Of a DNA stretch of 64,000 nt, positions 1 through 64,000 are shown one piece after another (position 1 is the first letter of the stretch; every line of letters begins with the position of its first letter). Under the pieces are notes generated by a model, which searched no databases, was not told the origin of the DNA, and saw only the letters and a list, made by a program, of their open reading frames with translations. The stretch comes from Tetrapisispora phaffii CBS 4417 (Eukaryota; Ascomycota; Saccharomycetes; Saccharomycetales; Saccharomycetaceae), in NCBI RefSeq assembly GCF_000236905.1, contig NC_016526.1:1-64000 (forward strand), in the 5' to 3' direction. The translations under genes were made by a program, and so were the position numbers.

Positions 1-45
1 ACCCCCCCCCCCCCCCACCTTACCACCTCTACTCCTCAACATAAT
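1..45. repeat. Terminal poly-C / C-rich chromosome end
   Basis: The window opens with a run of about 16 C residues after one A, followed by C-rich, G-poor sequence. Yeast telomeres read C-rich on the strand running inward from the left end, so this may be the edge of a telomere or an assembly artefact at a contig end. No regular telomeric repeat unit is visible, so the telomere itself is not demonstrated. Confidence 0.4.
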
Positions 46-231
46 CTCTTCTCACTAATTATTAAAAATAACGTTATGCCTACTGTTACCCGCAGTTAAC
101 CATGCGCGCTCGCGCTGTGAAACTTGAAAAACAAGAAAACAGTCGGTCGGTGTTAACTGTTCTATGACATGGAGAGCAAAAACTAAACGCAGTAACCTGT
201 AGTTAATGAAGTAGCACTAACAAAGTGTACA
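46..231 (+). repeat. Subtelomeric direct repeat, copy 1
   Basis: This stretch is repeated with divergence at 1720-1904 in the same orientation. Shared landmarks in order are a TAAAAATAAC-type start, TTATGCCTA, a TTACCCGC motif, GTGAAACTTGAAAAA, and AAACGCAGTAACCT. The TTACCCG at 86-92 matches the Reb1 consensus. The sequence is non-coding and is best read as a subtelomeric repeat, functionally comparable to the X/STR region of S. cerevisiae, though no homology to X was established. Confidence 0.65.
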
Positions 232-266
232 TTGTGGAAATATGAATAATGCCTGAATTCATAGAT

Positions 267-492
267 CTGGGTCTAAGTATAATTCTGTAGAAATGTGTTA
301 ACAAAATTATATTTACTCACTGCAAGACATAAAGATAAATAGTCATGTATATCAATCATGGCACATATATAATCTATATAATGAATATAGACATAAGACA
401 AGCAATTACAACTAGACTAATTGTACAAATTACTATTACAACAACACTACTAGTAGTATGTCTTCCCAGTACGCCCAATTACTATCTCAACA
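267..492 (+). repeat. Subtelomeric inverted repeat, left arm
   Basis: The reverse complement of this stretch is found with divergence at 1948-2172. Anchor segments shared by both arms include AGATCTGGGT at the outer edge, an ATTCTGTAGAAATGTG-like block, ATAAAGATAAATA, ACTAGACTAATTGTACA, TATTACAACAACACTA, and TCTTCCCAGTACGCCCAATTA at the inner edge. The inner ends of both arms finish in CAACA, the terminus of many yeast LTRs. Two oppositely oriented copies of an unrecognised LTR are therefore one possible reading. Confidence 0.65.
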
Positions 493-900
493 TAACCACA
501 ACCGCTCACGTCGCTACCATGTTTGTGAACCTCAGCACAACCACCCATCGCCCCCATCCCTATCTACTCATCTATTCTTACACCCATCACATTCATCACA
601 CCCAACCATCTATCATCTCTCCATCTATATAATTCATCTATCTAATCATATCCATCTATCATCCATCCATTACCCCACTACCATCCATCACATCTGCCAC
701 AATCACTCTCCATCCACATCCTCTCACCCATCCTCTCACCCGCCCATCTCGCCTCCACTCCGCGCGCCCGTCACCCGCCCTGCCCACACCATCCGCTCAT
801 CAACACAGAGCCATAGCGTTCAACAGCCTCTGCTTACCCGCCTCGTCACTCTATCAAACAACACTTCTCATCTCCCAGCCGCATCCACGCGCTCTCAGAT
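480..900 (+). repeat. C-rich low-complexity tract (CCATCTATC-like)
   Basis: This is a strand-asymmetric tract rich in C, A and T and very poor in G, built from degenerate CCATC, CTATC and CACCC words. Open frames across it give Ser/His/Pro-rich strings with no domain and are rejected as genes. Such satellite-like C-rich DNA is expected close to a telomere. Confidence 0.5.
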
Positions 901-1719
901 CCTGAAAATTGAAAACTAAAGCATCGCGTCACATGACCGACATCCTATTGTTCGTACATAATGATTCCATACCTCACCACTTCATCCCTGCTCCATTCAG
1001 CACATATCCTGGCAACATTAACCATATTCTGTCCATACTGTAATAACTGAACGCTATATATGTTAATGGACAGTGTTAATGACCACAAATGCCACTTGCA
1101 CTCACTATTCTATACATATGCATTCTATATCGTCCATCCATGATCCCATCTCTACCTCCCACAACTTCAAACGAATACTAGACTTCTTGCAATGAAGAAT
1201 CTAGATGCACTTATCAATACTATGCAATGCCAAAATACATACTTTTATGTTCCAATCGTCCACATCATCAACTTCCTATATCATGATACATATAAGAGTA
1301 CATTAATCTGAACCAGAGTTCTGGGAAATAGGTTATATCAATACTGTTGCTAGACATTATACAGTCGTATTCTATTATATACTGCACTGGGTAATTATGA
1401 ACCACAATCACTCTACTTTCATATGATCCAGAACACAATATCTGTGTATTAACTCTCCGTATTTAATGTGACTCTTATTCTTGACAGTTATAATTAGTAA
1501 TATAGATATATTACACAGGTGATTATCAATCATGCCAATTAATTCGATCTTTAATTAATAAACATTGTTTTACCACAAATCTATGAGAATCAGGTCATCA
1601 CAAATCCATAATTTAACATTTATCTACTGTCACCTGTCTTCCTCTCTTTCCTGTGTCAGCTTAACTCATTCTGTCCCACCTTCAACACCACTCTCACCAC
1701 TTCTTCTTCTCACGCCTCA
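901..1719. other. Gene-free subtelomeric DNA
   Basis: No open frame of credible composition, RNA gene or recognisable LTR was seen here. The stretch is the spacer between the two inverted repeat arms and the two direct repeat copies. Confidence 0.5.
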
Positions 1720-1904
1720 TCTCTTCTTCACTAAATACTAAAAATAACATTATGCCTATTGTTACCCGCGGCTAACCATACGCTTGCGCGATGTGAAACT
1801 TGAAAAAGAAGAAAACACTCCGTCAGCAGGAATACTCTTTGGCATCAGAACAACCGCTAAACGCAGTAACCTACATTTATTGAAATAGCAAGTAGCAAGG
1901 TGTG
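1720..1904 (+). repeat. Subtelomeric direct repeat, copy 2
   Basis: This is the diverged partner of 46-231, in the same orientation. It keeps the Reb1-like TTACCCG at 1762-1768 and the AACGCAGTAACCT block. Together with the inverted arms it gives the terminal 2.2 kb a composite repeat structure. Confidence 0.65.
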
Positions 1905-1947
1905 TCTATATTAGCAACAATCTTCAGCATGTCTACTGTTGCGATAG

Positions 1948-2172
1948 TAATTGGGCGTACTGGGAAGACTTACTACTATTAGTGTTGTTGTAATAGTACT
2001 CTGTACAATTAGTCTAGTTGTTATTGCTTATTCTTTTTTCTATATACATTATATACATTATATATCTGAAATGCTCGATACACATGCCTTTTTATATCTT
2101 TATGTCTGGGAATGAATAAATATAACTTTGTTACCACATTGCTACAGAATTATATTTACACCCAGATCTTTT
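1948..2172 (-). repeat. Subtelomeric inverted repeat, right arm
   Basis: This is the reverse-complement partner of 267-492, spaced about 1.45 kb from it. The match runs from TAATTGGGCGTACTGGGAAGA at the inner edge to the ACCCAGATCT at the outer edge, with several small indels. Confidence 0.65.
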
Positions 2173-2365
2173 CTCCTATAACTAAATGTTATTAATGAGG
2201 TTAATTTTCTACGCGGTCACAGTGCCGAAATATAAATTCAAGCATTACTCATATTTCAACAGCTACTCTTCGCATGTCATCCAGTATAGATTCATCGGAT
2301 AAACTTCAGTCCCAAAATGCTTCCAACGAAATACTTACTTGTCCGGTGTAAATAAATTTAGTATA

Positions 2366-3330
2366 TCAATCTTTCTCGTCTTGTAAAGTCTCCCACATTT
2401 TATTATAGTTTATAACAACAGATTTATCGTTAGCAAAACATTGTAGGTTCTGTAATAGTTTTTCTGTAATCCAGGATTTTGCAATAATAGAAATGATCAT
2501 CAAGAGGTACATATTTGATTTTATTGGGATGGTTGAAAAAGTCCAATACAAAAGAATGAACACGGTAAAGTGAACACTTTTTAGAGATGAGCTAAAATTC
2601 GCTTGCATTCAGGGATATCTTCATGAAACCTAAAGCATTCAGTAGGAACGTACCAACAGTAAATAGTTTACGCTTATCCCAGCATATGCACTCGGTTGTT
2701 ATACCTGCCAGATATTTACCACAGCGAATGGCCTCTGGTGTTAGAGGGAAGTTGAAGTACTTTGCTGATAACCAATACATGGCGAGACGAGAACGAAACC
2801 CCTTGCCAATTTCAAATAATTCAAAAATGTTATTGTATTTTGAAAATGCAGTATTAAATCTTGATTTTAAATCTGGTAGTTTTCTTCGCTTAACTGGAGT
2901 ACCAAAGTTAGTATCAGGTAAACTGGTCTTGGAATTCGGCTCAGTGGTACAACTTCTGTCAATACCTTTATTCAAATCAGATACCGAAGATTGCAGGACG
3001 CCTAAAGCTGATTTGAGCATATCATACAACTGTAATGTTTGTTGATCATAATTGTAAACAACTGTCAACATGCTCCAACCCATAAAACTCAGCCATTTGT
3101 TATTGATACACATTGTCAGATCAATCAAATCCTCATTACATATGACTGTGTCATACAAAGTTATGCATACCCCACCGTTACGTAGGCGGCCTGCGTGCTG
3201 TATATACTCGGTTAAGAAGTATTACCAAATTCATTGAACGTATATCTATTCCTTCGCCCACTAATTTGGTACCAGATAATGCCCTCACAGAAGGATCTTG
3301 GACAAACTTGTTTGTTCTTGTTATTTTATC
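2366..3330 (-). pseudogene. Decayed Y'-like subtelomeric helicase, C-terminal part
   Basis: Read on the minus strand, 3320 to 3240 encodes SGTKLVGEGIDI followed by MNLVIL, and after a frameshift near 3220 the sequence continues YIQHAGRLRNGGVCITLYD. These are helicase motif V (GEGIDI) and motif VI (Q..GRLR.GG). The combination GTKLVGEGIDI plus GRLR.GG resembles the helicase encoded by S. cerevisiae Y' elements (YRF1), from family knowledge. A 188-codon frame (3158-2592, opening without an ATG) and an 80-codon ATG frame (2608-2366) continue the C-terminus, overlap by 17 bases and are separated by a second frame break. No helicase motifs I-IV are present upstream. I call it a truncated, frameshifted pseudogene; the exact family is inferred from two motifs only. 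Confidence 0.7.
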
Positions 3331-3568
3331 TTCTCATGACAGCTCACCATGAATCTAGGTGATTCTGTTGGCGTAAGGTATCAGTTCTGAATATTGGAGT
3401 AGATGATTGGTTAGAATCATCCATGATAATATCAGGTTGATTCATGGTAATGTTTAAATATTATTTGATAATAATAATAAATATGGAACTGTTTAATTCT
3501 TAAGATAAATTAGCATGAAACATAATATGAAACACATTTCATTCTATAATACGTATATTCTATAAGCA
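3331..3568. other. Short AT-rich spacer between helicase relic and toxin relic
   Basis: No gene is seen. Homology between the two toxin copies stops at about 3569, so the 3' part of toxin copy 1 has been replaced by unrelated AT-rich sequence here. Confidence 0.5.
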
Positions 3569-4115
3569 GAGACATATTCTAACACTCCATTGCCGTCTCC
3601 TTTATTAATTCTACTCATGTTAAAATGACCTCCTAATTCTTCGTTGTAGATGATGACATGTTCGGGGTGCGTGTGTGTTTCTTCAAAGTGATCAACCACA
3701 CTAGTATTAGTAAAGGTGTTATCACTATTTTAACTATGTTACCCCAAGTCATAGCACCTTGATACTCAGCGTCTCTCTTTAAGGCTCCATTGGCCCAGGC
3801 AGCTACACCAAATACACCAATACTAATTGTGCGTGCAGTGCTTCTCAATGCAGTTAAACAATCAACTTTAGGAATTTTATTTTCATCTTTACATTGACGG
3901 CAGACAGCCAACCAGTCTATAGCAGCATTTGTTGCACTGTAACTAAAAGCTCCATATAATGCAGCTCTATAAAGTCCTTTGTTATCTGTAACTGATAAAT
4001 CAACATTGCCAAATGGCTCCTCAACCTGGTCATAGGAGCCAGCATCCACATCAGATGTGCCAGCAAATATTTGCTCAAAGTAATTCAGAAACAATAGAAA
4101 ACTAAGTAATTGCAT
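3569..4115 (-). pseudogene. K1-like killer preprotoxin relic, copy 1 (has signal peptide)
   Basis: The ATG at 4115 begins a hydrophobic signal peptide (LLSFLLFLNYF) followed by a region identical in protein to copy 2, which carries three cysteines (CRQC and VDC) and a hydrophobic segment (ISIGVFGVAAW) ending at a KR dibasic site. This order (signal, hydrophobic alpha-like segment, Kex2-type KR site) is that of the K1 family of yeast killer preprotoxins. A deletion of about 10 bases near 3720-3730 relative to copy 2 shifts the frame, and translation ends at 3633 after unrelated residues. The old frame continues as homologous DNA to about 3569 and then stops, so the beta-like C-terminal domain is absent. 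Broken gene; the toxin family is inferred from architecture. Confidence 0.7.
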
Positions 4116-5575
4116 CGATTGGATATATCACAGATCTGGTTTATCTTATATTAGCAAAATAGTGACAATACTTCTACTAAGTTACTATTTAAAATGAATA
4201 ATTTATATTTTTCGTTTTTAGATATGGTTGACGTTTTCTTGTTTTAATAAGATATAATCTAAATCACTTCCAACAATCCTAATTTCTCATCTATGTTTAT
4301 ATATTGTATGTTCTCGTGTCCAAAATATATCTTGATGTTTAATACGCTTCTAGCAATCACTCTAACTGTGATCTATTGCATAGTGCATCGTGGTATCTAT
4401 TACAACCATACAAAGCAGTTCGTTTAGGGAACCCGCATATCCTTCTTCGCCTCTTGGCTCACAAATCATCCAAATCAGGCGTAAAATCTGCGCAGAAAGA
4501 TGATACTCTGCAGTCCGGACCACGGACCAATCGGAATCAACAGTCTTTCTTTTAATTCCAACGCGGTGATCTCATTGCATTCCACAGTGCAACCGTCTGC
4601 CCTCTAAGCGCATAATGGCTGCAAAAAATCTGAAACGAAATTTTTCGAAAAATTTCTGACCGCTCTCTCGATGTGCATATTGCCACAAACGAAACAGGTG
4701 AACAAATATTGTCCTGCGCTGTTGTTCTACGAGTTCATGCGGTTCCCAGTTTCGAAACTGAAATGAATTACTCTTGCAGGGTCTTATTTGTTCTTGGCTG
4801 TGGCAGAGGAGTTCATATTTTGTAACTCAGGCTATAGTGCAATTTTTCAGAGGACCAATTGTTATCAAGTTTCAAAAGTTGCAAACAAATGTTGTTGCAT
4901 CAATTGACATTCTTCTCATCGTGATAAAGTGAGGGATTGCAATGCCAAACTTACCAATTGAGATATGCACAATTATTTTTGTTTATCAATTATAAAAAAT
5001 TCGATTTTAAAAGTTTTCGAGAAAACAGACAGCAAAATATTGCAATCAAAATTAAAACAAACTAATGTTGACGCAGTAAGTTTATATAATTGTTAGCTTC
5101 TTTTGATAAAGACATTCAACTTGGTTTTATTTATTCTTTACTTGTTCTCTTATGTCTTATATATCGAATGATTATAATGAGTATATAAGATTCTAAGTTG
5201 GATGTGCTTAACTTTTGTTATTAACAAAAAACTTCCATATTTATATGATTTAAAAATAATGTAATAGATGGTTCAGTCTAGCACAATTTCAACAATCTGA
5301 TCCAAATTGAATTATTAACCATATTTCAACAAATTAAATTATTACTCATAATTCAACACGTTTAATATTATTTACAAATTTGCAATAAAAATAATTGAAA
5401 TAACATTTTTAAAAATTACACATCATAAAAACATTTTCTTTATACACAACTTGAAAAGGATGTCGACTACACCGTTAATAATAAATAACACTAATAATAA
5501 CTTAATACTAGGAAGTGTCTCATAATAGTGTTTTTTATTGAAATACCATTCATGTTTCAACAATTGACTTCTATA
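4116..5575. other. Gene-free spacer between toxin relics
   Basis: About 1.46 kb separates the two toxin copies. I see no coding frame, LTR or RNA gene. The stretch 5300-5370 has loosely repeated AATTATT..TTCAACA words resembling LTR ends, but no complete LTR can be drawn. The moderately GC-richer patch at 4430-4640 has no assignable function. Confidence 0.5.
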
Positions 5576-6397
5576 TTACTTACCATCATCACATTGTGTC
5601 CATACCGGAGTTATTCCATCCTTAGTGTAATACATTCTCCAGGATGCATACCACTCCCAATTAGCATTAGACTCATCATGTAAGTATGTTTTCCAGTAAG
5701 CAGCTGTATAGCCAGAATATCCTTCTTCATTTTCCCCTGATGGAAACATATGATTGGCAACAGCGTCGGCCATATCACCCCAACCAGAGGCAGAAAATCC
5801 AGCCAGATAACTCAAATTCCTGCAATAATCAGCATCAACTTGTCCAACACAAATAGGGTACAAATTCTCTCTCTTTCTTATATAATTATTATCAGTAATA
5901 CTGCTTATTCTAATCACTCCATTGCCGTCTCCTTTATTAATTCTACTCATGTTAAAATGACCCCCTAATTCTTCGTTGTAGATGATGACATGTTCGGGGT
6001 GCGTGTGTGTTTCTTCAAAGTGATCAATCACAGTAGTATTAGGAAAGGTGGTATTACTTGCCATTGCTATTTTAACTATGTTACCCCAAGTCATAGCACC
6101 TTGATACTCAGCGTCTCTCTTTAAGGCTCCATTGGCCCAGGCAGCTACACCAAATACACCAATACTAATTGTGCGTGCAGTGCTTCTCAATGCAGTTAAA
6201 CAATCAACTTTAGGAATTTTATTTTCATCTTTACATTGACGGCAGACAGCCAACCAGTCTATAGCAGCATTTGTTGCACTGTAACTAAAAGCTCCATATA
6301 ATGCAGCTCTATAAAGTCCTTTGTTATCTGTAACTGATAAATCAACATTGCCAAATGGCTCCTCAACCTGGTCATAGGAGCCAGCATCCACATCAGA
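5576..6397 (-). pseudogene. K1-like killer preprotoxin relic, copy 2 (5'-truncated by LTR)
   Basis: The frame runs from the LTR boundary at 6397 to a stop at 5576 without interruption, but has no ATG: upstream in frame the LTR supplies a TAA. Visible parts in order are an acidic leader remnant, a cysteine-containing hydrophobic alpha-like region, a KR site after ANGAL, a glycosylatable linker (NTT, NMS sequons), a second KR site (IRKREN), and a C-terminal beta-like domain with the YPIC..ADYC pattern and a terminal cysteine near the end. That alpha-KR-linker-KR-beta plan matches K1-type killer toxins, processed by Kex2 in the secretory pathway. The signal peptide is missing, so it cannot be secreted as it stands. 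Family assignment is inference from pattern. Confidence 0.75.
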
Positions 6398-6820
6398 TGT
6401 TGAATATTAGATTTGTTGGTTATTAGATTTTATTTGATTATTCATTGTTAAGAGTCAGTAATTTATTATAATTCTCCGTCGGGATCTATATAAAAAAATA
6501 ATACATAAAATATACTAATTATACAAGTTGATTAAGACAGTTGATTTATTTTACATGGCTGGAAAAACCCTGGTATTTATACCTCTGATTTCTGTCACGA
6601 TCACAAAACCATTTCATCTTCGAAAGACATGTCTGATAGTGAGTGGTTTTAATTTCCACTTTCGAGTGTGACGTTCGCCTATTTCAGTTATACGATTATC
6701 AAATCATTACAAATGTGATATTTACTCTTTCCTAATTCCAGTATGTGTTATCCTATTTGGTCAAACACTAAATCAAATTAGGCAAGATATAAATATTTTC
6801 AACAATTGTTATATCCAACA
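6398..6820 (-). mobile_element. Solo LTR of a Ty1/copia-type element (minus strand)
   Basis: On the minus strand it begins TGTTGGATATAAC at 6820 and ends TATTCAACA at 6398, 423 bp, with the same internal landmarks as the plus-strand LTRs at 10390 and 10933 (a TTAGTGTTTGACC block, CATGTAAAATAAATCAACT, ATCTATATAAA-like region). The 5-bp flanks differ (TCAGA on the left, AAAAG on the right), so it is not a simple insertion with target duplication. It abuts the toxin relic on one side and an integrase fragment on the other. Confidence 0.85.
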
Positions 6821-7023
6821 AAAAGGTAAATTTGCTGATTTCAAATACGTTCGACAATCGTTCAACAATGTTCTATTTAAACGTTCTGCAACGCCATGGG
6901 CTTGTGAGTCGTTAACTGGGGTATAAACGTAATTGATACCTAGTCTGTCCAGAAATGATGTGACTGTTTTGTTGGTGAATTCCACTACCACTGCCGAATA
7001 TTCATTGAAAAATGATGAGTCAA
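6821..7023 (-). mobile_element. Ty1/copia integrase core fragment
   Basis: Translation on the minus strand gives [17 protein letters not shown], a [21 protein letters not shown] stretch and [13 protein letters not shown]. The [15 protein letters not shown] segment is the signature following the second catalytic Asp of Ty1-type integrases. The fragment lacks the rest of integrase and is cut by the LTR starting at 6820, so it is a nested relic rather than part of the plus-strand element that follows. Confidence 0.85.
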
Positions 7024-7088
7024 CAAAAATTGATGAAAACTAAAGAGAAACATCAACCGTTAATAACCATTAGAAGATAACGGTGCAC

Positions 7089-8054
7089 AAATGTATCATA
7101 GAAATCATATGGGAGAGTACATCCCAGTTAAAACGTACAAAAACCAAAGTGCTTTTCCAACATAATTTCCAGAAAGGCCACACTATCAAGCTTACCCAAT
7201 TTCCTTTTATCAGGGTACAAATTCTACGCCATCCAATTGCACCCATAGGAAAGAATATTTCACACCACCGTCTCACCATTCTACTTATTTCTATCGTTCG
7301 ATTCCTGATGTATTCAACACAAATATTCCATCGCGATTATTTTTTGTTTATAATACCAATGTATTTTACAAGTGGATTACAGGGTTACTTGACCACTTAG
7401 CCCAATACGGATATCAACATCTTATTCCACCATCACACGGGCAAATTAAACAACCTCCTTCCGAGCATGATATTGCAGGTCTCAACTCACTGTTTCAACA
7501 CTTTGTTCCTTTTCAGTTCTATCCACAAGAACTACAAGATGCTTATAATAAAAGTTTTAGATTCTTATCATATACTTCAAGAAGCCATGGCTCTAGCTAA
7601 TACCGCTCACAGCTCCACTAATATTATGAATAAACTCAAAAACATAAATTATATTGGCAGTGAGCCTGCATTCATTTTCATTTCCATGATTCGTGAATTA
7701 ATCAATCTAATTCGTCCTGAGGAATATTTTCACTTAGAACTAATTATTATTAATTACATACTAAACTCCTTAAACGGTGATTATGCTTCCATTAGAGATC
7801 ACTTCTCACAGCCACCCCAATATACTATCGAAGATATCTTCGCATCCATCCGCAGCAAGTATGAATACATGAAAATGAACAAGAGTATCAACACCACCTC
7901 CACTTCTCAAACTGATACTTGTCACACCTGTTCCAGACCACTACATAAGAGAATCATTTGCCAATTAGGTAACAAATCCGGGCATAGTGCAAAAAACTGT
8001 TACCATCATAATTTTCAAACAATAATGTGTCACCTGTCAAAAACTAACTTTTAA
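7089..8054 (+). pseudogene. Ty1/copia gag relic
   Basis: An ATG at 7089 opens a Pro/Tyr-rich frame that carries one internal TAA (about 7161) and continues through PDVFNTNIPSRLFFVYN and a YKWITGLLDHLAQYGY segment. After a frame change it continues in the frame ending at 8054 with a Gag-like helical region (ALANTAHSSTNIMNKL, IRPEEYFHLELIIINYI). The end has a degenerate zinc knuckle (CQLGNKSGHSAKNC). Proline-rich N-terminus, conserved helical core and C-terminal knuckle fit a copia-type Gag. At least one stop and one frameshift make it non-functional. Confidence 0.7.
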
Positions 8055-8633
8055 CTGAAAGTACGTGGCGAAGTTGATTATGCTCTTTTAACATCATCTA
8101 CATCATTTGGTTATCACATTTATATGCCATCCAATCATCGTATTGTTGACACCACAAATTATTTTATACTCACACAACAAGAATACATTAACGACAAAAA
8201 ACTTGTCAAACCACTCCAAAATTGATGAATTCATTAACGAGATGTTTCCTGTTGTCGATTAATCTGTGAATAACGAAGATAACTATAATAAAAATGTGGA
8301 TTCACATTCCCAGTCTTCGATGTACAATGTTCCCGTTGATAGTTTTTTGACTACGAATACCGAATTCGATAATAATAACATTAATACCGATACAGCCATT
8401 GAACCACTGACAGTTCATGACACTGACACTTTACTGGACACGATTAATGACACAGAAGTAGCCGCTACGTTACCTAAGGCATCTGATACACTGATTAATC
8501 AGTCGAAGTCTACTACTACGGCCGACTCAGTCTCTTCTTCACCATCATCATCATCACCACCACCAATACTACCAGTCGCGACAGGTGCAACTATCGTTTT
8601 CCAACATCTTCTACTAGTTTAGTGGGGTAGACA
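8055..8633 (+). pseudogene. Ty1/copia pol relic: protease-integrase junction remnant
   Basis: Between gag and reverse transcriptase only about 0.6 kb remains where an intact element would carry protease and integrase (over 2 kb). An open stretch at 8266-8622 is Asn/Asp/Thr/Ser-rich with SSPSSSSPPP, resembling the low-complexity C-terminal tail of integrase. No protease DSGA motif or integrase core is present. I infer an internal deletion. Confidence 0.55.
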
Positions 8634-9470
8634 ATGTCTCTCGCTAACAGAAATAAAAGTGAGAGAGACAACTCTAACAATCCAGAAACTAATGAGAAGG
8701 ATGACAAAAAACGAAAATATACACTAAACTTTATCAAAACAATAGAAAACGGACTACAAAATGTTCAACCTAATGCTATGGAAAAGTCTATAATGTACCA
8801 CCCAGCCATAACCCATAACAAAAACCACTCACAAAGATCAAAGTTCATCCAAGCGTACAAAAAGTAACTACAATCACTACAAAATATGGGAACTTGGGAT
8901 GGTGTACCTATCGATGAAAACACAATAAATAAATCCAACATAATTAATACTATGTTTATATTTACAGTTAAACGAGACGGTACGCACAAGGCAAGACTGA
9001 TAGCAAGAGGTGACCAACAACATTACAATACCTATAATAAGGACGAAAAATCTAACACTGTACACCATTATGCTCTTATGACGTGCTTATCACCGGCATT
9101 AGACAACAACCATGATGTTATCCAATTAGATGTATCGTCGGCATATCTGTATGTGGATTCAGATGAAGAACTATTCATTAGACCTCCTCCACATCTAACT
9201 ATGCAAGGAAAGGTATTAGCGTTACGGAAATCACTTTGTGGTCTGAAACAATCAGGTGCTAATTGGTAGAAGTTAATTAAAAAATCCTTAATAGAAGACT
9301 GTGAAATGAAAGAAACAAGCGGTTGGCCATGTGTCTTTACAAAAAGAGTAAAGAAAAGTATTGTAATATTTTACTTGTTTGTAGATTATACGGTTATCAC
9401 CACAAATGTCAGGAAGACCGAATATGTAATAATATAATTAATTCAATCCAGCTTCAAGACAAAGATTATA
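8634..9470 (+). pseudogene. Ty1/copia reverse transcriptase relic
   Basis: Successive frames (8634-8867 and 8886-9269, separated by an in-frame stop at about 8865) encode [70 protein letters not shown] and [12 protein letters not shown]. These are copia-type RT motifs, including the first catalytic aspartate block (QLDVSSAYL). Further downstream a decayed FVDYTVITT replaces the second catalytic block, where a YVDD-like motif is expected. The frame then degenerates. Confidence 0.85.
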
Positions 9471-9720
9471 AACGATGGAGCAGACCCATTAGTTAAATCA
9501 TATGATATTCCAGATCTCGATATCGAATATATACAAAAATATATATATGTCACTCGGTATGGAAAACGACATAGATTAGAAAATTAAGAACTTTAACATA
9601 GACCTGTCACCTATCCGAAGGGTGCCAGGGAATCCCAAGGAAATAATAATCAGAGAAGATCTAGAGGTAAATAAACTTGAATACAAGAAAAAGATTTTAT
9701 GGATGTAACAAACCATTACA
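9471..9720 (+). pseudogene. Ty pol relic, decayed connection region
   Basis: The connecting region between RT and RNase H is present only as diverged, multiply interrupted sequence. It contains short recognisable scraps and no continuous frame. Confidence 0.45.
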
Positions 9721-10368
9721 TTGGCGTCATATATTGGTTACAAATTTTGGTTCGATATTTTGTATTGTGTAAATTGTCTAGCAAGACACACATTATATCC
9801 GTCTAAACAAGTAATTAGGTTCACTAAGGAATTGTTACAATTTCTTTGGCAAACAAGGTCTAAAAGATTGGTCTGGAATAAGCGAGATAAAACGGATGAT
9901 GATGCAAACTATATCACTGGAATCGTTGACGCATCATTCGCTAAACAAGAAGAATACAACTCCCAATATGGAGCAGTCATACAATTGAACTCAAATATGA
10001 TTGGTGCAGTATCTTGGAAGCTTAAACTAACGTGTGCTTCATCTACTGAAGCTGAATTATATGCTATATCCGAATCAATACCTAGAATTGCTAACCTCTC
10101 TCATCTAATAACTGAAATCTGTGGATATCAACCTACAAGGACAATTTATTCTGACAGTCAGTCTGGAATTGCTTCTATAATATCAAAAGACGCTGGTATT
10201 CTAAAGAACAAATTTTACGGGATAAGATTATTGAAGATTATTGAGGAAACCAAGGATAATGGTATTAATATCGAATATGTTAATACTAAGGAGAATATTG
10301 CAAATATTCTAACTAAACCAGTTGAAACTAAGACTTTCAAGGAACTGACATGTGATTGGATTTCATAA
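9721..10368 (+). pseudogene. Ty1/copia RNase H domain relic
   Basis: A continuous frame of 215 codons, opening without an ATG, encodes SYIGYKFWFDILYCVNCLAR, GIVDASFA, a VSWKLKLTCASSTEAELYAI segment, YSDSQSGIASI, and NIEYVNTKENIANILTKPV before a stop at 10368. These are the landmarks of the RNase H domain at the end of copia Pol (D in VDAS, E in STEAE, D in SDSQS, and the terminal ILTKP). It is the best preserved part of the element and ends 21 bp before the 3' LTR. Confidence 0.85.
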
Positions 10369-10380
10369 GCTATTTCGTTA

Positions 10381-10389
10381 TGGGGGGTA
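10381..10389 (+). other. Polypurine tract of the Ty element
   Basis: TGGGGGGTA lies immediately before the LTR start at 10390. This is the position and type of sequence used to prime plus-strand DNA synthesis in Ty1/copia elements. Confidence 0.7.
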
Positions 10390-10767
10390 TGTTGGATATA
10401 AAAATTAATGAAAATATTTGTATCCTGCCTAGTTTGATTTAGTGTTTGAACAAATGGGATAACACTTTTGTGATGATTTGTTATTCGTATAACTGAAATA
10501 GGCAAACAACGCAATCCAATTGGTAATTAAAATCACTCAATATATTTAACATGTCTTTCGAAGATGGAATGGTGTCGTTATCGTGACAGAAATCATTGGT
10601 ATAAATACTAGGGTTTTCTAACCATGTAAAATAAATCAACTTTTTTAATCAAATTCTATAATTAGTATATGTTATATATTATTTATTTTATATAGATCCC
10701 GACGGAGAATTATAATAAATTACTGACTCTTGACAATGAATAATCAATTAAAATCTCATATTCAACA
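10390..10767 (+). mobile_element. 3' LTR of the plus-strand Ty1/copia relic
   Basis: It starts TGTTGGATATAAA and ends ATTCAACA (378 bp), directly follows the polypurine tract and pol relic, and is alignable along its length with the LTRs at 10933 and 28447 and the reverse complement of 6398-6820. The matching 5' LTR is missing, since no TG..CA LTR lies upstream of gag on the plus strand. Confidence 0.88.
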
Positions 10768-10932
10768 CAAATTGCAATAAAATGATCTAGATGTTATGAG
10801 ATTTATTTATATTTAGGGAAGTTTTTTTAAAATTTGCCAACTAATGAAAAACAAATGGACGTTAAATATTGTTTACTAAATATAAATATTAGAATTTAAA
10901 ACCATGAAAAGATTAGATATTTTGCTAGAAAA

Positions 10933-11373
10933 TGTTGGATATGAAAATTGTTGAAAATATTTATATCTTAACTAACTCGACTTAGTGTTTGACCAAATAG
11001 GATAACACATACTGGAATTAGGAAAGAGTAAATATCACATTTGTAATGATTTGATAATCGTATAACTGAAATAGGCGAACGTCACAATCCAAATTGGAAC
11101 AGAAAATCACTTGATATAATTGACATGTTTTGCGAAGATGAAATGGTTTCATGATCGTGTCAGAAATAATTTGGTATAAATACCACGGTTTTTCCAGCCA
11201 TGTAAAATAAATCAACTTTTTTTAATCAACTTGTGTATTTAGTACATTTTATATATTATTTATTTTATACAGATCCCCACGGAGAATTATAATAAGTTAC
11301 TGACACTTAACAATGAATAATCAAATAAAATCTAAGATAGAACAATAATCAATTAAAATCTAATATTCAACAA
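10933..11373 (+). mobile_element. Solo LTR, Ty1/copia type
   Basis: TGTTGGATATGAAAATTG at the start and AATATTCAACA at the end define 441 bp. It shares the TTAGTGTTTGACCAAATAGG, CATGTAAAATAAATCAACT and ATCCCCACGGAGAATTATAA blocks with the other LTRs. Near its end it has a partial duplication of an ATAATCAATTAAAATCTAA-like segment, which explains its extra length. The flanks GAAAA and ATATT do not form a target-site duplication. Confidence 0.85.
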
Positions 11374-11384
11374 TATTAAATATA

Positions 11385-11530
11385 TCTAGAGATTATTAGT
11401 TTCAACTTGGATTGTGACTTTTGTCTACTTCAGTTATATGAATAAAACAATTCATCACCTATGTGATATTTACTCTTGCTAGTTTAAGTAAGTAATTATA
11501 CAACTTTATAAATATCCAATAAGTTAAGTG
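11385..11530 (-). mobile_element. LTR fragment (minus strand), decayed
   Basis: TTGGATTGTGACTTTTGTCTA, CTTCAGTTATATGA, ATGTGATATTTACTCTTG and a terminal ATATCCAA match the U3 half of the minus-strand LTR at 6398-6820. The remainder of the LTR is absent. Its GTTTAAGTAA segment is shared with the relic at 12960, suggesting a second LTR subfamily. Confidence 0.65.
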
Positions 11531-12050
11531 ATGCAAAATTTTATCGATTTGTAAATCCAGCAAATTTCATAATAACAATTATGTTACAAATTTTGTAATG
11601 AATTTCCTTTCTTAAAAATAAGAACAACCAATTTGACCTAATAATGCAGTCATTGCGAGGAGCTGAAGTGAAGGACGACACCGCGACACAAAAAAAAAAA
11701 AGAAAAAGTTAGAGCAGTTAAAAGAAAAGGTATTGGGATTGCTAATTGTAACGAATTATAGCTATATGCGATATTTTGTTTTAATTTCCGTCAATTGTTT
11801 TATTTCCGTCAATTGTTTTATTTCCGTCAATTTGTTTAATTTCAGGCGCAATGAAATACTTTAAAAATTTGAGACTGCAAAGAAAACTGAAAAAATATAA
11901 ATAAGGCTTTAAAAACAAAGATGTAAAATGGTTAGAAGGTGTTTCTTTACATAGATTCCTAGTTCTTCGAAATATATTACTATGAATCTGAAAATACTTC
12001 GCAACAAAGAAATTATCCTTGATAGTACCAAATAAAGTAATATAATTAGA
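11531..12050. other. Intergenic DNA upstream of MCR1-like gene
   Basis: This holds the promoter of the reductase gene at 12051. Visible items are a 12-A tract near 11691 and three tandem copies of an 18-bp unit (ATTTCCGTCAATTGTTTT, the last slightly altered) at 11784-11838. No recognised transcription-factor site could be assigned. Confidence 0.45.
11784..11838 (+). repeat. Three tandem 18-bp units
   Basis: The unit ATTTCCGTCAATTGTTTT occurs three times head to tail, the third with a small insertion. It lies about 210-270 bp upstream of the MCR1-like ATG, inside its likely promoter. Confidence 0.8.
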
Positions 12051-12953
12051 ATGTTAACAGCCAGTATAAGAAGAACAAGTGCCAAAACTGTTTTGGGAGG
12101 GCTAGCTGCCATAGCTGCCGCAAGTTATTTGACCAAACATTTAAGTACTCTAAGAAATGATTCACCTAAGACTTTTCAAAACTTCAGAGGTCCATTCTTT
12201 GGTTGGATCGATTTACCAATCTCAAAAATTGAAGATCTATCGAGTGATGCAAGACGATTCACGTTTAAATTACCGCTAGAAACTCAAATTAGTGGAGTTG
12301 AACCAATTTCATTTTTGCTAACAAAACCAACTGGCACTTGGGGTCCATGGAACATAAGACCTTACACACCAATAAGCTCTCAACACAAAGAAGGGGAAAT
12401 TGAGTTTGTAGTGAAAAAAATTGATGGAGGTAAAATGAGTTCACATCTGTTTTCTTTAAAAGTTAACGACACTGTCTCTTTTAATGGTCCTATTTCAAGG
12501 AAGGCTTGGAAAGCGAACGAATACGATTCCGTGACCTTACTAGGTGCTGGTTCTGGTATTACACCTCTATATCAACTCATTAATTCAATTCTTCTAAATC
12601 CTGAAGATAAAACAAAAATTACCTTATTGTACGGAAATAAAACTGCGGAAGACATTTTATTACACAGAGAACTTGAGGAACTGAAAAGCAAGCATCCAGA
12701 AAGGCTAGCTATCAAATATTATCTAAGTAATTCATCAAAAAGTACTGAGTTTGCAAAATCAGGTTATATTTCTAAAGATGATCTTAAAGAACAGATCCCT
12801 AGCCCAGACGAAAAAACTTTCGTATTTGTATGTGGTCCTGATGAGTTTGTGAAAGCCTACGCTGGTGCACAAGGTAGATTACTTTCTCAAGGTAAGTTCG
12901 GTGGTATTCTGTCAACTTTAGGATATAATGAACAACAAGTGTTCAAGATTTAA
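12051..12953 (+). CDS. MCR1: NADH-cytochrome b5 reductase, mitochondrial (MCR1-like)
   Basis: The enzyme transfers electrons from NADH through FAD to cytochrome b5-type acceptors, and in S. cerevisiae Mcr1 resides in the mitochondrial outer membrane and intermembrane space. The 300-residue frame starts at ATG 12051, close to the 302 residues of the yeast protein. An N-terminal basic stretch is followed by a hydrophobic anchor (about residues 15-27). RPYTP (103-107) and GGKMSSHL (126-133) form the FAD site, and GAGSGITP (165-172) and CGPDEF (261-266) form the NADH site. WIDLPISKIE near 52 matches Mcr1 closely. All key motifs are intact, so the gene looks functional in spite of its subtelomeric site between retroelement relics and an adhesin. 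A decayed LTR begins 7 bp after its stop codon. It could be the only MCR1 or an extra copy; the window cannot tell. Confidence 0.92.
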   Translation: MLTASIRRTSAKTVLGGLAAIAAASYLTKHLSTLRNDSPKTFQNFRGPFFGWIDLPISKIEDLSSDARRFTFKLPLETQISGVEPISFLLTKPTGTWGPWNIRPYTPISSQHKEGEIEFVVKKIDGGKMSSHLFSLKVNDTVSFNGPISRKAWKANEYDSVTLLGAGSGITPLYQLINSILLNPEDKTKITLLYGNKTAEDILLHRELEELKSKHPERLAIKYYLSNSSKSTEFAKSGYISKDDLKEQIPSPDEKTFVFVCGPDEFVKAYAGAQGRLLSQGKFGGILSTLGYNEQQVFKI

Positions 12954-12959
12954 ACCTAA

Positions 12960-13345
12960 TGTTGAAAATTAAATTTTAATTGAGTATTCATATTCTAGAG
13001 TCAGTGAATATATAATGACGTAGGGAATCTATATGGAATAACGGAAATTTCTTTGTATTTGTACCAATGATTTTTGTCGCAATCAAAAAACAACATTTTC
13101 ATCTTCGAAACAAAAATTAAATATATCAAATGGCTTTATTTTCCATTTTAGATTGTATTATTTACCTATTTTATTTATAAAATTAACACATTAAACATTT
13201 TGTGCCCTCTCTCTTCAGGTTTAAGTAACTAATATACAACCTTAATTTTATATTCCAAGACATAATATGTCTTAATTTATTCTCTAATATAATCAGTCTG
13301 GATTCACATGTCGTTCCACTTGTGTTATCTTATTTAGCATATTAG
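12960..13345 (-). mobile_element. Decayed solo LTR directly after the MCR1-like gene
   Basis: Reading the plus strand from 12960, TGTTGAAAATTAAATTTTAATTG, TTCATATTCTAGAGTCAGTGAA, GGGAATCTATATGG, TTTTTGTCGCAATCAAAA, CATTTTCATCTTCGAAA and TGTGTTATCTTATTTAGCA align in order with the minus-strand LTR at 6398-6820. Several indels and substitutions show it is old. The right end is uncertain. Confidence 0.65.
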
Positions 13346-16003
13346 TATTTTTTTCCAAACTTTGTTAAACTAAACAAAATAAATGTAACCGGTTAATTTC
13401 AATTAAATTCAAAATAACGAGACAGATGTATACACTTATTTTATGTTTGAGGTTCAATCTTCTAAAAAATTGATAAAAATGTCTATGGATAATTAAAATT
13501 ACGTTATAAGAATATTATTGTTAAGGCTTGTTTGACTTTCAATCATCTTAAAAAATAATTGTTTGAATATTTCGTTCATCTGTTGAAATGAAATGTAATT
13601 GCTAATTATGAGAATTGAATGTGAGCTACTTCATGAACATCCTCATGTTGCAACTGATCAAAACGCATAGAAAAATACATTGCCATTAATAGAATTCTCT
13701 CTATTTTGAAAAATTGATAAATTATCTATATTTTCAGGTTAGATGGTGACCATAGTTATGCCGATGACATATATCAATAATGTGGGAAAGAAGTATATAT
13801 ATATATTTCATATAACCCTCGCATTTGGTACTTTCAATTATATTTAACCATTTAAAAAAGCAATATTTATGTATTTTGTCATTCCTATAGTTATATTGGT
13901 GAAATAAGGCCAATTTTAAAACTTTATCTTAGTTTTATACCCACTAATAAATAGCTGAGCAATATAAGAAAATAAAAGCATAGTAGCTAACAAAAGCTTT
14001 GAAGTTGAACATAATTTTGATGTCTATCAAGGATATTAATAAAAAAACATGCTACAGCTACTTCTGTTTCATTCGTGAAGTAATTATTTATTAAATGGAC
14101 AGATAATTATTAATAAGAGATTGAATTTGTAATTTTTTTCCTGCTATTTTCTAACGTATTATTTCTTAAGTAGAAAACTACTTTACGACTAGAATACAAT
14201 ACCTTTCTTCCATAATTATTAAAAACTTAGAGATAGTAGGTTTTTAATATTACATCGAATATTAGTTTTACAGTTTATCATAATCTTCATTGTCAGTAAA
14301 TTTGTGATAGTATCCAATCATCACAAATAAAAAACTCACCGTTTGCTTTGAAGGTAGAAATCTCAATCAATAGTCGAAAACAAAAAAAGAAAGTGTATAA
14401 CTGAAATTTAATCTCCACTATTTAATCAAAAAATATAGATAGTTGGGTCTTATAAGAGTTATTCACGTTAAGAGAAAACTGTTCAACTTAGTCATATTTA
14501 AACAATAAATCAGAACAAATAAAACATTTCAAGTCAACTTTCTTTAAAATATTGTAAGTCACGTGCCGATAAACTATGGGGATTTATAGTGACTTCGATA
14601 AAAGCTTAATTTGCAGAAGTTGCTATGTTGCAAATAGTGTGTATTACTTATAGGTTGGTATTTTCAACATATGGTGCATGACAAATTGTAATGTTCTCAA
14701 AAATGTTGGAAATGTATTGTATGCAATGAATACAGTTGAAAATAGACTCAGTGTTAAAAAAAATTAACATGAAAAATGAGAAGTTAATCTGTTAAATAAA
14801 AAAATACAGCTACGATTTATACATCTGTATTATAAAATCATGAAAATTTAAATAGCAGATCTATTGGTAATCTCCCTGTGAAATATGTAAAATTACTGAG
14901 CAATCCTTCAAGCATTATATTTGACTTAACTCAAATATATACTAAATTGCGGTATTGGAAATTCGTTAAATTTTAACTTTTTTTTTACATATTATGCTTC
15001 TAAAAACACTCATATTTCTTTGATCGAGATTTGGTTTACTTTTACCGTTTTGTTGGTATTTTGAAACATGTTTATAGGTCATTTTTTAATTATGTCGGAA
15101 AATCAAGAATTCCAAATAATAACTAAATATCTTCATTTCTTCAGTAAAAGTGTATATGTATATTCTGGAAAAATCCAACAATATAATACTTTTATAAAAA
15201 TATTTATCTCTATCAAGATATTAATGACTTTATCGGACCAAAGAATTAAGAGGGAACTGTCATCTTTTTTTTATTTGAATAATTTAGTCAAATTATTATG
15301 TGGATTTCTTCTCGTGTTCTAAAAATTATTAATAACAGAAAGCTAGAGAGTCAAAAGCTGACGGTAGAATACAGAAAGTGCAGATTAGTGATGATATTTA
15401 AAAATATTAAGTAATAAAATGAGTAAAAGATTAGTAGTATATACTGTATAGGTAAAATCGTTCATGCATATATTTATTTCTATGGCAGTAATATGACTAG
15501 AGCAAATATGAACTTTCATGTTACGACTTTGGCATACTTATTAATAACGCAGTGCGACTCTAATTAAGTAACGATAGTATAAGTCAAGTAATCCAAACCA
15601 GTAATATCTTATTGGTTCATAAAAAATATGTTCCATTTTGGGTACAGAAGGAAAACCGATCGAGAATATGCACATGCATATGAATATGAACGATAATAAT
15701 AAGTACTAAAGAGGGTTATTTCCTTTCAGTCACACGTGCGATGAAAAAAATCAGCGAAGGAAACACGCACCAGCACAAAACTAAAACTTAAATCAATTTG
15801 TTGAATTTATTATTTTATTTTTACGAAATTGCTTAGCAGCAGAAAAGAACTAATATAGCCGAATTGACCAAAAAGGGACGACCACCAGTTCTCGAACCTC
15901 CAATTAGCAAAACAGAACAATATAGCATAAGCGTTCCATAAAGCAAGAAAAATCTGTAGCAGTTAAGAAATCCCTTGAGATCTTAAATCAGCAAAATGAG
16001 GGG

Positions 16004-16022
16004 TGCAGATGTCTCATCTGCA
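16004..16022. promoter_or_regulatory. Perfect inverted repeat TGCAGATG-TCT-CATCTGCA
   Basis: Two 8-bp arms are separated by TCT, preceded by GAGGGG (an STRE-like AGGGG word). It may be a palindromic protein-binding site or a small hairpin. The function is unknown and the link to the adhesin gene 1.9 kb downstream is only positional. Confidence 0.35.
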
Positions 16023-16610
16023 TCTTTGTCTACGTAATACAATAGTATTAATGTTAAGCCCACCCCCCTCTTTTTTCGGAACTTTGCTGCAGAGATTTCA
16101 CTGATATTTGTTATATTTAATTTTTTCGAGAAATGCGATTTTTTTTCGCGTCGCTGTCTGTGTGTGTGCTTCTATTTATTTTCAGTTTGTAAATAACTGC
16201 AGTCAATAGTCAGCAGAAGAATAAAACGGGCAAAAACGAAACTAAAATGAGACGAGCGTATAATATATAGGCAAGACAGGAGGCGTACGTAAGTAAACCA
16301 GAAAACAAAACAAAAAGGAATAGAAAAGTATACTCCTGTAAATGTTAGGGTAATAAGCAATAATTTTGGAAAATATATTATTTTGTGAAGATTTGATTTT
16401 CGAAAAATAAAATACACAAACTTTTTCACTGCATGTAAGAGGAAAGGGTGAATATTGTGTTACCTTTATTTTAGTTGATGAGATCAGATGGGATACGTGG
16501 TAACTTTGCCTTTTCTAAAAGAAGTGTAATGTTGTTGTAGAAGGTTGAGTTATTGCCAAGGGTTCTCTTGGTGTTGACAGATAAATAAATATGGAGACTT
16601 GGTCGAGAGA

Positions 16611-16674
16611 GAAATCGAAATTGAAATAGAAATCGAAATCGAAATCGAAATAGAAATCGAAATCGAAATAGAAA
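16611..16674 (+). repeat. (GAAATC)n hexanucleotide microsatellite
   Basis: About ten units of GAAATC, GAAATA and GAAATT run head to tail with few changes. No gene overlaps it. Confidence 0.85.
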
Positions 16675-17472
16675 ACAGTTGAGCGGAGAATAGTAACGGA
16701 ACCCTATTCCGAAATTACTTTATGCAATGTAGTCTAAGTAATACTTGTATCAGGAGATTTAAATTAACAAATCTAATTAATAGAAAATAAAATTAAGAAG
16801 ACACTCAAAATATGTATATTTATGTATTAAAATGAATTTTAATATTGATCCAGTACGTGTTTCTAACAATACTTTTATGATTTATGAAAAAGAAACCATA
16901 ATCTATTATTAATAAAAATATTTTAATAAACCTTATGATACGTTGGGTTTTTTTGGGTTCTGTATTTAACATTACCAAGGCCGAAAATAGGTATTAAGGC
17001 ATAATAGCATCATAATTTGTAGCAATTTTAACCATAATAAAAACAAGTACAGAATAGAACATGTGTAATATAATTCTCTTAAATTAAATACGGTTGAAAA
17101 TTGGTGGTGATAAATCTTGTTTACTTTAATACTAAAATTTTGAAGATAATTCGATAATTCTTCAATGATTCTTCAATAATTTATTGACTTTATTAATCTA
17201 ATTATCATCGAACATCTTTATCAAATCACCTCTGAAGGTATAGAACTCCGCTATTTTACAGTGTCACTATCCTTGTTACTTTTGAAGCCTCCACATAAAA
17301 AGTATATGTTTAAAATTATGATTGCGTAATATGATGGTAGAACTAAAGTCTGTGATTCTGTGATAAATATATATTATTTTAGAACGTAAAAACTTTAAAT
17401 AAATATTTGTTCATGTATATATATATATATATACGTAGGGGTTATTGTTTTAACAAAAAAGCAAAGTACTTT

Positions 17473-17492
17473 NNNNNNNNNNNNNNNNNNNN
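17473..17492. other. Assembly gap of 20 N
   Basis: Exactly 20 N separate two near-identical sequences: an AT run, then GGGGTTAT, GTTTT, CAAAAAAGCAAAG and ACTTT occur on both sides (17415-17472 and 17493-17541). This pattern suggests that two contig ends overlap and the gap is not real missing sequence. Confidence 0.95.
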
Positions 17493-17939
17493 TATATATA
17501 TATATATACAGGGGTTATGTTTTTCAAAAAAGCAAAGACTTTGATTATTTTAAAGATAACCAGGAATTTCTTTTGTTATCAAGCTATATTATTACATCAA
17601 TTCAAAAAACAATAAATTCATCTGCTAGAGTTATTCTTATTTGAAATTCTGTATCAAAATATTGATTATTTTCAGAATTATAATAGATAACCCCAATAAT
17701 ATTGGTTTATTAAGAAACAATAACCAACGAGTTCAAATATAGTTTGAATCATTGTATTCTTCTCACTTAAGGAATACACTTCTTCTCAAGAATATCATAC
17801 TTTGAACTGAGCGTTTCGCTCGTCTTTTCTTTAATGTCGCCTCTATAATATATTACCGAAAGTACAATTATAATAAGAAAAACAACAATCCCGCTTGAAA
17901 AATATAAAAAAAAATATAATAGTAAACTATTTTAAAACA

Positions 17940-20900
17940 ATGACTACAACAATGGTTTTTAAACTATTAATTTTATTGTTACTATCCCTAAAACTTATAT
18001 TTGCTCTGGATGGTGGTACAAAAACATCATATTATTGTCAAAGCACTGACTCAACCATAGTTACTTCTACAAGTACGAAAAAGGGAACTACTCTACTTGC
18101 TGTATATACAACAACATACTCTTCCATTTTCTTCCCATATTCCGCTTCCCAATCAACAACAACCTTACAAACTTCTGGTCCTTCTTCAACTGTTACCTCC
18201 ATTACCTACTCTACAATAGATAGTGCAACTTCTTCTATTTGTCAAACTGTGACGGTAACTTTGATATATACACCACTGATCCGCACATCATTCACTACTA
18301 CTACTGCTTCCTCCGTTGATAGTACCATTACATACTCTACTTCAATTTACAAAGATGCTGGCAATCTAACTGAAACTACTGTATATTATGTGGCCACTCC
18401 AATACGTAGGTCTACTGAAACCAAAAGAACCACAAGTGCCTTTAATGGTAGTTCCCAAACGTACAGTATCATTTATGAAACTGTGACTGATGCTTCGGGA
18501 AATGAAACAACACAGACCACATACTATGTTGCTGTTCCAACCAATCTACTGCTTTCTACCACTACTGATGACGGTTGGACGGGTAGTGTTGCGACTACAT
18601 GGTCTACACAATTTGTGACGACCACTGGTGCTGACGGCTTAGCTACTCCAGGTACTGTGTATTGGGTTCACACTTCGAGAGTGGCCGGTATTACAGTCAC
18701 CGGTACATGGTCAGGCACGTTTACGACGTTCTACTCCACCAGTACTTCGTATAGCACTGATAGGAATATTATCGGTGTAGCTACCTCGACATACACTACA
18801 ACATACTACTACATCCATATTCCAGCATTTAATAGGACAACTACTACCACGACTGCTTCTGTAGAATCAGCAACCCGTACATATTCCACGTCGATTTACT
18901 CTGTTACTGATTCTGATGGAAACGTGACGACCAGCACCATCTATTACGTTGCTACCCCTACACGTAAATCTACCGCTACCTCTAGTACTACCAGTAACTA
19001 CAGTGGCAGTACTATGACTTACACAACCGTTATCAACACTTACACTGATGCTAGTGGAAATGCCACTACTCAGACTACATACTATGTTGCTGTTCCTACT
19101 AACTATTTAAAATCTACTACTACCAATGACGGTTGGGCCGGTGATGCTGCGACTACATGGTCTACACAATTTGTGACGACCACTGGTGTCGATGGATCTA
19201 CCACTCCAGGTACTGTGTATTGGGTTCACACTTCACGAGAATCTGGTGTCACAATCACAAGTGCTTGGACTGGTAATTTCACGACTTTCTATACCACTTC
19301 TGTCTCATATTCAACTGGATATTTCCTTGGTGTTGCAACAGGAACAAGAACTACAACGTACTATTTTCTTTATATTCCACACTATGGATCAACTGTGTCC
19401 TCCACTAGTTGGGGAAGTCATTCTGATACAATCACGGCAAGTACTGTACTAACATCCTATACGCTAGATAATGGCGATGTCAGTACCATTACATATTATT
19501 ACATCGAAACACCCGTTCGTCGTAGTACATCTAGCTATACGCTGAAAAGTAGCTTCCGTGGTACTAAATCATCAACTTATTTATCTATTTCTAGAACTAT
19601 TACGGATGAAAATGGTAATGAGACAACTGAAACTACATACTTCATTGCTATTCCTACCGCTCTTTTTAGTACAACGACTACTGCACCATGGTCAGGCTTT
19701 TATACCTATACATACTCTATTGGAACTGATGTTGTTACAGGCGATGATGGATTTACTTCCACAAAAACAGTCTATCATGTCGCTACCCCAACACCCGACG
19801 GTTATTGGGTAACAACTTATTGGACTGGAACCTATACGACTTATTACCAGGATGGTTATACTTATGCTTGGGGTTTCTCTTATTTAATTATTTTTGGTTA
19901 CTGGCGTTATTCATTATTTTACTTAGAAACTCCATTGCGTAGAACAGGTTATACAACAACCACAAACGCCTGGGATTCTACTTTTACCTTAACTGCTAAT
20001 TTAATAACATCGACTACAGGTTATGATGGTTATGAGACTACCGTAACTATTTATACATTGTGGACTCCTGCAAGTACACTAACTAGAACGGAATTCAGAC
20101 AGGGTACATTTTCAGGCACTACAAGTGATACAATTAGTACAACAACTGAGAGAATTGGTGATGATATCAGCTACTACTACCAACTTATCTATTATATCAA
20201 TTTGCCATTAAACATAGGCGAATCAACTACTTACACCAGCTGGGATAGTAGCTTTGGATCTAGTGTTTCGACATATTTGACTACTAGTACGAATATAGAC
20301 GACGTGCTTTACACAGTCACAGTTTATATTGTAGCCACTCCATCAATTCCATATTCTACAAGTTCCACTGGATGGACTGGATCTTATGACAGAATCGCAT
20401 CAACGACATCTTTCACTTCTTTGGGTTATATCGATAACTTTTTAGCCCACTGGACTATCACCGTTATTGTCATAGAAACTGCTTATCGTAAATCAACTTC
20501 AAGAGTTTTAACTTGGGGTTCTGTTAACCAGGATATTACCTATTTGACCTCTATATTTATTACTACTAATGTGTTAGGACAAGAGGTGACTGAAACTGTA
20601 TATTATGTCACAACACCTATTCGTGTGACATCTACTACACGTTATTATCCATTTTCATCAAATACGCATACCACTACTATCTCTATTGGTACTACAACTT
20701 TTGTTGGTACCGATGCATATTCTACTACTGAAACCATTTATTATGTCGCTATTCCTTTAAATTCTCTACGTACTACAGTATTTACGAATTGGACTGGTAG
20801 TTATATTGATTTTTATTCAACTGTCACAGGCAGTTCAAAGACTACTACTTATTATGTCAGAACACCAGGGGACGGTTTAGTCACCACTTTTATTGATTGG

Positions 20901-23900
20901 GCTGGTGACTATACTACAACAATTTTAACAACTACGTCTATGAGTTATGGATTTTCTGAAGAGTATTATGGTGGATGGTCATATACTGTATATATCGTTG
21001 AAACGCCTCAACGATATACTTCCACCACTTCATATGATCCATGGATTCAAACATACACTAAAACCTATAGAGAAACTATAAGGACCTTCACTGGTAACGA
21101 CGGAGAAGAAACAACAGAGACAATATTTTACGTTTATACTCCTTGGCGTATTACTACAACTTCTACAACAACTGGTTGGCAAAATTTCAGTACCCAAACA
21201 TATACGACTGCAACTATTATCACTAATGGGAAGGATGGGTTTGAATCCACAATTATTATATATATGGTAGCAACGCCTCAAGAAATGTTTACCAGTACTT
21301 CTTATTCGGCTTGGACTTATGCTTCGACAGACACTTGGTCTACTAGTATTCTAACTGGTACTAATACTAACGGATTTATTTACACTCAAACAATTTACTT
21401 TGTCAATACTCCCAAAAGAGAGTCTTTTACTACGACATACGACCCTGTAAGTTCTATTGATTATACTTCTACATTATCAACACGAATTAGTACTTATACA
21501 GCTAGCAATGGGGAAGAAACTACCGAGTACACATATTTTGTCATTACACCAATATTCAATACTTTCTCGACTAAATACACGTTATGGGATGCTGATGAAA
21601 GTTACACATATTCTACTCTAATTACTACCGTCACTAAGGATGGTAATGCAGTTACCGAAACTATCTACTATGTTTATACGCCGAAGAGAATGTTTATCAG
21701 TACTATTTTTACTTATGGCAATGGTCCAACATTAACCTTATCCACAGCTTTTACGACAGTTACGGATTCAGAAGGGAATGCTACTACTGGTACTGTTTAT
21801 TTTGTGCAAACGCCAGTTAGATTATCAACTTCGAGCACTTATGTTTCTTGGTCTATTGAATCACTCTCAACTTCAATACAAACAGTCACTTTAACTGATG
21901 AAGATGGAGATGAAATTACAGAAACTATCTATTATGTGTATGGTCCAGAATACAACTTGACATCTACAACTTTCATTACAGCATCATTTGAAGATGGTGA
22001 AACTTTGTCGACAATTTCGTCCGCATATTATGGTAGTGACGGTTTCTTAACCAATGCAGTGATTTATCTTGTTAACGTCATAGAACGAGAAACAACTTCT
22101 GAATTTCAAGAAACCTCTTCTGAAGAAACCTCCACTGAAGAAACCTCTTCTGAAGAAACGTCTAGTGAAGAAACGTCTTCTGAAGAAACGTCTAGTGAAG
22201 AAACGTCTTCTGAAGAAACGTCCACTGAAGAAACCTCTGCCATGGAAACCTCTGGTGAATCCTCTGGTGAACAATCTTCTGCCACTGAATCCTCTGGTGA
22301 ACACTCTTCAACTGTTGAATCCTCCGTTGAAGAATCTCCTGCCACTGAATATATTACAACGAACTTACAAACAAGTGAATATACTGACTCTGAAGGCAAT
22401 GTCACCACTGGCACCACCACGTTCCCAGTCGAATCCTCGTCCGAAGCCTCGTCCGAAGCCTCGTCCGAAGCCTCTCTAACGACCTCCACGTACACGTCGA
22501 CTGACTCTGAAGGCAATGTCACCACTGGCACCACCACGTTCCCAGTCGATTCCTCGTCCGAAGCCTCGTCCGAAGCCTCTCTAACGACCTCCACGTACAC
22601 GTCGACTGACTCTGAAGGCAATGTCACCACTGGCACCACCACGTTCCCAGTCGAATCCTCGTCCGAAGCCTCGTCCGAAGCCTCGTCCGAAGCCTCGTCC
22701 GAAGCCTCTCTAACGACCTCCACGTACACGTCGACTGACTCTGAAGGCAATGTCACCACTGGCACCACCACGTTCCCAGTCGAATCCTCGTCCGAAGCCT
22801 CATCCGAAGCCTCTCTAACGACCTCCACGTACACGTCGACTGACTCTGAAGGCAATGTCACCACTGGCACCACCACGTTCCCAGTCGAATCCTCGTCCGA
22901 AGCCTCGTCCGAAGCCTCTCTAACGACCTCCACGTACACGTCGACTGACTCTGAAGGCAATGTCACCACTGGCACCACCACGTTCCCAGTCGAATCCTCG
23001 TCCGAAGCCTCGTCCGAAGCCTCTCCAACGACCTCCACGTACACGTCGACTGACTCTGAAGGCAATGTCACCACTGGCACCACCACCTTCCCAGTCGAAT
23101 CCTCGTCCGAAGCCTCTCTAACGACCTCCACGTACACGTCGACTGACTCTGAAGGCAATGTCACCACTGGCACCACCACGTTCCCAGTCGAATCCTCGTC
23201 CGAAGCCTCGTCCGAAGCCTCTCTAACGACCTCCACGTACACGTCGACTGACTCTGAAGGCAATGTCACCACTGGCACCACTACTTACCCAATCACATCT
23301 GTGACTAGTTCTATTTTAACAGGGTCATCTGAGGAAACTGATATCATTTCGTTCTGGACTAGCACTGATTCTGAAGGAAATGTTTCAACCGGCTCTACTA
23401 CAATTCCAGTAACAATGACCACCTCCACGTACACGTCGACTGACTCTGAAGGCAATGTCACCACTGGCACCACCACCTTCCCAGTCGAATCCTCGTCCGA
23501 AGCCTCATCCGAAGCCTCTCTAACGACCTCCACGTACACGTCGACTGACTCTGAAGGCAATGTCACCACTGGCACCACCACGTTCCCAGTCGAATCCTCG
23601 TCCGAAGCCTCTCTAACGACCTCCACGTACACGTCGACTGACTCTGAAGGCAATGTCACCACTGGCACCACCACCTTCCCAGTCGAATCCTCGTCTGAAG
23701 CCTCGTCCGAAGCCTCGTCCGAAGCCTCTCTAACGACCTCCACGTACACGTCGACTGACTCTGAAGGCAATGTCACCACTGGCACCACCACGTTCCCAGT
23801 CGAATCCTCGTCCGAAGCCTCTCTAACGACCTCCACGTACACGTCGACTGACTCTGAAGGCAATGTCACCACTGGCACCACCACGTTCCCAGTCGAATCC

Positions 23901-26900
23901 TCGTCCGAAGCCTCGTCCGAAGCCTCGTCCGAAGCCTCTCCAACGACCTCCACGTACACGTCGACTGACTCTGAAGGCAATGTCACCACTGGCACCACCA
24001 CGTTCCCAGTCGAATCCTCGTCCGAAGCCTCGTCCGAAGCCTCGTCCGAAGCCTCTCTAACGACCTCCACGTACACGTCGACTGACTCTGAAGGCAATGT
24101 CACCACTGGCACCACCACGTTCCCAGTCGAATCCTCGTCCGAAGCCTCTCTAACGACCTCCACGTACACGAAGCCTCTCCAACGGACCTCCACGTACACC
24201 TCGACTGACTCTGAAGGCAATGTCACCACTGGCACCACCACGTTCCCAGTCGAATCCTCGTCCGAAGCCTCGTCCGAAGCCTCTCTAACGACCTCCACGT
24301 ACACGTCGACTGACTCTGAAGGCAATGTCACCACTGGCACCACTACTTACCCAATCACATCTGTGACTAGTTCTATTTTAACAGGGTCATCTGAGGAAAC
24401 TGATATCATTTCGTTCTGGACTAGCACTGATTCTGAAGGAAATGTTTCAACCGGCTCTACTACAATTCCAGTAACAATGACCACCTCCACGTACACGTCG
24501 ACTGACTCTGAAGGCAATGTCACCACTGGCACCACCACGTTCCCAGTCGAATCCTCGTCCGAAGCCTCATCCGAAGCCTCTCCAACGACCTCCACGTACA
24601 CGTCGACTGACTCTGAAGGCTATGTCACCACTGGCACCACCACGTTCCCAGTCGAATCCTCGTCCGAAGCCTCGTCCGAAGCCTCTCCAACGACCTCCAC
24701 GTACACGTCGACTGACTCTGAAGGCAATGTCACCACTGGCACCACCACGTTCCCAGTCGAATCCTCGTCCGAAGCCTCGTCCGAAGCCTCGTCCGAAGCC
24801 TCTCTAACGACCTCCACGTACACGTCGACTGACTCTGAAGGCAATGTCACCACTGGCACCACCACGTTCCCAGTCGAATCCTCGTCCGAAGCCTCGTCCG
24901 AAGCCTCGTCCGAAGCCTCATCCGAAGCCTCGTCCGAAGCCTCGTCCGAAGCCTCATCCGAAGCCTCTCTAACGACCTCCACGTACACGTCGACTGACTC
25001 TGAAGGCAATGTCACCACTGGCACCACCACTTCCCAGTCCGAATCCTCGTCCGAAGCCTCTCTAACGACCTCCACGTACACGTCGACTGACTCTGAAGGC
25101 AATGTCACCACTGGCACCACCACCTTCCCAGTCGAATCCTCGTCCGAAGCCTCGTCCGAAGCCTCGTCCGAAGCCTCTCTAACGACCTCCACGTACACGT
25201 CGACTGACTCTGAAGGCAATGTCACCACTGGCACCACCACGTTCCCAGTCGAATCCTCGTCCGAAGCCTCGTCCGAAGCCTCTCTAACGACCTCCACGTA
25301 CACGTCGACTGACTCTGAAGGCAATGTCACCACTGGCACCACTACTTACCCAATCACATCTGTGACTAGTTCTATTTTAACAGGGTCATCTGAGGAAACT
25401 GATATCATTTCGTTCTGGACTAGCACTGATTCTGAAGGAAATGTTTCAACCGGCTCTACTACAATTCCAGTAACAATGACCACCTCCACGTACACGTCGA
25501 CTGACTCTGAAGGCAATGTCACCACTGGCACCACCACGTTCCCAGTCGATTCCTCGTCCGAAGCCTCGTCCGATGCCTCTCTAACGACCTCCACGTACAC
25601 CTCGACTGACTCTGAAGGCAATGTCACCACTGGCACCACCACGTTCCCAGTCGAATCCTCGTCCGAAGCCTCGTCCGAAGCCTCTCCAACGGCCTCCACG
25701 TACACGTCGACTGACTCTGAAGGCAATGTCACCACTGGCACCACCACCTTCCCAGTCGAAGCCTCGTCCGAAGCCTCTCTAACGACCTCCACGTACACGT
25801 CGACTGACTCTGAAGGCAATGTCACCACTGGCACCACCACGTTCCCAGTCGAATCCTCGTCCGAAGCCTCGTCCGAAGCCTCATCCGAAGCCTCTCTAAC
25901 GACCTCCACGTACACGTCGACTGACTCTGAAGGCAATGTCACCACTGGCACCACCACGTTCCCAGTCGAATCCTCGTCCGAAGCCTCGTCCGAAGCCTCG
26001 TCCGAAGCCTCTCTAACGACCTCCACGTACACGTCGACTGACTCTGAAGGCAATGTCACCACTGGCACCACCACGTTCCCAGTCGAATCCTCGTCCGAAG
26101 CCTCGTCCGAAGCCTCGTCCGAAGCCTCTCCAACGACCTCCACGTACACGTCGACTGACTCTGAAGGCAATGTCACCACTGGCACCACCACCTTCCCAGT
26201 CGAATCCTCGTCCGAAGCCTCGTCCGAAGCCTCATCCGAAGCCTCTCTAACGACCTCCACGTACACGTCGACTGACTCTGAAGGCAATGTCACCACTGGC
26301 ACCACCACCTTCCCAGTCGAAGCCTCGTCCGAAGCCTCTCTAACGACCTCCACGTACACGTCGACTGACTCTGAAGGCAATGTCACCACTGGCACCACCA
26401 CGTTCCCAGGCGAATCCTCGTCCGAAGCCTCGTCCGAAGCCTCTCTAACGACCTCCATGTACATTTCGACAGACTCGGAGCGTAATGTCTCTAGTATTAT
26501 CACATCCTACCCAGTTGAATCCTCCTTTTCTTCGCACATTTCTTTGTCTGGCAGTTCGATTGGTTCAGCAAGTCCGTCTACTTCATTAGCTGCTTCGACG
26601 AACACTGATTTAGCATCGACTTGGACTAGTATAAGCTCAGAGAGCTTTTTGTCAACTGGAACCACCTCTATTGAAGTTTCATCAAGCATATCATCGTATA
26701 TATCTGTCATCGTGTCATCAGAGGCAACCTACTATAGCAATTCTTCCTATGTTCATTCAACATCTTCTGACGGTACTATTTTAACCTCAATTACCAGCCC
26801 ATCAAGCAGCAGTCCAACAGTCAGTGCTTCATTTAGCCATTATGAGTCGTGTGTAATTTACACAAGGGGTACAACCATTAATGGCAGCGCGTTAGATGCA

Positions 26901-27644
26901 ACTTCCAAGGTCAGAGGATCTACTTCATCAAGTGCTCCAATGTCTAAATCGACTACTGTTGTTTCTTTTACAAGCTCTACATATCCAACCGAAAGTCATG
27001 CTTCAACAGTTGCTACCTCTGCGGGCAGTGAGATATCGGTTTCGTCATCAAAAATATCTACCAATGATAGTAATGAAACTTCATCCACCCAAACTGTTGC
27101 TATCCAAAGTTCAAGTAAGGTTACTACTACAATAAGTGGTTCCAATACTGGGTTCACTTCAAGTATTCCGGCGTTGTCAACCTCTTCAGACACACACAGT
27201 CTAACTACTGTTACAGAAACTGTTAGCGGTACAGTAACCACATACACTACATATTGTCCTGAATCGAGCGATGATAATGTTTCCAAGACTGAAACTGCCT
27301 CCAGAACTGTTTCTAATAACGGAGTCGAATCGGACTCCAATGGTAACCCAAGTATCGGTTCTTCTGCTGGCCCAGTGAATTCTGACAGTGCCTCTGTCAG
27401 TATTCCTGCTCCAACTACTGTTGCTAATGCTGATTCTAACAACTCAGCTGATTCTAACACTGTATCTCAATCTCCAAACTCAGAGAGTGATAACACGTCT
27501 TCTGTTTCACCTGCTACTAATTCAGGTTCTTCATCCCAACCAACTGCTTCAGTTTCGTTCGAGGGTGTGGGTTCCAATACTAGAACTTACAGCTCCTCAA
27601 TGTTCGCCTTTGTTGGTTTAATTGTGATGGCAGTCATTGCTTAG
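17940..27644 (+). CDS. Giant GPI-anchored flocculin/adhesin-like cell-wall protein
   Basis: The first in-frame ATG is 17940 (a second at 17952 is also possible), giving about 3,234 residues. A hydrophobic signal sequence (KLLILLLLSLKLIFA) is followed by about 1,350 residues of diverged repeats of roughly 75-100 residues, each with Thr-rich strands, a WTG or WTS core and a TVYYV.TP end, as in flocculin-type repeats. Residues about 1380-1475 are ETSSEE-type repeats. Then come about 35 copies of a TSTYTSTDSEGNVTTGTTTF unit followed by PVESSSEAS with variable numbers of SSEA. The C-terminal 400 residues are Ser/Thr-rich and contain TVTETVSGTVTTYTTYC, a motif typical of yeast wall proteins. The end is a hydrophobic tail (MFAFVGLIVMAVIA) expected of a GPI signal. 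The protein probably mediates cell-cell or surface adhesion at the wall. No ligand domain such as PA14 or Flo11 fold is recognised at the N-terminus. Confidence 0.88.
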   Translation: MTTTMVFKLLILLLLSLKLIFALDGGTKTSYYCQSTDSTIVTSTSTKKGTTLLAVYTTTYSSIFFPYSASQSTTTLQTSGPSSTVTSITYSTIDSATSSICQTVTVTLIYTPLIRTSFTTTTASSVDSTITYSTSIYKDAGNLTETTVYYVATPIRRSTETKRTTSAFNGSSQTYSIIYETVTDASGNETTQTTYYVAVPTNLLLSTTTDDGWTGSVATTWSTQFVTTTGADGLATPGTVYWVHTSRVAGITVTGTWSGTFTTFYSTSTSYSTDRNIIGVATSTYTTTYYYIHIPAFNRTTTTTTASVESATRTYSTSIYSVTDSDGNVTTSTIYYVATPTRKSTATSSTTSNYSGSTMTYTTVINTYTDASGNATTQTTYYVAVPTNYLKSTTTNDGWAGDAATTWSTQFVTTTGVDGSTTPGTVYWVHTSRESGVTITSAWTGNFTTFYTTSVSYSTGYFLGVATGTRTTTYYFLYIPHYGSTVSSTSWGSHSDTITASTVLTSYTLDNGDVSTITYYYIETPVRRSTSSYTLKSSFRGTKSSTYLSISRTITDENGNETTETTYFIAIPTALFSTTTTAPWSGFYTYTYSIGTDVVTGDDGFTSTKTVYHVATPTPDGYWVTTYWTGTYTTYYQDGYTYAWGFSYLIIFGYWRYSLFYLETPLRRTGYTTTTNAWDSTFTLTANLITSTTGYDGYETTVTIYTLWTPASTLTRTEFRQGTFSGTTSDTISTTTERIGDDISYYYQLIYYINLPLNIGESTTYTSWDSSFGSSVSTYLTTSTNIDDVLYTVTVYIVATPSIPYSTSSTGWTGSYDRIASTTSFTSLGYIDNFLAHWTITVIVIETAYRKSTSRVLTWGSVNQDITYLTSIFITTNVLGQEVTETVYYVTTPIRVTSTTRYYPFSSNTHTTTISIGTTTFVGTDAYSTTETIYYVAIPLNSLRTTVFTNWTGSYIDFYSTVTGSSKTTTYYVRTPGDGLVTTFIDWAGDYTTTILTTTSMSYGFSEEYYGGWSYTVYIVETPQRYTSTTSYDPWIQTYTKTYRETIRTFTGNDGEETTETIFYVYTPWRITTTSTTTGWQNFSTQTYTTATIITNGKDGFESTIIIYMVATPQEMFTSTSYSAWTYASTDTWSTSILTGTNTNGFIYTQTIYFVNTPKRESFTTTYDPVSSIDYTSTLSTRISTYTASNGEETTEYTYFVITPIFNTFSTKYTLWDADESYTYSTLITTVTKDGNAVTETIYYVYTPKRMFISTIFTYGNGPTLTLSTAFTTVTDSEGNATTGTVYFVQTPVRLSTSSTYVSWSIESLSTSIQTVTLTDEDGDEITETIYYVYGPEYNLTSTTFITASFEDGETLSTISSAYYGSDGFLTNAVIYLVNVIERETTSEFQETSSEETSTEETSSEETSSEETSSEETSSEETSSEETSTEETSAMETSGESSGEQSSATESSGEHSSTVESSVEESPATEYITTNLQTSEYTDSEGNVTTGTTTFPVESSSEASSEASSEASLTTSTYTSTDSEGNVTTGTTTFPVDSSSEASSEASLTTSTYTSTDSEGNVTTGTTTFPVESSSEASSEASSEASSEASLTTSTYTSTDSEGNVTTGTTTFPVESSSEASSEASLTTSTYTSTDSEGNVTTGTTTFPVESSSEASSEASLTTSTYTSTDSEGNVTTGTTTFPVESSSEASSEASPTTSTYTSTDSEGNVTTGTTTFPVESSSEASLTTSTYTSTDSEGNVTTGTTTFPVESSSEASSEASLTTSTYTSTDSEGNVTTGTTTYPITSVTSSILTGSSEETDIISFWTSTDSEGNVSTGSTTIPVTMTTSTYTSTDSEGNVTTGTTTFPVESSSEASSEASLTTSTYTSTDSEGNVTTGTTTFPVESSSEASLTTSTYTSTDSEGNVTTGTTTFPVESSSEASSEASSEASLTTSTYTSTDSEGNVTTGTTTFPVESSSEASLTTSTYTSTDSEGNVTTGTTTFPVESSSEASSEASSEASPTTSTYTSTDSEGNVTTGTTTFPVESSSEASSEASSEASLTTSTYTSTDSEGNVTTGTTTFPVESSSEASLTTSTYTKPLQRTSTYTSTDSEGNVTTGTTTFPVESSSEASSEASLTTSTYTSTDSEGNVTTGTTTYPITSVTSSILTGSSEETDIISFWTSTDSEGNVSTGSTTIPVTMTTSTYTSTDSEGNVTTGTTTFPVESSSEASSEASPTTSTYTSTDSEGYVTTGTTTFPVESSSEASSEASPTTSTYTSTDSEGNVTTGTTTFPVESSSEASSEASSEASLTTSTYTSTDSEGNVTTGTTTFPVESSSEASSEASSEASSEASSEASSEASSEASLTTSTYTSTDSEGNVTTGTTTSQSESSSEASLTTSTYTSTDSEGNVTTGTTTFPVESSSEASSEASSEASLTTSTYTSTDSEGNVTTGTTTFPVESSSEASSEASLTTSTYTSTDSEGNVTTGTTTYPITSVTSSILTGSSEETDIISFWTSTDSEGNVSTGSTTIPVTMTTSTYTSTDSEGNVTTGTTTFPVDSSSEASSDASLTTSTYTSTDSEGNVTTGTTTFPVESSSEASSEASPTASTYTSTDSEGNVTTGTTTFPVEASSEASLTTSTYTSTDSEGNVTTGTTTFPVESSSEASSEASSEASLTTSTYTSTDSEGNVTTGTTTFPVESSSEASSEASSEASLTTSTYTSTDSEGNVTTGTTTFPVESSSEASSEASSEASPTTSTYTSTDSEGNVTTGTTTFPVESSSEASSEASSEASLTTSTYTSTDSEGNVTTGTTTFPVEASSEASLTTSTYTSTDSEGNVTTGTTTFPGESSSEASSEASLTTSMYISTDSERNVSSIITSYPVESSFSSHISLSGSSIGSASPSTSLAASTNTDLASTWTSISSESFLSTGTTSIEVSSSISSYISVIVSSEATYYSNSSYVHSTSSDGTILTSITSPSSSSPTVSASFSHYESCVIYTRGTTINGSALDATSKVRGSTSSSAPMSKSTTVVSFTSSTYPTESHASTVATSAGSEISVSSSKISTNDSNETSSTQTVAIQSSSKVTTTISGSNTGFTSSIPALSTSSDTHSLTTVTETVSGTVTTYTTYCPESSDDNVSKTETASRTVSNNGVESDSNGNPSIGSSAGPVNSDSASVSIPAPTTVANADSNNSADSNTVSQSPNSESDNTSSVSPATNSGSSSQPTASVSFEGVGSNTRTYSSSMFAFVGLIVMAVIA
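22081..22345 (+). repeat. ETSSEE coding minisatellite within the adhesin
   Basis: A 15-bp unit GAAACGTCTTCTGAA and variants (Ser-Ser/Thr/Met alternatives) is repeated about ten times, then changes to ESSGE-type units. It separates the older Thr-rich N-terminal repeats from the long homogeneous repeat array. Confidence 0.85.
23278..23420 (+). repeat. Higher-order spacer block, copy 1 of 3
   Basis: A unit encoding TYPITSVTSSILTGSS, then EETDIISFWTS and GSTTIPVTM interrupts the array. The same block recurs at 24340-24482 and 25340-25482 with no difference noticed by eye, giving a superrepeat period of about 1.0-1.06 kb. Confidence 0.9.
24340..24482 (+). repeat. Higher-order spacer block, copy 2 of 3
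   Basis: Same sequence as the block at 23278, marking the second superrepeat boundary of the adhesin array. Confidence 0.9.
25340..25482 (+). repeat. Higher-order spacer block, copy 3 of 3
   Basis: Third copy of the block at 23278. The three copies indicate duplication of kilobase-sized array segments, probably by unequal crossover. Confidence 0.9.
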
Positions 27645-28446
27645 TAGACAATTTTTAAAATTTAATAATTTTTGTTTGATATTTGATTTCATCTCCATAC
27701 TTATCGAAATTTATGTACATATTTATATATGTATATATTAATAAAAATAATATTAATCTTCTTAGCTCTTTAATAATATAGTTACGTATTTTCTTGGGTG
27801 GATGTTATCCACTATCTGTAGTTTTTAAGAAGTTTCAGTGAAACATGTACAAACCATATACTTTCCGTGTTAACTTCCGTTTCAAGAGACATAAAGAACC
27901 TATTATTTTAATACTTGTAACTATAACAACTATTTGATAGGAGGAATATACAGATTTTGGATAATTTATCATTAGTTTTTTTGACGACAATTAACTTTTC
28001 CGACTCTATATTCGTCAAGTAGATATTTTAAAGAATTCACAATCTAGAAATGTAGTGCTTTATATTATATATCAGATTGAATATAATTGTAAACATCTTT
28101 GTGGTGCGAAAGCCTGTGTGAACCGAATACACATTGTGTTTCGTTAGTAATCTATACAATATTAATGCATTGCCTAAATTTTCGGTCAATACTAATTTCT
28201 TTCTTATTTTGTGAGGATATTCATTTTGTCTTCACAACGCTATGAAACTTCTCTTATGTACATTATAAGAATGTCTTGAAATTTTTACTTCTACCGTTCA
28301 GATACTATGAAAAAGTAAATAGTCCATCAAAACATGACATCATACTATTCCGTGAGAGTTAGAATGTTTTCGTATCGGTGGTACTAATTCCAGTGTTTGT
28401 GATAACAAGAGTTTAAGTCATTTACTATATTGTCGCGATTGTAAAA
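27645..28446. other. Downstream region of the adhesin gene
   Basis: AT-rich DNA with TATATATGTATATATTAA-like words about 80-100 bp after the stop that could serve as yeast 3'-end processing signals. No gene was found. Confidence 0.45.
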
Positions 28447-28857
28447 TGTTGGATATAATAATTGATAAAAGATTTATATCTTGCCTAATTGGAGTATGTG
28501 TTATTGTATTTTGGTCATACACTACGTCAAATTAGGAAAGAGTAAATATCACATATGTGATGATTTGTTATTCGCATTACATAAGCAGCCAAACGTCACA
28601 ATCCAAATTGGAAATTAAAATCATTCAATATATTCAACATGTCTTTCGAAGATGGAAGGGTTTCGTGATCGTGACAGAAATCATTGGTATAAATACCAGG
28701 TTTTTTCTAGCCATGTAAAATAAATCAACTGTCTTAATCAACTTGTATAATTAGTCTATTATATATATTATTTATTTTATATAGATCCCCACGGAGGATT
28801 ACAATAAATCACTGACTCTTAACAACGAATAATCAATTAAAATATAATATTAAATAT
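28447..28857 (+). mobile_element. Solo LTR, Ty1/copia type
   Basis: It starts TGTTGGATATAATAATTG and carries TTGCCTAATT, AGGAAAGAGTAAATATCACA, TGTCTTTCGAAGATGGA, CCATGTAAAATAAATCAACT and ATCCCCACGGAGGATTACAA, as in the LTRs at 10390 and 10933. The 3' terminus is altered (TATTAAATA instead of TATTCAACA), so the right boundary is approximate. Confidence 0.82.
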
Positions 28858-30079
28858 AAACTGATTAGGAATTTCATTATGGATGTGAACGTCAGTATAG
28901 AGTTGATTTATGGACGTAGTACCATTGCATTGTACTGTTTTGAATATTTGTTCAACAATCCAGTGCTCATTAAATGGTTTAACAAGATAACTAATTTCTT
29001 GATGAATGCAAATATCACAATAAATCAACAATGTCTTCAGGAATATTAAAAAACACGGTAGAAATTGCCTTCCTTCATTATTCTTGTCCAATTAGCCAAT
29101 CGATCAAAGTATTAAAACAAACATGGAAAAGACAGTTGGCACTAATTATTATTAGAATGTATTGCTCGCCAAATTTTTAAATAAAACTAATTGCACACGG
29201 AATTCCGTTGCTCTCTTCTACTTTTGTTTATATCACAAAGACCGTATCGCTCGTATAACATTCCAAACCATTAATAATCCATATCCTCAGAACATGAACT
29301 CATCTACTTAGTAACATAAGTCATTAACTCTCCCCTAAACTTTTATAGAAATTATGTTTTCATTTATGTGCAATTATTTTTTTTGCCCGGTTTGAGTGTT
29401 CATTATTGGAATGGAACTGTAAATATATGTAAACACCAATGCGCATCTAGCCTATTTCAACACATAACACTCGCCTCTTATAGAACAAGCATATTATAGT
29501 GACTTCAAATCTGTCTAGTCCAACTAAGCATTACTAACAAACTAAAACAATTCTTTAAAAGAAACGTCCATTCCATAACTAAACTAGCCTGTATATTACT
29601 CAGTCCCTTGTTTTTAAGTAAATAATGCACGGTCCCTGATAATTTTCTTCGCCGCTTCTCATCTATGGTCAGTGATATCTGCTTTTATCTCAATTTCGAT
29701 CCGAAATTGTTCCGACTTTTCATTCCGTTACCAAAAGAGGCAAAGAGAAGCGCTGTTTTTGGTAACATTCGGGCGTACCCCTCGGTTATTTGCACAAAAA
29801 GGGTCTCGCATTTCGAAAATAGTTGTTCCGTCGAGTATAATAAGTCCGAAAATGTCGTGACAATAAAAAATTAATTTGAAAGAATAGCAGCAACTCGATG
29901 AACTCCTCACTTAAAGGTCAGGTACAAAAAGAAAGTTGTTCTGTAGTGTTCATTTTTGGAGATTATAATATTAAGTTAATTATGAAGTACAATGGTCGCT
30001 ATCCAGATAAAATCTAGTCAATCAGAACAATGCAACGATGTCGTTTCCCTTTTTGGGTCTTTTAGAAGATAGATAATAT
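28858..30079. other. Gene-free accessory DNA
   Basis: No convincing gene. Two overlapping 60-69-codon frames at 29665-29874 lack any recognisable feature. The string TTTTGGTGCCCGAA at 30079-30092 resembles a retroelement primer-binding region but has no LTR in front that I can define. Confidence 0.4.
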
Positions 30080-30840
30080 TTTGGTGCCCGAATTATTATT
30101 GTTTGTTATTATAACTGTCATTGCTACTGGTCATACTGGGGTATTACGTACCATGGTATGTTAGATGCATTCAATGATAGGAATATTAGTTCATTAGGCT
30201 GTGCTCCAAATGGTTCAAAGTTGCTTCACATTTTACTAAAAATATTATATGTTTTACGTCATCGTAGCACTATAGCAAATTTCGAAGACATGGTAAAGAA
30301 TCTTCGATTATATTGGTCCACCCAACTTGGTAGGAGTTAGGGACAATTTTGGATACTTAACTTTTAGTAAGAGATCCACGAGTTATGTAATGAATACAAC
30401 GCTATTTTTGCGTCTGACTGTATTCAGATTCTTGGCCTTACATCAAACGTGGCAGACCTCTATGTAACAAACCTTAACTTTATTGTTACCAATAGTTTTG
30501 ACTATTGTGTGAAAGGTAAAGATGTTAAGCTTTTTAAAAGGACTTCAATCATGTTTTAAATAGAAATGATGGATGCAGGGCTACTGTTGTCGCTAATAAT
30601 CCGTTTGAAGTTGAATATATGAAATTAAAATAAATATAGATTGAAAAATCCTATCTGATGATTAGACCCTCGGGTCATATACAGGAGTAAACCCTCAAGA
30701 AGTCGTAAAAGAAGAGTAGAACAAGACACTGTGTTGTTGAAAGCTTTGGCTAGCGAAGAAGTTGAAATACAATGTTCGGTCTTGGAACATCATTATAAAG
30801 GTTCAAAAACATTAAGGCTTATCATTCTATCGTACTACAT
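30080..30840 (+). pseudogene. Decayed coding remnant of unknown family
   Basis: A run of protein-like sequence spans several frames: an ATG frame at 30158-30340 (MLDAFNDRNISSLGCAPNG, then KLLHILLKILYVLRHRS and FEDMVKNLRLYWSTQLG), a frame giving ASDCIQILGLTSNVADLYVT near 30410-30470, and a later frame near 30690-30840 (RKRRVEQDTVLLKALASEEV). The composition is that of real protein, with regular hydrophobic spacing, interrupted by stops and frame changes. It may be a retroelement gag or an old gene; no family was recognised. Confidence 0.35.
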
Positions 30841-31977
30841 ATATCATAGCGAGTTTTAATAATGAAAATGTGGGAGAATTTGGCGTATAGTGAATTGATA
30901 GCTAATCCATTTCCTACTTTTTTTACTAAGGTCTGTTAGAACCATAGTTGTAACGATATTTGGAATGTATTTAGAAGCAAACAAGTTAATGGAAAGGATT
31001 GGTTTGAATTGGTCGAATTCTACAATGGTCCGATTTGTTTTATCCAATATAGTAGCTGAGAAGACCTAAAAATATGAGAAAATCTAAAGAGAACGTCACA
31101 AAACTCAACAGTTGTAGAAATAAAATGGAAGCTCAAAACGAGCTCATATTAAATCAGTGGAAAGAAGTAATGATTAACTTACAATAAGTTAAGATTTAAA
31201 CATAGTAATTTTAGAAATAAATTAAAATATTTTTTTAGTGTGTAACTTTAGAAAGTTAGATATACAATGGGCACTTTGTTATCAACATTGTGCAAAAAAA
31301 TATGAATAACTGACAAGATGATCGTGTGGTTATAGTGAGGTCACGTAGTTTAAGAATAAAAGTTAATGTGTATTTATCTTTGCAAATATATCATCGATTC
31401 TCTTTGAAAGAAGAACTCTTTGAAAGTTTTAAACGCCACAGTATTCACTTCATCAACTTGGATTTATTATAAAAATACTGTTCCATCTTAATACAGACTA
31501 TCTGGCTTCCAAGAATTGCGTCATTTCTAAATTGTAATGTATAAGAGAAGAACTTTTGGTATGGCTTTGAAATTTAAAGAGAAAAAAGTACCTGTGAGAA
31601 CATTATTGATTAGTTATCGTTTATTATCAATTGCTCTCGAGGCAAGAATGGTGAAAACCGTGGCGTAGTTGCTTCTGGTTTGGTTATAAAAACGAAAAGC
31701 AAAAATGGAAACAGTGAATGTTTGAAAATGGTTGTAAATTTCGTTAGAACCAAACGAATGAAAACCTAATTTGAAGATATTATTTTTTAAAAAACAGAAT
31801 AAGTTGCTTATTAATTCAATTCAATTGATCGAGATAAATTTAAAGATTGTTAAATAGAACATATTTTCTTTTCAATTGGTGTATACTTTAGACCAGATTG
31901 TTTGTCATTTGATTACGAACTAAAATATAGCCAAGAGTTGAATTACTATTGTCTAATTATTCGACACACTGATTAAA
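30841..31977. other. Gene-free DNA and promoter of the aldo-keto reductase
   Basis: AT-rich, with a 63-codon minus-strand frame at 30856-31047 that I do not accept as a gene. The last few hundred bases should hold the promoter of the gene at 31978. No specific site was assigned. Confidence 0.4.
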
Positions 31978-32913
31978 ATGTCTGTTACTGCAAAGAATTG
32001 CGATATTACATATGCTATCGGAAAAGATACTAAAATCCCTGCTGTTGCATTGGGTACCTGGAAAGCTGCTCCAAATGAAGTGTACACTGCCGTTTTAGAA
32101 GCATTGAAAGCTGGTTACAGACATATTGATGGTGCTGCTATCTATTGTAACGAAGAAGAGGTTGGAAAAGCTATCAGGGACTCTGGAATTCCAAGAAAAG
32201 ATATCTTTGTGACCACCAAGTTGTGGGGTACTGAACAAAGAAACCCACTCCGTGCCTTAGATTCTTCTCTCAAGAGATTAGGCTTAGATTACGTTGACTT
32301 ATATTTGATGCATTGGCCAGTTGCATTGAAAGCTGATTCCATCACTGATAATGACCTATTGACAATTCCAAAATTACCATCTGGTAAGACCGATATTGAT
32401 ATTGAAAATTGGAACTTTATTAAGACTTGGGAATTGATGCAAGAATTACCAACATCTAAAGCCAAAGCTATTGGTGTTTCCAACTTCTCCATAAATAACT
32501 TAAATGAACTATTAGCTGCACCAACTACCAAGACTATTCCAGCTGCTAACCAATTTGAAATTCACCCATTATTACCCCAAAATGAATTGATTAAATATTG
32601 TCAAGACAAAAAGATTATCGTTGAAGCCTATTGTCCACTAGGTGGTTCCAATGTTCCACTTGTTACCAACCCAGTCATTACTGAAATTGCAACAAAGCTT
32701 GGTGTTAATGCAGGTCAATTATTGATTTCTTGGGGTATCCAGAGAGGTTACGTTGTTTTACCAAAATCTGTAAGAAAGGAAAGAATCGTCACAAATTTCC
32801 AAACTATTACAATTCCAGCTGAAGAGTTTGAAAAAATGAATAATTTAACTAAGGAATTTGGTGTTCAAAGATCTGTTAATATTGATTTCTCTCCATTCCC
32901 AACTTATCAATAA
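31978..32913 (+). CDS. NADPH-dependent aldo-keto reductase (GCY1/YPR1 type)
   Basis: A 311-residue soluble (alpha/beta)8-barrel reductase that reduces aldehydes and ketones such as glyceraldehyde with NADPH. GCY1 and YPR1 of S. cerevisiae are 312 residues. The first family signature GYRHIDGAAIYCNEEEVG lies at 46-63. The catalytic tetrad is Asp51, Tyr56, Lys81 (TTKLW) and His112 (LMHWP). NWNFIKTWELMQELP and GVSNFSINNL match the Gcy1/Ypr1 subgroup almost exactly, and LPKSVRKERI provides the NADPH phosphate-binding basic stretch. The start is the only sensible ATG, with A at -3. It is the first intact housekeeping-type gene after the accessory region and converges with QCR2. Which of the two yeast paralogues it corresponds to cannot be decided. 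Confidence 0.93.
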   Translation: MSVTAKNCDITYAIGKDTKIPAVALGTWKAAPNEVYTAVLEALKAGYRHIDGAAIYCNEEEVGKAIRDSGIPRKDIFVTTKLWGTEQRNPLRALDSSLKRLGLDYVDLYLMHWPVALKADSITDNDLLTIPKLPSGKTDIDIENWNFIKTWELMQELPTSKAKAIGVSNFSINNLNELLAAPTTKTIPAANQFEIHPLLPQNELIKYCQDKKIIVEAYCPLGGSNVPLVTNPVITEIATKLGVNAGQLLISWGIQRGYVVLPKSVRKERIVTNFQTITIPAEEFEKMNNLTKEFGVQRSVNIDFSPFPTYQ

Positions 32914-33378
32914 GTATATAAACTAAAATATTTTATGATAAAGATATAGTTATTTGGAGCTTATGTAAAAACCATATACGTTGAAATATTGAATATATGA
33001 ATTTAAACATCAGATAATGATAATTTATTACTGAAGTTCTAAAGTAATTTATATATATATATGTAGATATATATGGAATAAATAAAGTAACAAATTTGAA
33101 ATTATGTACAATATTTGATCGAAAAACAATGATCCCAATTGATTTGTGCTTCTGCAAACCATATATTGTAAGATCAAAGTGAAGAATATTATAAATTGTA
33201 ATAAAGAGTTTAAGTGTAATTATAATTTTATTTTTCTTATTTTATAATTTTCTTTTAAAGGTTTTCTCATTTGTGAATATTGTTTTGAATATATTGTAAT
33301 GTTGATGTTTTAGGTTTAACTGGGGCTAATAAGAATACACCTGATAGGATTGAATGTCTTCGGTACATGCAATTAAAC
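32914..33378. other. Convergent intergenic region
   Basis: About 465 bp of AT-rich DNA between two convergent genes. TATATATATATGTAGATATATATGG near 33052 fits yeast efficiency elements for 3'-end formation on either strand. No gene. Confidence 0.5.
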
Positions 33379-34473
33379 TTATAATTCATTGTAGTATGGT
33401 AATTTGGTAACATCACCTACAGCCGAGTAATTAAAATTAGTCAACTTGAAATCTTTAACTTTTGAAACATCAACAGTTGCGCTCTGTAAGGATGCTTGCA
33501 ATTCAGTGAATGATTTAGCAGAAGAGATATTGATACCTTTTTTCAATTCAGAAATGATTTTCTTGATATCGGAGCCGACCTTTATAGTGTCATGACCTTT
33601 GACGTACAAAGAGAATAAAGCCACATCGGAGTAAGCATCCAACTTAATAGTGGTGATCAAATCTGATAATCCAGAGACATCTGTGGATAAATAATTCTTT
33701 AATACTTGGAATGTTGGTAATTCGTCTAATTTCAATGGGATAGCAATAGCTGCAACAGATTCACCGACGTGTCTTAACCTCGAGGTTTGACCAGTATGGA
33801 TGGATTGGTTTTCTGCCTTTAATTGGGAACCAGCTGGCAAAGAATTTATGACAGATTCAGTGACGAATTTTTTCAAGTCATTTTCTTCAATTCCTTCAGC
33901 TTCGATGATAATATTTTCCTTAGTGTAAACTTTATTAGCGAAGTCTTTTAACTCATCCAAAGAAATCTTTTCCACACCATCGAAATAGACTGGGTTACCT
34001 AAACCTGATCTGAAAGTCAAATTGTATAGCGAATCTTCGGCTTTATTGATTGGGTGAATATTATTTAGAGTTAAATCATGATGAGCAGCAGGTAATACTG
34101 TTTCGACTAGTTCATGTGGTTTGAAAGATGTCTTGTAAAGAACGTTACCGATTGCTTCGAGATAATAAGGCAAATCTGCCTTCAAAAAAGCTGCCTTCAA
34201 AGTGATAAATTCCCTGTCGACAGTGGATTCAAATCTACCACCTAAAAGTTCAGATTCCCTTACTAATCTCAAAGCAGATTTATTGTTAGTGTTTTGAAAG
34301 TTGAACCTCGAAAGTAAATGAGAAACACCATCTTTTGAAGCAAAACGAGATCCAGCCCTCACTTTAACTGATAGAAGGGATAATTCTTCGTTATTAACGT
34401 TTGGTTTGGCGACTATTGACAGTCTTCTAATCGATTGTTTTGAAAACTGTAGTTTATGAGCGTGGGATAGCAT
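33379..34473 (-). CDS. QCR2: Ubiquinol-cytochrome c reductase core subunit 2
   Basis: This 364-residue protein (368 in S. cerevisiae) is a core subunit of respiratory complex III on the matrix side of the inner mitochondrial membrane. It begins MLSHAHKLQFSKQSIRRLS, an amphipathic basic presequence. VKVRAGSRFASKDGVSHLL and the FNFQNTNNKSALRLVRESELL segment are near-identical to yeast Qcr2. It is an M16-type fold that, like the yeast protein, shows no HXXEH zinc site. The ATG at 34473 is preceded by a divergent promoter region shared with RPC82. QCR2 and RPC82 are also divergent neighbours in S. cerevisiae (YPR191W and YPR190C). Confidence 0.96.
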   Translation of the reverse strand: MLSHAHKLQFSKQSIRRLSIVAKPNVNNEELSLLSVKVRAGSRFASKDGVSHLLSRFNFQNTNNKSALRLVRESELLGGRFESTVDREFITLKAAFLKADLPYYLEAIGNVLYKTSFKPHELVETVLPAAHHDLTLNNIHPINKAEDSLYNLTFRSGLGNPVYFDGVEKISLDELKDFANKVYTKENIIIEAEGIEENDLKKFVTESVINSLPAGSQLKAENQSIHTGQTSRLRHVGESVAAIAIPLKLDELPTFQVLKNYLSTDVSGLSDLITTIKLDAYSDVALFSLYVKGHDTIKVGSDIKKIISELKKGINISSAKSFTELQASLQSATVDVSKVKDFKLTNFNYSAVGDVTKLPYYNEL

Positions 34474-34812
34474 GGAGAGGCAATGTATGGATACTTATAT
34501 CTGTGGTTGCCTAAAACAGAGGAAGTATTATATACACATGCACGCCAACATATGAATATATGATCACAACTCAATTGCAACTTATAACAACTCTTATATA
34601 TGTGTGTGTGCATACATTATAAGAGACAGTTAGGCTAGTAGCTAAGGTAATATTTATTGACACTATTGAAATTTCAGCAATAGGGCCAACATGATTGGGA
34701 GCGAGCCTGGCCGTCCAGCGGGCCACCCCATCGCTAGGGAGGTCAGAGAAAAGCACCCTGTCTAGCGAAGCAGCACCGCAGCCTGGGCATTGGCAGGGCC
34801 CGGCAGATCTCT

Positions 34813-34831
34813 CTGTCTAAGTCGTAGACAG
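34813..34831. other. Perfect 7-bp hairpin inside the GC-rich island
   Basis: Arms CTGTCTA and TAGACAG enclose the loop AGTCG. It is one of the two strongest local stems supporting an RNA gene here. Confidence 0.7.
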
Positions 34832-34904
34832 AAAGAACCAGAGTCCCCTTTTCCCTCACGCTTGCTCGCGGGGGCCCGCCATCTTTCTCGTCCGGTAACT
34901 GCGT

Positions 34905-34925
34905 CCCGTGCGCGGTTCGCACGGG
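34905..34925. other. Perfect 8-bp GC-rich hairpin inside the island
   Basis: Arms CCCGTGCG and CGCACGGG enclose the loop CGGTT. Such a stem is very stable and rare in DNA of this base composition. Confidence 0.75.
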
Positions 34926-34971
34926 ATGGTTGTTAAAGTGGCATCTCATTGGCTCGTCCAGGATGATGTGG

Positions 34972-35027
34972 TTAGGGTTGAACAGGATTTCTGTCAGGTC
35001 TCTGATGGGGTTTAGGGTGTAGGGTTG
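34972..35027 (-). promoter_or_regulatory. Cluster of Tbf1-like (TTAGGGT) motifs
   Basis: TTAGGGTT at 34972, TTAGGGTG at 35012 and TAGGGTT at 35020 match the core bound by the yeast factor Tbf1 (reverse complement ACCCTAA). In S. cerevisiae such sites sit upstream of snoRNA genes and in subtelomeres. Their position fits a promoter for a minus-strand RNA starting near 34965, or part of the RPC82 promoter. Confidence 0.5.
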
Positions 35028-35032
35028 TGGGA

Positions 35033-35039
35033 TTACCCG
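35033..35039 (-). promoter_or_regulatory. Reb1-type site TTACCCG
   Basis: The exact Reb1 core lies 276 bp upstream of the RPC82 ATG, where it would keep the promoter nucleosome-free. The assignment is by consensus only. Confidence 0.5.
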
Positions 35040-35096
35040 GTCTGTTGCTTATTTCCGTTTTCCGTTTCGGGAATGTTGGAAGATATTTATTTTGGA

Positions 35097-35180
35097 TCAC
35101 GTGACCTGTGATGAAAATTTGTTTGGAAAGCAAGCATCGCAAGAATCAGGACATGAAGTGATGAGATGAGATGAGATGAA
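35097..35180 (+). promoter_or_regulatory. RPC82 promoter elements: CACGTG, RRPE, PAC-like repeats
   Basis: TCACGTGACC (35097-35106) is a Cbf1-type E-box, TGAAAATTT (35112-35120) matches the RRPE element, and three overlapping GATGAG words (35160-35175) resemble the PAC element core. RRPE and PAC mark ribosome biogenesis and Pol I/III genes in yeasts, and RPC82 encodes a Pol III subunit. All lie 135-220 bp upstream of the ATG. Confidence 0.55.
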
Positions 35181-35314
35181 ACGGTGAATGATCAACTACA
35201 GCATATTTGTAAGTATATATATATGGCCACATAACTACTTCTAGGTTTGTGCTGAGTCGCAGGTTTACAACCTTTCTCAGAAGGAATGCCATCTGTGAAC
35301 TTATACAAGCAATT

Positions 35315-37315
35315 ATGTCTACCGCCAGTGTAGTTGACGCAACTGGAGCTGCCGCTCCAGTTGCTGGAGAAGAAACTGATTTGAAAGTCACTTTTACCGA
35401 TGAAGTTAACGATTTAACGGGGGTTGCGTCTTTGGAGCAGAGGTCATTGAACTCAAAGTCCTTTCTTTACTCTGAGGTCACTAAATCACATTTGGGAGAG
35501 AATGCAGAGTTGGTTATAAGAGTTTTGGTTTCGAAAGGGAGGTTGACGATTCATGAAATACACAGGTATATCAGCGGTGTACTTGAAAATGGAATGAACA
35601 AGTTTGCAGGTATTAACAAAGGAAAGATCAAGAAGATTCTGATCTCATTGGTGCAATTGAGATGTGTTAGCTTCTTCGTTGAAAATTCTTTGAATAAGAA
35701 GGCTAGCACGTACTATTCCGTCAATTACGACGGTCTGGACATTTTACTTTACAATGGGTTGATCCTTGAAGAGGTTTCAAACAGATTTAACTCGGATTTG
35801 GCAACAAGAGTTGTCCAAAACATATTATCCGTGGGTTCGTTGACCATCGAGGAGTATTTACACAGTGGAGATTTTAAATCGGAAGGTATTGAATTCAACG
35901 TCAAGCAAGCTTTCTTACAACTGTTCGAACAGGGGTTTTTGGTTCCAATGTCTATGGTATTGCATACACCAATTAATGATCTTTGGAATAAAATATATGC
36001 TGAGGAATATAAAAAAATCCCAAGAACATCAACTTTATCAGAGTTAAAGAAAAAAACTGAGGCCAAGGAAAAAGCAAAAGTGAAATTTTTGTTCTATTTT
36101 GATGATTTAAATAACATCTCAAAAAACACAATGATAGACCCTCAAACCTCAATGAAAATTTTAAAGCAAAATATACCACTAACGATTAATTTTGATAGAT
36201 TTTTGAAAACTAGAAGAACTAAACAATTGGTTCATTTTGCTAGATCAAGAGTAGGCGACATCCCTGCATTTATTTATAAATTAGCGTTACAGTCAACTGA
36301 AAGGAACTCTTTACCTGTAACAAATCCATTCGTGAAAACGGGTTTATTGCAAGATTTAGATGATGCGAATATTATTAGAGAAGAGGATAGAGTTAATGAA
36401 GAATCAAAAAAAGTTACTTTTACTGCAGCTGACATAACAAGATGCTTGCCACATGGCTTAGATTTGAAAGGATCTTTAACATCGAAAGTAAAATCGAACA
36501 AACGTATGAACAATGAATCAGAAAATAACGTACCAAAGAAATTAAAGACCGAAGATGGATTTGTCATTCCATCCACTCCATCTGTATTATCTCTTTCAGA
36601 AAAATCAAATGAATCTATTGATACTCATACTCAAGGTGAAGAAAGTACAATATTGGATGATGTAGATATTGATGTTAACTTTGACGAACAGGCTGATCCT
36701 ATTACTTTGGTCAATGGCCATTTGAAATTATTATCACAATCAAATATTCCATTTTTAAGAGAGGCAAAACCAGGTGTTTTTTTCGTACCATTTACAGAAC
36801 TTCTCCCTGTGTTGCGTTCTAGTACATATGATAATATTATTACATCTACTTTGGGTCCATCTTCAACTCGTGTTCGTCGTTGTGTAATTGCTAATAGATT
36901 AACGTCTGAGAAAGTTATTAATTCAACAGCATTGATGAAAGAGAAAGATATCAGATCAACTATTGCATCTGTATTGAAATATAACGTCTTAGAGATTCAA
37001 GAAGTTCCAAGGACAGCAGATAGAGGTGCGTCAAGAGCTGTTTTCTTATTTAGATCAAAGGAAAGACATTCTTACGATTTCATGAGAGAGAATATTTCAT
37101 GGAATATGGCCAATTTGATGTATAAAGAGGATAAATTGAAAGCTGATAATATTACATTGTTAACAAAGGCTAATAGAGATGATGTTAAGGGGAAAGAAGG
37201 AGAATTATTATTACCTAGTGAAATGAGTCAATTAAAAATGGTTAATGAACGTGAGCTAAATATCAAAACAAGAATTTGTAGATTATTATCACTGTGGGAA
37301 GTATACAAATTTTAA
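35315..37315 (+). CDS. RPC82: RNA polymerase III subunit C82
   Basis: Rpc82 is part of the Pol III-specific C82-C34-C31 subcomplex needed for promoter opening in the nucleus. The first in-frame ATG is 35315, giving 666 residues against 654 in S. cerevisiae. The reading frame is open upstream but without an ATG. SLEQRSLNSK and SHLGE mark the first winged-helix region. KKLKTEDGFVIP lies mid-protein. STALMKEKDIRSTIAS, QEVPRTADRGASRAVFLFR and KANRDDVKGKEGELLLPSE towards the end are nearly identical to yeast Rpc82. An acidic/Ser-rich linker (about residues 390-470) is less conserved, as in other yeasts. It converges with SKI3, as in S. cerevisiae. Confidence 0.96.
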   Translation: MSTASVVDATGAAAPVAGEETDLKVTFTDEVNDLTGVASLEQRSLNSKSFLYSEVTKSHLGENAELVIRVLVSKGRLTIHEIHRYISGVLENGMNKFAGINKGKIKKILISLVQLRCVSFFVENSLNKKASTYYSVNYDGLDILLYNGLILEEVSNRFNSDLATRVVQNILSVGSLTIEEYLHSGDFKSEGIEFNVKQAFLQLFEQGFLVPMSMVLHTPINDLWNKIYAEEYKKIPRTSTLSELKKKTEAKEKAKVKFLFYFDDLNNISKNTMIDPQTSMKILKQNIPLTINFDRFLKTRRTKQLVHFARSRVGDIPAFIYKLALQSTERNSLPVTNPFVKTGLLQDLDDANIIREEDRVNEESKKVTFTAADITRCLPHGLDLKGSLTSKVKSNKRMNNESENNVPKKLKTEDGFVIPSTPSVLSLSEKSNESIDTHTQGEESTILDDVDIDVNFDEQADPITLVNGHLKLLSQSNIPFLREAKPGVFFVPFTELLPVLRSSTYDNIITSTLGPSSTRVRRCVIANRLTSEKVINSTALMKEKDIRSTIASVLKYNVLEIQEVPRTADRGASRAVFLFRSKERHSYDFMRENISWNMANLMYKEDKLKADNITLLTKANRDDVKGKEGELLLPSEMSQLKMVNERELNIKTRICRLLSLWEVYKF

Positions 37316-37416
37316 ATTATGCAGAGATAATATATTATGAAAGTTCATATATTAAGTCTTGTATTATTTATGTATATAAATATATATTTATGTTAATAGA
37401 CTAACAGCATTATTAT

Positions 37417-40400
37417 TTAAAAACATTCATTTAATGATTTCAGAGACTTCGCACTCCAAGGAGTCAAGAACAAAGATCTTTGAATATTCCTTAAATTTGA
37501 CATTTCAGAGTACTTCTCACTTAATTGTTCTGCAGTTAACTTATTTTGTCCTTCGGAAGCTACTCTCAAAGATATCTTTTCAGACAAATTCTTCCATGAA
37601 CGATCATTATTTGGAAAGAAAAATGCTGTTTGTTGAAATAATGGTAACTCGCTGGATGAGGAAGTTCGTTCCAACTTCTTGACTAAATTTAATATTAAAA
37701 ATTGAAGAGATAAATGTGTATCCTTTATTTTCTCTGACAATGATATATTTTGTAAATCTTGTAATATTGTTTCCAATATATCAACATGATTTTCTAGTAA
37801 GGAAATAGCAGCGATAGTTAAGGTGACAAGTAATTCATTACCATTGATGGCTATGTATTCCGTCAATTCATCCAAAGCAATCATTTTGGATTCCTCGGAT
37901 CCTATGTCATATAATACCTTAGATACTAGTATCACCAAGTATTTAGAATCCTCAGACAATTTTGTTAATATCTGGAAATGTTCTAAAGTCTTATCATAAT
38001 CATCAAGGAAATAATAGGCTAAACCTAAACAAATATTATTAGATATTTGACATGAGAGTGCCAGACTGCTGTCATACTCTTGAATAATTCCTTGCGATAA
38101 ATTAGCATTGTCTATCGAAGTTTCGTAATTGCCTAATCCAAGTTGAATTCTAGAAATCTGTGACTTAATTATGGCAAAATTATACAGTTCTTTTTCATCT
38201 TGAGTTTTTTCAAATCTTTTTTCTAATATTTCAGATAATCTACTGGCCAGTTTATCGGCATATAGATATTGGTGCAATCTTTCTAAAACTAAAAGCGAAC
38301 TTTGTAATGCATACGCATCGTTTGGTGATTTTTTCAAATACTGTTCTAATGCATACGCTGCAGTTGATAGTTCTTCTAAAGAATCAAGATTATTTTCAGT
38401 TTTTGAATACCCAATTTGGTTTTGCAGCGTGTTCTTAGCATATAATAATTGAGCAACCTTCGATCTACCATTTGCTAAAATATATGCATGAGAGAACATA
38501 TTAATACTTTCTTGCGTGTTTCCCTCTTTTTCTAGTAATAATGCCATACCTAACCAAGGTGATGACTCCTGTGGTGCAATACTTTGCGTTCTAGCGAGCA
38601 CTTGACGGGCAAAATCGAGATCCTTAGCCTTCAAAGCCAATAAGGATAAATTAAACCAAACCTCAGTATCTTTTGGTGATAAGGCAATAGATTTTATAAA
38701 GCAATGTTGGGATACTCTCCAATTTATGTCCATGGTACTGATACCTAAAGCAATCCATGATTTAGTTGAATTTGATTGATATTCTATTGCTTTCTTAAAA
38801 GAAAATATGGCAGCGTCCCTACTTTCAGGTAACCTTAACATTAGTAAGGATACAAGTTCAGATACACCAATATTATGCCATAGAGATGATTTGACAGTTG
38901 CAGAAGTTTCTGAGTTTGTGCCACTTGTAAAAGCACACTTTGATGATAGAACTAAAAATTTGCAGGCTATTGTGATATTGTCATCGTCTGTTGATGAAAG
39001 GATACTTTCAAGGTTAATTTTGTCAATAGCATCTAGCTCTTCTATTTGCAAATTTTTGACAGTTTCAAATATTGAAACTAACGTCTCAATAGGAAGCTCC
39101 TCGATCTTAGATTGTACAGATATAAATAACTGAAGAGAGCTAAAAAGTGAAATCCAAGCAATTTGTGGGTGAGTTTGTAAATCAACAAACAGGTGATAAA
39201 TTGAATCAATGGCCTCTACTGAAACTTTTATCGATTTTGTTAAAAAACCTCTGTTATATAAATCAGTAGCGTAATTGGTTAAAGTTGAAGCATAAGTTGC
39301 ATGGAAAACCTCTTGATCAAGTGAAGACAAAGTTAGTTCCTTTAGTAAAAGAATACTGTCCTCGTACTCTCCTATGTTTGATAGGGACTCGGCTAAAAAG
39401 AGCTTAGCATACAAATGATTTGAATCTAGTTCAATTGCCTTTTCAAAAACCTTAATAGAAGCCTCAATCCTACCACATCCTACGTAGGCTTGTCCTAATC
39501 CCACCCACGATTCAATATCTTCTTTATCAATACGTAAAGCTGATTGAAACCATTCAATTGATTCTGCTTCTTGTTGCCTTTCCAGATGGGAAATACCGAC
39601 TACCCTGTAAGGCCAAGATAAGGACTTGAGATACTTTTTAGCACCATCAGATTGTACTAGAGCTTCTGCAATGGCATGAGCAGCAGACCAATTTTCTGCG
39701 TTTGTATATTTCCTTATAATATATTCTGCTGCAATTATATCACCGGAATTTAATTCGAATGCTTTATAGTAGCATCCAAACGCTCTCTGTTCATCATTAT
39801 AATATTCTGTATAAATATGCCCAAGTGTAGAAAATGATAATGAAAAGGTTTCCAGAAGCTTCAAAGATTTAATTAGTAGTTGATAGGCCAAATTGACTAG
39901 AGATAAGTCTTTTGAAGTGTTCTCGATCTCTTTTGCCTCCTGTATAGATAGATAGGTTTTTGCTAGTCTCCAAAGAGTCATTGTATGTAATTCAATCGAT
40001 AAAATATCAGTGCCTTTCATATTTTTTAAAGCAGTGTTCAAGATATCAATAGCTTCATCATATTGGTGTAAGTTTGTGTATGTCCATCCTAAAGCACTTA
40101 CAATCTCCATATTTTCTGAGAATTCTTTTCTAACATCAAGCAACAGATTGTTTGCTTCTTTCCAATTCTCCATTTCTATGAATATTAAACCTTTACCTAA
40201 CTTTGCGCTTGCATTATGTGGTTCGACTGTCAAAATCTTTTCATATAAAGCTAATGCTGTTTTGTAGTTTCTTTTAAAATCAAAATATGTATAAACTGTG
40301 GCTAAATTTAAAGTAAAGGCTAACTTTGAATTTGGAAGTGTTGCACCTAGAGATTTGATGGAATTAGCAACTAATGAAGTACCTGTTTTTATGTATGGTA

Positions 40401-41709
40401 ATGCAGCCTCGTACTCTCTGGAAAGTATATAATATTGTGAAACAATTCTGTGAGCCAAAGCAGAAGTTTGAGCCTTTGGTATATATTCGATAAGAGAGGT
40501 CAATATATCTGATTCAAGTAAAATTGGGGAATCCTCATCTTGTTCAAGCATTTCCTTCAGTTCTTCAATATCTTCTTCATTAGTAAGTTCTTCACGATTA
40601 AAATCATTGTCTGCAAGTTCTTTATCGTTTGATCTGGATTCATTAACCTTTTTATCATTACTATCGGTTATATTGAACGAGGTTGTGTCATATTTCGAAA
40701 AAAATGAAAATAACCAGGAATACAGTATGACTGCCAATGGTTCATTAGGAAACTTTTTGAAGAAACGTAACACTAATTTTGAATCTAAGGAATTCAAATC
40801 TTGGTAATCTTGCCATTCAAAATATAACTTCCATGCTCTAACAGAAGAGGTGTCAACTAAAACCAAATCTTCTACCATTGTTTTAATTATCCCATATAAC
40901 GTGTGTTTGGTATCAGCAGGCATAGAGTGTAGAACTGTAATTCTATGATCTAGCCATTTTATCTCAAGTTCGTTTCTTTCTTCATCATTATCAGTAATAT
41001 TAACCAATTGATTGAAATACTCATCACATTTAGAATTCTTATACACTTCCCATGCTAACTGATTGATTTTAATCTGATAGTCTGGATCATTTGCGCTCAA
41101 CTTTAATCTCTCCCTACTGACAATTTTTGAAACTTCACTTTGTTCTGTAGTTAAAGTCAGTGACAATAACTCTTTTAAACAATCTTGTGGTTTAATCAAA
41201 TGTCTACCAATCTTCTCAGCAAGTGGTACACCCGGTCTCATAGTTTGCAAAAACATATATTCAATATCTGGAACTGCCTTCCTAAGCATACGTATATTAT
41301 GAATTAACTCGACTAGTGATTGTTGTTGTTCTTGTAATAGATCAGAATATTGATCACATAAAGTAAAATACATTTCCAATGGTATTATATGTGGGAAGAT
41401 CATGGTTTGTCTCTCCTCAAAAAGCTTGAATAACCCTTTCCATGCTAGTAAATTTGAAGGAATAGAATCAATAGCTTCCCTATAAGCAGAAATTGCATTT
41501 TCTATGTTCTTAGAAATATCACCGGAATCTAAACAAGAATATGACTTCCCTAAGAATACATAGGCAAAGTAATTGTGCTTATCCAATTTCAAAGTTTGTT
41601 TACAGATATCAATAGCCTCCTCGTAATCACCTCTAGCTACCTCTGATTTTGCCTCTTTCAAAAGCTGCTTCAGCTTCGTAGCATTCAAATTCTCTGATTT
41701 ATTATCCAT
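37417..41709 (-). CDS. SKI3: Ski complex TPR subunit Ski3
   Basis: Ski3 is the tetratricopeptide scaffold of the cytoplasmic Ski2-Ski3-Ski8 complex that feeds mRNA 3' to 5' into the exosome and represses RNA killer viruses in S. cerevisiae. The frame is 1,430 residues from ATG 41709, against 1,432 in yeast. It opens with KLKQLLKEAKSEVARGDYEEAI, a TPR-like helix pair. Many TPRs follow, for example SIEWFQSALRIDKEDIESW, VGLGQAYVGCGRIEASIKVF and SPWLGMALLLEKEGNTQESI. The C-terminus SLNECF matches the yeast end. An Asn/Glu/Asp-rich insert (about residues 355-400) corresponds to the variable acidic linker. Divergent from MLC2 and convergent with RPC82, as in S. cerevisiae. Confidence 0.96.
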   Translation of the reverse strand: MDNKSENLNATKLKQLLKEAKSEVARGDYEEAIDICKQTLKLDKHNYFAYVFLGKSYSCLDSGDISKNIENAISAYREAIDSIPSNLLAWKGLFKLFEERQTMIFPHIIPLEMYFTLCDQYSDLLQEQQQSLVELIHNIRMLRKAVPDIEYMFLQTMRPGVPLAEKIGRHLIKPQDCLKELLSLTLTTEQSEVSKIVSRERLKLSANDPDYQIKINQLAWEVYKNSKCDEYFNQLVNITDNDEERNELEIKWLDHRITVLHSMPADTKHTLYGIIKTMVEDLVLVDTSSVRAWKLYFEWQDYQDLNSLDSKLVLRFFKKFPNEPLAVILYSWLFSFFSKYDTTSFNITDSNDKKVNESRSNDKELADNDFNREELTNEEDIEELKEMLEQDEDSPILLESDILTSLIEYIPKAQTSALAHRIVSQYYILSREYEAALPYIKTGTSLVANSIKSLGATLPNSKLAFTLNLATVYTYFDFKRNYKTALALYEKILTVEPHNASAKLGKGLIFIEMENWKEANNLLLDVRKEFSENMEIVSALGWTYTNLHQYDEAIDILNTALKNMKGTDILSIELHTMTLWRLAKTYLSIQEAKEIENTSKDLSLVNLAYQLLIKSLKLLETFSLSFSTLGHIYTEYYNDEQRAFGCYYKAFELNSGDIIAAEYIIRKYTNAENWSAAHAIAEALVQSDGAKKYLKSLSWPYRVVGISHLERQQEAESIEWFQSALRIDKEDIESWVGLGQAYVGCGRIEASIKVFEKAIELDSNHLYAKLFLAESLSNIGEYEDSILLLKELTLSSLDQEVFHATYASTLTNYATDLYNRGFLTKSIKVSVEAIDSIYHLFVDLQTHPQIAWISLFSSLQLFISVQSKIEELPIETLVSIFETVKNLQIEELDAIDKINLESILSSTDDDNITIACKFLVLSSKCAFTSGTNSETSATVKSSLWHNIGVSELVSLLMLRLPESRDAAIFSFKKAIEYQSNSTKSWIALGISTMDINWRVSQHCFIKSIALSPKDTEVWFNLSLLALKAKDLDFARQVLARTQSIAPQESSPWLGMALLLEKEGNTQESINMFSHAYILANGRSKVAQLLYAKNTLQNQIGYSKTENNLDSLEELSTAAYALEQYLKKSPNDAYALQSSLLVLERLHQYLYADKLASRLSEILEKRFEKTQDEKELYNFAIIKSQISRIQLGLGNYETSIDNANLSQGIIQEYDSSLALSCQISNNICLGLAYYFLDDYDKTLEHFQILTKLSEDSKYLVILVSKVLYDIGSEESKMIALDELTEYIAINGNELLVTLTIAAISLLENHVDILETILQDLQNISLSEKIKDTHLSLQFLILNLVKKLERTSSSSELPLFQQTAFFFPNNDRSWKNLSEKISLRVASEGQNKLTAEQLSEKYSEMSNLRNIQRSLFLTPWSAKSLKSLNECF

Positions 41710-42143
41710 TCTATGTTTAATTCGTCAAAGAACGATTTCAATTGTTAAAACAAATATTGATAAGAACACAATGATGCGCAATAATGATGTGCCGACTCTC
41801 TAATGGCTCAAAAGTAAATTTATAACCACTATTTTTTATATGAAATGATATTTATTCTTTCCAGTAGTTTCTAATTCTTAAGTATCAGATTTCAATAATT
41901 TCGGCTCTAGTAATAAAAGTAAAAAGTATAAAATAGAAACTGATAATAGTGAAAAATGATATAACATTTCCTTAAATGTTGGTTAAAGAACGTATATACA
42001 CGGCTAAGTAGTATTGGTTACAATTTCTGAAGACTGTAAATATATATTTTCATTAAGTTTCTTATTGTGGCAGGACCAGGCAAGTACTAGAGCTATTGCT
42101 GGGCTGAAGATCAAGAAATTGTCAATTGGAAATATTACACACC
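41710..42143. other. Divergent SKI3-MLC2 promoter region
   Basis: A 434-bp AT-rich divergent spacer. No strong consensus site was found. The MLC2-side frame is open from about 42014 but without an ATG before 42144. Confidence 0.45.
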
Positions 42144-42638
42144 ATGCATACGAACCAATCTTTGAGTGTGGACCAAATATCACCAGAGCTAATCAATAAA
42201 CTGAAGAATGCGTTTGAAATAATTGACGAGAATGGTGATGGGGCAATTACAGAGGCTGATTTAAGTAGCATATTTAAAACATTAGGAATTGTGATGAGCT
42301 CAGATGAAATTAAATCAATGTTAGGAAATAATGATGAGAGTGAAGGTAAATTGAACTATCCTGAATTTTTAGCCATGATGGGTAATATCTTGAATAGGTT
42401 TAACCAAAAGAAAGAAGTGGTGAAGAAAAGTTTTGAAGTTCTAAGCAAAAACTCAAATATTGACGTTAAGAAAGGTACGATACCCAAGCAAACCCTTTTA
42501 AATTATTTAGAAAAAAATGGATATGAAAATGCAGAGATTGAATTCAAAGAGATACTAATGAGTTTCAGCAATGACAAGAGTGTCAATAATGGTGATTTCA
42601 AGATAGTACAATTCCTTGAAACTGTATTCGATGAATAA
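42144..42638 (+). CDS. MLC2: Myosin regulatory light chain, EF-hand protein (Mlc2-like)
   Basis: Mlc2 binds the second IQ motif of the type II myosin Myo1 at the bud neck and acts in actomyosin ring disassembly. The ATG at 42144 gives 164 residues (163 in S. cerevisiae); the frame is open upstream but without ATG. A complete EF-hand loop DENGDGAITEAD occupies residues 28-39, though its twelfth position is Asp rather than Glu. A KLNYPEFLAMM segment follows as in calmodulin-like proteins. The C-terminal lobe has no complete calcium loop. Identity with Mlc2 rather than calmodulin or centrin rests on length, degenerate C-lobe and position between SKI3 and RPO26, exactly as YPR188C in S. cerevisiae. 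Confidence 0.88.
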   Translation: MHTNQSLSVDQISPELINKLKNAFEIIDENGDGAITEADLSSIFKTLGIVMSSDEIKSMLGNNDESEGKLNYPEFLAMMGNILNRFNQKKEVVKKSFEVLSKNSNIDVKKGTIPKQTLLNYLEKNGYENAEIEFKEILMSFSNDKSVNNGDFKIVQFLETVFDE

Positions 42639-42957
42639 TAACTATTTACATAGCATTAGCATTCATATATTTATTCATAGACACATTTGCGAAAAAAAAA
42701 AATTCAATAGTGAACTGGGCAAGATTATAACTGTTTTTATTACATATATGATGTATGCCAACTATAAAATCTGTTTATATTATATGATACAATTTGTAAT
42801 TATGCATTTTACAAATGATAATTCTAGTGATCATTTGTGTTACTTCTATTATTTTTGTTTTTTCAATTGAAATTAGAACTAATTCATTTAAGTCTGTGTT
42901 TTTTGATCTTCATCTCCATTTCTGGATTACATTACGAAGACAGAATTCGGAGACTTC
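42639..42957. other. Convergent MLC2-RPO26 intergenic region
   Basis: About 320 bp of AT-rich DNA between the two 3' ends, with TTTTTATTACATATATGATG-like words suited to 3'-end formation. No gene. Confidence 0.45.
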
Positions 42958-43437
42958 TTATAAATCCACAATCAGTTCTTCAACACTCCAGTCTTCAAAA
43001 GAACCATCTGGTAAGTATCTTCTAATAACCAAAGGAATCTTCTTTTCAGAAAGTTCCTTCATAGCAATCTTTAGCGGATCAGTTTCACCTTCCAGATCAA
43101 CAAACACAGGAGCATTCATTGAGATTTGTAAAGCTCTAGTACCTAATATTCTAGCTCTTTCGTACTTGGTCATGTATGGAGTCGTAGTTCTCTCTTCCTT
43201 TGGAATAGCTCTTTCCTTCAAAGTTTTTCTTCTAATTGTCTCGAACTGCTCCTCTACTTCTAGACCGTTTCCAGTACCACCAACAACTATCGTCTTACCA
43301 TCTTCGGTCTTTGGCTCATTACCATCATCATTTTTGAATCCTTCATTGAAATTCTCTTCATCTGAGAAATGCTCCACTTCGAAGTTCTCGAAATTCTCAT
43401 TCCCGTCATCATTAAAACCTTCTTCGTAATCAGACAT
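42958..43437 (-). CDS. RPO26: RNA polymerases I, II and III shared subunit ABC23 (Rpb6)
   Basis: Rpo26 is an essential subunit common to the three nuclear RNA polymerases that stabilises the clamp region. The frame is 159 residues (155 in S. cerevisiae). An acidic N-terminal half ([17 protein letters not shown]) is followed by the universally conserved core: [38 protein letters not shown], and [17 protein letters not shown] to the end. The reading frame is continuous from the ATG through codon 159, whereas the S. cerevisiae gene has an intron a few codons after the start, so this copy appears intronless. It shares a divergent promoter with PZF1. Confidence 0.97.
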
Positions 43438-43741
43438 TGTTTATTTGTTTTTTCTTTTATTCTACTTGGAATATATGTATATGCGTATGTGTATGTGGGT
43501 GTATGTGTATGTCTTCGGTCACTTAAATGACTGTTTCAGATCTATCCTAATGATTTCAGTACCCAGGAAATTTAGCAATGCACTCTAAAGAAACAAAAAC
43601 CAGACAATGCTCCTCTCAAGTCTTGAATCAAGACGGAAACCGAGCATCCTGGAACCAAAGTAAACATACTATAACACCTCTTTTAAAATAACTTCTATCA
43701 ATTAGTTCATTATCCAATTGTTATTTTGGGCTTCTCACTAC

Positions 43742-43753
43742 AAAAAATTTTCA
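43742..43753. promoter_or_regulatory. RRPE element AAAAAATTTTCA
   Basis: It matches the RRPE consensus (AAAAATTTTC) of yeast ribosome-biogenesis promoters and lies 90 bp from an exact PAC element. Together they form the classical RRPE-PAC pair. Confidence 0.6.
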
Positions 43754-43780
43754 ATCTGTTGACCTTATAGCGGTTCCGTG

Positions 43781-43787
43781 CGGGTAA
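43781..43787 (+). promoter_or_regulatory. Reb1-type site CGGGTAA
   Basis: Exact Reb1 core between the RRPE and PAC elements of the RPO26-PZF1 divergent promoter. Confidence 0.55.
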
Positions 43788-43832
43788 GGGCATCACATCC
43801 GATGACATTTCAAATTCTGATGGCACTGGCTG

Positions 43833-43840
43833 CTCATCGC
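43833..43840. promoter_or_regulatory. PAC element CTCATCGC
   Basis: Exact complement of GCGATGAG, the PAC element bound by Dot6/Tod6 in yeast. It sits 142-149 bp upstream of the PZF1 ATG, in the favoured PAC position. Confidence 0.65.
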
Positions 43841-43981
43841 CAAAGAAGTAAACTATTTAACTATGGTTAATTGGAAGGATTCCTTTTCTATATTGGCCAG
43901 TGAGGTGCGTCTTGGAAGGATTGCAGCAAGGGAGAGTCGATTGTGATAACTGGTTGTCATTGTTGTTGCGTTTTGGAGAAC

Positions 43982-45400
43982 ATGGGATTCGTCAGCGCAG
44001 ACTCTGAGAAGTCTGATAATGTTAAAATTTCATTATGGAGAAGTGAATCAACTGCCAGGAGCAGTAGTAAATCTAGTGGTGTTGCATTGGTAAATGGTAG
44101 TGATACTGGTACAGACGATTTGGATGACGGCGGGTTGAGCGACGTGAGTGTCAGTAGTATAGACAGTTTTTCCAGCTCATCGAGTACCTCAAGTAGAAGA
44201 ATAAAGAAATATTTCTGCGAATATGATGGTTGCAACAAATCGTTTGCGAGGCCCTCGACATTGACAGAACATCAGCAGTCCATTCATTTGGGGATTAAGA
44301 ACCATAGTTGCGACGTCTGTGGGAGTAAATTTTCAAGGAAAAGTCATTTGGAGAGACATTTAATATCGCATTCAGCTGAAAAACCTTTCCATTGCTCATT
44401 TTGCGACAAAGGTCTGACTACGAGACAACAGTTAAAGAGACATGAAATTACTCATAGTAAATCTTTTCAGTGCACGTTTGAAGGTTGTGCTGAAAGTTTT
44501 TATAAACATCCTCAACTCAGAGCACACGTATTGTCTGTGCATTTAGAAAAATTGAAATGTCAATTCTGCGGGAAGAGCTTCCAAAGACCATATAGATTAA
44601 AAAACCATTTGACAAAGCATCACAACCCAGAGGTAGAGAATCCGTACCCTTGTTCGTATAACAACTGTACAAAGAATTTCAAGACTTGGACCGCATTGCA
44701 AAGGCATTTAAAAAATGATCATCCCAAGGTTAGATGTGAAGTATGTGATAAGCCATGTGTTGGTGAGAGTGGGTTAAAAATGCATATGAAAATACATGAC
44801 GACAAATTGGTAATTAAAAATTGGAAATGTAACATATGTGAACACGAACTGTTGGATGAAGATTTGAAATCAGAAGAGAAATCGTTCGCAAAGAAAAATG
44901 AATTGTTGAATCATTATAGAAAAGAACATAATGATCATATACCCGACGAACTGCTTATAGATTTTAACACCGATGAAGATCAGATTTTCAGAGAAAATGA
45001 TGTATCTGTTTCAAACAGGGATTCATCTGGTATTGCGAACCATAATAATTTTGATACCGATGATAATAATGTGAGGAAGAAGAGAAAACTAACAGATTCA
45101 ATGATAATTCTAAATGAAGAAAAATTAGGAAGGTGCATAAATGGTGATGATATGACATGCGAGCTTGCATTATCATCAAACAACAGTGATTTAAGAAACT
45201 ATGAGACTAAGAAAGGTACCAATGCATTGAGCCTTCTAATGGATACTGTTGGTAGAAAACTAAGTTGCTATTTCCCAGGTTGTAGAAGAACATTCAAAAC
45301 AAAGGAACGATTTGATAAACATATTTCAAAGCACAATATCCATCAACTAAAATTGAAAATTGCATTGGAAAAGGAACAGGGATCTAAAGAAAATAAATAA
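43982..45400 (+). CDS. PZF1: Transcription factor TFIIIA, nine C2H2 zinc fingers
   Basis: TFIIIA binds the internal control region of 5S rRNA genes and recruits TFIIIC for Pol III. The ATG at 43982 gives 472 residues (429 in S. cerevisiae); the frame is open but without ATG further upstream. A Ser-rich acidic N-terminus precedes fingers starting at C79: CEYDGC, CDVC, CSFC, CTFEGC, CQFC, CSYNNC, CEVC and CNIC. A ninth finger, CYFPGCRRTFKTKERFDKH, is separated by about 120 residues. The long spacer between fingers 8 and 9 is a known trait of yeast TFIIIA. The eighth finger is itself expanded (CNIC then HYRKEH about 35 residues later). The neighbour order RPO26-PZF1 is that of S. cerevisiae. Confidence 0.96.
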   Translation: MGFVSADSEKSDNVKISLWRSESTARSSSKSSGVALVNGSDTGTDDLDDGGLSDVSVSSIDSFSSSSSTSSRRIKKYFCEYDGCNKSFARPSTLTEHQQSIHLGIKNHSCDVCGSKFSRKSHLERHLISHSAEKPFHCSFCDKGLTTRQQLKRHEITHSKSFQCTFEGCAESFYKHPQLRAHVLSVHLEKLKCQFCGKSFQRPYRLKNHLTKHHNPEVENPYPCSYNNCTKNFKTWTALQRHLKNDHPKVRCEVCDKPCVGESGLKMHMKIHDDKLVIKNWKCNICEHELLDEDLKSEEKSFAKKNELLNHYRKEHNDHIPDELLIDFNTDEDQIFRENDVSVSNRDSSGIANHNNFDTDDNNVRKKRKLTDSMIILNEEKLGRCINGDDMTCELALSSNNSDLRNYETKKGTNALSLLMDTVGRKLSCYFPGCRRTFKTKERFDKHISKHNIHQLKLKIALEKEQGSKENK

Positions 45401-45560
45401 ATATAGAACTAAATATATAATTAAGTGTCAATTGTAAGAATAAGGGAGTCATTAATATGAAAGGCTCTTTTTTGAACTGCCATATTTATTAAAGAGGTAT
45501 ATCTAAATATAATATGCTGTTTATTAGATTAAAATATCATTGTTAACCGTGCTTTCTCCT

Positions 45561-46871
45561 TTACAATTGAGTTAATCTCGCATTGTAGTTTGGTTTTCCA
45601 TCATCGAATTCGAATCTTAAAATAGACCATACCAAATCTATCATTATACAAGCGATGGACAATGCGTAAACCAATGATATGGCATAAAAGAAGTTACTAT
45701 TACCAGACCCTAAATTTACCCATATGTGATAAAATATCGGTGATAAAACTATTGCATGTAAAAACAACAATACAGATAAAATTGGATATTTCATGTAACC
45801 AAAGACAGGTTTAAAAAATGGTAAGAAACTGATGAAAAATCCAAAATCACTAACTGTTGGATAAGCTTTTGTTAAAGTAATCCACCCTAGACAAAGAATC
45901 AATGCCCAAAAACTCATTAGGATTAAATTTATATTTTTACCTGTATTTTGTTTATTGTAACTTGAGAATCGTATTGTAAATGGTAAGATCAATGCAAAAA
46001 CGAATAAATTAAATACTGAATGATAAAATGGTAAAAACATTTCGAACATTTCAATGAATAAATACCACCATAGACCTAGATTTGGTATTAGTTTTTTGAA
46101 ACTAAATGTTACTAAATATGTATTTTCAATAAAATTCCAATTTAAATCATTTATAATATAACTTAAAACCAATAGTCCTATGATTGTTGAGAGTGTTACT
46201 ATAATGAATAAACCGATATAATTTGTATTGCTAACATTGTTGGTGATTTGTTTATTGATATTGTAAATAACTGAGCATATTGGGAAAATTAGGTAAATTG
46301 GATAAAATGATAAGTAACTTGAAATTGCTAAAGAGACACCTGCTGAAATTATGTTTAATTTGTTTGAGCTATTCAAATTTTGAAGTAGAGATGACAATAT
46401 GAATTTAAAACTTAAAATTAAAAATAAGTTTGGAAATATTATTGTTGATTTCGATACATTTGATAGTAAACAAATTGGATTAAGTAAATATAATACACCT
46501 GGTAAATATTTTTTTGAACCTGTATCATTTGGAAACAAAATCATATTTATATGAATCAATTGCAACGCAATGATAATATCAACTATTGAATAAATAATTG
46601 ATAACAATAATAAATTATTATCAACGTAAAAAAAAGATAATACGTGAATTAATAAAGGTTGTTGATGTATCAATCCACCATCATATAAATTATTCGATGT
46701 ATGATTCAAAATGAAAAAACTTTCCAATAACGATTTGTAGGAAGTCATTGGGGAAGAAAACTCTACTAAATCATCTAATCCAAACGTTAAATTTGGATAA
46801 TGACAATGTAGAGTCAGTCTTAATAAAAAACTCACAAGTAAAATACTTTGTAAAGCAGTTCCACCGATCAT
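45561..46871 (-). CDS. GAB1: GPI transamidase subunit, PIG-U family
   Basis: Gab1 is the multi-spanning ER membrane subunit of the GPI transamidase that attaches GPI anchors to proteins. The 436-residue frame from ATG 46871 is almost entirely hydrophobic with about nine to eleven membrane segments. It has the early acidic/lumenal loop with GGLIHQQPLLIHVLSFFY, and later GLWWYLFIEMFEMFLPFYHSVF, a conserved PIG-U region. It is somewhat longer than the 394-residue yeast protein. In S. cerevisiae the gene is YLR459W near a chromosome XII end, while here it lies between PZF1 and SEC23, so order differs from chromosome XVI by interleaving. The adhesin at 17940 would depend on this pathway for anchoring. 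Confidence 0.85.
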   Translation of the reverse strand: MIGGTALQSILLVSFLLRLTLHCHYPNLTFGLDDLVEFSSPMTSYKSLLESFFILNHTSNNLYDGGLIHQQPLLIHVLSFFYVDNNLLLLSIIYSIVDIIIALQLIHINMILFPNDTGSKKYLPGVLYLLNPICLLSNVSKSTIIFPNLFLILSFKFILSSLLQNLNSSNKLNIISAGVSLAISSYLSFYPIYLIFPICSVIYNINKQITNNVSNTNYIGLFIIVTLSTIIGLLVLSYIINDLNWNFIENTYLVTFSFKKLIPNLGLWWYLFIEMFEMFLPFYHSVFNLFVFALILPFTIRFSSYNKQNTGKNINLILMSFWALILCLGWITLTKAYPTVSDFGFFISFLPFFKPVFGYMKYPILSVLLFLHAIVLSPIFYHIWVNLGSGNSNFFYAISLVYALSIACIMIDLVWSILRFEFDDGKPNYNARLTQL

Positions 46872-47091
46872 AACAATAAAATCATAAAAAAAATTCAGTC
46901 CAGCCCAGCTCCCCTTGCTTTAGCACACTCCACCTTAACCAATTCTTAGAATATAACTACAACTGATCTCTTATTAACGAGTCACCTCTCTTATACGATC
47001 TTCATTGTATGTTCATTGTATGTTCAATGATCGTAACTTGTATTGTTTTAATGGCTTAATGCTGTTAAAGCGCAAAAGAATTTGTATCGTT

Positions 47092-47098
47092 CGGGTAA
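47092..47098 (+). promoter_or_regulatory. Reb1-type site CGGGTAA
   Basis: Exact core, 221 bp upstream of the GAB1 ATG. Confidence 0.45.
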
Positions 47099-47386
47099 CA
47101 ACGACTATGTTCTTATATATATGAAGGAAGGTTCCCCCAACTTTAAAAGAACCTTGTTACTTTATATAACAATATAGATAAGGAAAGACGTCGGTTGTGT
47201 TGCCACTTTTGTTTGTTGGTGGTAGTTAGTTGCCAGTGTGATGGTGTAAGTTGTCATTCAGATATGGTTGGTGGTGGGATGATTGTTTTTGCTGGTTAGA
47301 AATGAGGACGGAAAGTAAGTGAATGTTCTCATTTCTATAGAAAGTGCTGTCATGGGGCGTTTCCATCTAGGTTTAATAGACGAATG

Positions 47387-47539
47387 TTAATATACGGATC
47401 TCGACATTACAAGCTCCAGACTACAGTTCCTCTTGTACACGTTATCTCCGGCTCCTACAGCTGGGACCCTAGTCGTCGCAGCTGGAGATTTAGCCGCCGT
47501 CGCATTTTTACCTTTTCTGGGCTTTTTACCCGGATACAT
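47387..47539 (-). CDS. Possible small basic protein, doubtful
   Basis: An ATG at 47539 opens 50 codons encoding YPGKKPRKGKNATAAKSPA and then an ordinary mixed segment. It is Lys/Ala/Pro-rich and shows codon-like GC rise relative to the surrounding DNA. The frame stays open upstream without an ATG for about 20 codons. I recognise no family. It may be a chance frame over a promoter with GC-rich elements, including the Reb1 site it overlaps. Confidence 0.2.
   Translation of the reverse strand: MYPGKKPRKGKNATAAKSPAATTRVPAVGAGDNVYKRNCSLELVMSRSVY
47526..47532 (-). promoter_or_regulatory. Reb1-type site TTACCCG
   Basis: Exact core 245-250 bp upstream of the SEC23 ATG. Confidence 0.5.
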
Positions 47540-47776
47540 GTCGTTTCCAACGACAATGTCATAATGTATGTTTTCAGAGTTTTGTAAAGTGTACAATTGT
47601 TACCAGATATACAAGTTGTTACAAGATATAAATAAAGGTTAGTCGATACGCTTTTGATATTTAAATTGGTGTGGCTTTTTTGTTTTTAGAGGTTTTGATT
47701 ACTCTGACTTTTTTCCTGCTTGTGGAACTGCAAACGGTCTGAGCAGATTGGATAGTCTTTTAAATTAACCGAAACT

Positions 47777-50185
47777 ATGGATTTTGAAACTAACGAAGAT
47801 ATCAATGGTATCAGGTTCTCTTGGAACATCTTCCCAACTACAAGAACTGATGCTAACAAAAATGTTGTTCCTATTGGATGTTTATACACTCCGTTAAAGG
47901 ACATTTCTAGTGTGGAAGAAAATGAACCACTCGTCGACGAAGATGGTCAAGGTGAGATCTTAAGAAACAACAGTACGAGTGTTGTTGGGGGTGAAGGCAC
48001 CGGTAACATTTTGAATTACAACCCTGTTATTTGTTCTGGAGTTCAATGTAAGTCTATCTTGAACCCTTATTGTATCATTGATCCAAGAAACAACTCTTGG
48101 ACATGTCCAATTTGTAATTCAAGAAATCATTTACCAACTCAATACTCAAACATGACTCAGGAAAACATGCCAATTGAATTGCAAAGCACCACTGTGGAAT
48201 ATATCACAAATAAACCTATTCAAGTTCCACCAATTTTCTGTTTTGTCATTGATTTGACTTCAGAATTTGATAACCTATCTTCTTTAAAAGAGTCGATTTG
48301 TACTTCTCTGTCTTTATTACCACCAAATGCTCTAGTCTCTTTAATCACATATGGTAGTGTAATTGAATTACACGATTTATCATCCACTTTAATCGATAGA
48401 TCTAACATTTTCAGAGGTGATAAAGACTATCAATATGCAGAAATTATTGAAATGCTAACTGGGAATAAACCATCAGTGACGAATGCAAACCAAAATCTGA
48501 ACGTCAACACTAATCCAAATTCTCCTTTGTCCGTCAACCGTTTCTTTTTGCCATTAGATCAAGTTGAATTCAAAATTACTCAATTAATTGAAAATTTGAA
48601 AACAGATGAATGGCAAATTCAATCTGGTCATAGACCAAAGAGAGCCACTGGTGAAGCTTTAAATATTGCTTCCTTGATTTTACAAAGTGGCTATAAAAAC
48701 TTCTCCGCAAGAATCATTTTGTTCGCCTCAGGTCCATGTACTTTAGGCTCGGGATTGATTGTGTCTTCAGAATTAAAAGATCCAATCAGATCTCATAACG
48801 ATATCGACAACGATAAAGTTACTCATTACAAGAAAGCTTGTAAATATTACAATCAACTAGCTGATAGAGTTTCTGAAAACGGACATACTGTCGATATTTT
48901 TGCTGGTTGTTACGATCAAATCGGTATGTCAGAAATGCGACAATTGACTGATAAAACTGGTGGTGTTTTGTTATTAACAGATTCATTTTCTACTGCTATT
49001 TTCAAACAATCTTACTTAAGAATGTTTTCAAAAGATGAAGAAGGTTATTTGAAAATGGCTTTCAATGGTCATTTAACTGTAAGAACCTCCAAGGAATTGA
49101 AGGTACAAGGTTTAATTGGACATGCTTCCGGTGTTAAGAAGACTGATACTAATAACATAAGTGACTCGGAAATCGGTATTGGTGGGACTTCAACTTGGAA
49201 AATGTCATCTTTATCTCCAGATCATTCCTATGCTATTTTCTTTGAAATCGCGAACACGGTAAGTACTCCACAGCAGCAGCAGCAGCAATATAACCCAGGT
49301 GGCCCAAATAGTAATGAGCCAGTCCGTTTAGCTTACACTCAATTTATCACCAATTATCAACATTCTTCAGGTACTAATCGTATTAGAGTTACTACTGTTG
49401 CAAACCAATTATTACCATTTGGTGCCCCAGGTATCTCAGCTTCTTTCGATCAAGAAGCCGCTGCCGTAATTATGGCCAGAATTGCTGTTCATAAGGCTGA
49501 AAATGACGATGGTGCGGATATTATTAGATGGATTGACAGAACATTGATCAAATTATGCCAAAAATATGCTGACTATAACAAGGATGATCCAATGTCTTTC
49601 AGATTAGCTCCAAACTTTACCTTATACCCTCAATTTATGTATTATTTGAGAAGATCTCAATTCTTGAGTGTGTTCAACAACTCACCTGATGAAACTGCCT
49701 TTTACAGACATATTTTCACCAGAGAAGATACTACAAATTCATTGATCATGATTCAACCAACTTTAACCTCCTACTCGATGGAAGAAGAGCCTCAACCAGT
49801 TTTATTGGATTCTGTTTCTGTCAAACCAAATACCATTCTATTATTGGATACATTCTTCTTCATTTTAATTTACCATGGTGAACAAATTGCTCAATGGAGA
49901 AAAGCAGGTTATCAGGATGACGAACAATATGCTGACTTTAAAGCCTTTTTGGAGGAACCAAAGGTTGAAGCTGCTGAATTATTAGTTGACAGATTCCCAT
50001 TACCAAGATTTATTGACACAGAAGCCGGCGGATCTCAAGCTAGATTCTTGTTATCCAAATTGAATCCTTCTGACAGTTACCAAGATGCTACACACGGCGG
50101 TGCTACGGTTGTTTTAACTGATGATGTTTCATTACAAAACTTCATGTTGCATTTACAAAATGTTGCAGTCACTGGACAAAACTAA
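47777..50185 (+). CDS. SEC23: COPII coat GTPase-activating subunit Sec23
   Basis: Sec23 pairs with Sec24 in the inner COPII coat on the ER and is the GAP for Sar1. The ATG at 47777 gives 802 residues (768 in S. cerevisiae). A zinc finger has cysteines at 86, 91, 110 and 113 (CSGVQC and CPIC). [57 protein letters not shown] and [20 protein letters not shown] are near-identical to yeast Sec23. The extra length comes from an acidic Ser/Gly-rich insert (about 43-78) before the zinc finger and a short Gln run ([12 protein letters not shown]) in the second half. The catalytic arginine of the family lies in the C-terminal helical part but was not located exactly. Confidence 0.97.
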
Positions 50186-50423
50186 CGTATTTGTCGTTGC
50201 ATTAAAAATTTACGTAAATACATTTATAGAAAGTGTATAAATTTACAGATTAATTTTGTGAAACAATAAGTGAATTTTCACGCAATAAATGACCTCCAAG
50301 AAATCATGTTATTAATTTACAATTGTATCAAGTTAATGCAATTTACCTTTTGAGTTCTTATGCTCATATATATTAGTGATTCATAAGAACAATTTACCTA
50401 AAAGCTATGATCTTAATATTTGA

Positions 50424-51467
50424 TCAAAATTCAAAGATTGGCATATCCAAAGTAGTACCATCAAATATTATAAAATTGTTAATTGGTGATGTTCTCTTAC
50501 CCAAAATATTAATCAAATCTTGAGATACTGCACCACCAATTACAGCAGCAACTGGTGCGAATTCGACACCTAATTGGTTGCTAAATTGTTGTATATAATC
50601 CTTGTTAACATTTTCAATTGGTACACCAAGTTGATCTGTTGCTTTCTCTAGGGTTTCTTGTAATTGGGATAAACTAATTTCACATGTATCCTTAGCAATA
50701 TTAAGGGCAGCAAATGTTAATGGAACTGCACTGGAGATTCTTTTGAGTTGCCTACGGTTCAATTTACCTTTTAATGTTGCAGTTGCTAGAACATCTCTAA
50801 ACATCTTATAGTTATGGACTGTTTTTATTTTCTCATAGATCTTTTTATCATCATCTTCATCAGTGTACATTACGACATCGACGATTTCTTTATTGTTTGA
50901 ACTCTTACCTACTTCTGTTGGTCTTGTGCCTTTTAATTTTTCATCAACTGATTCGAATTTGATTAAATCAACAAATATATAAGCAAACAACCCATTGGAG
51001 CCACAGACATACAATGGTATATTAAAATTCCTTGTAATTGAGTTTATGTAAAATATTTCATTTGTAGTTAATTCCGTACCGATGACTAGATCAAATTGTT
51101 TGAAATATTTTTCATCTTTATTTTTGAAGTTAGCAGTATCAAACTCTAGCTTAACTCTAGGATTCAAATCTTTAATTCTTGCTTGAGTGACATCCAATCT
51201 TAATTTACCAACAGATTCAGAATCTAGAAAGAATTGAGTACCTAAATTATTCTCTTCCACTTCATGATCATCTAATATCGTTAAAGAACCAATACCACTA
51301 AGAACAATATTTTTAGTTATTTCAGTACCAATAGAACCCAAGTTTATCAATAAAACTTTAGCATGACGCATCCTAGCTTGAGCAGCCATGCCCCATAATC
51401 TGATTTGTCTATCATATAAAGCGATTTCGTCAGCACTCAAAGTGCTATTTTTATTATCTTGATTCAT
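50424..51467 (-). CDS. AOS1: SUMO-activating enzyme E1, Aos1 subunit
   Basis: Aos1 dimerises with Uba2 to activate SUMO (Smt3) in the nucleus. The first ATG is 51467, giving 347 residues, the same length as in S. cerevisiae. An upstream in-frame TTG is not a start. The N-terminal ADEIALYDRQIRLWGMAAQ is the hallmark E1 motif, followed by the nucleotide-binding LINLGSIGTEITKNIVLSGI and ILDDHEVEENNLGTQFF. PVAAVIGGAVSQDLINILG near the C-terminus is the E1 core signature. The catalytic cysteine resides in Uba2, so its absence here is normal. It is convergent with SEC23, as in S. cerevisiae. Confidence 0.96.
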   Translation of the reverse strand: MNQDNKNSTLSADEIALYDRQIRLWGMAAQARMRHAKVLLINLGSIGTEITKNIVLSGIGSLTILDDHEVEENNLGTQFFLDSESVGKLRLDVTQARIKDLNPRVKLEFDTANFKNKDEKYFKQFDLVIGTELTTNEIFYINSITRNFNIPLYVCGSNGLFAYIFVDLIKFESVDEKLKGTRPTEVGKSSNNKEIVDVVMYTDEDDDKKIYEKIKTVHNYKMFRDVLATATLKGKLNRRQLKRISSAVPLTFAALNIAKDTCEISLSQLQETLEKATDQLGVPIENVNKDYIQQFSNQLGVEFAPVAAVIGGAVSQDLINILGKRTSPINNFIIFDGTTLDMPIFEF

Positions 51468-52096
51468 CGTCAATTAGTCTTACTAGCACAACTTGTTACA
51501 GGGTTTTATTAAGTCTGCTCTTAGTATCTCTTTGTCCGCTAATCAACTTCAAATAATTAATTGATTAACTTTTATTTATTTAAAGTAAGATTTTTTATTA
51601 TGAACTTTTCAATTTAGCGATGTCAATTTTCTTAAACAACCTTATTGTCATAAAAACATTGATTAATTTGATATTACAAGTAAAACATCAATAGAACAAC
51701 TTTGGGTTGTTACAATATAATGAATATATATTAATACAATTTAGACTAGCTATTTGAATGTTATTTAGAAACATTTTATATAGGTGGTACATTGGCAAAA
51801 TAGTATCAGTATTGCGAAAACCAATATTACAAATGAAATGGATTGAACAAAAACCCACTTTGCTGGGAGGCGTCTTGCATAAAAAACGATTCAAAAATAA
51901 CCTAAATCTCTTTAGGAGCAACTAGTGAGTTGTTTAATTTATTTACTCGTGGTGTATTGAATTATCGTACGAATCTATATTTTGAGTATCTCAATAAGTA
52001 TCAGTTGGGTATATATTTTGAAATCAATGAATGAAGATATTGACTTCTTATGTCCACTACAACGATTAAATCTTCTCTTTAGTGTCAATCGTTCAC
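51468..52096. other. AOS1-PDP3 intergenic region
   Basis: About 630 bp of AT-rich DNA between the AOS1 5' end and the PDP3 3' end. A 77-codon minus-strand frame at 51688-51921 is Cys/Phe-rich by composition and not accepted. S. cerevisiae keeps other genes between YPR180 and YPR168, which are not present here. Confidence 0.45.
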
Positions 52097-53074
52097 TTAT
52101 ATTTCTTGAATCTCTTTATGTTCTGCAATTTTTTCTAACTTCAGTTGATGAATAGTATTTGTCCAGGATAACAAAATTCTTTTTGAAACTTCATGGAATT
52201 CGGATAGATTGCTATCATTGACGATGACTTTAAGTAATTTATGTAACTTACTTTGTCTTAAAGCATTGATGTCAAAGAAATTTGGATTATTATATAGATT
52301 TTCTTCGATTTTAGTCAATAAATTATGTGTTTCTTCTAATTCTTGATTGGAAGGTGCAGTGTCCCTTTGAATTAAATTCTTCTGTATCTTTCTACGGAAT
52401 AACATACATATTTCAATGTTTCTGGAGCTATCTAGTTTAGCTCTCTTTTTCTTTGTGGAATTTTTATTCTTAGTGGTTTCTATTGCATTTGTATTTTTTT
52501 CTGATGAGCTCACTTGTGTATCTAAATTTTTTTCATTCTCACTAGATTCATCTGATTTTAATTTTCTTTTTTTTCTAGAGGATTCATTTGTTGAAGTACT
52601 ATTATTTGAATAATCAAATGTCCCATCTGTGCTATCACCTTGTTTACCATTATTTTTCTTTGATCTCTGATGACCTTTACTCAAAAATGGATCCTCGCCC
52701 TGCGGGATACTCTCTTCTAATAACTCATCTAGCCTTCCTTCTTCAGAGAATTTTGCCGTTATAAAATCATTCAAATTTGTAAAATTCTTAGCTTCCTTAT
52801 AAGCAGCGATTAAATCTGGAAGAGATGCATTAGTTTTTTTCTCTTTAAAATAATCATGTATAACTTCAGAAGTCAACCTCTTCAATTTCTGTGGCTGTTC
52901 CCAATAATATGTTGGGTCATTGAAGAAACAAACAGCTACTCTTGCAGCTTTTCTTTTCTTGTACACGTCGTTCCTTAAATATCTTTGAGGAAACACTACT
53001 GCCGGCCACGGTGGAAACGAACCAACTTTACATAAAACTAGATCCCCAGTCTTCAAGTCGCTATTATTCGTCAT
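52097..53074 (-). CDS. PDP3: PWWP-domain chromatin protein (NuA3b subunit Pdp3)
   Basis: Pdp3 (YLR455W in S. cerevisiae) reads H3K36 trimethylation through its PWWP domain and targets the NuA3b acetyltransferase. The ATG at 53074 gives 325 residues (304 in yeast); the upstream in-frame TTG is not used. LKTGDLVLCKVGSFPPWPAV with FNDPTYYWEQP form the PWWP domain at residues about 7-70. A Lys/Ser/Asn-rich nuclear linker follows. The C-terminal RNIEICMLFRRKIQKNLIQR and LRQSKLHKLLKVIVND segments match the conserved tail of the yeast protein closely. It lies between AOS1 and the tRNA/NUT2 region, away from its S. cerevisiae neighbours except GAB1. Confidence 0.93.
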   Translation of the reverse strand: MTNNSDLKTGDLVLCKVGSFPPWPAVVFPQRYLRNDVYKKRKAARVAVCFFNDPTYYWEQPQKLKRLTSEVIHDYFKEKKTNASLPDLIAAYKEAKNFTNLNDFITAKFSEEGRLDELLEESIPQGEDPFLSKGHQRSKKNNGKQGDSTDGTFDYSNNSTSTNESSRKKRKLKSDESSENEKNLDTQVSSSEKNTNAIETTKNKNSTKKKRAKLDSSRNIEICMLFRRKIQKNLIQRDTAPSNQELEETHNLLTKIEENLYNNPNFFDINALRQSKLHKLLKVIVNDSNLSEFHEVSKRILLSWTNTIHQLKLEKIAEHKEIQEI

Positions 53075-55248
53075 TTGAAATTCTTTATAATTATCTCTCA
53101 ATTATATCTATATAACCAATTTCTTCACTAGGACAACAAATGCAGCACGCACTCTTGTTCAAAAAAATATAAAACAACAAGCCCCCACTCAGCTGAATAA
53201 CAACCTAAAACACAGAGCTAAATCCAATACAGAACTCACTAATTATGCAATTGCTGCTTGTAATGAATTTGTTGAGTGTTCTTATCAATAATAACTGATG
53301 GAGATCTCTTTTCCATTAAAATACCAAACATTTTTAATAAATTTGTAGATTATTTGCTGTTTTCATGTTTTTCCAATTTATGGAAACGAACAAAACAGCT
53401 GATATTGAAATTTAAACTGTTTTAAACAGTGATCAAGATATATATTATTGTTTGTAATTTAAGTAGTTGTTATTGATGCTGGAACACATTAGGGTCGGTG
53501 TACAAGTGGTGTCACTGTAGCTTCAGATTGCAGATGTGCAGTATTATGGTTAAAGATGCATTGGTAGATACGTGGCAGCTGTTTGAATCGAGCTGCGATG
53601 AAACTGGTGGTGCCACAGGTGCTTTGATGAAAAGGAAACAAGAGGAATTACTCACGTATTCAACATGACGGAGATGCAACTGATACAGGTGCCAATGAGT
53701 TCATATCGTTGACGTCGGTTGTAGTGGTTAAACTTTCCGCGTTAGTGTTTTACGTCGACGTATGGATATGGTATGTCTTCCGGTTGATTTATTTACCGAC
53801 ATGTGCTCAATATACGTATTAACTCTCAAATAAACAGATACTGTTTTCTATATATGAGAGTTTTGTGGATTGATCACTCCAACTTTACATGTTATCAGTA
53901 GTGATTATCTTTACTAGCAAGGCATCACCAGTGCTTTAGTTTCCTTAAGAAGGCGTCGCCAATCATTAATTATTGTTCCAACCAAACCCAAAGGACTAGG
54001 ATGTGTGCAACATATATCCGATAACTCAGTTTACAAAGAACAGTACGTCACACATGAAACTTTGAACTCAGATTGCTATTGATGCCTTTTCTTTTGGATG
54101 AATCCAAACGTACAGCCATCGTTATTCGATTGTTTCATGTGTCACATAAGTGCTTTATTGAACTGAGTGGTCGGATATATCTCGATTTTCAGAAATAAGC
54201 TAACGTCTAAATTGGACCCCACTTAACTGGTTTATTCAGGTATATTGCAATAGCATTAAGCAGGCTATCAGGACAATTATCGATATCAGTCCAAGGCAAT
54301 CAGATGCACTAACTAGAATTAAAACAATTGTTCTAAGATGACAATTCCTTAATTAGAAAAACTATCGACGGGTCTGGAACATAGTCGTTGGTATACCATT
54401 ATAGTAATTCAACTGTTTTGCTGCTACGAATCTGAGATTTATGACAGAAGTTATAGCATCTATGACCCATTAGTTGTAAAGACAACTTAAAACTGTAGGA
54501 TCAAACGAAGTACAAGATTAATACGAGTCGTTTAGTAAATCAATTAAAATAAACTGACACATAAGAGGAACAAAAGTTGACACTTATGTCTCAAAATACA
54601 ACGGTGTATGATAGTATTCTAATGGAATACTGTTTAAATTCTATATGGTAAGAGAGCCAACCAGATTAAATATTATAGTCCTTATCTACTAACTATGAGC
54701 ACTAAATGACAACTTAACCACCCAGGCGCCTCAATAACATTGTGTCAGAATTGTTGTAATGTATGTGAAAGAATTCACTGTTTATGACAATTGGAGTTCG
54801 GAAACAACTGATCACTTACCAATTGGACACAAAGTTCCAGAACAATTTTCCCAAGGATAGATGAAAAATTTTTACCAGAATATAAATGGCTACGTGATAA
54901 ACACAGATGTGCAATACAGTACTAACTTAGGAGAATGATTGAGCATATGTAGGTGCTCATTCAACTATCAGCCAAGCTCATATACAAAGAGGACATCTAA
55001 ATTCTACGTAGCTTTGTATTAAATATACTACTAAAGAACAATCGATTATTTAACTATTACGAAGATGGACTACTCTAAAGCAACTAAAGTGATTAATGAC
55101 ACTAACTTAGATGTTGATGCTACCAACATAGGCTTGTTTCTCCACACATGGAGCCAGGCGCTGTCCCAATGCAGGTTCCTGCACACTGCTATATTACCTT
55201 TCTTCATTCACTTTATAAGACTAATATTTCTCATATTATGACATCTAC
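53075..55248. other. Long gene-poor region upstream of tRNA-Ile
   Basis: About 2.2 kb between PDP3 and the sigma-like LTR. No frame above about 60 codons has credible composition. Segments such as 53500-53760 and 54880-55150 read like shredded coding or retroelement DNA, but I could not name a family. The clearest structure is an inverted repeat at 54012-54180. tRNA-adjacent DNA is a known landing zone for Ty elements, which would explain such debris. Confidence 0.45.
54012..54180. repeat. Inverted repeat, about 49-bp arms, 71-bp spacer
   Basis: The arm at 54012-54060 (starting ATATATCCG, containing ACTCAGTT and ending TCACACATGAAAC) is reverse complementary, with several mismatches, to 54132-54180 (starting GTTTCATGTGTCA, containing AACTGAGT and ending CGGATATAT). 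It could be a hairpin-type miniature element or the two ends of a small transposon. No coding content lies between the arms. Confidence 0.7.
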
Positions 55249-55686
55249 TGTTGTAATATAAGCTCAGCAAGAGTTAGATTACGATAAGAGTAATAATATT
55301 TCCTATTAGGAACTATTACTGAAACAGTTACGAAACATTGATATTTCCTGTTTAGGAAATATTGTCACCAACTGGAACAACTGATGTCGCCACGAATGCA
55401 ATGACAAGTTCAACGGGGCACATTGCAAATTGTAGCTAAACTAAAAGTATAAATAGGTCTCCTATTTATACTTCTAGTATTTGGATGATCATGTAACTTA
55501 TTATTAGATATTATGTAGAATATATAAAAAGAAGCAAGTTTCTGTTTTACGTTGAAAATAATAAGAAGATCCGATCCTGCGCTTCCCATCTGCCATAATT
55601 GTCAGAATTATTGTAGTCTTACATCTGTCTATCTATTATATTATAATCCTGTCATAACTCTGTATTGTAGTACTCATATTACAATA
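55249..55686 (+). mobile_element. Ty3-sigma-like solo LTR next to tRNA-Ile
   Basis: It starts TGTTGTAATAT and ends ATATTACAATA, an inverted terminus with one mutation from the expected CAACA. Inside, AAAGTATAAATAGG and AGATCCGATCCTGCGCTTCC closely resemble the corresponding blocks of the S. cerevisiae Ty3 LTR (sigma). The right end is exactly 16 bp upstream of the mature tRNA 5' end, the position Ty3 uses. Flanking 5-mers TCTAC (55244-55248) and TCTGC (55687-55691) are a target duplication with one change. The LTR is 438 bp. Confidence 0.85.
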
Positions 55687-55702
55687 TCTGCTACATTAAA
55701 AT

Positions 55703-55776
55703 GGTCCCTTGGCCCAGTTGGTTAAGGCATCGTGCTAATAACGCGGGGATCAGCGGTTCGATCCCGCTAGGGACCA
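55703..55776 (+). tRNA. tRNA-Ile (anticodon AAT)
   Basis: The 74-base sequence folds as a cloverleaf with acceptor stem GGTCCCT / AGGGACC and discriminator A at 55776. The anticodon loop CTAATAA places AAT at 55737-55739. Box A is TGGCCCAGTTGG (55710-55721) and box B is GGTTCGATCCC (55755-55765). There is no intron. A T6 terminator follows at 55781-55786. The sequence is almost identical to S. cerevisiae tRNA-Ile(AAT). Confidence 0.97.
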
Positions 55777-55780
55777 TTTA

Positions 55781-55786
55781 TTTTTT
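55781..55786 (+). terminator. Pol III terminator, T6
   Basis: A run of six T residues begins 5 bp after the tRNA 3' end. Confidence 0.85.
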
Positions 55787-55929
55787 GCCAAAACTTTCAG
55801 TCATGCATTGCATCTACATCTGTACAAGATACAGAAATATTAAAATATTCTTCTTGTTCATGCACTATCTCTTGATCCTTTCTGTTATATATGTACGTAT
55901 TTAGGCTACTCTATGAATTGCAGATGCGG

Positions 55930-56436
55930 TTACGTAGTTTTTTGGTCAGTGGCCATGGTTTCTTTTGGTGTGGTTCTCTCTATGATATTCTGCACCGTAT
56001 CTACGAGTTCTGGGAACTCCTCGCTTATCTTTTCAGCTAATGAGTCTCTTAGTTGTTTGAGACCGTTCATCTTCGCTCTTTGATACTGGTTCGACCTTCT
56101 GATTGCCTCGACAAATTCTCTCGTGTATATATCTGGGTTACGGCCATCCTCGATGTATTGAATGACTTCAAATGGAATGTTTATATCCTGCAATGGCGTG
56201 TCTACAGTATTGCTGCTCTGGTTCAATTTAGACAGTCTGTCAACATTTCTCTTCAAATTCGTTATCATGCCTTGTGTGGCTTCAGGAGTGCCCGGATAGT
56301 CGTATATTGAAACCCCAAGCTCGATGAATGACTCTATTATCGAGGTTACCTGCTCCTCTGTGTTTTCTAGTGCCTCTTGTAGTTTGGCATTCGCACTAGC
56401 ATTCGCATTCGCCGTGTCCTTAGCGTTGTCGGCCAT
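55930..56436 (-). CDS. NUT2: Mediator complex subunit 10
   Basis: Nut2/Med10 is an essential subunit of the Mediator middle module that links activators to RNA polymerase II. The frame from ATG 56436 gives 168 residues (157 in S. cerevisiae). After an Ala/Asn-rich leader ([12 protein letters not shown]), the conserved Med10 core follows: [55 protein letters not shown] and [20 protein letters not shown]. It is paired divergently with MET16, as YPR168W and YPR167C are in S. cerevisiae. Confidence 0.95.
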
Positions 56437-57458
56437 GTCCTCTTTGTCTGTATTTCTTCAAATGAACTCTGCTCCCACCGGTTGTTAAAATCAATAAATA
56501 TAACCAACCAAACAGCTGTCTCAATGTCCTTGCTCCTCTTATGGATTCTCAAACATGCAGAACCTCAAACCAATCGTCTTCTTCGTTCGTTATTCTTATA
56601 ATCGATCCTTTCAGAGGTGAATTTCATCTTTTTTCAGTGTCTGCCAAAACGTCATTGTAAGTGGGAATTGTTATTTATTTGAAACGATGGTAGTGTTTTG
56701 AGTGTTGGAAGGATCTGAAAACGCATTTAAGTTCACTGTAATTGTTTTACTGAAGGTGCAGTTTATAACATTGTTCTATAGCCTTGCTAATCTTCTTTAT
56801 TGCAACATACAATGGTTAGAAGAAGACTGTTTACCCGGAATCAGTCTGTTTTCTTTATTTATTTGTTTGGAAAGACAGCATTAGAAGACCTAATCTTTAA
56901 ATTATTGACACAAGAACCCCAAGACAATAATATAGGATAAGAATAACACATACCTTTCGAAGACTTAGGGTTTCTATAAAGAGATATTAAACACTTACTA
57001 TTTGGAACTAAACTACGCAGAAGAACAATTACTGAGTTGATGGACATGACAATATGAAATGTTTGAATTTATCAAATCAATGGAAACGTAAAAAACAGAA
57101 AAACATGCCTCTTCTTACACTGTCCAGAGACAGGATTGCAGTCCCAAAATACAGGGCCATTGATAACAGTTAATAAACAATTAGTGCACTTGCCTATTGC
57201 CACGCGTGTCAGTAACTCCAAACGCCGTCACATGCAGTTACTGACATGACACAATTTCACGTGACGGTGCACTGTGGTTACCATCGCACTTTCCAAATGG
57301 AAGATTAATAACAACGTATATAAATAGGGACATAGGTAATGCACCAACATCTCTAACTCACTTTGAATAACTCAACTCTCTTAACGTGCTGTCCTCATGA
57401 GATTTCAGTTCCGTTTACTCTTGAATTGTCCCCTCTGAGCAAGCAGGGAAAAACATTT
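56437..57458. other. Divergent NUT2-MET16 intergenic region
   Basis: About 1 kb. Small frames at 56702-57047 are not convincing genes. The MET16-proximal 250 bp contain a Cbf1/Met31-type cluster and a TATA box, and a Reb1-type TTACCCG lies at 56831-56837. Confidence 0.55.
57257..57326 (+). promoter_or_regulatory. MET16 promoter: Cbf1 site, Met31/32-like site, TATA box
   Basis: TCACGTGAC at 57257-57265 is the Cbf1 E-box of yeast MET genes, CACTGTGGTT (57270-57279) resembles the Met31/Met32 core CTGTGG, and TATATAAATA at 57317-57326 is a TATA box 133 bp before the ATG. The combination predicts Met4-dependent induction under sulfur limitation. Roles are assigned from known MET gene regulation. 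Confidence 0.7.
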
Positions 57459-58274
57459 ATGTTAGCAAATAAAGTTTACAATCTGAACAACCATGTTCAG
57501 ATATTTGAAGAGCAACTGGACTTTTGGAATGATTCCCTACAGAAGCTAGCATCGCCTCAGGAGATCATTAAATGGGCCTTGATCACTTTCCCTAATTTGT
57601 ACCAGACTACGGCTTTTGGATTGACTGGCTTAGCAACAATTGATATGATATCGAAGTTGGCTGAATCTAGTCCAAATATTAGCATGGTGCCATTATTATT
57701 TATCGATACACTACATCACTTCCCACAAACATTAACTCTACTAGATAAAGTACAAGATAGGTATTACACAAAATACAATCAACAAATTCATGTTTTTAAA
57801 CCACAAGGCTGCCAGTCAGAGAAGGACTTCTCAGCAGCATATGGTGATTTCTTATGGGAGACAGATGATATCAAATACGATTTTTTGGCTAAAGTAGAAC
57901 CTGTCTCTAGAGCGTATAAAACGTTGAATATAACTGCAGTGTTTACAGGAAGAAGGAGGTCTCAAGGGAGTTCACGTTCTGATTTGAAGTTTTTGGAAAT
58001 CGATGAAATTAACGGGATTATTAAAATAAATCCCTTCATGAATTGGTCATTTCCACAAGTAAAACAGTATATCGACGATAACAACGTACCATATAACGAA
58101 TTATTGGATCTTGGATATAAATCAATTGGAGATTACCATTCCACTGTACCTGTAGAAGAAGGAGAAGATGAAAGATCCGGTAGATGGAAAGGAAAAGCTA
58201 AAACAGAATGTGGAATTCACGAAACTAGTAAGTTTGCCCAATATTTAAAAGACAAAGAAACTGCTGTTAAATAA
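57459..58274 (+). CDS. MET16: 3'-phosphoadenylylsulfate (PAPS) reductase
   Basis: Met16 reduces PAPS to sulfite with thioredoxin in the sulfate assimilation pathway in the cytosol. The ATG at 57459 gives 271 residues (261 in S. cerevisiae). The reading frame stays open upstream to 57363 but has no ATG there, and the protein aligns with yeast Met16 from NKVYNLNN onward. TTAFGLTGLATIDM, LLFIDTLHHFPQTL, VFTGRRRSQGSSRS and KTECGIHE (catalytic Cys251) are the family landmarks. The promoter has a Cbf1-type site. It is divergent from NUT2 and followed closely by MMS1 in convergent orientation. Confidence 0.97.
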   Translation: MLANKVYNLNNHVQIFEEQLDFWNDSLQKLASPQEIIKWALITFPNLYQTTAFGLTGLATIDMISKLAESSPNISMVPLLFIDTLHHFPQTLTLLDKVQDRYYTKYNQQIHVFKPQGCQSEKDFSAAYGDFLWETDDIKYDFLAKVEPVSRAYKTLNITAVFTGRRRSQGSSRSDLKFLEIDEINGIIKINPFMNWSFPQVKQYIDDNNVPYNELLDLGYKSIGDYHSTVPVEEGEDERSGRWKGKAKTECGIHETSKFAQYLKDKETAVK

Positions 58275-58439
58275 TATTTATCAAAAAAGAAGATATCGAA
58301 TATATATGGGTCTTTATGAAATAGTAAATAAGTAATGATACAAGTGAAATAAAAGTCATAATATAATGTTTTCTGGGCATTAATGATTATACACATCTGT
58401 CACAGATACAAGCAATCTTTGATACATATGTTTCTTTCG

Positions 58440-61400
58440 TTAATATACTGAATTTTCCAGTTTTGAAAGTCCTGATTCATCCAAGTTTATCATGATCGAT
58501 CTTGTTGTTTGGGGCAATTCAAATACTGTATTTTTATCGTCCCTTATATTGTAAATCTTCAATGCCATGCCTTGCTTAGTTATTGTATTTAAAGACTTTA
58601 AAGAATATTTTATGACAGATTGATCCTTCGTTAGTAGATACAACATATTTTTATAGGGATCAAATGCAAAAGTTTTTAGTGATTTTTCAAATTTAATTGT
58701 TTGATAAGGTATTTTCCAATGTTTTCTCATTTTAACATCAATGAGAAATTTATCACCGGATATTATATTAATATCTGGTATAGCAGAAACTGAAAAATCC
58801 GTTATATTTCCCACATTCGTTTGATCTGTGACATCCAAGTTAATAAAATGACTATTTTCAATTTGTTCAAATATCGATGCTTGTTCTCTATCAACCATGT
58901 CTTCAACTAAAGATAAAGGATTACCGTCATAGTTCCCAATAAAATATGCAGACAGTTGAGATAATTCTTTAGATCTTCCTTCCAGTCTAGAGGTAATAAT
59001 AAAAATATCTCTGGTAATCGATAATATCTTTGTAACAAATGAACTAGGTGGAAGTTTAATCAATGATATATATAATTTGGAATTTTTAATACATTTTTTA
59101 TAGTCGTGTAGGATATATAGCTTGTCCCATTTCACAGTAGTAAAAACAATATTTCTGCCACATATATCAAAATCCGTAATTGCACTGTCACTATTCACAT
59201 CTAATTTATCTCTTAATTTGAGATGCAATTCATTTACTGCAAATGAGAAAAAGGAATCCATCTTATTAGATGTCTCATTATGCAAAGATAATCCTTTCAT
59301 ATATACAAAAATTAATCCATCATCTGTTGTAACAACTTTTTCACTTATAGAAGAGGGAAAATCATATCTGTCCAAATTCTTTATAATTATTTCTCCATTT
59401 AAGGGAGCAATAGAAACTAGTTTTATGAATGTTTCAAAAACTAAAAGTATCAAAGTTGCGGGGTATATTGTTGTTGAGGTTTCTAAAACAACCATATTCA
59501 GTAGTTTGATTTTGGTATTAGCTAAATCATCAGAGATTCCTTCCGTAGGATCTAAAACAGAATTATTCAATGATAGAAATTTACCATTTGATAATTTCAA
59601 ACAATCCCATTCATTAGTTTCTATATTCAAAACAACCATTCTCCTCATTCTATCAATATAAACAAATTTTTTGTGGACATTTCTGGTTGATTTCAATAGA
59701 AAATTTGATATATTATCAGAAAAGTAGTTCAATTTAAATACGTATAATCCATCCGAAAATAAAATAAAAAGTTTACTTTTGTTTTTATCGAAACTAACGT
59801 CCAAAATATTAGTAACTTTATTAACGTTAGGAATTTTAAGCTCATAGGTTCTATAATCATTGGTCGAATAAAATTCATATACTTGTATCCGATTTGCTGT
59901 GTAAAATATGATCATGTTGTCAGATGATGTACATACCCTGAACTGAATTCCAGAAAAATCAATATTAAGTTTCGAAAACGATTTATTCTTAACGTCATAG
60001 TTAAAAACTTGAGAATTACCGTTATCTATCACTATCAGAAAAGTCTCATATATTGCCAATATTGTAAATTTTGCAAATGTAACATCCAATATTTTATTAT
60101 ACGATTTTATGTTTATCATATTTGTTGAAATAAATTCATTCCATTTAAAGTGATATATCGTTGCTTCATCCAAATCAGAATATACAATAACCTCATCGTC
60201 ATTTTGGCAAATTTTGCCTGCAAAATTGAAAGAAAAGCTTAGTTCTTGAAGTTGATTTGTATCACTCAATTTAGTGATATCTTCGATAAAATATACACTC
60301 TCTAGATTTTTATCATATATTATGAGCCTGTGATTTTGTAACGAAGCACCTGAAATTACGAAATTAGATAAAAATGAATTTCCTGAATTTAAATTTTGCT
60401 CATGGTCCTGGTTAATGAGATCATTCACATAGACACCAGATGACGTAACTTGAACGATCTTATCCATTACCGCTGAAAATAATACTGTATTTCCCATCTC
60501 TTCAATCAATAAATCTTCAACTTCAATTAGTTGTGATTCCATTCTCTTTTTATTAGCTTCATCATTTGTGGTATCTGTCATAAGTCTTAAAATGAATATT
60601 TTAGATATGGATACATAATCGGTAGCGAGAATCATATATGTGTTACCATCGCCGTCATCTTGCGAATCATCATCAAAGTTCATAAAAATTGATTGCCTAA
60701 AATACTTTGGGAAACTGTTATACTCTATAATTTGAAACTTATTATAGGTCTGGAACTTGCCTAATTTACAGAATAAATTCAATTTCCTCGAAGCTGCATT
60801 AATATCTGATGAAATTTTAGAGACTGCTGAAGGCGAAGTTAGCCATATATCATTATGTGCTGCTAGTATAGTAGAGGGCACTATGAGTAAGTTTGAATTT
60901 TCTTCGCTGGAGCTGGCCAAGGTATGCTTTTCAACTATTGCATTTAATGATAAAATTTTTCTATTCATTTTTGTACGCTGAGTACTAAGTTCAACAATAT
61001 CTGCTAAATCTAATGTTAACCTTAAAGAACGGCCAAAACTGATAATATCAAGGTTATAAAATTGAGATTTTTCATTTGAGTTTTCAATCGAATGAACACT
61101 GCATATTGATCTCTGTCCTTTAAATTTTGTTAACAAATAGAATTTAATATCAGCGGAAACAGTGTTCACTAGACAAGTGCATACATTTCCAGTTGTGGTA
61201 ATGAAAATTGTACATGAATCAAAGTCAGCCAGGCTTAAATCTGGTATAGTTCTTAGTTTTTTTAGTAACTGTGGTGCATCAAAAAAATTATTTCTTTTTA
61301 TCCCTCTCAGCTCCCTTATATTAAAATGTCTAAAATTGTTAATTTCCCCGGATAATATTTGATTCTTTGATACTACAGATATTTGCTTGCTCGAGTAGAC

Positions 61401-62582
61401 TAAAATATTATTCCCGCCAATTGGTATACATCCCAACGGTAATAGCGTTTGAGTTTGCGCACTGGCGACATTTTTATCCAATATAATTGTCAATTGATGG
61501 ACCCTCTTTTGCTTTAAGTTATTGACATCCCAGTCAACCACAAAATATACAAGTCTATCAAATCTTATAACCGGCATAAAAATAGTATTGATATTTGAAG
61601 TAGAGTCTGATGGTAAAAATATGCAATCAATTATTTTCGTGTTCGTTAAGTTCAAATTATTAATTAATTTAAAATGCAAGGGTGTCACGAACTTAAAAAA
61701 TTTAATTAATCCTGATTCTTTGTTAAAAACTACAAATTGAGATTGATTTGAGTTATTTTTAACAATTTCCCAACTCATATTTATTTCTGAGTTATTGAAA
61801 TCTGGTAACTTCCAATATTGCAGTAAAATATTTTTAAAATGGCTTTCAGAAATTGAGTTACCGTAAATAAAGAATGGTAAAATGTTCAAAATGTAATTTT
61901 TCGATAGTATTATCACTGTATCACTGATCGTAGAGTCAATAGTATTACTAAATATTTCAGCATCAATTATTCCATGGTATATTTTCTGATTTATATTATT
62001 AGTTAACTCATAAAAAGAATCAGGAGTAAAAAATAAAGTTGTATTTTCCAATTTCCCACTCAATTTCGATGAAATAACCTTTAATTTTGTTTCAAGTTCA
62101 TTATCTTCTGAATTATCTACATTTATCACCGTCGAAGTGTTTCCAGAACTAAATTCGTCACCATCTATCAACATATCTAAAAAAGAATCTTCTAAGGTGT
62201 CCGCTTCTGGTATATCGTTTTTTGATAGCGAATCGAGCCGAATATCGCCAAGATCATCATCTTTGAAAGGTTTTCCATAGTATTTTTCTGCTATTCCAAG
62301 GTATTTATCCTTTAAATAATGTAAATATGTTTCTAATTCACGTTGTGAATCGTAATCTTTGTACATTCTAACCGGTAGCATTTTCTGTACCAATCGTCCT
62401 TGCATAACACCTTCATAATCAAAAAACATCATACTTTTGCTACTGTATTCTTCTTTTGTCAATTGAAGTTCCTCAAATTCATCCATAACCTGCTTAGAAA
62501 CCTCGTCCTTATCATTACCGATATCATAATTCGGTATATTTTCAAAAATACCTTGTTTCAAATATCTGAAATTCTCACTCAT
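58440..62582 (-). CDS. MMS1: Mms1-like DDB1-type adaptor of the Rtt101 ubiquitin ligase
   Basis: Mms1 is the DDB1-like adaptor joining the cullin Rtt101 to Mms22 and others at stalled replication forks and in histone H3K56ac-dependent assembly. The ATG at 62582 gives 1,380 residues (1,407 in S. cerevisiae); the frame is open upstream without ATG. The protein has low-complexity Asn/Ser content and many short beta-strand-like stretches as expected of triple beta-propellers, but I cannot point to a diagnostic motif. The assignment rests on length and strict synteny: convergent with MET16 and divergent from the ORC4-like gene, as YPR164W is relative to YPR167C and YPR162C. RHO1, MRP2 and TIF3, which intervene in S. 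cerevisiae, are absent here. Confidence 0.8.
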   Translation of the reverse strand: MSENFRYLKQGIFENIPNYDIGNDKDEVSKQVMDEFEELQLTKEEYSSKSMMFFDYEGVMQGRLVQKMLPVRMYKDYDSQRELETYLHYLKDKYLGIAEKYYGKPFKDDDLGDIRLDSLSKNDIPEADTLEDSFLDMLIDGDEFSSGNTSTVINVDNSEDNELETKLKVISSKLSGKLENTTLFFTPDSFYELTNNINQKIYHGIIDAEIFSNTIDSTISDTVIILSKNYILNILPFFIYGNSISESHFKNILLQYWKLPDFNNSEINMSWEIVKNNSNQSQFVVFNKESGLIKFFKFVTPLHFKLINNLNLTNTKIIDCIFLPSDSTSNINTIFMPVIRFDRLVYFVVDWDVNNLKQKRVHQLTIILDKNVASAQTQTLLPLGCIPIGGNNILVYSSKQISVVSKNQILSGEINNFRHFNIRELRGIKRNNFFDAPQLLKKLRTIPDLSLADFDSCTIFITTTGNVCTCLVNTVSADIKFYLLTKFKGQRSICSVHSIENSNEKSQFYNLDIISFGRSLRLTLDLADIVELSTQRTKMNRKILSLNAIVEKHTLASSSEENSNLLIVPSTILAAHNDIWLTSPSAVSKISSDINAASRKLNLFCKLGKFQTYNKFQIIEYNSFPKYFRQSIFMNFDDDSQDDGDGNTYMILATDYVSISKIFILRLMTDTTNDEANKKRMESQLIEVEDLLIEEMGNTVLFSAVMDKIVQVTSSGVYVNDLINQDHEQNLNSGNSFLSNFVISGASLQNHRLIIYDKNLESVYFIEDITKLSDTNQLQELSFSFNFAGKICQNDDEVIVYSDLDEATIYHFKWNEFISTNMINIKSYNKILDVTFAKFTILAIYETFLIVIDNGNSQVFNYDVKNKSFSKLNIDFSGIQFRVCTSSDNMIIFYTANRIQVYEFYSTNDYRTYELKIPNVNKVTNILDVSFDKNKSKLFILFSDGLYVFKLNYFSDNISNFLLKSTRNVHKKFVYIDRMRRMVVLNIETNEWDCLKLSNGKFLSLNNSVLDPTEGISDDLANTKIKLLNMVVLETSTTIYPATLILLVFETFIKLVSIAPLNGEIIIKNLDRYDFPSSISEKVVTTDDGLIFVYMKGLSLHNETSNKMDSFFSFAVNELHLKLRDKLDVNSDSAITDFDICGRNIVFTTVKWDKLYILHDYKKCIKNSKLYISLIKLPPSSFVTKILSITRDIFIITSRLEGRSKELSQLSAYFIGNYDGNPLSLVEDMVDREQASIFEQIENSHFINLDVTDQTNVGNITDFSVSAIPDINIISGDKFLIDVKMRKHWKIPYQTIKFEKSLKTFAFDPYKNMLYLLTKDQSVIKYSLKSLNTITKQGMALKIYNIRDDKNTVFELPQTTRSIMINLDESGLSKLENSVY

Positions 62583-63629
62583 CTGAACAAATACTATTCT
62601 CGTGCTCTGCCCTAACTTTAATCTAAATCTAAGACTCACAATCCCTTGTATCCACTTGAAAACAATGACAATAAATTAATTCACCACAAAATGAACCAAT
62701 TCTTAATTGCGCTAAATATCGCCGCCTGGATTCTAGATCAACAAAGCTAACGTCGTCTCGGTACCTTATAGAACTAATCCAAACCCAACTCTGAGCCACA
62801 TCACACTTGAAAACCACACAACAAACCACTTCCAATGCTCTAAAGTAATCATACTTTCTTATAAACTGCATTGAACTTCTTTTAAAATCAATGTATTGAA
62901 AAGTATCAGAGACAAAGTGTCGTACAGGGTAACATATTTCACCGCTTATTTATTTTTAGCCGCTGATCATAACTCTGAAACAAACACTATATATAAGGAA
63001 ATGAACAAAACAAACCAAACTTTTTATGATTCGAAGTGTTCCTTGTTCTCTAGATATAAGAGGTGGGACAGCTCGGGGTTGCAGATTGCTAAAAGGTTGT
63101 TATCAAACGATGCTATTTGGCGAATGAAATGGAGTGCGGTTAAATTTGTGTTTGCGTCTCAAAGGTGAGTTTTCTTATAGTTTCCAACCGGTAAAGTGGT
63201 GGGGAAGATGTAGTAATGTTAAAACTTTTTTCATAAAATCCATGGATATACAATCATTAAACCGGCAAGCTGTTTCATATGTTTGTTTGCATATCATCTC
63301 AATGAACACTTCATTAACGGTTATAAAAGGATCAGGTGGGGTTTATATATTGGTGATTGGTGAATAGCACTAAGAAGTGCGCGAAAAGCGATCCGGGTAA
63401 ACCGCATCGAATTGTAAATGACGTTTTGTTTTGAATTTGGTACTACAATCAAACACATCAACATATTCAAAAGTATAATGTGAAAACAGTTAATAATGAT
63501 AAGATTCGAATAAACTTCAAACATTTCAATTATCCTAAGAACTATTGGACGCAATAACCAGCATAAATTGAGATTGGTTGATACAGTACATATTGGTCCT
63601 CACTCGACAAGATATTGATTCGGTCAACG
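62583..63629. other. Divergent MMS1-ORC4 intergenic region
   Basis: About 1.05 kb. A 90-codon frame at 62896-63168 and smaller ones have no recognisable features. A Reb1-type CGGGTAA lies at 63394-63400, 230 bp upstream of the ORC4-like ATG. Confidence 0.5.
63394..63400 (+). promoter_or_regulatory. Reb1-type site CGGGTAA
   Basis: Exact core upstream of the ORC4-like gene. Consensus match only. Confidence 0.4.
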
Positions 63630-64000
63630 ATGGATAATATAGATTTGGAATTCGGCCCACTTAGAAAGTCGACTCAAAAGATAGATTCTGACAAGATATT
63701 ACAAAATTTAACAAATGATCCTGCTCAGAATAATATTCTAAAGAGCATACCGCTCATACCAATTAGAAGAAACTCACAGAGCAATCAAGATGAAGAAATA
63801 GTTAAGCCGTTGATGAAAAATACATCAGATAAGAGAAAGGGAATCGAAGATCTAGATACACATGAAACGTTAAAGAAGATAAAATTATTTAATACAAAAC
63901 AAAATACTCATGAAACTATCGATGAAGATATTCAATTTAACGATTTTAAAAAGTTATTATTAAGTAAATTAAACCATAAAAAGTTGTCGGAAAATGAACC
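63630..64000 (+). CDS. ORC4: Origin recognition complex subunit 4, N-terminal part (cut by window end)
   Basis: An open frame from ATG 63630 continues past the window edge (123 complete codons). It encodes IPLIPIRRNSQS, an acidic stretch, NTSDKRKGIEDLD and FNDFKKLLLSKLNHKK. This resembles the start of S. cerevisiae Orc4, which has a similar LLPIKRHS, acidic, KKR and LQRRLLQQL order before the AAA+ domain. The AAA+ domain itself is beyond the window. Orc4 is part of the complex marking replication origins. Position divergent from MMS1 agrees with YPR162C. The call depends on weak N-terminal similarity and synteny. Confidence 0.7.
   Translation, partial: MDNIDLEFGPLRKSTQKIDSDKILQNLTNDPAQNNILKSIPLIPIRRNSQSNQDEEIVKPLMKNTSDKRKGIEDLDTHETLKKIKLFNTKQNTHETIDEDIQFNDFKKLLLSKLNHKKLSENE

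Follow-up and report, generated by a model that had tools for sequence, protein, structure and literature searches.

Two tandem, differently broken copies of a K1-family killer toxin gene in a subtelomere of Tetrapisispora phaffii

Near one end of contig C7 in the Tetrapisispora phaffii CBS 4417 assembly (12.1 Mb, 17 contigs) lie two stretches that resemble the gene for a K1-type killer preprotoxin, and the locus raises the question of what these stretches are, where they came from and whether either could still serve the cell. The window, that is, the whole stretch of DNA analysed, comprised bases 1-64000 of this contig (808,783 bp). We found one gene present twice, with both copies on the minus strand and 2.34 kb apart. 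The best explanation, which we hold to be very probable, is that these are two tandem copies of a gene that forms its own lineage within the K1-like killer toxin (KKT) family; they lie in the C7 subtelomere, and both are broken as toxin genes. The pair consists of the following features.

3633-4115, minus strand: copy 1 ORF, 160 aa, with a signal-like N-terminus, an alpha part with three cysteines, a KR, 16 gamma residues and a 30-residue tail in a shifted frame
3575-3729, minus strand: remainder of the copy 1 gamma in the original frame, in a separate open piece (3729-3544)
5576-6406, minus strand: copy 2 open frame, 276 codons, with alpha, KR (97), gamma, KR (179), beta and a stop

The first-pass annotation had placed two differently broken copies of a K1-family toxin gene at 3569-6397. 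The sequence anatomy and the near-identity of the copies confirmed this reading, and the span was correct to about 10 bases. The start codon of copy 1 lies at 4115, and the copy 2 frame opens at 6406. The subtelomeric site was likewise upheld, as the pair lies near the contig end, at 3.6-6.4 kb from it, with subtelomeric taken to mean within about 20 kb of a chromosome end. The proposed K1-family layout also stood, both in the order of parts in copy 2 (alpha with three cysteines, KR, gamma, KR, beta with three cysteines) and in the homology to T. phaffii relatives.

In copy 2, the KR pairs ended at residues 97 and 179, which in the alignment fell near the KR sites of the paralogues at the alpha/gamma and gamma/beta borders; they are putative Kex2-type dibasic sites at which cleavage is predicted. 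The cysteines were found at residues 55, 58 and 69 in alpha and at residues 186, 195 and 272 in beta. By their published layout, the K1 and K1L preprotoxins have the same succession of an alpha part with three cysteines, KR, gamma, KR and a beta part with three cysteines, and the 3+3 split of six cysteines is described in PMC13211469 as the pattern in K1L and its homologues. The spacing of the alpha cysteines was 3 and 11 in copy 2, compared with 3 and 12 in K1 (C92/C95/C107), and the last cysteine lay four residues from the C-terminus, as does C312 of 316 in K1 (K1 numbers as given in PMC13211469). The ancestral gene of the pair presumably encoded a precursor of the K1 type that was processed by Kex2 and attacked membranes. 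A Pfam search with copy 2 gave no family match, and the Pfam and PDB sequence searches with it returned nothing credible, the best matches being to F-box, Tudor, matrix protein and PDI at E-values between 0.034 and 0.87. The protein database searches matched only the window's own ORFs together with TPHA_0A00120 and TPHA_0C05025 of T. phaffii, which were so few that a deep alignment of copy 2 could not be made. The AlphaFold model of copy 2, built from an 8-row alignment, had a mean pLDDT of 32 and was unusable for structure comparison.

As had been annotated, copy 2 was found to hold alpha, the gamma linker, beta and two KR sites with no start, in the 276-codon open frame 6406-5576. It had neither a promoter nor a start codon nor a signal peptide, and its homology to copy 1 stopped on the 5' side at about 6400; the first ORF in this frame that begins with ATG started at 6094 and was 172 aa long. 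Because the promoter, start and signal peptide are gone, the product should not enter the secretory pathway. Two further features lie at this side of copy 2.

about 6399-6824, no strand assigned: LTR-like repeat whose TGTTG...CAACA ends were identified in the sequence itself; it adjoins copy 2 at the point where the homology to copy 1 stops
6809-10368, mixed orientation: Ty/copia-type remnants, with RVT_2 detected by Pfam in 8886-9269 (+)

The copy 2 break coincides with this putative LTR. Among the genome DNA matches, 28 of 32 fell on the first part of the repeat (window about 6397-6500) and were spread over 15 contigs, the others being the window itself and three matches at the C16 end; the longer genome matches spanned most of the repeat's length. 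The piece at 6809-7039 (-) bears some resemblance to an integrase, and another piece on the plus strand some resemblance to gag. We also observed that 6809-11477 formed a rearranged nest made up of Ty/copia fragments together with LTR-like repeats, their orientation mixed, and additional LTR-like repeats were present at 10390-10767, 10933-11335 and 28443-28851. Elsewhere in the window, the first 2.2 kb contained subtelomeric repeats (15-492 and 1688-2169), one pair direct (78%) and one inverted (87%), and the subtelomeric ORFs at 2366-3113 (minus strand) were 80 and 173 aa long, the latter without a Pfam match at 0.01. A 3234-aa ORF at 17940-27644 (plus strand), with 17 flocculin-repeat stretches and Hpf1_C repeats, is a very large cell-wall adhesin-like gene.

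Copy 1 was broken at the other end. Its ORF began with MQLLSFLLFLNYFEQIFAG, an N-terminus that was hydrophobic and signal-like as judged by eye. The frame shifted early in gamma because copy 1 has 10 nt fewer than copy 2 there, and the shifted tail contained a 15-residue stretch with a mean Kyte-Doolittle value of 2.77. The piece in the original frame ceased to match copy 2 near 3575, short of any sequence for beta, so that copy 1 had no beta (binding) part. The annotation of copy 1 as keeping a signal-like start and alpha, losing frame and lacking beta was therefore borne out by the ORF at 4115-3633, the 10-nt gap and the end of homology at about 3575. If transcribed, copy 1 would make at most an alpha-plus-tail fragment resembling the K1 immunity part; on comparison with the related toxin, it would still encode a product resembling much of the part that protects the producer. 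An uninterrupted frame from a start codon to beta was present in neither copy, and neither is likely to be able to yield active toxin.

Upon alignment of the two copies, 3575-4058 matched 5906-6400 with 96.97% identity over 495 columns. The first 332 columns were without any substitution and were directly followed by the 10-nt gap in copy 1; all six substitutions (6/6) lay beyond this gap, five of them within 28 nt, and one more gap of 1 nt was found near the end. A simulation that placed six substitutions at random over the 484 ungapped columns put all of them past the gap in 83 of 100,000 trials, and it reproduced the grouping of five within 28 nt in 16 of 100,000. Either one complex mutation or gene conversion evening out alpha could explain this clustering, and we make no choice between them. 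The duplication that gave the pair, or a later gene conversion of alpha, was probably recent.

To place the pair, thirteen stretches with matches were taken from the assembly as the family set, and all of them (13/13) matched a family query again. The members that retain a sizeable frame are listed below.

C2:1055-1927: uninterrupted paralogue, 291 aa
C11:10320-11192: uninterrupted paralogue, 291 aa, 95% identical to that on C2
C1:8390-9319: uninterrupted paralogue TPHA_0A00120, 310 aa
C3, within 1089000-1091500: KKT copy TPHA_0C05025, 268 aa, with alpha, gamma and part of beta
C11 near 514 kb: truncated alpha ORF, 146 aa, keeping the N-terminus and alpha
C2 near 8 kb: truncated alpha ORF, 161 aa, or 146 from the second ATG, keeping the N-terminus and alpha
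C8: truncated alpha ORF, 200 aa, keeping the N-terminus and alpha
C2 right end: truncated alpha ORF, 209 aa, keeping the N-terminus and alpha

Five partial copies were also present, on C13 (where the contig stops within the copy), C4, C15 and, twice, C11. The C8 and right-end C2 ORFs had a long N-terminal extension ahead of the hydrophobic stretch and no clear classical signal peptide. Relative to C1, small gaps near the alpha/gamma border of the C3 copy replaced the KR region, and the frame stayed open. The suggestion that an intact paralogue may exist elsewhere was thus right in part: uninterrupted genes were found on C2, C11 and C1 when the assembly was searched, but they belong to different lineages. 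Over residues 3-275, copy 2 was 34% identical to the protein from C2 (E 7e-56) and to that from C11 (E 1e-56); its identity to TPHA_0A00120 was 22% (E 2e-16), and because the identity to the uninterrupted paralogues is only this high, we consider the copy pair a lineage of its own. No intact member of this lineage was found in the assembly, within the sensitivity of the homology searches. The 3+3 cysteine pattern was not exactly kept in the uninterrupted paralogues, with seven cysteines in C1 (one in gamma) and nine in each of C2 and C11.

We assign the copy pair to the published T. phaffii KKT family, known since 2021 (PMC7888664). The text of that paper (Fredericks et al. 2021) counts 24 KKT genes plus 14 pseudogenes over six yeasts, T. 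phaffii among them, and places most of these in subtelomeres; the pair may well be among these 38 loci. The pair is like the KKT genes described there in species, subtelomeric location and domain order, and truncated or pseudogenised copies are known among them. Inactivation in that account is biased to truncations that leave alpha and little gamma; copy 2, in contrast, is broken in the opposite way, with its 5' end gone at an LTR-like repeat. According to the same text, KKT transcripts are present in T. phaffii, with TpKKT1 and TpKKT2 not distinguishable, and from this and the near-identical C2/C11 pair we infer that the uninterrupted genes on C2, C11 and C1 are TpKKT1-3. TpKKT1-3 were cloned in that study, and growth inhibition is reported there only from one gene each of P. 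membranifaciens, K. africana and N. dairenensis, so toxin activity in the T. phaffii branch is itself putative. A literature search returned no paper whose title or abstract opening treats the copy 1/copy 2 pair.

K1 and K1L are encoded on M satellite dsRNAs, whereas the copy pair is chromosomal and broken, with no satellite flanks seen, and the first-pass annotation had taken chromosomal copies to point to endogenisation. A recent integration of a dsRNA satellite copy at this locus would agree with the coding of K1 and K1L on dsRNA and with the 2.34 kb copy spacing, which is near the 2,371 bp of M1L (PMC7888664). However, A or T runs in the spacer between the copies were at most 6 nt long, the spacer held segments common to another chromosome end (C16), the KKT family is already diverse in the T. 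phaffii genome, and the survey in PMC7888664 detected no satellite dsRNA in this species. Recent integration at the locus is thus extremely improbable, and the spacer and dsRNA evidence does not support the endogenisation claim. A search of the locus for satellite flanks (a 5' GAAAAA end and internal poly(A)) did not reveal them; one GAAAAA lay 98 nt upstream of the copy 1 ATG in the 200 nt examined, and chance could give one in AT-rich DNA. A satellite concatemer, considered as the source of the 2.34 kb spacing, was dropped for the lack of a long A or T run and for the DNA held in common with C16. The shared DNA is as follows.

4556-4975, minus strand: three spacer segments upstream of the copy 1 ATG, which match at 81-89% the DNA on the upstream side of a DUF5341 gene at the C16 end

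The C16 gene, at 814-1848 (minus strand) of C16:391500-394523 near the end of that contig, is a 344-aa ORF with DUF5341 (E 8.3e-55), a domain associated in PMC13211469 with the beta portion of K2/KHS family toxins. Since the 81-89% match lies upstream of both this ORF and copy 1, two toxin families may share upstream subtelomeric DNA.

The reading as two broken toxin genes leaves room for a use of what remains of copy 1. According to PMC7021474 and PMC5705960, K1 alpha expressed without gamma is suicidal, extension by gamma or by its first 39 residues diminishes this suicide, and alpha with gamma, or with part of it, protects the cell when in the secretory pathway. The minimal K1 immunity region is given as delta, alpha and 31 gamma residues, with import into the secretory pathway (PMC7021474, PMC13211469); loss of the Kex2 site inside gamma weakened K1 immunity, and Gier et al. 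2020 hypothesised that only the physicochemical properties of the alpha extension matter (PMC7021474). Copy 1 is like the K1 alpha-gamma immunity constructs of PMC7021474 and PMC5705960 in its signal-like start, alpha, KR and C-terminal extension, and it differs in that this extension consists of 16 gamma residues and 30 out-of-frame residues with a hydrophobic tail. Copy 1 could accordingly be read as a retained immunity gene, in which a secretory alpha with a short C-terminal extension protects from K1-family toxins and beta was lost as unneeded. We consider this unlikely. An extension that needs only certain physicochemical properties (PMC7021474, PMC13211469) would fit copy 1, as would the truncation bias to alpha and little gamma for which immunity was proposed in PMC7888664; but the in-frame gamma part of copy 1 is only 16 residues long, compared with the 31 named for K1, and copy 1 is without the gamma-internal Kex2 site that is important in K1 (PMC7021474). 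Moreover, its alpha is identical to that of copy 2, so selection on copy 1 is not measurable. In the account of PMC7888664, K. africana carries several truncated KKT genes and is still susceptible to many KKT toxins, and each killer yeast is susceptible to the toxins of the others.

The truncated alpha ORFs of T. phaffii, five including copy 1, all kept the N-terminus, alpha and a tail, which agrees with retention for immunity. None of the five (0/5) ended inside alpha, and this would also be expected if alpha alone harms the producer, so that only tailed or silent truncations survive and no benefit is needed. Such a filter, which we judge somewhat unlikely, accords with the suicidal effect of K1 alpha without gamma and its lessening by a gamma extension (PMC5705960, PMC7021474), although the sample of five ORFs is small. 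A hydrophobic tail in a shifted frame followed the KR in three of the five, with 15-residue means of 2.77 in copy 1, 2.49 in the C11 ORF (514 kb) and 2.88 in the C2 ORF (8 kb); in the other two (C8 and right-end C2), the highest 15-residue means in that half were 1.48 and 1.43, inside alpha. Entry points into the +1 frame near the KR gave a 15-residue mean of at least 2.4 in 26 of 35 cases in each of the uninterrupted C2 and C11 paralogues and in 0 of 35 in each of C1 and copy 2, and in 78 of 9716 cases among 14 further ORFs of the window that were at least 200 aa long. We therefore did not take the tail as strong proof that selection has acted: in C2 and C11 the +1 frame close to the KR is hydrophobic in any case, and because the family's own +1 frame is biased in this way, the tail alone is weak evidence. 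Relative to C1, a one-base gap after the KR was common to C11 (514 kb), C3 and C2 (8 kb), its exact place in C2 being ambiguous; the frameshift may therefore predate the divergence of these three, with parallel loss also possible.

Selection was then assessed on the truncated paralogues in several tests, uncorrected and on few branches. When the C2 (8 kb) ORF was compared with the C11 (514 kb) ORF, dN/dS for signal and alpha was 0.25 (bootstrap 0.13-0.46), with none of 1000 replicates reaching 1, and for alpha by itself it was 0.31 (0.15-0.58), whereas the shifted tail gave 0.64 (0.22-2.11), with no measurable constraint; bootstrap replicates in which dS was undefined were left out, and 965 of 1000 remained for the tail. 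Between C8 and the right-end C2 copy, the value was 0.47 (0.21-1.09). On the C2 (8 kb) branch, changes at codon positions 1/2/3 numbered 12/7/24 in signal and alpha and 26/27/21 in gamma and beta (Fisher p 0.0055; p 0.0087 with C3 in place of C11). The branches were polarised with C1, gamma was counted from codon 147 with codons 128-146, under the shifted tail, left out, and the C2 counts were identical under four alignment settings. A first version with gamma from codon 132 gave 12/7/24 against 31/28/24 for C2 (8 kb) (p 0.0039) and 9/7/8 against 8/9/15 for C11 (p 0.41). No contrast between alpha and gamma plus beta was found on the C11 branch (9/7/8 against 7/8/15, p 0.27) or on the C3 branch (11/7/10 against 10/8/13, p 0.79), most of whose history is common with C11.

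The contrast on the C2 (8 kb) branch and the low C2/C11 ratios for signal plus alpha and for alpha speak for immunity, and a filter against bare alpha does not by itself account for alpha constraint beside gamma and beta drift on this branch. The absence of contrast on the C11 and C3 branches speaks against immunity, and neither the C8 versus right-end C2 ratio, with an interval that reaches past 1, nor the tail, in which no constraint was measurable, lends it support. As a lead, the codon changes suggest that alpha in the C2 (8 kb) paralogue was constrained while gamma and beta drifted; one truncated paralogue thus shows signs of retention for alpha, and the others do not. An immunity role of the truncated KKT ORFs is possible on these data. 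That frameshifts early in gamma repeatedly made alpha proteins with hydrophobic, possibly membrane-anchoring tails in T. phaffii (copy 1, C11 514 kb and C2 8 kb), kept as dedicated K1-family immunity genes, we regard as distinctly doubtful.

Read as two broken toxin genes, the copy pair adds one more case of gene birth and decay within a killer-toxin family carried on chromosomes. An immunity function for truncated KKT ORFs was put forward in 2021, and the present analysis adds codon-position evidence for alpha constraint in the C2 (8 kb) paralogue, with no such signal on two other branches. If that suggestion is true, yeasts would carry self-protection genes derived from toxins, which would bear on the unsolved mechanism of K1 immunity.
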